Shown here: piece after piece, positions 1-49,422 of the stretch
Numbering within the stretch: the stretch's first letter is position 1
How the letters are laid out: every line of letters starts with the position of its first letter
DNA from: Candidatus Methylumidiphilus alinenensis
Lineage (GTDB): Bacteria > Pseudomonadota > Gammaproteobacteria > Methylococcales > Methylococcaceae
Direction: 5' to 3'
Assembly (NCBI GenBank): GCA_003242955.1
Contig: QJPH01000259.1
Span: forward strand, 1-49,422
DNA: 49,422 nucleotides
Program-made: the position numbers and the translations under genes
Notes under the pieces: generated by a model
Databases searched by the model: none
The model's input: the letters and a program-made list of their open reading frames with translations, nothing else
What the model was told of the DNA's origin: nothing

Positions 1-1429
1 CGCCGACGGTTCCGAAGCCCTTGCGCAGGCCGGCCCCGAACTGGCGGGTTATCTTCAACGCCAGCATCGCGACGAACACATGGGCCTTGGTGCGCTTCGC
101 CTTGCGGACGAAGATCGGGCGGATTTCCAGGAACGTCGTTTTTATCGTGCGGAAGTTGCGCTCGACCTTTTGCAGGTCGCGGTAGCGCCCGTCCACCGTC
201 GCGGCATCCATCAAGCCCTTGGGGACATCCGTCTCCAGGATGTAGCAGCCGTCGAGCAGTCCGTCTTCCTCCTTGGCCACCTCGTCGATGGCGCAGAGGA
301 TCACCCGCTCCTCCATCGTCAGTGTGACAAACTTGCCCAGCTTGTGGCTTTTGACCCAGCGCTGCAGCGCGGCCAGCCCCTTCTCCGCGCTGGCGCGGCT
401 GGACTTCGCGACGAAGGCGTTGCGCTCGCCGACCTTTTCCTGCAACTGTTTCAGCTTGTCCGCCCGCCGCCTTTCCTCGCGCACCCGCACGGTGTCGTTG
501 CGGCGTACGACCAGGCGCTTGCCGTCGTGCTCCACCTCGCAGAGGTGGGTGTCGAACAGGTCCGGCTGCAACACGCCCTGCTTGAGCAGGGTGCGCACCT
601 GGGCGTCGGTCAGCGCGGTGATGTAGCGGAAGCCTTCCGCCGACAGGGCTTCCTTCCCCTTGGCCTTGATCATGCCCCGGTCCCCCACCATCACCACCTC
701 GGCGATGCCGAACTGCTCCTTCAATATCTTGATCTGGCCGGCCACCGTGGAGGGGTCCGCCGTGTTCCCCTCGAACACCCGCACCGCCAGCGGGTCCCCG
801 TCCTCCGCCGTCAGCAGGCCGATGACGATTTGCAGCTTGCCCTTCTTGCCGTCGCGGTTGTAGCCGTACTCGGCCAACTCGTTGGACTCGCCCTCGAAAT
901 AGCTGGAGGTCACGTCGTACAGGACCAGCGCCGGCGGCTTCCCGTGCCGCGCCACATGCGCCTGGTACAGCTCCCGCTCGATCCGCTCCTGCTGGCCCGC
1001 CAGCCAGTCCAGCGCGGCGTACAGGTCGTCCTCGTCGAACTCGCCCAGCCCCAGCACGTCTCCCACCGCGTGCTGCCCCGCCCAGCGCACTGCCGACAGT
1101 CGCGACCCGCCGTGGGCGATGCGCGCCAGGATCAGGAACAGGCTCAGCTTGCTTTCCGGGGCGGCGCCCAGCACCCGCGTGATGCCCGCCTGGTCGGCCA
1201 GGAACTTGAGGGCGAACAATACGCCGAAAATCTCGCCGCTGACCATGTCCTCCCCGGACCATCCGTCGAACTCGCCTTTGCACAGCCGTTCCATGGCCGC
1301 GAGCCGCTCCGGCGGCCACTTCGTCAGGTTGGCGATGGTGCGCGTCTTGACCTTGCCGCCCTCGCGGTAGGACTCGCGGAGCAGGATGGTGGGTTTTGAG
1401 TTGCGGTTGGGTATGTGGGCTATAAACAT
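1..1429 (-). CDS. IS1634-type (IS4 superfamily) transposase, C-terminus cut by window edge
   Basis: The minus strand reads openly from ATG at 1429 to the left edge (about 476 residues without a stop), so the C-terminus lies outside the window. The product starts MFIAHIPNRNSKPTILLRES, the usual opening of IS1634-type DDE transposases. The likely catalytic acids lie in LYDVTSSYFEG and VGDRGM, followed by the C-terminal segment VERNFRTIK and then EIRPIFVRKAKRTKAHVF. The enzyme would cut and paste its own insertion sequence. No frameshift is seen in the visible part, so it may be active. It is transcribed in the same direction as the NRPS/PKS operon but is separated from it by about 630 bp. I did not find its terminal inverted repeats; the AT-rich stretch at 1430-1500 would be the place to look. 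A plus-strand open frame over the same DNA is a shadow. Confidence 0.88.
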   Translation of the reverse strand, partial: MFIAHIPNRNSKPTILLRESYREGGKVKTRTIANLTKWPPERLAAMERLCKGEFDGWSGEDMVSGEIFGVLFALKFLADQAGITRVLGAAPESKLSLFLILARIAHGGSRLSAVRWAGQHAVGDVLGLGEFDEDDLYAALDWLAGQQERIERELYQAHVARHGKPPALVLYDVTSSYFEGESNELAEYGYNRDGKKGKLQIVIGLLTAEDGDPLAVRVFEGNTADPSTVAGQIKILKEQFGIAEVVMVGDRGMIKAKGKEALSAEGFRYITALTDAQVRTLLKQGVLQPDLFDTHLCEVEHDGKRLVVRRNDTVRVREERRRADKLKQLQEKVGERNAFVAKSSRASAEKGLAALQRWVKSHKLGKFVTLTMEERVILCAIDEVAKEEDGLLDGCYILETDVPKGLMDAATVDGRYRDLQKVERNFRTIKTTFLEIRPIFVRKAKRTKAHVFVAMLALKITRQFGAGLRKGFGTVG

Positions 1430-2059
1430 GGCGACATTATAATCATATATAGTCTGTTATGTCAATATTATAAATACAATATACATGCCTACATTTTAAG
1501 CGTTTTTCCGGTTCTTGTTATTTTAATCAATGACTTGAGTGAAATTGGCGGGGAAGATCCGTCAGGTAGCGTTGATGCCCCTGTGACCGGAGAAACGAAC
1601 CAGTCAACCCGCTACACACCTTTTGGTTTAAGCCTGTCAGTGCATTTGGCTTATTCGGTATGACGAAATTTATCGGCAGTTCACTTACGTTGGCCATCCC
1701 ACCCGAGCCTAGCCCCCTTCCGCCTTGCACTGGCAGATACACCTTGCCTTCACAGGCTTTGCTTAACCCTCGCGGGATGGGGTACATTGTCATGGCAGCT
1801 TCACACCGAAATCCGTTTCTGCATGTGCCATTAGGCTACTGCTGAGGGAACAGCAGGTTTTGTATTGACAGGCTTGCCAATCAAAACAGTTACCTACGCG
1901 ACCTCATGTCGCACCGTTTCTGTACCGTTGGACTTCAAACCCCTACTTGGCCTGCGACAGGCCACTGGACTGTCAACCCTCGATATGTTGTTTCCAACGT
2001 GCTGAGAACGGAAAATCAAACGGTTAGCTGTATTTTTGCCTTGAGTTGCGGAAGCAGGG
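1430..2059. other. Intergenic stretch without a recognised gene
   Basis: About 630 bp lie between the transposase start and the last NRPS codon. The first 70 bases are very AT-rich and probably hold the outer end of the insertion sequence. The rest has only short open frames with no family resemblance I can name. A 7-bp hairpin, TGGCCTG/CAGGCCA with a CGA loop, sits at 1948-1964, about 100 bp past the NRPS stop. It lacks a following U-run on the minus strand, so it is at best a weak transcript end. The block from about 1550 to 2000 could be remnant mobile DNA, but I cannot identify it. Confidence 0.5.
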
Positions 2060-5000
2060 CTAGGTTTTTAAGAGATAGGTGTTCAGCAATGTTGCCACAT
2101 CCCCCACCAACGGCGACTGTAATATAGAGTAATGGTCACCCCCAAGCGAGTGTTTATGTAAACCCGCCGCCGCCAACGGGCTCCAACCAAGGTCGCTGTC
2201 TGCGGGATCAGTGTCTCCGTGGAAAAGCACCAAGGGTTGCGAGCAGGGTTTAGGAATGTAATGGGCTATTGCTTTTACATTGGCCTGAAAGACTCGCCAC
2301 CATTGATGGATATACTGTAAATCCGGTGATGCTGGTGAAGGGGTGCCTATTGTTAATTCCTTCCATATACGCTCCAATTGCTCTTGTGGCAGCAGATGTT
2401 GCGATGACTCATCCGGGTTTAACCCCTGTCCCATGACCTTTTTTAAGTCTTCAAGGAAGTGAGCCAATAAACGTTCCTTATCTTCGGCTTCCCGCATCAA
2501 GTCTGCGCGTACTTGACCGTCCAAAAAGGCATGGCTTTCGATCAAGGCTAGCAAGGCTATTTCTTTGCCCACTTCGATCCACTGTAGCGCCATCTCATAA
2601 GCAATTAAGCCCCCCATCGACCATCCGACCAACGCATAAGGGCCGCAGGGTTGTAGGGTTTCAATCGCCTCACGATAGTACCGCGCCATTTCCGCGATAT
2701 CCGCGAGCGGTTCTTCTCCTTGTTGCAGTCCTTTCGCCTGTAAGCCATAAAGAGTTTGCTCCGGTCCCAGGCAACGGGCCAGCCCCCGGTAACATAGCAC
2801 ATTGCCCCCCACTGGATGGATACAAAACAAAACGTTTCTGGCGGTTTGGGCTCTGCCCGGCTGGATGGCTACCAAGGGCGACCGGTCTACCGTAGTGCCA
2901 CGTGCGCGTTGGCGCAGCAATATGGCGAGTTGTTCCACTGTGGCCGCTTGTAAAAAAGCGGCAAGTGGCAAAATTTGTCCAAACTGTTGTTCTATCCGGT
3001 TGAGCAGACACACAGCTAGTAGCGAATGGCCTCCCGATTCGAAAAAGTCGGCGCGGACACCGATGCGAGGCAGTTGCAATACCTCCGCCCAGAGTGCGGA
3101 CAAGCTTTGTTCAATTTCATCCCGCGGTGGGATGAAATCATTTTCGAACACATCGCCTCCCGCCAAGGGCAATGTTGACAATGCTTGGCGATCCACCTTG
3201 CCATTGGGGGTGAAAGGAAGTGCGTCGAGTGCAAGCCAAAGAGACGGGATCATGTAATCCGGCAAGGCATTGACCAAAGCCCGGCGCAGTTCCTCCGTGG
3301 TAGCCGGTTGGGTTGGGCTGGCCGACCAGTAGGCCACCAAGCGTTTTGCCGAGCCTTCGCCCTGCACTACAATGGCGACATTCTGGATGCCTGGCTGTGC
3401 CATCAAGCATGCTTCAATCTCTCCCAACTCGATTCGATGGCCTCGCACTTTCACCTGCTGATCAATTCGTCCTAGGAACTCAATGTTGCCATCGGGCAGG
3501 TAGCGGGCCAAGTCGCCTGTCTTGTAAAGCCGTGTCGCAACACGGGAATCGCCGCACACCGAGTCTAGCGTACAGCCAATGAACCGTTCGTCAGTCAAGG
3601 CTATACGATTCAAGTAGCCGCGCGCAACGCCCATGCCGCCGACATGGAGTTCACCCGGTACTCCGATAGGCACAGGCTGGTATTGCGGGTCAAAAATATA
3701 AATCTGGACATTGTCCATCGGGCGGCCAATGGGCGGGGCTTGCCCGTTCACAAGGCTGGAATCGGTACATTCCATGATGGTGGCGCAGACGGTAGCCTCG
3801 GTGGGTCCGTAAGCGTTGAAAAAACGCCGCCCCGCCACCCAGCGTTTGGCCAGATCGGCGGAACAGGCTTCGCCCGCCACGATGAGTGTGCGCAAGTCCG
3901 GCAATGAAACCAAGGGCATAACCGCCAGGGCCGAAGGGGTCAGCGTGGCATGGGTAATGGCTTGTTGTTGCAGCAGCCGCACCAAGGATGGACCCGGTTG
4001 CAACTGGGCTTTATCTGCCACGCATAGTGTCGCACCGCAACAAAGCGCCATGGCCATCTCAGACAGCGATGCATCGAAATTCAAGGAAGCGACCTGGAGT
4101 ACCCGGCTGGTTGAATCCACATCGAATTTTTGGCTTTGCGCCAAAGCCAGATTGCCAAAGCCAAGGTGTTCGACTAGAACACCTTTAGGCTTGCCGGTCG
4201 AACCTGAAGTATAGATCACATAGGCTAAGTTGTCGGCTGCCACGGGCCAAGTTGGATTTTGCGAGGGATAGTGCTCAATGTCCTGCCAAGTCGAATCTAG
4301 GCAAATTAACTGGAATTCCTGCGCCGTTTTCGGCAAACTCTCGATTAGCTGCGGTTGGGTCACAATCGTGGTGACTCGCGCATCTTCCACCATGAAAGCA
4401 AGGCGGTCCTGGGGATAGTTTGGATCAAGCGGTAGATACGCGCACCCAGCCTTCAAGATGCCGAGCAAGGCCACCACCACCTCCAACGAGCGATCAGCAT
4501 AGACACCGATGATGGACTCCGCGCCCAGAGAACCTTCCCCACCCTGGCTGTGCAGGCGATAGGCTAGTTGGTTGGCACGGGCATTAAGTTCGCGATAGGT
4601 CAGATTCTGCTGCGAATTTGAGCCGACAAAGACCACTGCGGTGGCATCCGGCGTACGCTCAACTTGAGCTTCAACCAGATTGTGGAAACAGATATCTGGA
4701 GGGATGGCACGGGCAGATGCGTTCCATTCGACCAGCAATTGCTTCCGCTCCGTTGGCGCCAACAAGGGCAGCATCCCGATAGCGGTGTCCGTTGCCGCGA
4801 CGATGCCTTCGAGCAAAGTTTGCCAGTGGTCCGCCAAACGGACAATGCTTGGCGCAGTAAAAAGGTCGGTGTGGTATTTGAAGGCGCAAGCGAGGGGGGC
4901 ATCCGCCGTTGCGGCATCTTCCTCCAAGGTCAGGACTAAGTCAAACTGCCCTTCCATCTGGCGCGTTTCCAAAATCTCAAAGGCGGTATCCGTAGCCTGG

Positions 5001-6240
5001 GACTCGGCAGCATCCGTTTCCAAAATCAGGTTCTGGAAAACAAACAAGGTTTGAAACAGGGGGGACCGACTGGGATCACGTTTCGGCTGCACATCGTGGA
5101 CCAACAATGGAAAGGGATAAGCGTGGTGGGACAACCCCTCCAATACGGTTTGGTAAGCTTTGCGCAAAAAGCTCTTGAAGCTGGGATTGCCGGACAAATC
5201 AAGCCGGATTGCTATTGGATTGACAAAATATCCCACTGTGCGGGTAAATTCGCCTTGACTGCGGCTAATTGACGTAGGAGACCCGATGACAATATCGTCC
5301 TGACCCGTGTAGCGGTGTAACAACACAGCAAAGGCCGCCAGCAGCAAGGTGTAAGGCGTGACGCCTTCCGTGCGCGCCAAAGTTTTCAGTCGAAGTGAAA
5401 GGTCTTGAGAAAGATGGAAGCCATGCGTCGCCCCACGCAGATTGAGCACGGGTGGACGGGGCCGGTCCGTCGGTAGATTCAACACGGGCGCGGCAGCCAA
5501 TTGCTTTTGCCAGTAAGCGGCTAGGTTGCTTCCTTCCCGACTCAACAGTTCGGATTCCCAATGAACATAGTCGGCATACTGCTTGTCCAGCGGCTGCAAC
5601 ATGCCCAGCCCTAACGGTTTGGCATAGAGCTTACGCAGATCGTCAAGCATGACCTGGGTAGACCAGTCGTCACAGATGATATGATGGGCGCAAAGCAATA
5701 ATACCAGCGTGCCATTGCAATGGAAGAGTGTGGTGCGCAATAGTGGACCTGCTGCCAGGTCAAACGGATGTTGGGCATGGGCATAGATTTGCACCATGGA
5801 CTCATCGTAAGTCCAGGCGGTGTCTATTTCCTCCCAAGCAAGTTGGGAACGATTGAAGATTTTTTGTAGCGGCCTGCCCTGATGCGTGATGAACACTGTG
5901 CGCAGCATGGGATGGCGGTCAACCAATGCCTGCAAGCTCTGTTTCAACCTCGCGACATCCAGTGCCTCAGCACGGATGCGCAACGGGACGGGGATGTTAT
6001 AAGCCGTGTTCATCGGATCGCTTTGCTGGATGAACCACAGTGCTTGCTGGCCGTGGGCAAGCGGCAGGTAACGCCCCTCGTCGGCTAGGAACTCTAACAG
6101 CGCCGGTTTGTGTGCTTGAAGCTGTGCAAGCCGGACGGGGTTCATCACAGCTTTCGGCCCACGATAGCGTAATTTACCGTTTTCCGCCCACAGTGTCACG
6201 CCTTGGATGGCGATATCTAGCAAGATGTTTTCGATGTCGT

Positions 6241-6244
<4 letters not shown>
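2060..6244 (-). CDS. Terminal NRPS module: TubC docking, C, A (Tyr-like code), PCP, TE
   Basis: This 1394-residue protein is the last assembly-line enzyme. Residues 1-55 look like a TubC-type N-terminal docking domain. The condensation domain (about 58-480) has its active site at HHIICDD, residues 187-193; the usual Gly after the second Asp is Asp here. The adenylation domain has IYTSGSTGKPKG near 675, the NAYGPTE core, and YKTGDLARY further on. Reading the specificity residues by hand gives D-A-S-T-I-A-A-V-C-K, which resembles tyrosine-activating domains. The carrier site is SGGHSLL near 1068. A type I thioesterase follows, with GWSMGG near 1206 and a late His in GGDHYSIL. It should join the polyketide chain to an aromatic amino acid and release the product by hydrolysis or cyclisation. 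The start is GTG at 6244, overlapping the upstream stop as GTGA, with GAGGG seven bases before it. Tyrosine is a prediction, not proven. Confidence 0.93.
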
Positions 6245-11814
<5,570 letters not shown>

Positions 11815-11821
11815 GGTCGAT

Positions 11822-12769
11822 TCATTCGCAGGCTATATGAACCGCCCGTGATTCACTAAATCGGCGGTGCGTGACTATGGATTCCAGATCAGTATTTTCA
11901 GCAGAGTTTGAGGCCGCTTCCACCTCTTCGGGGAAGGTCGGATTCCGTTCGTCCAGCATTTCTTCCATACGCTGGCGAATCAGAAATTTCTGTTCGGGAT
12001 GGGTGAAAATGTAAAATTTCCCGCTACGGATCGCGGCAAAGACGCAACCCGCCACTTGCTCTGGCGGCATCCCGGCTTCAAGTTGGCGGCGCTGTTCTGC
12101 CAATGCGGCTTGGGCTAACGGCGGGATATTACGATCCACTTTAAGCCCGGAAGGTCGGTTGCGTTCGGCATCCATGACGCGGCTGCTTACCCATCCGGGG
12201 CATAAAACCGACGCTTTGATCTTTGCCTGTTGGCGCGCCAAGGAATGATGCAGGTTTTCAGAGAGCGCCACCACCGCATGTTTTGATGCATGATAAGCCG
12301 CACTCGGCTCATATCCGACGACCCCGCCCATCGATGCGGTATTGACGATGTGGCACTCCTCGTCCTGGGCCAGCATGATCGGCACAAAACTGCGCAATCC
12401 GTGGACGACCCCCCACAGATTGACACCCAGCACCCATTCCCAATCTTCCCGTTTGCTGCGCCAAACGACACCGCCAGCACCCTGCCCGGCCACGCCCGCA
12501 TTATTGAACAGCAAATGGACTGCGCCGAAGGTATCCAATGTTGCCCGCGCCAATCTCTCAACTTCATCAGCTTTGGAAACATCCACAGGCAAGGCCTTGA
12601 CGCTGCCACTCTGCGCCAGCAGGTCTTTTGCCGTGGCGGCTAGGGCATCCCCCTCGATATCGGCTAGCACCACCTTCATTCCTTCCCCGATGCAACGTTC
12701 CGCGATTGCGCGGCCAATACCGCTGGCGGCACCGGTTATAACAGCTACTTTGTCGTTAAATTCTTTCAC
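11822..12769 (-). CDS. Short-chain dehydrogenase/reductase inside the PKS operon
   Basis: This 315-residue protein is a classical SDR. It has the Rossmann motif TGAASGIG at about 11-18, NNAG, the helix alpha-4 Asn in GVNLWG, a Ser in NTASMGG and the catalytic YHASK, followed by PGWV. It is NAD(P)-dependent and cytosolic. It lies between two PKS genes with gaps of only 32 and 7 bp, so it is almost certainly co-expressed with them. It may reduce or oxidise a carbonyl or hydroxyl on the chain or released product; nothing in the sequence says which. The C-terminus is extended by about 60 residues beyond the usual SDR core. The start is GTG at 12769; no upstream ATG in frame is available before a stop, and its ribosome site is weak, so it may rely on coupling. 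Confidence 0.88.
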   Translation of the reverse strand: MKEFNDKVAVITGAASGIGRAIAERCIGEGMKVVLADIEGDALAATAKDLLAQSGSVKALPVDVSKADEVERLARATLDTFGAVHLLFNNAGVAGQGAGGVVWRSKREDWEWVLGVNLWGVVHGLRSFVPIMLAQDEECHIVNTASMGGVVGYEPSAAYHASKHAVVALSENLHHSLARQQAKIKASVLCPGWVSSRVMDAERNRPSGLKVDRNIPPLAQAALAEQRRQLEAGMPPEQVAGCVFAAIRSGKFYIFTHPEQKFLIRQRMEEMLDERNPTFPEEVEAASNSAENTDLESIVTHRRFSESRAVHIACE

Positions 12770-12801
12770 GATGATTTCTGCCGCGATTTCCTGTTGCTTG
12801 A

Positions 12802-15800
12802 CTATAATGCCGCAATTTTCAGCATCAATTGCGCTTCTAATTCTTCGTCCGACAGCCCGTCCAGGTTGGCTTCTTGTTGAATGCCCTCGATCTTGCCTTC
12901 TTGCGCTTGCATCCCTAGCACCTCATCCCACACATAATCGGCGAGTTGCCCGATTGAAGGATAGTCGAACACGAGTGTGGCGGGCAGGGGGCGCCCCGTC
13001 AGTGTTTGCAAGCGGCTGCGCAGTTCCATCGCCATCAGCGAATCAATGCCCGCCTCAAACAAGCGCTGGCCGGGGGCTGGCATCTGGCTTGGGCTTAACC
13101 CTAGCACAGCGGTCACCTGTTGCCCCACCTCACCAACCAACACTTGGTGTGCTTCATTTTTCGCCAAGGTACACAATCGGGGTAGCAACGCCTCAGCCGG
13201 ACTGGCTACCGCTTGGGTCTGCAGCCAGTCTGGACGCGCTTGGGTAAAGACTGGCAAACCGGCAATGCGGAAGGTTGCCCAATCCACCGGCAGCACACCG
13301 ACTTGGGCTTGCCCTGGCCGGTTGACCAAATAGGCAAACACCTCGGCACCCTGTCGCGCACCGATGAACCGCACACCTTCGCTGTTGCCCTCTACTTTTT
13401 GTCCGGCCTGCACCGCCATGCCCACCTCGGCCCATGGTCCCCAGTTGATGCTGAGGGCGGGCAAGCCAAGTGCCAGGCGATGCTGCGCCAGCCCGTCCAG
13501 AAAAGAATTGGCGGCGGCGTAGTTGCCCTGGCCTGCCGAGCCGACGAGCGATGCCAAGGACGAGAAGCAAACGAAAAAGTCGAGGTCGCAATCTTGGGTC
13601 AGGGTGTGCAAGTGCCAAGCGCCTTGCACTTTGGCGGCCATCACCCGGTCAAAACGTGCTGCCGATTGCTGCAGCAAAATGCCGTCATCCAGTATGCCGG
13701 CGGCATGGACTACCCCGCGCAATGGCGCAATCGTCCGGCATTGCCCCAAGGCCTTGGTCAATTCCGATGCATCGGCCACATCGACCTTGAACACACTCAC
13801 TTGTGCACCTGCCCGTTCCAACGCTTCCACCGCCTGCTGGATGGATGGGGACGCGATGCCGCTGCGTCCAAGCAAACTGAGGTGGCGGGCACCCATTTCT
13901 ATTAATCGGTGCGCGATGGTTAACCCCAAGCCGCCTAAGCCACCAGTGATCAGATAGTTGCCATCGCCACTCAGTTTTAATGGCAATGCCGGCCCCTGCG
14001 GGTCTTCCAATGGTACTAGCCGCACCGCGTAGCGCTGACCCGTCCGCCAAGCGACCTGATTTTCGCCATCAGTCGCCATGAGTTCGTGTAAAACGGCTTC
14101 CGCATCCTCGTCCTTAGCTTGTTGCCTGCCCCCCCCCTCTAAATCTATGCAGGTGCAATGTACTTCCGGTTGTTCCAAAACAATCGTGCGGGCTAGCCCC
14201 CACAGTGGAACTTGGACGACGTTCGTCCGTTCACCGGCAATGACGGATTGGGTGCCATGCGTGACCAACCACAAGCGGGTGTTGACTCCCAGCGTGGCGA
14301 TGGCCTGGATCAGGTGCAAAATCGGGTGGCAATGCGCTGATACCTGTATGGACATCTCGGTGTTGATCTGCGGGCCAGCGCCGTTAAAGTAGACAATCCC
14401 CAGATCCAACCCCGCCAACCGCTCCCTGCTCTCGCGCAGCAATCGGCTAAACACCTGCGGCGTGGCGCCGGCGAACTGTCCGGGTGGGATACAAAGCGCG
14501 GATTGGCTCTGTGCAGCCAGCAAAGCGGCAGTTTTTTCGGCCAAGCCCTCGCCATCGGCCAACAAGACCCAACAACGTCCTGATTGGATCGTGCGCTCGG
14601 CAGCAGCGTCTCTGAGTTGCCAATCCAGCTTATACAGCCACTCTTGCCAAGGCAGTTTTTCCTGCTGCGCGGCCCTTTGGCCTTGGGTGTGAAATGAGGG
14701 TCGTAGACGGTTCCAGTAGCGCTGGCGTTGGAAGGGGTAGGTAGGCAGTACCGTTCTCTGCTGTCTGGCTTGGGAATGCGCAAACCCGGTCCAGTCGACG
14801 GCGATGCCTTGAACATACAATTCCCCTAGGCTGGCGAAGATTTGTTTAAGTTCGTCTTGACCCTGCCGCAGACTGGGCAACCAGAGTCTGGGGAAAGATG
14901 ACCCGCCGGCATCTGCAACGGCACCGTATTCTAGGCACTGCCGCCCCATGCCAAGCAATACTGGGTGCGGTCCGATTTCAACAAAGATTGCATAGCCCTT
15001 CTTGCGCAGGCTCTCCATACCGACGGCAAACTGCACGGGTTGGCGCACCTGTTGGCGCCAATACGCAGGGGTACTGACCGCATCGGTGGCAGTCTGGCCG
15101 GTTAGATTGGAAATCAGGTTCAAGCGCGGTCGCCGGTAGACGATTTGTCCGGCTATCTGTTCGAATTCGGCCAGCATCGGCTCCATCAAGTGTGAATGGA
15201 ACGCATGGGACACTGCCAAGGCTTTAGTTTTAATGCCTGCCGCATGCAATTTTGCGACGAGCACCTCTAGTGCGGGCTGCTCTCCCGAGACGACCACGCT
15301 ATGAGGTCCGTTAATAGCGGCAAACGCCAGCCTTTCCCCGTCATTATGCAGCAGGGCAGCGACTTGCGACGGCTCTGCCTGAACTGCGACCATCCCACCA
15401 TTTTGCGGCAAAGCACCCATCAATCGGCCTCGCGCCGCTATCAAGCGTAAGCCATCCTCCAAACTGAATACGCCGGCCACGCAGGCCGCCACATATTCGC
15501 CTACGCTGTGACCCATAACCGCCGTCGGCTGGATGCCCCATGAGCGCCATAGTTCGGCCAGCGCGTATTCCAACGCGAACAAGGCGGGTTGTGTATAGGC
15601 CGTCTGGTCGAGCAGTGCTTGCTTCCCCACCTTACCCTCGTCGTCGCCGAACAGCGCTTCTAGCAAAGGCCGTTCAAGACAGGGAAGAAGAATTTGACCG
15701 CAACGGTCCAGCGTTTCCCGGAACACCGGTTGTGTCTGATAAAGACGATGCCCCATGTTGACATACTGTGCGCCTTGCCCTGTGAACAGGAAGGCGATTT

Positions 15801-17481
15801 TTGGCGGTTCGTCGAGTTGGGACTGTCCGGCGCAAACCGAACTCGGGACGCCGACGTTAAATTGGGCCAAATTCGCAGCCAATTCGGCATTTGACTGGGC
15901 GACTACGCTTAAGCGGTGCGCAAAATGGGCGCGACCAGTGTTAGCGGTGAAGCATACATCGGCCAGACGCGCCGCGTCCGGACCGTGCAGATAATCGGCG
16001 TAGCGTTGGGCTAAATCAGCTAAAGCTTTGGCTGTTTTGGCACTTAAGGCAAGCAGATGGACATCCCCGCCCCCGCTCGCCGCCTGCACACCCTGTGCAT
16101 TCTCAACGTGTGCGGCTTCCAGGATGACGTGGGCGTTCGTCCCGCTCAGGCCGAACGCGCTGATGCCAGCCAAGGATTTTTCCGCTGGCCAGGTCGTAGG
16201 CGTGGTGGGAACGGCAAGTGCGAGCCGGGCCCAGTCCAAGTGCGGATTCGGTTGGTGAAAATGCAGGTGCGGCGGAATTTCCCGATGTTGCAGGGCCAGC
16301 ACGGTTTTAATGAGTCCGGCCATACCCGCAGATGCCTCCAAATGGCCGATGTTGGTCTTCACCGAACCCACCCACAACGGCTGCTCCCGCCCCTCTCCGT
16401 ATATGCTCTGCAAGGCGCGCAGTTCAATCGGGTCGCCCAACGCCGTGCCAGTGCCGTGTGCCTCAATGTAAGCGACCTCGCCGGGCAGCGCCTGGGCGCT
16501 TTTCAGTGCCTGGCGCAACAGCGACTCTTGGGCCAATTTGTTGGGAACCGTCAAACCGCTGCTGGGACCGTCGTGGTTGATGGCTGAACCGCGGATAACA
16601 GCGACAATGTTATCGCCGTCGGCGACGGCCTTGGCGAGGCGTTTCAGCACCACCATGCCGCAGCCTTCGCCCCGGCCATACCCGTCGGCCTTTGCGTCAA
16701 AGCTCTTGCAGCGCCCGTCGGCGGCAAGCGCCTGTGATTTGGCTAGCATAACCATGGTCTCGGGCGACAAATTGACCTGTGCGCCGCCGACTAGCGCCAT
16801 CTCGCACTCATCGTTGCGCAGGCTTTGCACGGCTAGATGCACGGCCACCAAGGAAGATGAGCAGGCGGTGTCCAGCGCGACATTGGGACCTTGGATGCCG
16901 AAGATGTAAGAGAGACGCCCGGAAGCGAAGCATAGATCGTTGCCTGTGCCTTCGTAGGCGTCGAGTGGAGTGCAGGGTGGCAAGGGCAGATTGGCGTAAT
17001 CGTTTTCAGTCACGCCAATGAAGACGCCGGTCTGCAATGGTGTGTGCGGGGGCGCATAGCCGGCGCGTTCCAAGGCCTCCCAGCCCACCTCCAGCAACAA
17101 ACGCTGCTGCGGGTCCAAACTCATGGCTTCGCGCGGCGAAATCCCAAAAAACAGGGGGTCGAATTGATCCACTTGGGACAAAAAAGCGCCTTGCCGAGTG
17201 TACATCTTGCCCGGTGCGCCAGGTTCTGGATCGTAAAATTCATCCAGATTCCAGCGGTCGGGCGGAATATCAGCCACCGCGTCCACACCGTCGCGCAAAT
17301 TTTGCCAAAACGCCTCAGGCGTGTCACTGCCTCCGGGAAAGCGGCAGGCCATGCCAATAATGGCGATGGGGCCGGTTCTGGCCAGTTCCAAGGAATCAAG
17401 CTTGGCCCGCATTTGCTTTAATGCCATTGTCGCCCGTTGCAGCGCGTTAAGTTCAGTGGTCTGCCTAAGCCCCTCATTCAT
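12802..17481 (-). CDS. Type I PKS module: KS-AT-KR-ACP
   Basis: This 1559-residue protein is the third PKS module. The KS has TACSSS near 204, HGTGT and KTNIGH. The AT has GHSVGEY near 656 and HAFHS, a malonyl-type motif. The KR has TGGLGGLG near 1175, a B-type LDD motif and YAAANS near 1317. The ACP site is GIDSLMA near 1477. There is no DH or ER between AT and KR, so the module should leave a beta-hydroxyl, probably D-configured because of the LDD motif. ATG at 17481 overlaps the upstream stop as ATGA, which suggests translational coupling. Its AT differs more from the others than the first and last ATs of neighbouring modules differ from each other. Confidence 0.95.
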
Positions 17482-20400
17482 TGGGACGCTCCGGTAAATT
17501 CCGCAATTTCTTGGTCGATCAAGGCTTCCAACTCGGCTTCCGACATCTGTCGAATGGCGGCAAGCTCGTCGTCGCGCCCACTGGCAGCAGCAACAGCTTG
17601 GATGCCCGGAGTCGGCAGTTCGTCGAAAGCCGGCATTTGTTCAAGCAAATAATCGGTCAGCGCTTCCACGCTGGGGTATTCAAACACCAGGGTGGAAGGA
17701 AGCACGATGCCCAAAGAGGATTGCAGGCGGTTGCTTAGCTGCAATGCCATCAACGAATCCATCCCCATGTCGAAGAATCCACGGCGTGCTGCCGGCAACT
17801 CTTGTGCGCCCAACACCCTAGCCACTTCGATTTTAAGGTGGTTACGTAGCAAATCGATGCGTTCATGGGGTGGCGCATCGCGCAGTCGAGGCATGAAACT
17901 CAGTGGCGCAGCCGTGGGTGCTTGCACCAACATGGATAGAAACGGTGACGAGGTTTGCAAAGCGTCGGCAAATGCCGGCCAATCCATGTCGATGACACCG
18001 ACGCAAGCGGCTATCGAGCGTGTCGCCAAGGCGGACAGCACTCTTTGCAAGATACGCATTCCCATGACCGGTTCTAGCAAACGCTCGCCCTGTGAGTTCC
18101 CCCGCACACCCATGCCGGAATTTGCCCAGGAACCCCAGCAGATGCTGACCGCAGGCACGCCTTGCCTGCGTCCGTAGGCTGCCAACCCATCCATGAAAGC
18201 ATTGGCGGCGGCGTAGCTGCCTTGGCCTGCAGAGCCTAGCAGCGAGGCACCGGAGGAGAACAGCACGAAGAAATCGAGTGCAAGTAAACAAGTTTGCCTA
18301 TACAGGTTCCAACTGCCCGCGACTTTAGGCGCCATCACCCTCTGAAATTGCGCCCACGTTTGTTGCAGCAAAATGCCATCGTCAAGCACCCCCGCGGCAT
18401 GGATTATTCCGCGCAGAGGCGGCATTGTCGCGTTGATTTCCTCCAACAGCATCCCGACATCCTCCGCGTTGGCCATGTCGGCCTTGCGGACTTGGATATC
18501 GGCATCGCGCAGCAATGGCTCGATCACTTCCCGCCTGCCTTCCAATCCGCTGCGGCCTGTGAGTACGAGATGCCTGGCACCCTGGCCAATAAGCCACTCA
18601 GCCACTTGCAAGCCGAGTGCGCCCAAGCCGCCCGTGATCAAGTAAGTCGCGTCGGCGCAAACGGCTTGCGCTTGCGGTAAGGCAAAATCGACGGTACTGT
18701 GAACCAGACGGGCGACATACCGTTGTCCGGCGCGGAAGGCCAATTGGTCCTCGCCTTGGGCATCCCACAATTCCGTCAGCAAGATACCGGCGGCATCCAT
18801 GCAGGATTCTGCGTCGGCAAAGGCAGTTTCTGGGTCCAAGTCTAAAATCCCGCCCCATAGTTGCGGTGTTTCTAGCGCGACGACCCGTGCCAGTCCCCAT
18901 AATGAGCTTTGCGCAACACCCGTGGCGGCGTTTACCACGGCCACGGCACCTCGTGTGGCAAACCACAAACGCGGTTGCAGCATCCGTTGCCGTAGAGCTT
19001 GCAGCAAATGCAAGGTGCTGGCGCACACTAGGCATTGTGCGGCCTGCAACTCGGAATCCGTCAAGGCATCGGCTGTAGCAGCATCCAAACTCCACAGGTG
19101 GATCACCCCCTGCAAAGGCCCGACTAGCGCAATCTCCGCCAGCAAACGCTGAAAATCGTCAGGCTTGGCCGGGTTTAATATCCACACTCCGTTTTGTTGG
19201 TTCCAGTTTTCGCCGGCATAAGCCAGGTGGCAATCCTGTCTTTGTTCGCGCAGTAATGTGGCCAGTGCCGCCCCCACGCCAGTGGGGTCAGCCAAGATCA
19301 ACCAAGCCCCGGAGGGTAATAGGGGAAGTGAACGCTCTTGGCGTTGCATCACCCGCCATTCGACCTCATAAACCCGCTCGGCCATGTCCTGCGACCCCAT
19401 CCCGGACTGTTCGGCGACATGACGCTGCTGTTGCCGGATGAGCGCCTCCGCAAGTTGCGGCAACAGAGTGTGCTGTTGCTCGGAAAACTGGCCGCTGTGT
19501 CGCAGCAGCGCGGTTAGTTGCTGGGTATCGCCTTTGTGCAGCAGGCCGATTAGCGGCGTATGCAGTTCGCCGGTATTGGACTCCTTGTAGCCTTGGGCAT
19601 GCCGCTTGATCCAATGGCTGCGACGCTGGAAGGGATAAGTCGGCAAGATTACCCTGCGATAATCTTGGCCTGCATCGACCCGCGCCCAGTCAATCGCCAC
19701 GCCGTGGGCATAGAGGTGTGCCAGTGCGCCGAACATAGTTTGCCAGTCGTCCTGAGCCTTGTTCAGGCTAGGCAACCAGAGTAAGGGATTTTCGCTGGGA
19801 ACACCGGGCTCCAGACACTGCCGCCCCATGCCCAATAACACCGGCTTGGGGCCGGTCTCGATGAAAACGGCACAACCTTGCCGTCTGAGGGTTTGCATGC
19901 CTGCGGCAAAGCGCACTGGCTCGCGGATATGGCGACACCAATAACCGGGGGTGGCGATATCGTCAGATGCCGGTTCCCCGGTCAGATTCGAGATCAGTTC
20001 AATTTGCGGCGGTGCATAGTGTACCGTTCGTGCCACCTCGGCAAACTCTTCCAGCATAGGCTCCATTAGCGGGGAATGGAAGGCGTGGGACACCGCGAGC
20101 AGGGTGGCTTTGAAACCGGAGGACTGAAAATCAGCGGCTATGGCTTGGATGCGCCCGGCCTTGCCGGAAATGACGGTGTTTTGTGGGCCGTTGACGGCGG
20201 CAATCGCCACTTCGCCAAGGAAAGGGGCGACGGCCGCCGCCACGCGTTGCTCGTCTGCCCCCACGGCCACCATTGCGCCGTCCCTAGGCAGGGCCTGCAT
20301 CAAACGCCCGCGGGCTGCGATAAGCTTGATGCCGTCATCCAAGCTGAAGATCCCGGCCAGGCAAGCGGCCACGTATTCACCCACGCTATGGCCTATCATC

Positions 20401-22364
20401 ACATCGGGCCGGATGCCCCAACTCAGCCACACTTGGGCGAGGGCGTATTCCAACGCAAACAGCGCGGGCTGGGTATGGCAAGTTTCCTCAAGTGCGGTTT
20501 CGCCTTGGCCTTCGCCGAACATCAACGCCGTTAGAGACTGGCCCAGCAGCGGCGCCAATAGTTCTCCGCAACGATCCAGCGCTTGCCGGAAGATCGGCTG
20601 TGTTTCATACAAGCGCTTGCCCATGCCCACATACTGCGATCCCTGCCCGGTAAACAAAAAGGCAATTTTGGGCGGCGTGGGAGCGGACACATCCCCTTGG
20701 ACGATGCCTAAAGGCATTTCACCACGGACGAATGCCTCCAATCTGGCCTGCGCCTGCCCCAGCGTGGCGGCGGCCACGCCAAGACGGTGAGCAAAGTGGG
20801 CGCGACCCTGATGGGTGGTAAAGCAAATATCCCCCAAACACCAGCCATCCCCCCTGTCGGCGGCGGTCTGTTGCCGCTTGTCCAAACACTCTGCGTAATG
20901 TTGCGCGAGTGCCCGCAAAGCCGTCTCGGTTTTGGCACTCAATGTCAACAGATACAGCGGAGGTTCAATCGCGGCTGGCCGGGCTGGCATGGCAGGGGCT
21001 TCCTCGATGATGACATGCGCGTTCGTCCCGCTGAGGCTGAACGAACTGATGCCCGCGATGCGTTTCTTTAGGCGTGGCCATGGGCGGAGCGTTGTCGGCA
21101 CGACCATCGACAATTGATCCCAGGCGACATGGGGGTTTGGCTCCGTAAAATGCAGATGCGGCGGTATCTGTGCGTGTTGAAGTGCCAATACGGTTTTGAT
21201 CACACCGGCCACGCCGGCTGCAGCCTCCAAATGGCCAATATTGGTTTTCACCGAGCCTAACACCAGAGGTTCCGTACGTTCGCCAAAAACCGCATGTAAC
21301 GCATCCACCTCAATCGGGTCGCCTAACACAGTGCCCGTGCCATGGGCTTCGATATAGCCAATTTCGCCAGGGGTTAATTTGCCGTTGGCCAAGGCTTGGC
21401 GGATCAATTTTTGTTGGCTCACGCCGTTAGGAACCGTCAGGCCGCTACTGCGCCCGTCATGGTTCACGGCGGAACCGCGAATGACCGCCAGAATCTGGTC
21501 ATGGTTGTTGACGGCGTCCGCCAGCCGTTTCAACACCAGCACTCCGCAGCCCTCGCCGCGACCATAGCCGTCGGCGGCGGCGGCAAACGCTTTGCTGCGC
21601 CCGTCAGGTGCCAACGCACGGGCCCGTGAACCGATGATGCTCATGTGGGGTACTAAAATTAGGTTGGCTCCACCCACCAAGGCCAATTCACATTCTGCCA
21701 CACGCAGGCTTTGCACTGCCAGGTGCAAAGCGACAAGGGAGGCCGAGCAAGCGGTATCGACGGTGAGTGTCGGGCCTTGAGTGCCAAGGAAATAAGCCAA
21801 GCGTCCCGAGTCCATGCTCGGCATGTTGCCAGTGCCGGTGTAGACGTTCGCCTCGGATAGCGGATAAAAAGCCTCGTGTAAATAATCGTGATGCTCAGAC
21901 CCGATGAAGATTCCAGTTTGGCTGTTGTGCAATAGCAGCGGGGAAATGGCAGCCCGTTCGATGGCCTCCCAACTCACTTCTAACAGCAAACGCTGCTGTG
22001 GATCGAGCATCTCGGCTTCGCGCGGAGAAATGCCAAAGAAGTCGGCATCAAAGCCGTCGACCCGGTCGATCAGGCTGGCCCTGCGCACATACATGCAGCC
22101 GGCAGCTTCTGGGTCGGGATCGTGGTAAACATCACAATCCCAGCGCTCCTTAGGTATGTCCACGGTGGCATCGACACCGTCACGCAAGGATGACCAGAAC
22201 AGCTCGGGATCGTTGCCGCCGCCAGGGAAACGGCAAGACATGCCAATGATGGCGATCGGTTCGCTGCGAGCCTGTTCAAGCACCCCGAGCTTGGCCTGCA
22301 ATTGTTTGATGGCCAATAAGGCACGCTTAGTCGCACTATCATCATGTGTTTGATGAGTGTTCAT
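17478..22364 (-). CDS. Type I PKS module: KS-AT-KR-ACP
   Basis: This 1628-residue protein is the second PKS module. The KS has TACSAS near 201, HGTGT and KTNIGH. The AT has GHSVGEY near 657 and HAFHS (malonyl type). A helical linker containing TPLIGLLHKGD precedes the KR, whose NADPH motif TGGLGALG lies near 1242 with an LDD motif and YAAANA near 1381. The ACP site is GMDSLMA near 1531. No DH or ER is present, so a beta-hydroxyl should remain. I place the start at ATG 22364 (MNTHQTHDD), one base after the upstream stop (TAACATG). A longer open frame to 22496 would add 44 basic residues that overlap the upstream ACP region and match nothing in PKS proteins. The C-terminus overlaps the next gene by 4 bp. 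Confidence 0.94.
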   Translation of the reverse strand: MNTHQTHDDSATKRALLAIKQLQAKLGVLEQARSEPIAIIGMSCRFPGGGNDPELFWSSLRDGVDATVDIPKERWDCDVYHDPDPEAAGCMYVRRASLIDRVDGFDADFFGISPREAEMLDPQQRLLLEVSWEAIERAAISPLLLHNSQTGIFIGSEHHDYLHEAFYPLSEANVYTGTGNMPSMDSGRLAYFLGTQGPTLTVDTACSASLVALHLAVQSLRVAECELALVGGANLILVPHMSIIGSRARALAPDGRSKAFAAAADGYGRGEGCGVLVLKRLADAVNNHDQILAVIRGSAVNHDGRSSGLTVPNGVSQQKLIRQALANGKLTPGEIGYIEAHGTGTVLGDPIEVDALHAVFGERTEPLVLGSVKTNIGHLEAAAGVAGVIKTVLALQHAQIPPHLHFTEPNPHVAWDQLSMVVPTTLRPWPRLKKRIAGISSFSLSGTNAHVIIEEAPAMPARPAAIEPPLYLLTLSAKTETALRALAQHYAECLDKRQQTAADRGDGWCLGDICFTTHQGRAHFAHRLGVAAATLGQAQARLEAFVRGEMPLGIVQGDVSAPTPPKIAFLFTGQGSQYVGMGKRLYETQPIFRQALDRCGELLAPLLGQSLTALMFGEGQGETALEETCHTQPALFALEYALAQVWLSWGIRPDVMIGHSVGEYVAACLAGIFSLDDGIKLIAARGRLMQALPRDGAMVAVGADEQRVAAAVAPFLGEVAIAAVNGPQNTVISGKAGRIQAIAADFQSSGFKATLLAVSHAFHSPLMEPMLEEFAEVARTVHYAPPQIELISNLTGEPASDDIATPGYWCRHIREPVRFAAGMQTLRRQGCAVFIETGPKPVLLGMGRQCLEPGVPSENPLLWLPSLNKAQDDWQTMFGALAHLYAHGVAIDWARVDAGQDYRRVILPTYPFQRRSHWIKRHAQGYKESNTGELHTPLIGLLHKGDTQQLTALLRHSGQFSEQQHTLLPQLAEALIRQQQRHVAEQSGMGSQDMAERVYEVEWRVMQRQERSLPLLPSGAWLILADPTGVGAALATLLREQRQDCHLAYAGENWNQQNGVWILNPAKPDDFQRLLAEIALVGPLQGVIHLWSLDAATADALTDSELQAAQCLVCASTLHLLQALRQRMLQPRLWFATRGAVAVVNAATGVAQSSLWGLARVVALETPQLWGGILDLDPETAFADAESCMDAAGILLTELWDAQGEDQLAFRAGQRYVARLVHSTVDFALPQAQAVCADATYLITGGLGALGLQVAEWLIGQGARHLVLTGRSGLEGRREVIEPLLRDADIQVRKADMANAEDVGMLLEEINATMPPLRGIIHAAGVLDDGILLQQTWAQFQRVMAPKVAGSWNLYRQTCLLALDFFVLFSSGASLLGSAGQGSYAAANAFMDGLAAYGRRQGVPAVSICWGSWANSGMGVRGNSQGERLLEPVMGMRILQRVLSALATRSIAACVGVIDMDWPAFADALQTSSPFLSMLVQAPTAAPLSFMPRLRDAPPHERIDLLRNHLKIEVARVLGAQELPAARRGFFDMGMDSLMALQLSNRLQSSLGIVLPSTLVFEYPSVEALTDYLLEQMPAFDELPTPGIQAVAAASGRDDELAAIRQMSEAELEALIDQEIAEFTGASQ

Positions 22365-22365
22365 G

Positions 22366-25300
22366 TTAAAAATCCACCTTATCCAGTTCGGCCAGCAACA
22401 AGTCTTCCGCTTCTTCGGCGGAAAGTTGCTCAATCGCCGCCGCCCAGTCATCGGGGCTGTCTGCTTGGCTCGCTTCCTCTTGGTTTGCGGTTGCATCCAA
22501 ATCTAACACAGTGTGCGCCAGATGTTCAGTCAACGCGGCAATCGTCGAATAGTTGAAAGCGAGTGTCGCCGGTAACGCGCAGCCTAGGCTGTTTTGCAGA
22601 TAATTGCGCAGTTCGATGGAAGTGAGCGAGTCCATGCCTGCATCAAAGAAGCCTTGCTGCAAACCCAGTCCTTTGCCGCTTGGACCACGCCCCAACACCT
22701 TCTCTACCTGTTCTTGGATATGGGCAAGCAAGAAGCCACGGCGTTTGCTGGGTGCCGTCTCTTGCAACTGCTGGCGGAAGTTTGGTTGCGCCGCCCTCCG
22801 TTCCTTCCCTGCCGCACCTTGTCCAAGGCCTGTAGACTCGCGTATGAACTTCGCGTAAAAGGGGGTGGGCACGGGCCATTGCGCCAACCATTTGTCCCAG
22901 TCCACTGCCAGCACGGCTGCCTGGGTCGCGTTGTCACGCAGCAACAAATCCATCGCTGCCACGCCTTGTTCCGGGGCGATCAAGCGGATGCCGTAACCTG
23001 CGAGCCGATGCAGGTCGCGCTCGCCGAGGCGGGCGGCCATGCCGACTTCGGCCCAAGATCCCCAGTTGATCGACAATCCAGGCAAACCCAAGGCGCGGCG
23101 ATGGTGCGCCAGAGCATCCAAAAAGGCGTTGGCGGCGGCATAGTTGCCTTGGCCTGTCGAGCCTAGCAGCGCGGCCACCGAAGAAAAACATACAAAGTGG
23201 TCAAGTGGCATGGTTTGCGTCATTTGATGCAAATGCCACGCACCCGCTGCTTTCGCTCCCATCACCCTAGCCCATTTGGCGAGCGATTGCTGTTCCAGCA
23301 CACCGTCATCTAACAGTCCAGCCGCATGGAAAATGCCTCGCAAGGGTTGTGGACACTGCCTCAGCAGGCTTTCGACCTCATCGGCGCGACTGACATCGGC
23401 CTTAACCACCACCACTTCGATGCCTTGTTGAGTCAAGTCACTGACCAGTGTTTGCGCATCTTGCGTGGCCGCGCCTTTGCGACCCGTCAGCACGATCCGC
23501 CGTGCGCCGCTGGCTGCTAGCCAGTGCGCCACTTGGCAACCCAAACCGCCCAGTCCTCCCGTCACCAAGTAACTGCCATCGGTCCGAATCACATTACCGG
23601 CAGCAGACGAATCTGCCGGTAGAGTCGGCAAAGTAATGACAATTTTGCCAATGTGCTTGGCCTGTTGCATAAGCCGGAAGGCATCGACCATGTCTTGGAT
23701 GGGGAAGGCCGTGTACGGTAGCGGTTGCAACTCGCCCTGCCCAAATGCCGCCATCAATTCACTCAAAATTCTGAGTGTCAGGCTATTGTCGGCCTCGGAG
23801 TCCTCTTTGAAGTCAAATGGCAAATACACTGCATCAGGGCGCTGCCGACGCATTTGTTCGTGCGTCCACACGCCAATCTTGCCCAGTTCGACAAAACGGC
23901 CCCCCTGGGCTAGGATTGATACGTTTTTATCGATGAACTCGCCATTCAAGCTGTTAAGGATGACATCCACCCCTTGTCCCTGGGTCATCGCTTGAATGTC
24001 GCCGGCAAAATCGAGGGTGCGCGAATTCAGGATATGAGCGATACCGCTTGCTTCAAGATGCCTCCATTTGGACGGACTAGCCGTAGCGAAGATTTCCGCC
24101 CCCGCCCGCCGCGCCAACTGCACCGCCGCTTGACCGACACCTCCGGCTGCTGCGTGAATCAATACCCTGTCGCCGGCTTTCAGCGGGGCCAAATGACATA
24201 GTCCATACCAAGCCGTGGCGAAGGCCACGGGAATCGTCGCAGCCTCAGCAAAATTTAAATGTGCGGGTTTATGGACGACATTATTTGCCGACACAGTCAC
24301 AAAACTGGCCAAGCTGCCGTCAGCCATCGCGATGACTTCGTCACCCACTTGCAAACCCGCGACTAGTCCGCCTACTGCGCTGACCACACCGGCGCACTCA
24401 AAGCCCAGAGGCACATCTCTGGCCTCGGTAATGCCCAGGGCCTCGGCATAATACTCTTCCAACATGCCCAGCACATTCAATACATCGCGGAAATTCAGGC
24501 CAGCGGCATAAACTTGGACCTCCACTTCGTGCGGACCCGGTGCTTGGCGAGTCAACGGGATCAGTTGCAGCTTTTCCAACAAGCCATACTGCGCCATCCT
24601 CACGCGGAATGGCTGGCATGGTGGCTGGAGCCGCGCCCCACTCCTAGCCTCATAGCGTTGCAGGCGGGCGACATGGCGGATGCCGTGGCGATAGGCAATC
24701 TGTGTTTCCACATCGGATGCCAGTAGTTCTTGCAACAACGGCTGCACCGCCGCAAACGGCTCGACCTGCATGTCCAAATCCACTATCACGCAGCCAAGCT
24801 CTTGATATTCTTGACGTATCACCTGTGCCAATCCCCATGTCACGGATTGTTGCAACTGTAGCGTGGACGGATAGCCCACTGGCTGCGCTCCGCAGGTAAC
24901 CAACCATAGCTTGGCGGGAGGGCTGGTTTGCGCCAGTGCTTGGGCCAGATGCAAGCCACTGGCGTAACTCAGCGAACTTTCCAAATTTTGCGCCGTGCTG
25001 GCATCGTCCAAGCTCCACAAGTTGATTACATTTTGCTGTGCAGCCCGGTGGACATGTGGCAACGGCGAATCCCGCAGTAGTTGCCGGAAATGCTCTGGTT
25101 CGCACGGATTCAGGCGATATTCATTGGCATTCACCTGCTCGTACAGCAGGCCTGGCCGGACGACCACCACGCGCTGCCCTAGCTGTTCAAGCCCGTCGGA
25201 AAGTTCATCGCCGATACCGGTCTGGTCGGTAAACACCAACCACTCGCATTCCTTGGTGTGTGGCAACCCGGCACATTCCCGGGATTCCCAATCCACGGTG

Positions 25301-28300
25301 TAGAACCAGTCGGGCAACGGTTTTTGGATGCCCATGCCTGATGTCCCGTGATGACGGCGCATGGAAAAACCGGTCCATGCAGCCACGATTTCGCCTTGCT
25401 CATCAAACAGCAAGGCATCGCCAGTCAGCAGGCCGCCTTGTGCAGCCTCTGGACGGAGGCGTGCGTGGCTCCAAAGGCGCGCTGGGGGACGGGCAAAGAT
25501 TTGGAAGCGTTCCACCAACATCGGCAGATAATCCCCTTGCGGCATCAGCACGGCGAGTATATGCCCGCAAGCATCAAGCAAGGCTGGATGCAGATGATAA
25601 TGCTCCACGCTGGCAGCCAAGCCAGGCGGTAGTTGGATAAGCCCCAGCACTTCCTCGCGGTTCTTCCATATCTGCTCGACGATTTGAAAAGTTGGACCGT
25701 AGTTCATGTGATAGGCGGCATACATATCCGCCGGGGCGATGCGCTGCGGGCAGCGGGCAAGCAAAGCGTCCACATCAATCCTTTCTGCCGGTTTGCTCCC
25801 GGCTCGAACCAGTGGCGACGGGGCCGTGTCTTTCACACTCTGCAATTGCGCGGAAACGCATAGTGTCCAAATTGACCGCTCCGATTGGATATGCGGCGGG
25901 CCACGGCTGAAAACTTGCAAAGTGTAGCCACCGTGCGCGTTTGGTTTGACAACGGTTTGAACCGTGGTCGCAGTATCGGCGGGAAGTGCCAAGGGTTGGT
26001 GGACGAACACATCCGCCACTGTAAATTTATCATCGGCACCGCGCTCCTTTGCCGTGAAGACAGCATTCCCGGCAGCCCAAGCCATGTCTAAAAAGCCCGT
26101 TAACGGCATCAAGATCGTCTGCCCGACCCGATGGTCGGCGACCCAGGCCAATGACGGCCAAGCGGGATTGATACACCCTTCAAACCGCATTTCCTTTGCA
26201 TAGGGGGAATCATCATCTGCGTCGGTGGCCAAGTGCAAGGGCCGCCCCAACAGCGGATGCACGTTTTCTTCATGGTTGCCGCCGGGTAACACGGCATTGG
26301 CCGTTCGCTGGCATGCTTCGATCCAGTGGCGCTGGCGTTGGAAAGGATAGGTCGGCAACGGCACTCTCCGCCGCGCATAATCCCGGTCAAATCCTGCCCA
26401 ATCCACCTTTACCCCTGATTTATATAAGATTGCCAGACTGTTCAGCAACACCTGCCAGTCGTCATGTCCTTGGCGGAGACTGGGTAGCCAAACAGGCAGA
26501 AGCGGACTGGCGCTTTCTGGGTCCACGTCAGTCGGTGCAAGGGGGCTGTCGATACATTGCTGCGCCAGATTTAGCAAAGTTGGTTTAGGTCCAACCTCAA
26601 CGAACGCGCCTATGCCTTGCTGGCGCAGATTCACCATGCTAGCGGCGAATTGCACTGGCTGGCGGATGTGATCGCGCCAGTACGCTGCCGTCGTGATCTC
26701 CTGATCGGCCAACGCGCCGGTAACATTGGAAACGAGCGCAAACTTGGGGGGTGCAAAGCTCACGCTACGCGCCACCGCCTCAAACTCGGCCATCATCGGC
26801 TCCATCAAGGGAGAGTGGAAGGCATGGGAAACGGTTAACATTTTGGCTTTGATGCCAGATGCGGCCAGTGCGTCGCAGATTTCCCGCAGTGCTTCCCGCT
26901 CGCCGGAAATAACAATATTCTCCGGGCTGTTGAAGGCGGCAATGGCAACGCTCGCGGGATAAGATGCCAACACCTCGACGATTTGTCCCTCATTGGCAAA
27001 CACAGCCGCCATCGCCCCGACAGGAGGCAGGGCTTGCATCAAGCGAGCGCGGGCAGCAATCAGCTTAAGGCCATCTTCCAAGCTGAAGACACCGGCAATG
27101 CATGCCGCCACCCATTCACCCACGCTATGCCCCATCACTGCGGCGGGCTGGATGCCCCAACTCAGCCATAATTGCGCCAAGGCGTATTCTAGGGCGAACA
27201 GCGCTGGCTGGGTGTAGGCTGTCTCGTCAATCAAGGCTTGACCGCCGCCCTCCCGGTCCTGTGGATACATGATGCCCAACAGTGACTCTCCTAAGTGCGG
27301 ACGGAGGATTTCGTCGCAACGATCAAGCGTCTGGCGGAAACTGGGCTGGGTTTCGTAGAGTTGGCGACCCATGCCCACATACTGCGAACCCTGGCCGGTG
27401 AAAAGAAAGGCGATTTTCGGCGTGTGCGGATGCGGTGTAAATACAGGTGTGTCCACCACTTCCAACAGTTGGGTGCGCAACTGATCGACTGACCGGGACG
27501 CGAAGGCCAGCCGGTGGTTGAAATGCTTGCGTCCAACGTTGGCGGTGAAGCAGACATTGCTCAAAGCTGTGTCGGGGCATGACTGGAGGTAATCGGCGAA
27601 ATGTTGCGCCAATATGCGCAGCGCTGGCTCGGTTTTAGCCGACATGGCCAACACACACCACTCGCGCTCGCAAGTCACTTCCAAGACTTGCCCGGTCATC
27701 GGCGCCTCTTCCAAGATCAGATGGGCATTCGTTCCACCCATGCCAAAGGCACTGACACCGGCACGGCGCGGGGTGCCATTGACCGGCCAGGCGGCCAGTT
27801 GCGTATTCACATAAAAAGGGCTATTGGCAAAGTCGATGCGTGGATTCGGCCTGACATAATGCAAGCTCGGCGGCAGCAAACCCCTTTGCAGGGACAATGC
27901 GGTTTTAACCAAGCCGGGCATGCCGGCCGCAATCATCAGATGGCCAAAATTGGTTTTGACGCTGCCAATGGCGCAGAAGCCAGTTTGTGCTGTGTCTTGC
28001 CGATAAGCGCCGGACAGGGCTTCCACTTCCACCGGATCGCCCACGGCGGTGCCGGTACCATGCGCTTCAACATAACTTATGCTAGACGCACTGACTTGGG
28101 CTGACCTTAGAGCGGCACTGATGACCTTGCTTTGTCCGACCACACTGGGCGCGGCGTAGCCGACTTTGGCGGCACCGTCGTTATTGACAGCCGAGCCGCG
28201 TATGACGGCATAGATATGGTCGCCGTCGGCCAAGGCATGGTCCAATAATTTGAGCACCACCATGCCTGCGCCATCGCCGAAAACAGTGCCTTGGGCACTG

Positions 28301-31300
28301 GCATCAAAAGACCGGCAATGGCCGTCGGGGGCAAAGATCATCCCTTCATGATGGAGATAACCGATGTTTTGCGGCAGGCTAATAGAGACCGCGCCGGCCA
28401 GTCCTAAGTCGCATTCACCATTGCGCAATGCCTGGCAGGCCATGTGGACGGCCACCAGCGAGGTGGAACACGCTGTTTGCACGTTGACGCTGGGACCGGT
28501 TAAGTTTAGCTTGTAGGAGATGCGGGTGGGCAAAAAGTCTTTTTCATGCCCTAGCGTCAGCGCTAGGTCATGCATCGGCTGCCAAAAGCCGCGCCCGTGG
28601 GCAAAGCGGTGTGCGGGGTAGACATTGTTAAGCAAATAGGTGTTCGGTCCCGCCCCCGCATACATTCCCACCCGTCCAGGGTAAGCATCGGGTGTATAAC
28701 CGGCTTGCTCCAAGGCCTCCCAAGCGCATTCCAACAAGATGCGTTGCTGAGGGTCCATCATTTCTGCTTCCTTGGCACTGTAGCCAAAAAAATGCGCGTC
28801 AAACAAATCGACACCGTTCAAGAAAGCGCCAGCCTTCACATAGTTAGGCTGGCCCAGCAAACCCCGGTCAGCCGCGTACACCTCGCCGTCGGCAAAGCGG
28901 GTGATGCTCTCCACGCCTTCGCACAGGTTCCGCCAAAACGCTTCAACATCGTTCGCACCGGGGAAACGGCAACTCATGCCAATAATGGCAATGCTGGCAT
29001 CTGCCAGGGGCAGATTATCCGCCTGCGAGAAATAGTGGGCCGCTTTGGCCGGCTGGCTTAAATAGGCAGCCAGTGCCTGGATGGTGGGATATTGGTACAG
29101 AGACACGGGTGAAAGCGTCATGCCCAGGCTAATGCTCAAGCGGTTATGGAGCTTCACCAACAGCAGTGACGTGCCGCCGACATCAAAGAAGTTGTCGTCC
29201 AGGCCGATAATATCGGTTCGCAGCACCTCGCGCCAAGCCGCCGCGATTTGTTGCGTCAAATCAGTTTGCCGCGAGGCATTGCCGGTTTGCGCCGACGGCA
29301 CGGTTTGGCGGATTGGTTCGGGAACCGGCAGGGCCTTGCGGTCGATCTTGCCGTGCGCGGTCAACGGCAAATGCGGCAAGACCGCCCACGCCGTCGGCAT
29401 CATGTAAGTCGGCAAGCGCGTCGCCAAGCGCTGCCTGAGGGTTTCCAGATTCGGGCTTGTTCCGTTCGCAGGTACAATATAGGCGGCCAAATATTTCTGC
29501 CCTGGCTGGTCCTCGCGGGCGATGACTAAGGCTTTACTAACTTCGGGTTGCTGGACTATGATCGCCTCGATTTCGCCCGGCTCGACGCGGAATCCGCGAA
29601 TTTTGACTTGGCCATCGACGCGCCCTAAAAACTCGATATTACCGTCTGGCAGGTAACGCACCAAGTCGCCGGTTTTATACAGCCGCCCTTCCCCAAAAGG
29701 ATTGTCAATGAAACTTTGTGCAGTCAGGTCGGGGCGTTTGTGGTAGCCATGCCCGACACCGTCTCCGCCGGCGTACAACTCACCTGCCACGCCGATGGGC
29801 ACGGGCTGGCGATTGTGGTCTAGGATGTAGACTTGGGTGTTGGCAATTGGCCGGCCTATAGGCACCGATGCGCGGTGTTGGCTGTCTGCCGGGAGGGGGT
29901 AAAAGGTAGTGACGACCGTGTTTTCGGTCGGGCCGTAAAGGTTGGTCAGTTGGCATCCGGGCAAATCACCTAGCACTTTCTGGGCATGAACCAAAGACAT
30001 CACGTCCCCGCCAGTAAGCAACTGGCGCACCGTCCCCAAGTCTTCCAATCGCTCCTCCACCATAAGGTGGAAAAGGCCTGTGGTCAGGAACAGCGTCGTT
30101 ATCTCGTGGTGACGGATCGCCTCGCCCAACTCGGCCAGAGAGGGCTGCGGCGGCGGCATGATCGCCAGCTTTCCGCCGTTGAGCAAGGGCGACCATATTT
30201 CAAGCGTTGCCGCGTCAAAAGCGATGGGGGATAGTTGCAGGAAAACCTGCCCGGCATCCAACCGGGTGAAGTTGGAGTTCTTGACAAACCGCGCCACATT
30301 CCGATGGGTAATGCACGCCCCCTTGGGCCGGCCTGTGGAACCGGAGGTGTAGATAATGTAAGCCAGGCTGTCGGAGGAGACCGTGCAAGGCAGATTTTCT
30401 TGGCTCTCGCAAGCGATGTCGGCCCATTGTGTATCCAGTGCAAGGACTGCACAGTCCGTCTTCGGCAAGTTGTGGCGCAACTTTTCCTGGGTCAGCAGCA
30501 GGTGCGTTTCGGCATCTTCCAAGATGAACGCGAGCCGTTCTTGCGGATACTTGGGATCGACCGGAACATAAGCCCCGCCCACTTTCAAGATCGCCAACAA
30601 CCCCACCACCATCTCAATTGAACGCTCCACGCAGATACCCACCAAGGCATCCGCGCCTATGCCCTGTCGAATCAGGTAATTCGCCAAACAGTTCGCCTTC
30701 TGGTTCAGTTCCCGGTAAGTCAGGCGTTGGTTTTCGAAAACCAAAGCAACGGCATCGGGTGTACGCTCGACCCTCTCTTCAAACAGTTGGTGGACGCACT
30801 GGTGTTTGGGGTAGTCGGCGGCGGTGGCGTTCCATTCGACTAGGATTTGATGACGCTCGACCGCAGTCAAAAGGGGTAGGGCCGCCAAGGTCTGCCCCGG
30901 ATTGGCGGCAATTTCCTCCAATAGCATCCTGAAATGGCCAGCCATGCGTACCATGGTCGACTCGGCAAACAGATCGGCGCTGTAAAGGAAGGCCGGTGCT
31001 AGTTGGTCCTCTGCATCGGTCACCAACAAGGCAAGTTCCAATGCATGATCCAGCCCGATCTGGCCTTTGTGGGCGGGTGGTACGCTGGCCTTTGAGGCAT
31101 CGCCTACTTGCCAGAGGAAGGCCGTCTGCACATGGGCTGTTGGGTTGCCTCCTTGCGGCAACGGTGTGGCGGACGACAGGGCTTTCCGCACCTGCCGAAG
31201 CCAAGCGGGCCAAGTGTCGTCGCCATCAATCTCAAGGTCCACAACATCCCAAGCCAGGCCGTCATCATGCCCAAACCGGGCAATGCCCATTGCCATTTCA

Positions 31301-31566
31301 TCATGGCCTGTGTAGCGATAAAGCAGAACCTGAAACGCAGCCAAGAGCAGGGTTGATAAGTCTGTTTCGGCAGTGGCGGCGAGTTGTTCCAGTAACGGTG
31401 ACAAATCAACGGGTAGTGTGAAATGCAAGGCCGCCAAGTTCTGACCCAGCACGGACGGCCGACTAAAATCCGTCGGCAAATTCAGCAAAGGCCGTTCGTT
31501 GACGGTGGCGGGTGCGGATGGGTGCGCTGCGGGGAAATGGGTCAATTGCGTACACGCGGCCGTCAT
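22366..31566 (-). CDS. Starter NRPS module fused to fully reducing PKS module: C-remnant, A, PCP, KS, AT, DH, ER, KR, ACP
   Basis: This 3066-residue protein should start the chain. Residues 30-250 match only the C-terminal half of a condensation domain (from LLNLPTD to LPLLTAVERHQ); the HHxxxDG half is absent. The A domain has IYTSGSTGRPKG near 401 and NLYGPTE; the hand-read code D-A-L-F-L-G-L-V-V-K suggests a hydrophobic residue but I cannot assign it. The PCP is VGGTSLL near 792. The KS (about 855 on, Cys in TACSTS near 1029) has the KVGYAAPS region typical of hybrid NRPS-PKS ketosynthases. The AT has GHSVGEW near 1478 and HAFHS (malonyl). The DH has HRVGQTILMP near 1809 and LLDACGH near 1996. 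The ER has AAAGGVGQAA near 2471. The KR has TGGLGGLG near 2667 with LDD and YAAAN near 2807. The ACP site is GMDSLTS near 2975. ATG at 31566 overlaps the thioesterase stop (ATGA). Confidence 0.94.
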   Translation of the reverse strand: MTAACTQLTHFPAAHPSAPATVNERPLLNLPTDFSRPSVLGQNLAALHFTLPVDLSPLLEQLAATAETDLSTLLLAAFQVLLYRYTGHDEMAMGIARFGHDDGLAWDVVDLEIDGDDTWPAWLRQVRKALSSATPLPQGGNPTAHVQTAFLWQVGDASKASVPPAHKGQIGLDHALELALLVTDAEDQLAPAFLYSADLFAESTMVRMAGHFRMLLEEIAANPGQTLAALPLLTAVERHQILVEWNATAADYPKHQCVHQLFEERVERTPDAVALVFENQRLTYRELNQKANCLANYLIRQGIGADALVGICVERSIEMVVGLLAILKVGGAYVPVDPKYPQERLAFILEDAETHLLLTQEKLRHNLPKTDCAVLALDTQWADIACESQENLPCTVSSDSLAYIIYTSGSTGRPKGACITHRNVARFVKNSNFTRLDAGQVFLQLSPIAFDAATLEIWSPLLNGGKLAIMPPPQPSLAELGEAIRHHEITTLFLTTGLFHLMVEERLEDLGTVRQLLTGGDVMSLVHAQKVLGDLPGCQLTNLYGPTENTVVTTFYPLPADSQHRASVPIGRPIANTQVYILDHNRQPVPIGVAGELYAGGDGVGHGYHKRPDLTAQSFIDNPFGEGRLYKTGDLVRYLPDGNIEFLGRVDGQVKIRGFRVEPGEIEAIIVQQPEVSKALVIAREDQPGQKYLAAYIVPANGTSPNLETLRQRLATRLPTYMMPTAWAVLPHLPLTAHGKIDRKALPVPEPIRQTVPSAQTGNASRQTDLTQQIAAAWREVLRTDIIGLDDNFFDVGGTSLLLVKLHNRLSISLGMTLSPVSLYQYPTIQALAAYLSQPAKAAHYFSQADNLPLADASIAIIGMSCRFPGANDVEAFWRNLCEGVESITRFADGEVYAADRGLLGQPNYVKAGAFLNGVDLFDAHFFGYSAKEAEMMDPQQRILLECAWEALEQAGYTPDAYPGRVGMYAGAGPNTYLLNNVYPAHRFAHGRGFWQPMHDLALTLGHEKDFLPTRISYKLNLTGPSVNVQTACSTSLVAVHMACQALRNGECDLGLAGAVSISLPQNIGYLHHEGMIFAPDGHCRSFDASAQGTVFGDGAGMVVLKLLDHALADGDHIYAVIRGSAVNNDGAAKVGYAAPSVVGQSKVISAALRSAQVSASSISYVEAHGTGTAVGDPVEVEALSGAYRQDTAQTGFCAIGSVKTNFGHLMIAAGMPGLVKTALSLQRGLLPPSLHYVRPNPRIDFANSPFYVNTQLAAWPVNGTPRRAGVSAFGMGGTNAHLILEEAPMTGQVLEVTCEREWCVLAMSAKTEPALRILAQHFADYLQSCPDTALSNVCFTANVGRKHFNHRLAFASRSVDQLRTQLLEVVDTPVFTPHPHTPKIAFLFTGQGSQYVGMGRQLYETQPSFRQTLDRCDEILRPHLGESLLGIMYPQDREGGGQALIDETAYTQPALFALEYALAQLWLSWGIQPAAVMGHSVGEWVAACIAGVFSLEDGLKLIAARARLMQALPPVGAMAAVFANEGQIVEVLASYPASVAIAAFNSPENIVISGEREALREICDALAASGIKAKMLTVSHAFHSPLMEPMMAEFEAVARSVSFAPPKFALVSNVTGALADQEITTAAYWRDHIRQPVQFAASMVNLRQQGIGAFVEVGPKPTLLNLAQQCIDSPLAPTDVDPESASPLLPVWLPSLRQGHDDWQVLLNSLAILYKSGVKVDWAGFDRDYARRRVPLPTYPFQRQRHWIEACQRTANAVLPGGNHEENVHPLLGRPLHLATDADDDSPYAKEMRFEGCINPAWPSLAWVADHRVGQTILMPLTGFLDMAWAAGNAVFTAKERGADDKFTVADVFVHQPLALPADTATTVQTVVKPNAHGGYTLQVFSRGPPHIQSERSIWTLCVSAQLQSVKDTAPSPLVRAGSKPAERIDVDALLARCPQRIAPADMYAAYHMNYGPTFQIVEQIWKNREEVLGLIQLPPGLAASVEHYHLHPALLDACGHILAVLMPQGDYLPMLVERFQIFARPPARLWSHARLRPEAAQGGLLTGDALLFDEQGEIVAAWTGFSMRRHHGTSGMGIQKPLPDWFYTVDWESRECAGLPHTKECEWLVFTDQTGIGDELSDGLEQLGQRVVVVRPGLLYEQVNANEYRLNPCEPEHFRQLLRDSPLPHVHRAAQQNVINLWSLDDASTAQNLESSLSYASGLHLAQALAQTSPPAKLWLVTCGAQPVGYPSTLQLQQSVTWGLAQVIRQEYQELGCVIVDLDMQVEPFAAVQPLLQELLASDVETQIAYRHGIRHVARLQRYEARSGARLQPPCQPFRVRMAQYGLLEKLQLIPLTRQAPGPHEVEVQVYAAGLNFRDVLNVLGMLEEYYAEALGITEARDVPLGFECAGVVSAVGGLVAGLQVGDEVIAMADGSLASFVTVSANNVVHKPAHLNFAEAATIPVAFATAWYGLCHLAPLKAGDRVLIHAAAGGVGQAAVQLARRAGAEIFATASPSKWRHLEASGIAHILNSRTLDFAGDIQAMTQGQGVDVILNSLNGEFIDKNVSILAQGGRFVELGKIGVWTHEQMRRQRPDAVYLPFDFKEDSEADNSLTLRILSELMAAFGQGELQPLPYTAFPIQDMVDAFRLMQQAKHIGKIVITLPTLPADSSAAGNVIRTDGSYLVTGGLGGLGCQVAHWLAASGARRIVLTGRKGAATQDAQTLVSDLTQQGIEVVVVKADVSRADEVESLLRQCPQPLRGIFHAAGLLDDGVLEQQSLAKWARVMGAKAAGAWHLHQMTQTMPLDHFVCFSSVAALLGSTGQGNYAAANAFLDALAHHRRALGLPGLSINWGSWAEVGMAARLGERDLHRLAGYGIRLIAPEQGVAAMDLLLRDNATQAAVLAVDWDKWLAQWPVPTPFYAKFIRESTGLGQGAAGKERRAAQPNFRQQLQETAPSKRRGFLLAHIQEQVEKVLGRGPSGKGLGLQQGFFDAGMDSLTSIELRNYLQNSLGCALPATLAFNYSTIAALTEHLAHTVLDLDATANQEEASQADSPDDWAAAIEQLSAEEAEDLLLAELDKVDF

Positions 31567-32363
31567 AGGTTCTCTGCCAGATTTAAGGTTTGAACGATTG
31601 CCTGCAAAAGCGGCGTTTGCGCCGTTTTGAGAAAAAAATGCCCTCCGGGGAACATCCGTTGGGTAAAAACAGAACTTGTATACGGATGCCATGCGGTAAG
31701 TTGGGCCCGATTGCTTAAGTGGTCTTGCAATCCGCCGAAGGCGCAGACCGGACAGGCCAGTGGCATGCCCGCAACGTAAGTGTAGGTTTCGTAAAGGGTA
31801 AAATCAGCACGCAACACCGGCAAAAATAAGCCCATCATTTCCGGGTCTTGCAATATGGCCTGGGGTATCTGCTGATAGCGGTTTTGCAGCGCGTCAATAA
31901 ACTCTCCATCCGGCAAACTATGCATCGGCGCGGGCCGGGGCGTTTCCGGGGCGGGACAGGCGGACAAAAAAAAATGAACCGGTTGATAGCGCGGGGGCAG
32001 GCATCGTAACCATTCAAAGGCGATGAGTGCGCCCAGGCTATGGCCGAATAGGGCAAAGGGTTTGTCCAGCCAAGGCACTAAGGCGGTAGAAAGCTGTTCG
32101 ACCAAATCAGGCATGCGGGTCAGCGGCATTTCGCCAAGACGATTTTCTCGACCCGGCAATTGAACGCTGCAAACCTCCACCGAGGAGGGTAGGGCTTTTG
32201 ACCAAGCACTGAAAATTGATGCGCCCCCGCCCGCGTAGGGAAAACAAAATAAGCGCAAATGCGCTTCTGTAGAGTGTCGCTGTACGGTCAGCCAAGGGCT
32301 GACAGAATTAACATTTATCAAAAGAGCCATCCTACTGTCATTGCTAATTGTTATGTGCGGCAT
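31563..32363 (-). CDS. Type II (editing) thioesterase
   Basis: This 266-residue alpha/beta-hydrolase belongs to the stand-alone thioesterases of NRPS/PKS clusters. It has FCFPYAGGG at about 40-48, the nucleophile in GHSLGA, and the catalytic His in PGGHFFL near the C-terminus. Such enzymes remove wrong or stalled acyl groups from carrier proteins in the cytosol. It is the first gene of the biosynthetic operon and overlaps the starter NRPS/PKS gene by 4 bp. I use ATG at 32363; an in-frame ATG at 32330 (MALLIN) is possible but its AGTAGG lies directly against the codon, too close to act well. A 6-bp inverted repeat overlaps the chosen start. Confidence 0.92.
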   Translation of the reverse strand: MPHITISNDSRMALLINVNSVSPWLTVQRHSTEAHLRLFCFPYAGGGASIFSAWSKALPSSVEVCSVQLPGRENRLGEMPLTRMPDLVEQLSTALVPWLDKPFALFGHSLGALIAFEWLRCLPPRYQPVHFFLSACPAPETPRPAPMHSLPDGEFIDALQNRYQQIPQAILQDPEMMGLFLPVLRADFTLYETYTYVAGMPLACPVCAFGGLQDHLSNRAQLTAWHPYTSSVFTQRMFPGGHFFLKTAQTPLLQAIVQTLNLAENL

Positions 32364-32378
32364 GAACGCTTTCGTTCA
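32363..32378. promoter_or_regulatory. Inverted repeat overlapping the thioesterase start
   Basis: TGAACG and CGTTCA form a perfect 6-bp inverted repeat with a CTTT spacer, touching the first base of the thioesterase start codon. It could be an operator or a hairpin that affects translation of the operon's first gene. This is inferred from position only. Confidence 0.3.
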
Positions 32379-32444
32379 AGCTTCTATCCAACCGATAAAA
32401 TTGGAAGCATCAAATATTCTGTCATTAGAATCATAGACCCAATT

Positions 32445-32460
32445 GGCATTTGCAAATGCC
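32445..32460. promoter_or_regulatory. Perfect 16-bp palindrome, candidate operator of the biosynthetic operon
   Basis: GGCATTTGCAAATGCC is its own reverse complement. It lies 82 bp upstream of the operon's first start codon. On the minus strand a TATGAT sequence follows the palindrome by about 9 bp, so the palindrome would cover the -35 area of a possible promoter. A dimeric regulator could bind here. No matching regulator gene is in the window. Confidence 0.4.
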
Positions 32461-32592
32461 GTTCGGTTATAATAATTGTATATCAATCCTTATGCAACTG
32501 CTTTAGGCAATGAAAAATACGGCTAAACCAATGTCGAAATAATCTATCAGCTTAGACTCGCCTGATTCAGCAAGACATCCCCCCCCAATCCT

Positions 32593-32613
32593 TAATCTGT
32601 CAGTAACAGATTA
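32593..32613. promoter_or_regulatory. 8-bp inverted repeat just upstream of the VOC gene
   Basis: TAATCTGT and ACAGATTA form perfect 8-bp arms around CAGTA, 17 bp before the ATG at 32631. The ribosome site AAGGA follows at about 32620. The position suits an operator or a leader hairpin for the plus-strand VOC/NmrA pair. Confidence 0.35.
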
Positions 32614-32630
32614 TATATAAAGGAAAAATA

Positions 32631-33014
32631 ATGGTCCGATTAGCCTGGTTTGAGATTCCCGTCAACGATCTGGAACGGGCGGTTAGTTTTTACAACACAG
32701 TGTTCACTACGGAGGTGGTCATTCTGGACAAGCGTGCCAACTATGGAAGCATGGTAGGGCTATTGATTCAGAGTGACACCCTGATCGGCACATTGACTCA
32801 AAACATTCCCTATGTGCCTAGCCAGCGCGAGGGCTGTATTCTGTATCTCAATGTTGATGACGAGCCATTACAAACTGTTTTACTGCGGGTGGAAGCGGCG
32901 GGCGGGCAAGTGCTGTTGCCGGTCACACCGATTGATCCCAATCGACCTCTAGGCCATGTGGCTTGGATTTTGGATAGCGAAGGCAACCGTATTGGATTGC
33001 ATAGCAGCCAATGA
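32631..33014 (+). CDS. VOC-family (glyoxalase/bleomycin-resistance fold) protein, single domain
   Basis: This 127-residue protein has the beta-alpha-beta-beta-beta pattern of the vicinal oxygen chelate fold: WFEIPVNDLERAVSFYNTVF at the start, GCILYLNVDD in the middle and HVAWILDSEGNRIGLHS at the end. VOC proteins include metal-dependent isomerases and dioxygenases and also metal-free binding proteins that sequester toxic metabolites. A role in self-protection or in a tailoring step is possible, and I cannot choose. The start has AAGGA eight bases upstream. It is the first gene of a two-gene plus-strand unit that diverges from the biosynthetic operon and is followed 35 bp later by an NmrA-like reductase. 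Confidence 0.85.
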   Translation: MVRLAWFEIPVNDLERAVSFYNTVFTTEVVILDKRANYGSMVGLLIQSDTLIGTLTQNIPYVPSQREGCILYLNVDDEPLQTVLLRVEAAGGQVLLPVTPIDPNRPLGHVAWILDSEGNRIGLHSSQ

Positions 33015-33049
33015 AAAACAATAATGAATGAACCTAGCTTGGGTTGACT

Positions 33050-33916
33050 ATGCAAAACGATAAAACGCTTGTGATTGGTGCAACGGGTAGCATTGGCGCA
33101 CCATTAGTACAGTACTTGCTTGAAAAAGGGGGGAAGGTTAAAGCCGCCACACGCCGCGTGGAAGCCTATCCGACTCTGCCCAATGTAGAGGCAGTGTATT
33201 TTGACTATGATGATCCGGCGACAATTGCGCCTGCGCTGTCCGGTGTCAACCGGGTCTTCATGCTTGCCGCACCGACCGACCCCGATGCGGATCAAAGCTT
33301 GGGGCGCGTCATTGAACTAGCGGGGGCATCCGGTGTCGAGCGGATCGTGCTGGTGACCTCCCTGCGCATCAAGGCACCTCGGGATGCCGGGGGCTTTTTG
33401 TGGGGCGAAAAAGCCTTGCAAGAATCTGGCATTGCCTACACGATCCTCCGGCCTGGATGGTTTATGCAGTCGTTTTCGTCTGGCTTCATTTTGGCGATGA
33501 TTAAACAACGCAACGTTCTCTCCCTGCCGGCCGGTCAGGGGCGCATCGGCTTGATTGACGCACGCGACATCGCCGCTTGCGCCGCCTGTGCGCTGACCGA
33601 GCCGGGTCATCACGGGCAGACCTATCTGTTGACGGGAGGGGAAACACTGGGGCTCCTCGAGATTGCCCAGACCATTGCCGAGGTACGCGGGCATCCGCTG
33701 CCCTATGCCGATGTGAACATGGAAGAACTGCAACAAATCGTTGCCGAAGGGGAGGGCTACCCGGGGCCTATCGAACATATGACACCCTTTTTCAATGCCG
33801 TGCGCGACGGCATCTGGGATGTGAGTTTTGACACAGTGGCTAAGTTGACGGGGTGTCCGCCCATAAGCTTTGCGCAGTTTGCCAAGGAACAGGCTGCCGT
33901 GTGGAGTTGCGTCTAA
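33050..33916 (+). CDS. NmrA-like NAD(P)-binding reductase (copy 1)
   Basis: This 288-residue protein is an atypical SDR of the NmrA/quinone-reductase-like group. The dinucleotide motif GATGSIG lies at about 10-16, with ILRPGWFMQ in the middle, the IDARDIAA segment and LTGGE. The family lacks the classical SDR Tyr-Lys pair and either reduces quinone-like substrates or only binds NAD(P). It is one of three related copies in the window. ATG at 33050 is preferred over the in-frame TTG two codons upstream. It is co-oriented with the VOC gene and converges on the tailoring genes; a nested palindrome lies just after its stop. Confidence 0.88.
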   Translation: MQNDKTLVIGATGSIGAPLVQYLLEKGGKVKAATRRVEAYPTLPNVEAVYFDYDDPATIAPALSGVNRVFMLAAPTDPDADQSLGRVIELAGASGVERIVLVTSLRIKAPRDAGGFLWGEKALQESGIAYTILRPGWFMQSFSSGFILAMIKQRNVLSLPAGQGRIGLIDARDIAACAACALTEPGHHGQTYLLTGGETLGLLEIAQTIAEVRGHPLPYADVNMEELQQIVAEGEGYPGPIEHMTPFFNAVRDGIWDVSFDTVAKLTGCPPISFAQFAKEQAAVWSCV

Positions 33917-33963
33917 ACAAGGCAGCACCCGTGGCATAGAAGCCAAACGGGCTGCCTCCACGT

Positions 33964-34059
33964 AACCGTTCAGCCCCCCTGCCTTTTCCTAGGAGCGCGG
34001 TCATCTTGGCCGCAATTTTGGCGGGCGGGACGCCCGCGCTCCAAGCGGGGTGAACGGTT
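33964..34059. repeat. MITE/REP-like nested palindrome
   Basis: The ends AACCGTTCA (33964-33972) and TGAACGGTT (34051-34059) are perfect 9-bp inverted repeats, followed inward by C-runs and G-runs that also pair. Inside, GGAGCGCGG (33992-34000) pairs with CCGCGCTCC (34034-34042), and GCGGGCG/CGCCCGC (34021-34037) forms a third small hairpin. The element sits between two convergent genes, where it could also act as a two-way transcription end. Its design is that of a small non-autonomous mobile repeat; copy number elsewhere cannot be seen here. Confidence 0.7.
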
Positions 34060-34072
34060 GCGCCTCCACTCA

Positions 34073-34846
34073 TTAAATAGTGTCTTGCAAAAACTCCACA
34101 ACGCCAAAACCCACGCCCTGCGGGTCATGCAATGCGGCAAAGCGCCCCATGCCCGGGATGTGAGTAGGCGGGATGGAGACGCCACCGCCCAATTTCTCGG
34201 CGCGGTCAGCCACTGCGGCGCAATCGGTCACGGCGAAATAGACCCGCCAAGCCGATGCTTGCCCTAATTCCTCCGCCATACCAGCCACGCGCTGTCCCGC
34301 CTGGCTAAACAGGGTGTAGCGTTCGCCCGCCATATCCTGCGTTTGCGCATCCCAACCTAGCAAGCGGGTGTAGAACGCCTCGACTGCCGACGGATCGGGA
34401 GTTGCCAATTCCACCCACGCCAGTGCGCCGGGCTGGTTGAGCAATTCCGCACCACGGTGCAGGCCCGGTTGCCACAGGTAGAAAGTGGCCCCGGACGGGT
34501 CTTGCACGGCGGAGGTCCGCCCTTGGTCGCCCACGTCAAACGGGCCGCGCAGCACCTTGCCACCCAGCGCCTTGACCTGTTCCGTGCAAGCATCGACATC
34601 CTCCACCCAAAGATACGGCATCCAAGCCACCGGATAACCAGCCGTCACCTGGCCCGCTGCCATTTCATATAAAGCAGCGACCTGTTTGCCGTCAACAGCG
34701 AATTTGACATAAGTCCATTGCCCCACTTGGGTGGCTTGAACTTCCCAGGCAAACAGGTCCGCGTAAAACGACTGCGCCGCTTCATAATGCGTCGTCCCCA
34801 AATCGACCCAAAAGAAGGTGTTAGGGGTATGCTGGGTTAATTCCAT
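34073..34846 (-). CDS. Two-domain VOC-family protein
   Basis: This 257-residue protein holds two glyoxalase-like repeats. The first runs from FFWVDLGTTHYEAAQSFYAD to about 125 (DPSGATFYLWQPG), the second from WVELATPDPSAVEAFYTRLLGW to the end (HDPQGVGFGVVEF). This tandem layout is common in VOC proteins annotated as glyoxalase or hydroxylase-like. The substrate is unknown; binding or isomerising the product or an intermediate is conceivable. ATG at 34846 overlaps the methyltransferase stop by one base (TAATG). A longer frame reaches 34939 but would run 31 Cys-rich residues over the upstream gene, so I reject it. It is the last gene of the tailoring run. Confidence 0.87.
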   Translation of the reverse strand: MELTQHTPNTFFWVDLGTTHYEAAQSFYADLFAWEVQATQVGQWTYVKFAVDGKQVAALYEMAAGQVTAGYPVAWMPYLWVEDVDACTEQVKALGGKVLRGPFDVGDQGRTSAVQDPSGATFYLWQPGLHRGAELLNQPGALAWVELATPDPSAVEAFYTRLLGWDAQTQDMAGERYTLFSQAGQRVAGMAEELGQASAWRVYFAVTDCAAVADRAEKLGGGVSIPPTHIPGMGRFAALHDPQGVGFGVVEFLQDTI

Positions 34847-35628
34847 TAGAGCACCTGATAGACATAGGTACGCGGTGTCAACGGCTCGCTCCAACCCGCA
34901 CCGGCATCCAACGCTTCGCTGACATCGACAGACTTCCATTGTCCAGCGGCCTCCAACTCCGCCAGTTTGTCGAGATAGCCCAGCTTCTCAGCACCGGTCA
35001 CAATCAGCGTGAAGATGACGTAGCCGCCCGGCTTTGTCACGCGGATCGGCTCGTTGAAGGCGACATCGACCGAAACCGCCGTCGGGTCGGGCAGCATGTT
35101 GATGCAGGTGGTCGCGTCAAACTCGCCGTCGGCGAAATCCCAAGGTTCGCCTAGAGCCTTCTGATAAAACGCCGTGTAGACGTTTTTCTTGCGCGCCTCT
35201 TCCAACATGCCAGGCGAAATGTCGAGTGCCTCCAGATTGCGGTAGCCGTGTTCGTTAAACAAAAATTTGCCCATCGAGCCTGTGCCTGCGGCGACATCCA
35301 AAATGCGGGCGTCTTTGGCGACGTATTTGGCGACATAGCTGGCGGCCAGCGCCACGCCGTCCATCATGCCGATGCCGTCGGTGATGGTTTCGTACAGGTG
35401 GGCGATCTGGCCGTAGCGCGCCCCGCGATCCGCTGTATCTTTGGCCGCCAGCAACCAAAGGCAAATGATTTCATATTCGGACTTATTGTAAATTGCTTCG
35501 ACTTCTTTGTAGCGGGCCAGCATTTCCTCGCAGGTCGCAGCCTCCAATACTTGGCTTAATTTCTCTGGTTCCGGCTCGCCGTTGGTAATCCAAGCCATGG
35601 CATCAAATTGCGTGGGTACTGTCGTCAT
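34846..35628 (-). CDS. Class I SAM-dependent methyltransferase
   Basis: This 260-residue protein has the SAM-binding motif ILDVAAGTG at 109-117, the acidic end of strand 2 in ALDISPGML, and later motifs FDATTCINML and KPGGYVIF. It resembles small-molecule methyltransferases of the WBSCR27 type. It is cytosolic and would methylate O, N or C on the cluster product or a precursor; the sequence does not say which. It has a good ribosome site (GAGGAT) and lies 36 bp after the SnoaL-like gene. Its stop overlaps the start of the VOC gene, so the two are translationally coupled. Confidence 0.88.
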   Translation of the reverse strand: MTTVPTQFDAMAWITNGEPEPEKLSQVLEAATCEEMLARYKEVEAIYNKSEYEIICLWLLAAKDTADRGARYGQIAHLYETITDGIGMMDGVALAASYVAKYVAKDARILDVAAGTGSMGKFLFNEHGYRNLEALDISPGMLEEARKKNVYTAFYQKALGEPWDFADGEFDATTCINMLPDPTAVSVDVAFNEPIRVTKPGGYVIFTLIVTGAEKLGYLDKLAELEAAGQWKSVDVSEALDAGAGWSEPLTPRTYVYQVL

Positions 35629-35664
35629 TACTTATATCCTCATGATTGTAAAAGTTGTGAAGGT

Positions 35665-36078
35665 TTACGGGGCTACTACGCCCAATTGGCGCAGAAAACC
35701 CAATTGGTCGGTGTTGGCCCACAGCTCGACGATTTTGCCGCCGTCCAGCCGGAATATCGCGATTTCGGTAACCGTAATTAATTTGTGCGTAGGGGACGCA
35801 CCCATGAATTCTCCTTGGTGCGTGCCGCGCCAGCCGCCGCGCAGCACCACCTTATCAGCGGCGGCCAGCAAATCCTCGATGATCACCTCGAAATCTGGAA
35901 AAGCCGCCCGGAAGCGGGCGACCATCCGTTTTTCCAATTCCAGGCTTTGCTCTTGGCCGGGTTCCAGCGTGTGGTTGAAAAAATCCGGGGCGTACAATTC
36001 GTCGATCAAGGCTACATTGCCGTTTTGCCAGACTTCTTCCAAGGCCCTGCGGACAATCTGCTTGTTTTGTTCGGACAT
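35665..36078 (-). CDS. SnoaL-like (NTF2-fold) ester cyclase family protein
   Basis: This 137-residue protein matches the SnoaL-like polyketide cyclase/ester cyclase group: an N-terminal helix with RRALEEVWQNGN, then YAPDFFNHT, FRAAFPDFEVIIEDLLA, DKVVLRGGWRGTH and the closing strand IAIFRLDGGKIVELWANTD. Members of this fold include aldol cyclases of aromatic polyketides, hydroxylases and many proteins of unknown role. In a modular cluster with no aromatic PKS it probably does something else, for example a cyclisation or dehydration. A clear AGAGGAG ribosome site precedes ATG at 36078, 21 bp after the NmrA-like gene. Confidence 0.87.
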   Translation of the reverse strand: MSEQNKQIVRRALEEVWQNGNVALIDELYAPDFFNHTLEPGQEQSLELEKRMVARFRAAFPDFEVIIEDLLAAADKVVLRGGWRGTHQGEFMGASPTHKLITVTEIAIFRLDGGKIVELWANTDQLGFLRQLGVVAP

Positions 36079-36099
36079 GGGTAACTCCTCTGGAAACCA

Positions 36100-36963
36100 T
36101 TATTGCCAAATAGCAGCATGGTCGTGGGCAAATTGGGCGAAGGTTATGGGATCACGCCCGGTCACTCCGCGCACGGTGGGATAAACCGCCTCCACCGCGC
36201 CGCTGCGCACGGTTTTGAACATCAGATCCAAAAACTCGATGGGACCAGGCCAGCCGCCCACTTCCGCGACCAATTGGCGCAGTTCTTCCAGCGAGGAGTC
36301 CACATAGCGAATGTCGCGCCCAGTAGCCTTGGCAATGGCCGCCGCCACGTCGGCAAAACTCAAGGATTCGCCGCCGGTCAAGGTATATTCCTGGCCTGCG
36401 TGGCTCTCTTCCGACAACGCGGCTGCGGCTACCGCCGCAATATCGCGGGCATCGATAAAACTCACCTTGCCGTCGCTGGCCGGCAAATAAATCCCGTCAC
36501 GCTGCTTGACGGTCGCCAGCACAAAGGGGGTTTGGAAAATCTGCATAAACCACGTCGGGCGCAGAATCGTGTACGCCACGCCGGAAGCCATCAGATGCTT
36601 TTCCACGCGACGATAGCCCACGGTATCGGGTGCCTTGTCCACATGGATGCCGGTCATCAGCACAATATGCTCGACACCTGCGGCTTTGGCCTGGTCAACA
36701 AACGGATTCAGCGCCAAGTCGGGCGCGGACTCATCGTCTTTGCACATCATGTAAAGCCGCTGCACTCCTGCCAGGGCCGGGGCAAAGGTCTCCTCTTGGT
36801 AAAAGTCGTAAGGCACGGCTTCCACGCCGGGTACTGACCGGTAAGCGGGCAACTCAGGCGGATAGACGGCTGCTTTGACCGGGATGCCCTTGGCAGCGAG
36901 TTCGCGCACAATTTGACCGCCCACATTGCCGGTTGCACCCAATACTAGAATTCTGTCATGCAT
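36100..36963 (-). CDS. NmrA-like NAD(P)-binding reductase (copy 2)
   Basis: This 287-residue protein has GATGNVG at 9-15, ILRPTWFMQ, SFIDARDIAA and LTGGES in the order of the NmrA/quinone-reductase-like group. It is similar along its whole length to copies 1 and 3 in this window, including the C-terminal FAQFAHDHAAIW. The role is likely an NAD(P)H-dependent reduction in product tailoring, but members can also be non-catalytic redox sensors. It is separated from copy 3 by a REP-like palindrome and is followed closely by the SnoaL-like gene. Confidence 0.88.
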   Translation of the reverse strand: MHDRILVLGATGNVGGQIVRELAAKGIPVKAAVYPPELPAYRSVPGVEAVPYDFYQEETFAPALAGVQRLYMMCKDDESAPDLALNPFVDQAKAAGVEHIVLMTGIHVDKAPDTVGYRRVEKHLMASGVAYTILRPTWFMQIFQTPFVLATVKQRDGIYLPASDGKVSFIDARDIAAVAAAALSEESHAGQEYTLTGGESLSFADVAAAIAKATGRDIRYVDSSLEELRQLVAEVGGWPGPIEFLDLMFKTVRSGAVEAVYPTVRGVTGRDPITFAQFAHDHAAIWQ

Positions 36964-37023
36964 TGTTAGTAATCCTGATCTTCAGTTATTGGTGATAGGG
37001 TGAATTGGATAAGCATAGAATTG

Positions 37024-37093
37024 ACGCAACACCCCGTTCGTGCTGAGGTATCGAAGGGATAGCGCGAACGGCCCAAGGTCGGCAATGTTGCGT
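37024..37093. repeat. REP-like palindrome between two reductase genes
   Basis: Outer arms ACGCAACA (37024-37031) and TGTTGCGT (37086-37093) are a perfect 8-bp inverted repeat. Inner arms CCGTTCG (37034-37040) and CGAACGG (37065-37071) are a perfect 7-bp inverted repeat. The core GTGCTGAGGTATCGAAGGG resembles a dispersed palindrome common in proteobacterial genomes. It may split the tailoring transcript or act as an attenuator. Confidence 0.65.
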
Positions 37094-37107
37094 AAGTCCA
37101 AAAATAT

Positions 37108-37971
37108 TTAAACGGCGGCATTCTTCCACACTGGCGCGTGTTTTCTCGCGAATTGCGCCAACGCGGTCGGCCTACGGCCTAGCAGTTCGGCAACAGTGGG
37201 CGTCACTATTTCATACCAACCGGCACGCACGGCGGCGAAGTACCACATCATGTAGTCGATTGAAGGCGGCATCATGCCGACCCTGGCATAAATCTCACGC
37301 ATTTCCGCTTCTGTGGCCGGTTCGTAACGCATCTCACAACCGGCGTTTTGCGCGATAATCTCGGCGCAATCGTCGAAATTGACAATTTCGTCGCCCGTCA
37401 TCTCATAAACCTGTCCCCAATGTCTTGGCTCGGTCAGGCAGACAGCCGCCACTGCGGCGATATCGTCCGTATCGATAAAACTTAGGCGGGCTTCCCCGAC
37501 CGGAGGGCAAAGCCGGTTGCGCTGGCGCGGGAGGTTCAAACCGCGGATGAGCAAGTTCATGAACCACGTCGGGCGCAGAATTGTGTATTCCAAGCCAGTG
37601 GATTGCAATAGTTTTTCCAGTTGAAAATGGCCGGGGTATTCCACGAGCCTTTCCACGCCAAACCCGGATATCAACACGACGTGCCGCACACCGCTTGCCT
37701 TCGCTTGCTCCAGCAAGGGCGAGGCTGTCGTGCATGGTTCCAAATCCAAACCGCGTGGCATTAGCACTAGACGATCAGCCCCAGCCATGGCGGGGGCATA
37801 GGTTTCCGGCTGGTCAAAATCAAAATCCACAGCTTCCACGCCTGAGTCGGTCGGATATTGACTGGGATGGCGCGTAGCGGCTTTAACCAATTCGCCTTGT
37901 TCCAGCAATAATCGCACTAGCACCCGCCCGATGTTGCCGGAGGCGCCAGTAACAAGAATAGACTTTGACAT
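37108..37971 (-). CDS. NmrA-like NAD(P)-binding reductase (copy 3)
   Basis: This 287-residue protein has the nucleotide motif GASGNIG near residue 8, ILRPTWFMN, SFIDTDDIAA and MTGDE, then an NmrA-type C-terminus (LAQFARKHAPVW). It belongs to the same group as copies 1 and 2 but is the most divergent around the middle (no IDARD; it reads IDTDD). The start is ATG at 37971, overlapping the P450 stop by one base (TGATG); the in-frame TTG at 37974 is less likely. Coupling to the P450 suggests that the two act on the same intermediate, for instance oxidation followed by reduction. That is an inference. Confidence 0.87.
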   Translation of the reverse strand: MSKSILVTGASGNIGRVLVRLLLEQGELVKAATRHPSQYPTDSGVEAVDFDFDQPETYAPAMAGADRLVLMPRGLDLEPCTTASPLLEQAKASGVRHVVLISGFGVERLVEYPGHFQLEKLLQSTGLEYTILRPTWFMNLLIRGLNLPRQRNRLCPPVGEARLSFIDTDDIAAVAAVCLTEPRHWGQVYEMTGDEIVNFDDCAEIIAQNAGCEMRYEPATEAEMREIYARVGMMPPSIDYMMWYFAAVRAGWYEIVTPTVAELLGRRPTALAQFARKHAPVWKNAAV

Positions 37972-39203
37972 CAATACCCCTTTAATTTAAAAACGACAGG
38001 CAGCGTGGTTGTACCTCGGATGGCGATGCTTCGACACCAGTCCAGGTCTTCCGTCCCTAGGCGCAACTGCGGCAAGCGGCGTAGCAAAGTGGGAAATACA
38101 ATTTGACCTTCAAGCCGCGCTAACGCCGCGCCCAAGCAAAAATGAACACCGTGACCAAATGCAAGATGACGGTTCGGTTGGCGGGTAATATCCAAGCGAT
38201 CAGGTTCGGGAAAGTGGGCGGGATCGCGATTTGCTGCTCCAACCATGCCGAAAACCTTCTGTCCGGCGCACATCACTTGACCGCCTAAGGTAAGATCAGT
38301 ACCGGTAATCCGCATGGCGAGCGGGCCTGGGCTTTCATAGCGCAAGAATTCCTCCACAGCGATTTCAATCAGTCCAGGATTTTCCTTGAGCATTTGACAT
38401 TGATCGGGATGTTTTAACAAAGCCAGCAAGCCATTACCAATCATGTGCATAGTGGTTTCTTGTCCACCAAACAGCAATAGCAGCAGATTCGACAATAACT
38501 CCTCGTCTTCAAGCATCCTCCCGTCTTCTTGCACTCTAACCAAACCGCTGGTCAAATCCCCACCTAAATTTTGCCGCCGTTCTGCGACCAGCACCGACAA
38601 ATAGGATTTGGCGGCATCAATTATTTGGTCAATCTCGTCAATCAGTTCTGGATCGTCAATATAGCCGATGTTGGCATCGCGCAGTTTCAATGCCCAAGCC
38701 TTGAAGAGATAGCGGTCGCTTGATGGCACACCGAGAATTTCGGCAATGACAGTGACGGCAAATGGGAAAGAAAAATCCCAGATGACATCCATTTCTTCGC
38801 CGTTTGCGGTTAATTCATCCAACAGTTCATCAGCGATAGCTTGAATGCGTGGGCGCAAATCCCTGATAGTGATTGCCTTGAATCCTTGACTGAGCAACTG
38901 GCGCAGCACTGTCTGGCGGGGCGGGTTTTGATAAATTACCCATCGCCCCAAGAATTCAGCAATCTTCTGCTGTTTGGCTTGTTGTTCCGTTGGCACATCT
39001 TCAGGAAAACTGACCGGGGAAACGACCAACATTTCCAGATGGTCGAGCATTGTTTTTACGTCGTCATAGCGAGTGAGTACCCAAGCTTCGAAACGTTCGT
39101 ACCAGTATACCGGGGTTTCGCTACGCATCCGCCCGTATATGGGATAGGGGTTGGCAAATGCTTCTGCACTCAGCAGGTTATATGAATCGGACGAGTGAGC
39201 CAT
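37971..39203 (-). CDS. Cytochrome P450 (bacterial class I type)
   Basis: This 410-residue soluble P450 has all core motifs: the I-helix GGQETT near 245 (acid is Glu rather than Asp), ExxR in EEFLRY near 286, and the haem-binding FGHGVHFCLG with Cys near 355. It would hydroxylate, epoxidise or couple a C-H or phenol of the product, with electrons from a ferredoxin/reductase pair that is not encoded here. It lies 23 bp after the sulfotransferase gene and is coupled to NmrA-like copy 3. No strong ribosome site precedes ATG at 39203; the AT-rich spacer includes TATAAT on the coding strand. Confidence 0.94.
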   Translation of the reverse strand: MAHSSDSYNLLSAEAFANPYPIYGRMRSETPVYWYERFEAWVLTRYDDVKTMLDHLEMLVVSPVSFPEDVPTEQQAKQQKIAEFLGRWVIYQNPPRQTVLRQLLSQGFKAITIRDLRPRIQAIADELLDELTANGEEMDVIWDFSFPFAVTVIAEILGVPSSDRYLFKAWALKLRDANIGYIDDPELIDEIDQIIDAAKSYLSVLVAERRQNLGGDLTSGLVRVQEDGRMLEDEELLSNLLLLLFGGQETTMHMIGNGLLALLKHPDQCQMLKENPGLIEIAVEEFLRYESPGPLAMRITGTDLTLGGQVMCAGQKVFGMVGAANRDPAHFPEPDRLDITRQPNRHLAFGHGVHFCLGAALARLEGQIVFPTLLRRLPQLRLGTEDLDWCRSIAIRGTTTLPVVFKLKGY

Positions 39204-39226
39204 AATATTTTATTATATAGAACGAT

Positions 39227-40348
39227 TTAGTTCTCTAAAAATGTGCCGGGTACAATAAAGTCAGCCCGATTAATTTCGTCATGCCTGCCAAGCAATGTCT
39301 GCACTCGCGCACGCAAGTTGTCTATCTCATCTGGCTCGAGATGGCGCTGCTTTTCACGGGAAAGCGGACTGCTGGTTTGCGAGTCTTTGTTAAATGCCCG
39401 AAAGGCCAAGCCCACGGCGGACTCGGGCAAGCCGCAATAATCGAACAGCGCTGCCAGCGTCGCCTGCCGGTTGCCGACTAAATCTTCGTAGCGCAACGCG
39501 AACAGCGGAACCCCAAGGCGTTGGAGTTTCATATAGCTATCCAGGCAAGAAAGCCACCATAAGATATAAAAATCCATCACCGGGTCGGCGAAGTCGATGA
39601 TATCGGCATAGGATTTGATTAGCGGAACTACTTTTTGATAATAATCGAGATTAGCCTCCAACTCCGGCACGGTGTTGCGCAGATCGTCGCGAAACCGGGC
39701 AAAGGAGCAGATAAAGTCCACCGCATCGCGGTATAGAAAGACGAGTCGAGCCTGCGGAAACAATGCATGCATCAACCCTGCGTGGTGAATCGCCTGTGGG
39801 CGTGGCTTGATCACATAGTATATCGGTTCGATAGTCGGGGTCGGCTTGCACAATAACCGAGTGCTTCCGAACAAAACCTCGCGCAGGTCCTGGTCGCGGC
39901 TGCCGTCCGCCTCGCACATCAAGGCAATATCACAAAATACGTCAGGTTCTGACAAGCTAAGTGCCCCGTCTAATTGGCCAAACGCCTTGCTGAGCAGGGT
40001 AGAACCGCTCCTGCCCACGGAATAGATAATGATCAGATTCGCTCCAAGAGCCGGCAAGGACCGCGCCAACTCCGCCAGCGTGGAGTAAGGCATGCTAATC
40101 AGGTGTTGCGCATGGTCAAACTGGGCTTGGTACAAAAACGGCTTTTGCGACAATTCGATGCCCGGCGCGGTTTCAACGAAGATGGCCCGCCGGTTGGCAT
40201 CGTCCAGGCAATACAAGCTGATGTTCGGCTGCTTCAGGACAGTCTGGGGGTCGATGGTTTCGCCCTCAACGGACTGGAAATCTTCGATGCTAGCCGGCAC
40301 GACCGGATAGCGGGATTTGTTTTGAATGAGCAGTCTTTTAGTGTCCAT
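39227..40348 (-). CDS. PAPS-dependent sulfotransferase
   Basis: This 373-residue protein carries the 5'-phosphosulfate loop YSVGRSGSTLLSKAF at 109-123 and the 3'-phosphate segment LVFLYRDAVDFICSFARF, both typical of sulfotransferase folds. An N-terminal region of about 100 residues precedes the core. It should move sulfate from PAPS to a hydroxyl or amine in the cytosol; no signal peptide is seen. Its neighbours are an exported arylsulfatase, a P450 and, 6.4 kb away, an APS kinase that could supply PAPS. The phenol of a predicted tyrosine or the beta-hydroxyls are candidate acceptors. Family assignment is firm, acceptor is unknown. Confidence 0.9.
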   Translation of the reverse strand: MDTKRLLIQNKSRYPVVPASIEDFQSVEGETIDPQTVLKQPNISLYCLDDANRRAIFVETAPGIELSQKPFLYQAQFDHAQHLISMPYSTLAELARSLPALGANLIIIYSVGRSGSTLLSKAFGQLDGALSLSEPDVFCDIALMCEADGSRDQDLREVLFGSTRLLCKPTPTIEPIYYVIKPRPQAIHHAGLMHALFPQARLVFLYRDAVDFICSFARFRDDLRNTVPELEANLDYYQKVVPLIKSYADIIDFADPVMDFYILWWLSCLDSYMKLQRLGVPLFALRYEDLVGNRQATLAALFDYCGLPESAVGLAFRAFNKDSQTSSPLSREKQRHLEPDEIDNLRARVQTLLGRHDEINRADFIVPGTFLEN

Positions 40349-40459
40349 GAGTATCCATCGTGTTTTCCGCTATGCTATGCGTTGCGGTGCTTTTTCAGTA
40401 CCCAGCCGACCACCCCGCCGATAGGTCAGGGTGGGCGGCGAGGCAACTCTGCCTGGCGA

Positions 40460-42127
40460 TTATTCTGCCTTGCCGTGTCCCAGCGCCAAGATGAGGCCGT
40501 TGTCCTTCACGTACTTATCCCAGGCCGCCAACAGCTCTTGGTACTTTTCCGGCTGTTGCTGGGCAAGGTCATGCTCTTCAGCCAAATCGTCCACCAGGTT
40601 GTAAAGTTCCCACTGGCTACTGCCAAATGGCTTTTCCACCCAAACCAACTTCCACGGTCCTTGGCGCACGGCACCACGACCCCAGATTTCCCAAGCCATG
40701 GCTTGGTCAGGCGCATGGACAAACTCTTGTTTTCCCGTCAGGTAAGGCACGACCGACGAGCCTTGCAAAGGCAGCACATCATTGCCTGCATAGTTTTTCG
40801 GATAACTGACACCCGCCAATTCAAGAATCGTCGGAGCCACATCCAGCACATGGACAAAGCTTTGGCTGGTTTTGCCGGTGTGTTTTAGGCCCGGCCCACT
40901 GATAACCAAGGGTGTGCGAATGCCACCTTCATAGGTATACCCTTTGTCCATCCTAAACGGCCCCGCCCCGGCTTGCGCCCAGCCTGGACCGTACATGACA
41001 AATGAATTATGGTTGCCGAGGTTGGCGACACTGTTGTCATAGGTCTTGTTGATCCAGTCGGCACCATAAAAATCAATCGTCTCGTTATTCGGCCCGTTGT
41101 CCGAGGCAAAGACGATGATGGTATTGTCATACAGGCCACTCTCGCGCAGATGGTCCAACAGCCGACCCATCTGGTAGTCCGCATTGGCAATCATGGCGGC
41201 GTAGACTTCCATTTCACGGCTTTGGAACGCCTGTTCGTCCGGTGTCAGCTTGTCCCAAGGCTTGACTTCCTCTTCGCGGCGTGCCGTATCCGCATCTTTG
41301 GAGATAATGCCCATCTTTTTCATGCGTTGCACCCGCTCCGCCCGCAAGGCTTCATAGCCGGCCGCGTACTTGCCTTTGAATTTCGCAATCCAGTCGGCCG
41401 GCGCTTGCAGCGGATCGTGCGCGGCGGTGTAAGCCATATAGCCAAAGAAGGGCTTGCCGTCCGCTTTGTGAGCGTCAATAAACCGTATCATTTGGTTGGT
41501 GTAGAACTCGGACGAATAGACATCCGCCGGCTTCTCGGCCGCTTCGCCATTGTGCGTAAACGCCGTCTGGTTGCCTGCAAAAGCGGGTGTGGGTTCAAAA
41601 TGGCCGGAAAAACCATTTAGCACGGTAAAGGTTTCTTCAAACCCCCGGTTGTGCGGGTCGTTTTCCCCTTTGCCCAGATGCCATTTACCTGCCATGTACG
41701 TATGGTAGCCACTGTCTTTCAGCAACGAAGCGACGGTGATCACACGGTTGTTGAGATGGCCTTCATAACCGGGCTTGCCCTGTTGCTCGGGCAGCAAGGT
41801 CTCGGCCATGTTGCCAAAGCCAGTTTGATGGTTATCCACGCCGGTCAGCAGCATGGAGCGGGTGGGCGAACAACTGGCGGTCGGGTGGAAGTCGGTGAAC
41901 TTCACACCGTTCTTGGCCAAGCCCTCAATGGTTGGCGTCGGAATCTCACTGCCATAAGCGCCGATGTCGGCATAACCTACGTCATCCAGCAATATTACTA
42001 AGATGTTTGGTTTTTTCTGCTGCAACTTTGCCTGCGCACTTGGGACTGGCTTCTGCGCCAAAGCGGACTGCATGCCGGCCAGCAGCAGCCCGAACACCAC
42101 TAAACCCGAGATTACTTTCATTTTCAT
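40460..42127 (-). CDS. Exported arylsulfatase (formylglycine type I sulfatase)
   Basis: This 555-residue enzyme starts with a signal peptide (basic MKMK, hydrophobic VISGLVVFGLLLAGM, likely cut after SALA near 24), so it acts in the periplasm or outside. The sulfatase signature CSPTR has Cys86, the residue converted to formylglycine, with P88 and R90. Metal ligands include D48-D49 in ILLDDVGYAD and the later SDNGPN. It hydrolyses aryl or alkyl sulfate esters. The maturation enzyme is not in this window. GGAGG precedes ATG at 42127. It lies directly upstream of the sulfotransferase in the same transcription direction, an unusual make-and-break pair. Confidence 0.93.
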   Translation of the reverse strand: MKMKVISGLVVFGLLLAGMQSALAQKPVPSAQAKLQQKKPNILVILLDDVGYADIGAYGSEIPTPTIEGLAKNGVKFTDFHPTASCSPTRSMLLTGVDNHQTGFGNMAETLLPEQQGKPGYEGHLNNRVITVASLLKDSGYHTYMAGKWHLGKGENDPHNRGFEETFTVLNGFSGHFEPTPAFAGNQTAFTHNGEAAEKPADVYSSEFYTNQMIRFIDAHKADGKPFFGYMAYTAAHDPLQAPADWIAKFKGKYAAGYEALRAERVQRMKKMGIISKDADTARREEEVKPWDKLTPDEQAFQSREMEVYAAMIANADYQMGRLLDHLRESGLYDNTIIVFASDNGPNNETIDFYGADWINKTYDNSVANLGNHNSFVMYGPGWAQAGAGPFRMDKGYTYEGGIRTPLVISGPGLKHTGKTSQSFVHVLDVAPTILELAGVSYPKNYAGNDVLPLQGSSVVPYLTGKQEFVHAPDQAMAWEIWGRGAVRQGPWKLVWVEKPFGSSQWELYNLVDDLAEEHDLAQQQPEKYQELLAAWDKYVKDNGLILALGHGKAE

Positions 42128-42177
42128 TTTCCGCCCTCCACTTTGATGATTATTTTTTATCTAACACGAACTAAACC

Positions 42178-42203
42178 GCACTGCGGGGCAAACCCTGCCG
42201 TGC
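42178..42203 (-). terminator. Stem-loop after the flavin oxidase gene
   Basis: An 11-bp stem with one mismatch and one G-T pair (GCACTGCGGGG with CCCTGCCGTGC, loop CAAA) starts four bases past the oxidase stop on the minus strand. No U-run follows, so it is a weak terminator or a processing site rather than a sure transcript end. Confidence 0.35.
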
Positions 42204-42206
42204 CGC

Positions 42207-43808
42207 TTACGCTTCCCACTCATGCCGAAAATCATAGCGCCCCGGCGCTAGGATATCGTTGGGATCCAGTGCCTGCTTCAGTGTGCGCAGCAGATGGTTA
42301 TAATCATCTTGGGCTGGCGGCAGCAAATTCATTGCGTGTGTACCCAAACGGTACGGCAGATAACCGGCCGCGACAAGCCGTCCGAGCAAATCCTCGTAAC
42401 AGGCCATCGCACGTTCATCTTCCCCGGCTACCTCGCGATCATAGATGATCGCCGCCGTGACATAAATGTTGCGGGCATTAATGCAGTTCAAGGCCATGCT
42501 CGGCTCGTAGCCATGGGCCTGGCAGGTTTCTTCCACAATTGCCACGGACTCGCGCACACACGAGCCGACAAACGGCGTGACCGGTGCGCACCAGATGAAG
42601 CCGCAACGGTCCCGATCCGGATTCAGCGCTGCAGGCAGGGATTCCGATTTGCGCCAGTAGGTCATCGGAATGTCGGCATCGGAGGGGATGCCGCGTTGCA
42701 AATTGTTGACGAACCACTCCTGCACCTCGACCGGGTCATAGCCGGGCAGCATTTGCCGCAGTGCGTCAGGCTGTTGCACGATAGCCTCGTCAATGAAGTA
42801 CAGCGAACTGACATAGGGACGCAATGCCGCATCGACCATGTTGCGCTCGATCTGCGCCTGCTCAAGACTCTGCGAATACAACGCCACCTCGCAAAACCAC
42901 AGTCCGGCCTGCCATTTTTCCCGCAAGTTCTCGCGCAGATAGGCGGGCAGTGGCGTCTGTCCGCCAGTCTCCGCCCAAGGATATTGCTGCGAGTAGGAAA
43001 ACATGCGGTAGTCATTGCTGAGCACAAAAGCGGTGTCCAGCGTACCGCGCAGCAACAGTGTGCGCAAGGTATCGAACAAGGGTTCGATCTGACTTTCTTC
43101 CTCCAGGGTAAAAATGCATATTTGGAAATGCGAGGCTATGGGCGACAGCAAAAAGGTCATTTGCGTCACAATGCCCAAATTGGATTGGGAAAATAGCCCG
43201 TCCAGATACGGGCCTACGCCCCAGCGGTGGGTTTTCCCGGCTTGCGCCTGTTCGAAGCGCCCAAAGCCCGTGTGGATGCACTCGCCCGTCGGCAACACAG
43301 CCTCCGTCCCCAGCACATATTGAAAGCGGTCTCCATAAGGCCCCTTGGCTACGCCGCGGTCCATAGTGGCACCGATCAAGCTGGAATCACGCGGGCCACC
43401 GGTAACGCCGAGAAACAAGTCGGATTGCTTCTCACGCAGGAAATCATACACTTGCTGTTGGGTGACACCCGGCTCCACCGTGATGTAAGCCAAGTCTTCG
43501 TCAAACGAGACAATGCGGTCCATCCGCCCCAAATCCAGCACCACACAGTTATCCCTCACCGGAACACTTGAACCATAACCCCAATTTTTACCCGTGCTGA
43601 TCGGGTAGAGTGGGGTTTTGCACTGATTGGCAATTTTCACACAGGCTTGCACCTCGTCGCGATTAGCCGGGCGCAGGATGGCCGGTATCCGCTGCTCAGT
43701 AAGATAAGTTGCAGTCTCCGCCTGTTGCAGGTCGGCATCGGCGGTGATGACATGTTCTGTGCCGATGGCTTCTCGCCAAGCATAGAGGGCATTGGATAAA
43801 TTTTCCAC
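42207..43808 (-). CDS. FAD-dependent oxidase, vanillyl-alcohol oxidase/p-cresol methylhydroxylase type
   Basis: This protein (533 residues from the chosen start) has the PCMH-type FAD-binding domain: RPANRDEVQACVKIANQ, then YPISTGKNWGYGSS, VVLDLGRMDRI, VEPGVTQQQVYDFL and the long FLGVTGGPRDSSLIGATMDRG. The C-terminal cap and LKQALDPNDILAPGRYDF match 4-cresol dehydrogenase and vanillyl-alcohol oxidase. Those enzymes oxidise para-substituted phenols through a quinone methide. A tyrosine-derived p-hydroxyphenyl group would be a fitting substrate. I choose GTG at 43808 because GGAGAA lies five bases before it; the frame extends to GTG 43853 (MPFRC) without a convincing ribosome site. Confidence 0.88.
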   Translation of the reverse strand: MENLSNALYAWREAIGTEHVITADADLQQAETATYLTEQRIPAILRPANRDEVQACVKIANQCKTPLYPISTGKNWGYGSSVPVRDNCVVLDLGRMDRIVSFDEDLAYITVEPGVTQQQVYDFLREKQSDLFLGVTGGPRDSSLIGATMDRGVAKGPYGDRFQYVLGTEAVLPTGECIHTGFGRFEQAQAGKTHRWGVGPYLDGLFSQSNLGIVTQMTFLLSPIASHFQICIFTLEEESQIEPLFDTLRTLLLRGTLDTAFVLSNDYRMFSYSQQYPWAETGGQTPLPAYLRENLREKWQAGLWFCEVALYSQSLEQAQIERNMVDAALRPYVSSLYFIDEAIVQQPDALRQMLPGYDPVEVQEWFVNNLQRGIPSDADIPMTYWRKSESLPAALNPDRDRCGFIWCAPVTPFVGSCVRESVAIVEETCQAHGYEPSMALNCINARNIYVTAAIIYDREVAGEDERAMACYEDLLGRLVAAGYLPYRLGTHAMNLLPPAQDDYNHLLRTLKQALDPNDILAPGRYDFRHEWEA

Positions 43809-43877
43809 AGCTTCTCCAATCAATTTAAAAATACATTGACATCTAAATGGCACGGTTTCGTTTTCAACCGTATTGGG

Positions 43878-46025
43878 TCAATCCTTCGAAGTGTCGGCCT
43901 TTACCACGGGCAATTCCTCTGGATGCGAAAACAATGGCAAACTCGCTATGGTCAGTCCGGTCCCTAGGCCTACCGCCCAAATACCGGTTGCCCCGGCAAT
44001 GCCTACCAGTTTTGTGTAGGCGCTGGCAAGGACAAGTACGCCCGCACCTATGGCGGTCGCGAAACCAAAACGCAGATTACTGTCGAATTCACGGCCTAGG
44101 TCAAAAGGAAACAGCAGTTGCTCCAAGTTTTGCGTCATCAACACGATTTGCGCGGTGTCGGTGGCGGCGGTCGCCGCACCCCGCAGCGAGATCGAAACCT
44201 GCGCGGTTTTCAGCGCAATCGCGTCGTTGATGCCGTCACCAACAAAGCAGACGGTGCGACCTTCCTGTTGCAATTGCTCGACCATGGCCGCTTTGTGCTC
44301 AGGCAGGGTGTTGGCGAAGTAGCGCGGGATTCCCAACTCCTGCGCCATTTTCCGCGTTGGTTGCTCTTGGTCGCCGGAGATGATGACGATATCCAAACCA
44401 CGCCGCTGCAATTCGGCAATGACTGACTTGGCCTCGGGACGTAAAGTGGGACTGAGTTCGATGGCCCCGGCCAAGCGATCACCGACTGCCACCATCACCA
44501 TGGAATGGCCTTGCGCGTGACAGGACTCCATAACCGGGAGGATGGCCGAAGGGATGGCGATCCCTTCGAGTTCCATGTAACGCTCGCTACCCACGCGCAC
44601 TAGGATACCTTGCACCTCCACGCGGATACCGTAGCCCATCTCGTAACGACCTTGGTCAATGGAGGGGAGCACCAAGCCTTTCTGGGTTGCCGCTGTTTGA
44701 ATGGCGCGGGCAATCGGGTGCGTCTGCCGGTGTTCGGCGGCGGCGGCATAAGTCAGTAGGGTATTGGCATCCAAGTCAGAGCACAGATGAATTTGTGCCA
44801 CTTCGGGTTGTTCTTGGGTCAGCGTCCCGGTTTTGTCGAATATGACGGTATCCACGGTATGCAATAACTCCAGCGAGCGTCCGTCTTTGACCAATACGCC
44901 GTGCTTGGAGGCCACATTGAGGAAGTTGAGCATCGCAATTGGGCCGGTGATCTTGATGTTGAAGCCGACTGCGGAACCCAACACAGCAATCATTGCCTCA
45001 TAGCTGACCAGCGGCCAAGCCAACAAGCCCAACACCAAGGTCGGTGGTGCCAATTGATTTGCCAATCGCACTCCTTTTGCCTCTATCGACAATTGATAGC
45101 CCGTGGTGCTGTTCAGAATATTGCCGATTTGCGCGGCCACCGTCTGCTCTCCGGTTTTCTCGATGCGGACATGGATTTTTCCCGCCAACATGACAGTGGC
45201 GGCAAACACCGTATCGTCCACCGACTTTTCCGCAGGCTGCGCCTCGCCGGTCAACACATGCTGGTCGATGGTTGCCATGCCATCGACAATCACACCGTCC
45301 GCCGGCACGGTCTCACCGGCATTGACTACAATCAGGTCGCCGGCCTGCACACATTCGAAAGGCACCTCCACCTCGACTCCATCGACTAGCTTCCACAACG
45401 AACGTGGCTGCTGGCGAAATACATTGATCAAGCTCTTGTGTGAACGGTCTTGAGTGATCACGACCAGCTTTTCGCTAGAGAAAAAAACCACCAGGCAGAA
45501 ACCGCCGCTAACAAAAAAGCCCCCGAACCAGGTACCCACCAAACTGAGTGCCGATATCGTCGATATTTCAATGCGCTTTTTTCTGGCAAATACTCTGCTG
45601 GCCACAATGATTGGTCGGCGGGTGAGGTAGAGGCCCAGTGCAAACGAGGCTAGGTAGAGCGGTGGAAAGTAAGCTCTGGCGGTCATCGCCGTCGCCATGG
45701 TTAGGCAGGACAAGGCAATGTCGCGATTCAAGCCTTTTTCATAGTCGCTGATGTCCAAGGCATCTTGGCCTTCGGACAATTGTTGAATGAGTGTGTAGCG
45801 TTCTCTCCCAAACAACGGATCGACATGGTTTGCCACGAACTGCTGGAAATTCGAGTCAATCTTGACCAAGCCGCACTGCGCCTCGTCATAGAAACCGCCG
45901 AGTCCCGTCACCCCCCGGTCTAGCAAATCGCCCGCCGCCTTGATGCCCCCCTTCAATCCCTCAACAATTTTGAAGCCGAAAGAAAACCCACTATCGGATG
46001 CGGATGTTGGTCGCACGAAAGCCAT
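43878..46025 (-). CDS. P-type ATPase of heavy-metal-like architecture without CPC motif
   Basis: This 715-residue membrane protein has all catalytic motifs of a P-type ATPase: TGEAQP near 257, phosphorylated Asp in DKTGTLT near 392, and GDGINDA near 593, with hydrophobic pairs around 112-170, 330-360 and 660-700. The layout is that of P1B metal pumps, but the membrane motif that should read CPC or SPC reads TGPIAML near 361, and there is no N-terminal metal-binding domain; instead there are about 110 residues of amphipathic sequence. The transported ion cannot be guessed. AAGGAG precedes ATG at 46025, 51 bp after the DUF697 gene, which suggests a two-gene unit. It may be unrelated to the biosynthetic cluster. 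Confidence 0.88.
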   Translation of the reverse strand: MAFVRPTSASDSGFSFGFKIVEGLKGGIKAAGDLLDRGVTGLGGFYDEAQCGLVKIDSNFQQFVANHVDPLFGRERYTLIQQLSEGQDALDISDYEKGLNRDIALSCLTMATAMTARAYFPPLYLASFALGLYLTRRPIIVASRVFARKKRIEISTISALSLVGTWFGGFFVSGGFCLVVFFSSEKLVVITQDRSHKSLINVFRQQPRSLWKLVDGVEVEVPFECVQAGDLIVVNAGETVPADGVIVDGMATIDQHVLTGEAQPAEKSVDDTVFAATVMLAGKIHVRIEKTGEQTVAAQIGNILNSTTGYQLSIEAKGVRLANQLAPPTLVLGLLAWPLVSYEAMIAVLGSAVGFNIKITGPIAMLNFLNVASKHGVLVKDGRSLELLHTVDTVIFDKTGTLTQEQPEVAQIHLCSDLDANTLLTYAAAAEHRQTHPIARAIQTAATQKGLVLPSIDQGRYEMGYGIRVEVQGILVRVGSERYMELEGIAIPSAILPVMESCHAQGHSMVMVAVGDRLAGAIELSPTLRPEAKSVIAELQRRGLDIVIISGDQEQPTRKMAQELGIPRYFANTLPEHKAAMVEQLQQEGRTVCFVGDGINDAIALKTAQVSISLRGAATAATDTAQIVLMTQNLEQLLFPFDLGREFDSNLRFGFATAIGAGVLVLASAYTKLVGIAGATGIWAVGLGTGLTIASLPLFSHPEELPVVKADTSKD

Positions 46026-46076
46026 ACTGAAAGCTCCTTGAGCTAAAAGCGCAACTTGGATTGCGACAAGACTCGG

Positions 46077-46562
46077 TTACGGTTTATATTCGACAACGGT
46101 TTTAACCTCTGCGGCTCCTTCCTTAAGCTGTTTGGCGTAATAATCCTTGGCATGCTGCGGGTCAAAATCTAAAAATGTGCCGCCTGATTCAAAGTGCCGA
46201 ATAAACACTTTGCCAATGGCATAAGTGGAAGCACCGCCAAAAGCAGCCACACCGATCATACCCGCCGCCGTTCCCACGCCAGGTACTGATTTTGCTAGGC
46301 TTTTCGCCAGTTTAGACAAGTTGGAAGATAACGACAAAGGGACTCCGCCTCCCACCAAGGAAGCAATTAGCGATTTGCCGAGTTGTTCGGAAAATTGGAT
46401 TTGGTAAAGCGTGGCCAGCCGGTGTAGCATTTTTAGCTGAAGGCTTGATAGCGCGACAAGGTCCACGATAGGCAGCGGAATTGCACTGACCAGTACCGAT
46501 GCCAACGTATAATTCCTAACGATTTTAATGGCTTCGTTTGTGTCAATTACTATTTCTGCCAT
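46077..46562 (-). CDS. DUF697-family membrane-associated protein
   Basis: This 161-residue protein fits the DUF697 (YcjF-like) family: a hydrophobic N-terminal stretch LASVLVSAIPLPIVDLVALSSLQLKMLHRLA, then GKSLIASLVGGG and a second hydrophobic stretch VGTAAGMIGVAAFGGASTYAIGKVF. It probably sits in or on the inner membrane. The family has no firmly known biochemical role. It is the first gene of a unit with the P-type ATPase (51 bp apart), so it may be an accessory to it. GGAGG lies six bases before ATG at 46562. A similar C-terminal tail occurs as debris at 47442-47530. Confidence 0.82.
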   Translation of the reverse strand: MAEIVIDTNEAIKIVRNYTLASVLVSAIPLPIVDLVALSSLQLKMLHRLATLYQIQFSEQLGKSLIASLVGGGVPLSLSSNLSKLAKSLAKSVPGVGTAAGMIGVAAFGGASTYAIGKVFIRHFESGGTFLDFDPQHAKDYYAKQLKEGAAEVKTVVEYKP

Positions 46563-46762
46563 TTATCGCCTCCAACCCCATTACGCAGATGCGCAAAATA
46601 TTAAAATTTGATGACTGTCAACAAGCCGTGTACAGAATGGATTACAGCCACGCCTGACGAATTTTTTCATAAACAAACAGATTTTCACTAGATTCTTAGT
46701 CTATCATGTTATATAGATATTACGCAAACATTACAGGCAATCAGAATCATAGGGTTAGTTTT

Positions 46763-47359
46763 ATGAATACCAATATCCTTTGGCACCGCGCCATTGTGGA
46801 TAGGCAAAGCCGAGAACGGCAAAGCGGCCACAGAAGCTTCATACTCTGGTTCACCGGACTGTCAGGATCGGGCAAATCGACTCTCGCCCATCGCGTCGAA
46901 GAAATACTGCATCAGCGTGGCTGTAGGACTTATGTGTTCGATGGCGATAATGTCCGCCATGGTCTGTGCGCCGACTTGGGATTCGCCGACAAAGACCGTG
47001 CCGAAAACATCCGCCGCATCGGTGAAATGGGTAAGCTTTTTGTGGATTCAGGCTGCATAGCCCTAACCGCCTTCATCTCCCCGTTCCGGGCGGACCGCAA
47101 CAAAGTCCGCGCCTTGCTAGAACCCGGGGACTTCATCGAAATTTACTGCCAAGCATCTTTGGATGTCTGCGAACAGCGCGATGTCAAGGGACTGTACCAA
47201 AAAGCCAGGCTTGGCAAGATTGCAGAATTCACCGGCATATCCTCGCCATACGAGGAACCTGAAAGCCCAGAAATGCTGGTGATGACAGGGGAACAGGACG
47301 TTGATACCTGCGCAGGTCAAATCATTGAGTATCTGGAGCAAACCGGCAAAATCCGGTAG
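46763..47359 (+). CDS. cysC: Adenylylsulfate (APS) kinase
   Basis: This 198-residue enzyme phosphorylates adenosine 5'-phosphosulfate with ATP to give PAPS, the donor for sulfotransferases. The Walker A motif is GLSGSGKST at 32-40, followed by FDGDNVRHGL at 59-68, the FADKDRAENIRR segment, TAFISPFRADR and CEQRDVKGLYQKAR, all standard for CysC. The length is normal. I place the start at ATG 46763 (MNTNILWH), with AGGG eight bases before it and the typical CysC N-terminus; the frame opens 57 bases earlier. It stands alone on the plus strand, divergent from the DUF697/ATPase pair. No sulfate adenylyltransferase (CysD/CysN) is visible, so APS must come from elsewhere. Confidence 0.95.
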   Translation: MNTNILWHRAIVDRQSRERQSGHRSFILWFTGLSGSGKSTLAHRVEEILHQRGCRTYVFDGDNVRHGLCADLGFADKDRAENIRRIGEMGKLFVDSGCIALTAFISPFRADRNKVRALLEPGDFIEIYCQASLDVCEQRDVKGLYQKARLGKIAEFTGISSPYEEPESPEMLVMTGEQDVDTCAGQIIEYLEQTGKIR

Positions 47360-47441
47360 TGCCCCTCATTGGTGGCAGAGGGCTTGCGGCCACGCCTCGT
47401 CGGCATCGCGCAAGGGGAGCCAAGTCGGCGTCACAGTGGGT

Positions 47442-47530
47442 TTAAGGCTTCAGCCCGGCGAAGTTTTTCCGCACATCTTCCTTGCCTTGCGCGTATTGCT
47501 GCGCATAGTAGTCTAAAACCTTGGGATGGA
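47442..47530 (-). pseudogene. Possible C-terminal remnant of a second DUF697 gene
   Basis: A minus-strand frame ending in TAA at 47442 reads KVLDYYAQQYAQGKEDV followed by a short tail ending in KP. The intact DUF697 protein nearby ends with a similar DYYAKQLKEGAAEV and KP. The upstream part of such a gene is missing. A further tiny frame at 47561-47659 (32 residues, MRRRLKAVVARHAWPEV onward) has no recognised family. The 390 bp between cysC and 47750 thus look like gene debris. Confidence 0.35.
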
Positions 47531-47749
47531 GTGATAAGAATCTCTCCTTGCCCTAACCGGTCATCCAGTGTACGGGAGCCAGGTTTCTTTTGCAAAAAGC
47601 ACTAAAATCACTTCGGGCCATGCATGCCTTGCCACAACGGCTTTCAAGCGCCGCCGCATTTCTTATATGTCATCTGGAAGTGTCGCCGCAATTTGCCTGG
47701 ATACTTCATGTCGGGTCAATGTGATACTGTCGCCTTCGGTTTATTGGCT

Positions 47750-48271
47750 TCATGATTCGTCTAATTTATAGCCAAACCCCCGCACCGTCTTCAGGAGTTT
47801 TATCGCATGGTCATCATCAATCTTACGCCTAAGCTGGCCGATGTGGACATCGACGACATTGGTCTGTGGATCGGTGTTGTAACCCCACACCTGTTCCAGA
47901 ATTCGTGCGCGGCTGAGGACTTTGCCCTGCCTGCGCAGGAAAAACTCCAATAAGGCAAACTCCTTCGGGGTGAGTTCGATCAGCGACCCGCCGCGTTTGA
48001 CTTCGTGGGTTTCCAGATCCAGCATGAGGTCGGCGAGTTGAAACGTTTCGGTTTCGGCGTTGCCTGCGGCCCTGCCCCGGCGCATCAGCGCCTCAATCCG
48101 GGCGAGCAGTTCCTCAAACACAAACGGCTTCTTCGCCTTGGCGATGCGCGACCAAGGCGTTGACGCAGAGGCAACGCCAAGGGCCAGCCGGGGCATCGTT
48201 AAGAAGCCAGAGAGCCAGGTCATACGCCATATTGAACGCGGCGACAAAACCCACAAACCGAGGACATCCAA
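47750..48271 (-). pseudogene. OmpR-type response regulator lacking its receiver domain
   Basis: From about residue 48 on (nucleotides 47750-48130) this frame matches the end of an OmpR-family response regulator: KPFVFEELLARIEALMRRG is the junction after the receiver domain, and the winged-helix DNA-binding domain follows (LTPKEFALLEFFLRRQGKVLSRA, then VDVHIGQLRRKI and KTVRGFGYKLDES). The first 47 residues match nothing in the receiver domain, whose Asp-containing core is absent. The gene therefore seems to have been cut near 48130 by a rearrangement next to the broken transposase. It could still make a constitutive DNA-binding fragment, but no partner histidine kinase follows it. Start at 48271 is arbitrary. 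Confidence 0.75.
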
Positions 48272-48476
48272 GGTCAGAACACCTGTCCCCTTGGTCTAAC
48301 CCAAGCGGTGGGTGTTAATGCTGAACAGCTTATAAATCAAAGAGGTGTCGACCATATGACACTGAAAAACGGCTGATGGCTTGGTGTGGCGGCTGGATTC
48401 TGAGATTATACCTTTTTTCGTCAGCCTAACCTTAACACTTGCCACCTTTGCCTGCCCAACCGAACGGTTCGAACCC

Positions 48477-49422
48477 ATGCCCCAAATCCAACTTCCCTTT
48501 TTCCCCGAAGGCGTCACCCAGATCAGCGACTTGCTGGCGTTCCGCGTAGAGGACGGTCGCGTCGCCTACTTCAACGGCAACATGCCGGTGTTCATCCACG
48601 ACAAGGACGACATCGCCACCTTCAGGATGATCACGGCGCAGTTCTGCGTGAACGGCAACGCCAAGCAGGCGGAGATTTCGGCGGTGTTTGGCATTCCCAA
48701 GGTCACCGTCAAACGGGCGGTGAAGCGCTACCGCGAGGAGGGGCCGAAGGGGTTTTACACGCCGCGCAAGCCCCGTGGCGCGGCGGTGCTGACGGCGGAG
48801 GTTGGCCTAAGGCACAGGCGTTGCTGGACGAAGGGCTGGAGACGGCGGAGGTGGCGAGGCGGCTGGAACTCAAACCCGACACTGTCCTAAGGCGGTGCGA
48901 GCGGGCCGGTTGCACAAGCCGTCAAAAAAAAAGACCTGACTGTCGTCGTGAGCACCAAGAGTTCGCGCAGCGCCGAGGACAGCGCGGCGGCGATGGGGAT
49001 GGGCGCGTGCGCGGTCGAGGCGCGGACGGCGGCCAGCCTGGGTGCGCTTTCCGCCGTCGCGCCGGACTTCCAGCCTGCGCTGGACGTGCCCAACGGCGGC
49101 GTGCTGTGCGCGTTGCCCGCCTTGCTGGCGGTCGGCCTGCTGGATTCGGCGAAACGCTTTTTCACCCTGCCCAAGGGCTACTACGGGCTGGACACCCTGT
49201 TCCTGTTGCTGGCGTTCATGGCGCTGGCGCGGCTGAACACCCTCGAATCCCTGCGCCATTGCGCCCCCGGCGAGTGGGGCAAGCTGCTCGGGCTGGACCG
49301 GGCGCCGGAGGTGCGCACCCTGCGGCAGAAGGTCGGCCTGCTCGCCCAGGGCGGCGAGCCGATGGAATGGAGCGCCGAATTGTGCCGCCAGTGGATGGCG
49401 GCGGCCCCGGAACAGGCCGGCG
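48477..49422 (+). pseudogene. Frameshifted transposase, runs off the right edge
   Basis: ATG at 48477 opens MPQIQLPFFPEGVTQISDLL, with a helix-turn-helix region (QAEISAVFGIPKVTVKRAVKRY) near 65-85, as in a group of multi-domain transposases. The frame moves by -1 near 48809, again by -1 near 48889, and by -1 at an A9 run at 48924-48932, after which the original frame is open to the window end (STKSSRSAEDSAA, PKGYYGLDTLFLLLAFMAL, PGEWGKLLGLDRAPEVRTL). Three -1 shifts bring the reading back into the first frame. The first two are probably disabling indels; the A9 site could be programmed recoding. The catalytic part lies beyond the window. Confidence 0.75.
48924..48932 (+). other. A9 slippery run in the transposase
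   Basis: Nine A residues read as AAA AAA AAG in the incoming frame, with ACC TGA immediately after. Slipping back one base continues as GAC CTG ACT into the long downstream frame. The run AAAAAAG is the classical -1 recoding heptamer of insertion sequences. It may be a programmed site or a homopolymer error. Confidence 0.45.

What the first reader, a model, noticed from the sequence alone, without database searches (positions are those of the whole stretch)
39227..47359. Sulfate on, sulfate off: sulfotransferase, APS kinase and exported arylsulfatase in one locus
The cytosolic sulfotransferase and PAPS-making kinase could mask a hydroxyl with sulfate, and the arylsulfatase with a signal peptide could unmask it outside the cytoplasm. 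This would be a self-protection prodrug scheme, comparable in logic to acyl or glycosyl prodrugs of other antibiotics but based on sulfation. The adjacency of making and breaking enzymes is seen; the scheme is inferred.
Basis: partly seen in the sequence, partly recalled or inferred. Interest (0 to 1): 0.82.

Follow-up and report, generated by a model that had tools for sequence, protein, structure and literature searches.

The report
Possible sulfate-capped prodrug gene cluster
A bacterial gene cluster that probably builds a small molecule ending in a tyrosine-derived phenol also carries, side by side, an enzyme that could cap it with sulfate and an exported enzyme that could take the cap off again, a bacterial echo of the sulfate-activated defences known from sea animals, but not yet tested.

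Summary
A PAPS-type sulfotransferase (39227-40348) and an AtsA-like arylsulfatase with signal-peptide-like N-terminus and complete catalytic set (40460-42127) are adjacent, same strand, in a co-directional NRPS-PKS cluster. The third member is weak: the APS kinase (46706-47359) is divergent, has a 93% DNA-identical copy beside a Rep3 gene in a congener without the sulfotransferase, and a paralogue in the same genome.

Gene 42207-43853 is a vanillyl-alcohol-oxidase-type flavoprotein in a clade repeatedly linked to FeeM-type N-acyl-amino-acid synthases. With a terminal NRPS module of tyrosine-like code plus thioesterase, this predicts an N-acyl-tyrosine oxidatively decarboxylated to a 4-hydroxystyryl amide, as reported for chondrochloren and FeeG. 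That gives the arylsulfatase a phenol to act on; the oxidase needs it free, so sulfation should come last. Sulfated relatives activated by desulfation are known from a marine hydroid. The mask/unmask scheme is better motivated, but unproven: the adjacent pair was found nowhere else in the genomes sampled, and no sulfatase-maturing enzyme or exporter was identified. A scavenging sulfatase beside a tailoring sulfotransferase remains a strong rival.

The parts
39227..40348 (-). PAPS-type sulfotransferase (Sulfotransfer_3) with about 100-residue N-terminal extension; proposed sulfate-on enzyme
40460..42127 (-). AtsA-like type I arylsulfatase with signal-peptide-like N-terminus and CSPTRS formylglycine site; proposed sulfate-off enzyme
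42207..43853 (-). VAO/PCMH-family flavoprotein, proposed FeeG/CndG-like oxidative decarboxylase of the N-acyl-tyrosine product; phenolate residues Y93, Y501, R502
2060..6244 (-). Terminal NRPS protein: TubC_N docking, C-A-T-TE; A-domain code read as DASTIAAVCK, tyrosine-like (positions and assignment recalled)
6241..11814 (-). PKS module KS-AT-DH-KR-ACP
11822..12769 (-). short-chain dehydrogenase
12802..17481 (-). PKS module KS-AT-KR-ACP
17478..22496 (-). PKS module KS-AT-KR-ACP
22366..31692 (-). Hybrid NRPS-PKS: partial C domain, A, PCP, KS-AT-DH-ER-KR-ACP
31563..32363 (-). thioesterase, type II by position and size (my reading)
34073..39203 (-). Tailoring block: glyoxalase-like, methyltransferase, SnoaL-like, two NmrA-like, cytochrome P450
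43878..46562 (-). P-type (IB) ATPase and DUF697 protein; membership in the cluster uncertain, an ATPase-DUF697 pair also occurs in congener G005 (L209), which has no match to the sulfotransferase or flavoprotein
46706..47359 (+). APS kinase, divergent; probably general PAPS supply, not a dedicated cluster gene

Best explanation
The cluster makes a chain whose last unit is tyrosine; the terminal thioesterase releases an N-acyl-tyrosine acid (inferred). The flavoprotein oxidises the free phenol to a quinone methide that loses CO2, giving a 4-hydroxystyryl amide (inferred from family, clade and neighbours; the reaction itself is reported for chondrochloren and FeeG). The cytoplasmic sulfotransferase then caps a hydroxyl, most likely this phenol, with sulfate from PAPS (inferred). 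The sulfated, polar form is exported by an unidentified route, and the arylsulfatase outside the cytoplasmic membrane removes the sulfate and restores the free phenol (inferred). The sulfate would act as a temporary cap for self-protection or timing. Shown by sequence only: gene order, families, conserved catalytic residues, clade membership of the flavoprotein.
For: Sulfotransferase and sulfatase adjacent, co-directional and in the same run of genes as the assembly line. Complete AtsA-type catalytic set, and 36 extra N-terminal residues that read as a signal peptide, ahead of where the best solved relative's chain starts. Terminal A-domain code one residue from a recalled tyrosine code. The flavoprotein belongs to the VAO/PCMH family of para-alkylphenol oxidases and keeps the phenolate triad (roles in PMC5646868, passages). 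In a 31-row tree it lies in a 15-row group with 100/100 support. A FeeM-like gene lies within 2 kb in 5 of the 14 other rows of that group and at 7-11 kb in 3 more, against 0 of the 16 rows outside it. Literature: FAD-dependent oxidative decarboxylation of an acyl-tyrosine in chondrochloren (PMC3039461, section 9 read) and by FeeG (PMC8762209, passage). Sulfated tridentatols lack fish-deterrent activity and the active free forms appear on crushing (PMC3039461, passage); psammaplin A against its sulfate is similar (PMC10055925, passage). Sulfation of phenols is reported to decrease toxicity (PMC6731281, abstract and passages).
Against: One cluster in one genome. Sulfotransferase matches: 5 of 101 relatives and 19 of 369 class genomes, own included; of the 7 neighbourhoods examined (4 class genomes, 2 Anaerolineae, 1 Acaryochloris plasmid) none has an arylsulfatase, flavoprotein or NRPS/PKS match. 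A few genomes hold weak partial sulfotransferase and arylsulfatase matches far apart: G266 about 40 kb, G013 and G022 over 180 kb. Arylsulfatase neighbourhoods: 0 of 12 examined (of 21 listed) have the sulfotransferase. No canonical formylglycine-generating enzyme recognised in G000, no anaerobic maturase above cut-off. No exporter other than the P-type ATPase among the 26 window ORFs scanned by Pfam. The sulfotransferase could act on an aliphatic hydroxyl. Its structure model failed (pLDDT 36.6). CndG and FeeG sequences were not compared. 6 of the 14 other rows in the flavoprotein's group have no FeeM nearby, and the rows nearest the window's in the tree (G332, Megaera, G278) have lost parts of the phenolate triad.
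Confidence: 0.38

Rival explanations
1. The sulfotransferase is an ordinary tailoring enzyme that makes a sulfated end product, and the arylsulfatase is a general periplasmic sulfate-ester hydrolase that came to lie beside it by gene traffic and does not act on the product.
For: AtsA-like sulfatases are common in unrelated settings: 17 of 369 class genomes at E<=1e-80, own included, 691 plasmid records, an Azospirillum copy in a catabolic-looking neighbourhood with its own maturase. No sampled relative shares the adjacency. The contig ends carry transposase-like ORFs (my reading).
Against: The sulfatase lies between the sulfotransferase and the flavoprotein, co-directional, gaps 111 and 79 bases, with GC3 0.656 against 0.650 and 0.647 for these neighbours and 0.64-0.66 for the PKS genes; lying by chance next to the only sulfotransferase that this query matched in the genome seems unlikely.
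Confidence: 0.33
2. The arylsulfatase is an off switch or recycling enzyme: the sulfated compound is the active form, and the exported sulfatase inactivates or recovers it, protecting the producer or its periplasm.
For: Same gene order; sulfated natural products can be the active form (general knowledge).
Against: Precedents among tyrosine-derived phenols run the other way, sulfate inactive and free phenol active.
Confidence: 0.1
3. Sulfate is a leaving group: the sulfotransferase activates a beta-hydroxyl for elimination or cyclisation, in the manner of the curacin olefin-forming step (recalled), and the sulfatase is incidental.
For: KR-only modules leave hydroxyls.
Against: The sulfotransferase is a free-standing protein, not fused in the assembly line; the terminal protein is C-A-T-TE, unlike the recalled ACP-ST-TE order; and an exported arylsulfatase has no role here.
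Confidence: 0.06
4. The flavoprotein is a catabolic or unrelated phenol oxidase and the product carries no decarboxylated tyrosine; sulfation concerns another hydroxyl.
For: Its best relatives are only 33-47% identical; three rows of its group have lost parts of the phenolate triad and six have no FeeM nearby.
Against: Its group is separated from the 16 other rows with 100/100 support, FeeM linkage is confined to its group, its own triad is intact, and a tyrosine-like module lies in the same cluster.
Confidence: 0.13

Closest known systems
Chondrochloren cluster of Chondromyces crocatus (CndG)
   Same: NRPS-made acyl-tyrosine oxidatively decarboxylated by an FAD enzyme to a dehydrotyramine (styryl) amide (PMC3039461, section 9); hybrid NRPS-PKS (recalled)
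   Different: Chondrochloren is chlorinated by a halogenase (recalled); no halogenase family hit in the 26 window ORFs scanned by Pfam. No sulfotransferase or sulfatase is recalled for it
Fee-type N-acyl-tyrosine clusters (FeeM, FeeG)
   Same: Flavoprotein group repeatedly beside FeeM-like genes; FeeG reaction reported (PMC8762209, passage)
   Different: Here an NRPS-PKS, not FeeM, would supply the acyl-tyrosine; sulfur genes added
Tridentatol and psammaplin activated defences of marine animals
   Same: Tyrosine-derived phenols whose sulfates are inactive precursors of the active free forms (PMC3039461, passage; PMC10055925, passage)
   Different: Animal-derived; no genes named in the passages seen; here bacterial genes for both steps in one cluster
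Bacterial prodrug self-protection (acyl-peptide caps with periplasmic peptidases; phosphocalyculin), recalled
   Same: Mask added inside, removed outside by a co-encoded enzyme, as logic
   Different: Cap would be sulfate; export and protection not shown
Pseudomonas aeruginosa arylsulfatase AtsA (PDB 1hdh; name and organism recalled)
   Same: Best solved relative, ten of ten listed residues kept
   Different: Window protein has an added signal-peptide-like N-terminus and lies in a biosynthetic cluster

Membership tests
Type I (formylglycine) arylsulfatase | Sulfatase fold with C-x-P-S/T-R motif and catalytic/metal residues | tested here: met
   CSPTRS, ten of ten AtsA residues; Pfam 208.6 bits
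Type I (formylglycine) arylsulfatase | Maturation of Cys to formylglycine by FGE or anaerobic maturase in the same genome | tested here: inconclusive
   64 FGE-domain matches; none of the 10 loci examined shows the two-cysteine motif, the other matches were not examined for it; an FGE-like query with that motif gives at best a partial 84-bit hit; anaerobic maturase model 154.6 bits against cut-off 349.45
PAPS-dependent sulfotransferase | Sulfotransferase profile with 5'-phosphosulfate and 3'-phosphate motifs | tested here: met
   Sulfotransfer_3 and _1 over cut-off; motif residues G112, R113, G115, S116, T117, R207, S215 invariant in the 3-row alignment; motif roles recalled
PAPS-dependent sulfotransferase | Fold and catalytic base | tested here: inconclusive
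   AlphaFold model unusable, pLDDT 36.6; no solved relative at E<=0.1 by single sequence, best E 0.067 by profile, a sulfotransferase
FeeG/CndG-type acyl-tyrosine oxidative decarboxylase | VAO/PCMH-family flavoprotein with phenolate-binding Tyr, Tyr, Arg | tested here: met
   that this defines the type is my inference from the reported mechanism
FeeG/CndG-type acyl-tyrosine oxidative decarboxylase | Linked to a source of N-acyl-tyrosine | tested here: met
   Terminal tyrosine-like NRPS module here (code recalled); FeeM-like gene near 8 of 14 other group rows against 0 of 16 outside
FeeG/CndG-type acyl-tyrosine oxidative decarboxylase | Sequence kinship to CndG or FeeG themselves, and activity | not tested
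   Sequences not at hand; the CndG paper is not in the library
Chondrochloren cluster | Halogenase (recalled) | tested here: not met
   No halogenase among the Pfam hits of 26 window ORFs or NCBIfam hits of 10; so not filed as a chondrochloren cluster
Prodrug self-protection system | Masking and unmasking enzymes co-encoded, unmasking one exported | tested here: met
   Gene order and signal-peptide-like N-terminus; export itself not tested
Prodrug self-protection system | Both enzymes act on the product; masked form less harmful to the producer | not testable with these tools
   needs product and assays
Prodrug self-protection system | Conserved in related clusters | tested here: not met
   No second genome with the adjacent pair in the samples; no close relative of the whole cluster was found, so the test is of limited power

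The most novel reading that the evidence does not exclude
A bacterial cluster that encodes, start to finish, a sulfate-capped protoxin: a hydroxystyryl amide made from tyrosine, capped inside the cell by a sulfotransferase and uncapped outside by its own arylsulfatase, a prodrug chemistry so far known to me only from marine animals.
Probability: 0.3. Interest if true: 0.85.

Novelty: new variant of a known kind. Interest (0 to 1): 0.57.

Why it matters
Prodrug resistance in producers is recalled for acyl, glycosyl and phosphate caps. A sulfate cap with a dedicated exported sulfatase would add a cap, explain why a sulfatase can be a biosynthetic gene, and give a genetic handle on the sulfate-activated phenolic defences that have been described chemically in animals. 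It also warns that extracts could show the free phenol and hide the sulfated form, or the reverse.

Tried and rejected
APS kinase as a dedicated cluster gene: rejected on orientation, presence in 35 of 41 genomes (own included), a second copy in G000, and a 93% DNA-identical copy next to a Rep3 initiator in G004, a genome with no sulfotransferase match.

Trio conserved beside NRPS/PKS: looked for and not found. Sulfotransferase: 5 of 101 relatives, 19 of 369 class genomes, own included, many weak and partial. Four class genomes match over most of the length (G349, G113, G237, G110): beside pantothenate kinase and biotin ligase genes; beside a second sulfotransferase and a cytidylyltransferase; beside TldD/PmbA-type metallopeptidase genes; and inside an ORF with a glycosyltransferase domain. 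Two Anaerolineae relatives lie by an enoyl-CoA hydratase-like gene (my reading). Arylsulfatase: 17 of 369 at E<=1e-80 and 23 of 101 relatives at E<=1e-30, own included. Of 12 class neighbourhoods examined (of 21 listed), none has the sulfotransferase; one lies beside a PUFA-type synthase (G430), one beside a weakly similar flavoprotein (31% over residues 23-295) and an AMP-ligase-like gene (G220:C31), one near an AMP-ligase-like gene (G440); I took these as coincidence. Flavoprotein: 15 of 369 at E<=1e-30, 25 of 101 relatives, own included; no sulfotransferase in the fetched neighbourhoods. Three plasmid clusters with a similar terminal NRPS (of 2799 matching records) have no match to the sulfotransferase, sulfatase or flavoprotein in the stretches fetched.

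Structure of the sulfotransferase: unusable model. Viral contigs: no relative. IS-bearing right end in plasmids: no match. Papers: the listings (12 papers; none; 3; 6; 25 of 85; 15), seen as titles and abstract starts, showed no bacterial cluster with a sulfotransferase/sulfatase cap; most subscription papers are not held, so this is weak. The tyrosine code string was not found in the library; its assignment is recalled.

Tree rows: 29 of the 49 non-own flavoprotein places listed plus one plasmid copy; the 20 left out are further copies in the same genomes or members of one genus (g20).
Full report
What is there. The window is a whole contig (C13, 49422 bases) of a 6.57-Mb, 597-contig genome, G000. 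From 46562 down to 2060 most ORFs with family matches lie on the minus strand: DUF697, P-type ATPase, a flavoprotein, an arylsulfatase, a sulfotransferase, a P450, two NmrA-like proteins, a SnoaL-like protein, a methyltransferase, a glyoxalase-like protein, a thioesterase and a five-protein NRPS-PKS line with a short-chain dehydrogenase. Two plus-strand genes (32631-33916, glyoxalase-like and NmrA-like) interrupt the run. The APS kinase is real too, but divergent and beyond the ATPase and DUF697 genes.

The APS kinase is not specific. Matches occur in 35 of 41 genomes, own included; G000 has a second on C339. The closest relative, in congener G004, is 93% identical in DNA over 623 coding bases; beyond the gene only a 102-base stretch (46620-46721) nearby matches that locus, inverted and at 78%. 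It lies next to a Rep3 replication initiator. G004 has no sulfotransferase match at E<=0.001. I read it as general PAPS supply that has moved on its own.

The arylsulfatase. It aligns with the solved arylsulfatase 4cxk/1hdh (P. aeruginosa AtsA, recalled) from residue 37 to 546. Mapping the printed alignment, ten of ten active-site residues of that enzyme (list recalled) are kept. The 36 residues before the match look like a Sec signal peptide. Among relatives (family and order) the nearly full-length matches are 38% identical or less, partial pieces up to 45%, while the best in the class sample reach 49% over nearly full length, which suggests acquisition from outside the family (inference). 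Maturation is open: a query with an Azospirillum plasmid protein annotated as formylglycine-generating enzyme family and carrying the two-cysteine motif finds only partial SUMF-like paralogues in G000 (best 84 bits), and the anaerobic maturase model stays under its cut-off. G000 does hold three other sulfatase ORFs with a cysteine motif among the loci fetched.

The sulfotransferase. Pfam places it in Sulfotransfer_3. Relatives that match over most of the length are few and 29-36% identical, and it has no solved relative by single-sequence search at E<=0.1. Its substrate cannot be predicted.

The overlooked neighbour. The gene 42207-43853 encodes a VAO/PCMH-family flavoprotein whose solved relatives include p-cresol methylhydroxylase, eugenol oxidase and vanillyl-alcohol oxidase. 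Tyr93, Tyr501 and Arg502 sit in the GYG and YR motifs that I equate with Tyr108, Tyr503 and Arg504 of vanillyl-alcohol oxidase (equation from motif context; proposed roles in substrate deprotonation from PMC5646868, passages). In a tree of 31 rows it lies on one side of a 100/100 branch with 14 other rows; 16 rows, which I take to be catabolic types without having tested it, lie on the other. Its exact neighbours inside the group (G332, Megaera, G278) are long-branched, unsure, and have lost parts of the triad. FeeM-like genes lie within 2 kb of 5 of the 14 other rows (G002, G003, G015, G034, G184) and at about 7.6-10.3 kb in 3 more (G085, G087, G100), against 0 of 16 rows on the other side, two of which have neighbourhoods under 9 kb. 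Six of the eight pass the Pfam FeeM cut-off; G087 and G100 do not, though all eight pass the related Acetyltransf_5 cut-off. Fisher p is 0.0005 for 8 of 14 and 0.014 for 5 of 14; rows are related (G002 with G003, G015 with G034), so these p-values are too small. Six group rows have no FeeM: G008, G066, G046, G278, G332 and a Candidatus Megaera plasmid, two of these on contigs under 7 kb. The tree used 29 of the 49 non-own places listed, plus the plasmid copy.

Product prediction. The terminal protein reads docking-C-A-T-TE. Its code by motif position is DASTIAAVCK (positions recalled), one residue from the tyrosine code DASTVAAVCK, which is recalled and was not found in the paper library. The first A domain reads DALFLGLVVK, unassigned. 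An acyl-tyrosine acid plus this flavoprotein suggests the reaction described for chondrochloren: oxidation to a quinone methide and loss of CO2 to a dehydrotyramine (PMC3039461, section 9), also reported for FeeG (PMC8762209, passage). Because that chemistry starts at the free phenol, sulfation of the same oxygen would have to follow it. This is inference.

Why the cap idea gains. A 4-hydroxystyryl amide gives the arylsulfatase a natural aryl-sulfate substrate. In the hydroid Tridentata the sulfated tridentatols lack deterrent activity and the active free forms appear on crushing (PMC3039461, passage). A review cites the suggestion that tyrosine derivatives are predisposed to activated defences, and reports antifeedant activity of psammaplin A compared with its sulfate (PMC10055925, passage). 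Sulfation of phenols is reported to increase solubility and decrease toxicity in biological production (PMC6731281, abstract and passages).

Why it may be wrong. It is one cluster. In no other genome sampled were the sulfotransferase, sulfatase and flavoprotein seen side by side; G266 holds weak partial sulfotransferase and arylsulfatase matches about 40 kb apart on one contig. No exporter is evident among the ORFs scanned. The sulfotransferase may act on another hydroxyl, and the sulfatase may be a scavenger. I therefore hold the full scheme at 0.38, the scavenger-plus-tailoring rival at 0.33, and regard the tyrosine plus oxidative decarboxylation part as more likely than not (about 0.7).

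Classification. It works like a prodrug self-protection system, but membership is not shown: shared substrate and protection are untested, and conservation was tested and not met in these samples. It is not filed as a chondrochloren cluster, because no halogenase was found. If true it is a new variant of known prodrug logic.

Noticed in passing
L192 8625-12261 (G002:C280) and L194 11490-15271 (G003:C191): Two congeners carry two FeeM-like genes beside a flavoprotein 45-47% identical to the window's: likely small N-acyl-tyrosine styryl-amide clusters in the same genus.
   Followed up: partly
G000, whole genome: 64 FGE-sulfatase (SUMF) domain matches, many in ORFs of 600-1700 aa; none of the ten loci examined has the two-cysteine catalytic motif.
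   Followed up: partly
window 43878-46562; L209 7179-13882 (G005:C195): A P-type ATPase with a DUF697 gene recurs in a congener without the sulfotransferase or flavoprotein, there about 2 kb from a 34%-identical arylsulfatase; G000 has 7 ATPase matches at E<=1e-60.
   Followed up: partly
L042 8540-10278 (G004:C69): APS kinase directly downstream of a Rep3 replication initiator, suggesting a plasmid-borne APS kinase.
   Followed up: partly
window 1-1429 and 48274-49422: Transposase-like ORFs at both contig ends (my reading; left one resembles IS1634 types, recalled); 48274-48687 is 87% identical to a stretch in G004:C203 next to an APS kinase fragment.
   Followed up: no
L149 930-10981 (G430:C5): Lipoprotein-like arylsulfatase upstream of a PUFA-type synthase pair.
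   Followed up: partly
L142 7287-12665 (G220:C31): Arylsulfatase 49% identical to the window's beside a weakly similar FAD oxidase and an AMP-ligase-like match.
   Followed up: no
L010 (G025:C89): An ORF of 1153 aa with glycosyltransferase-like sequence (my reading) carries a stretch 45% identical to sulfotransferase residues 39-144.
   Followed up: no
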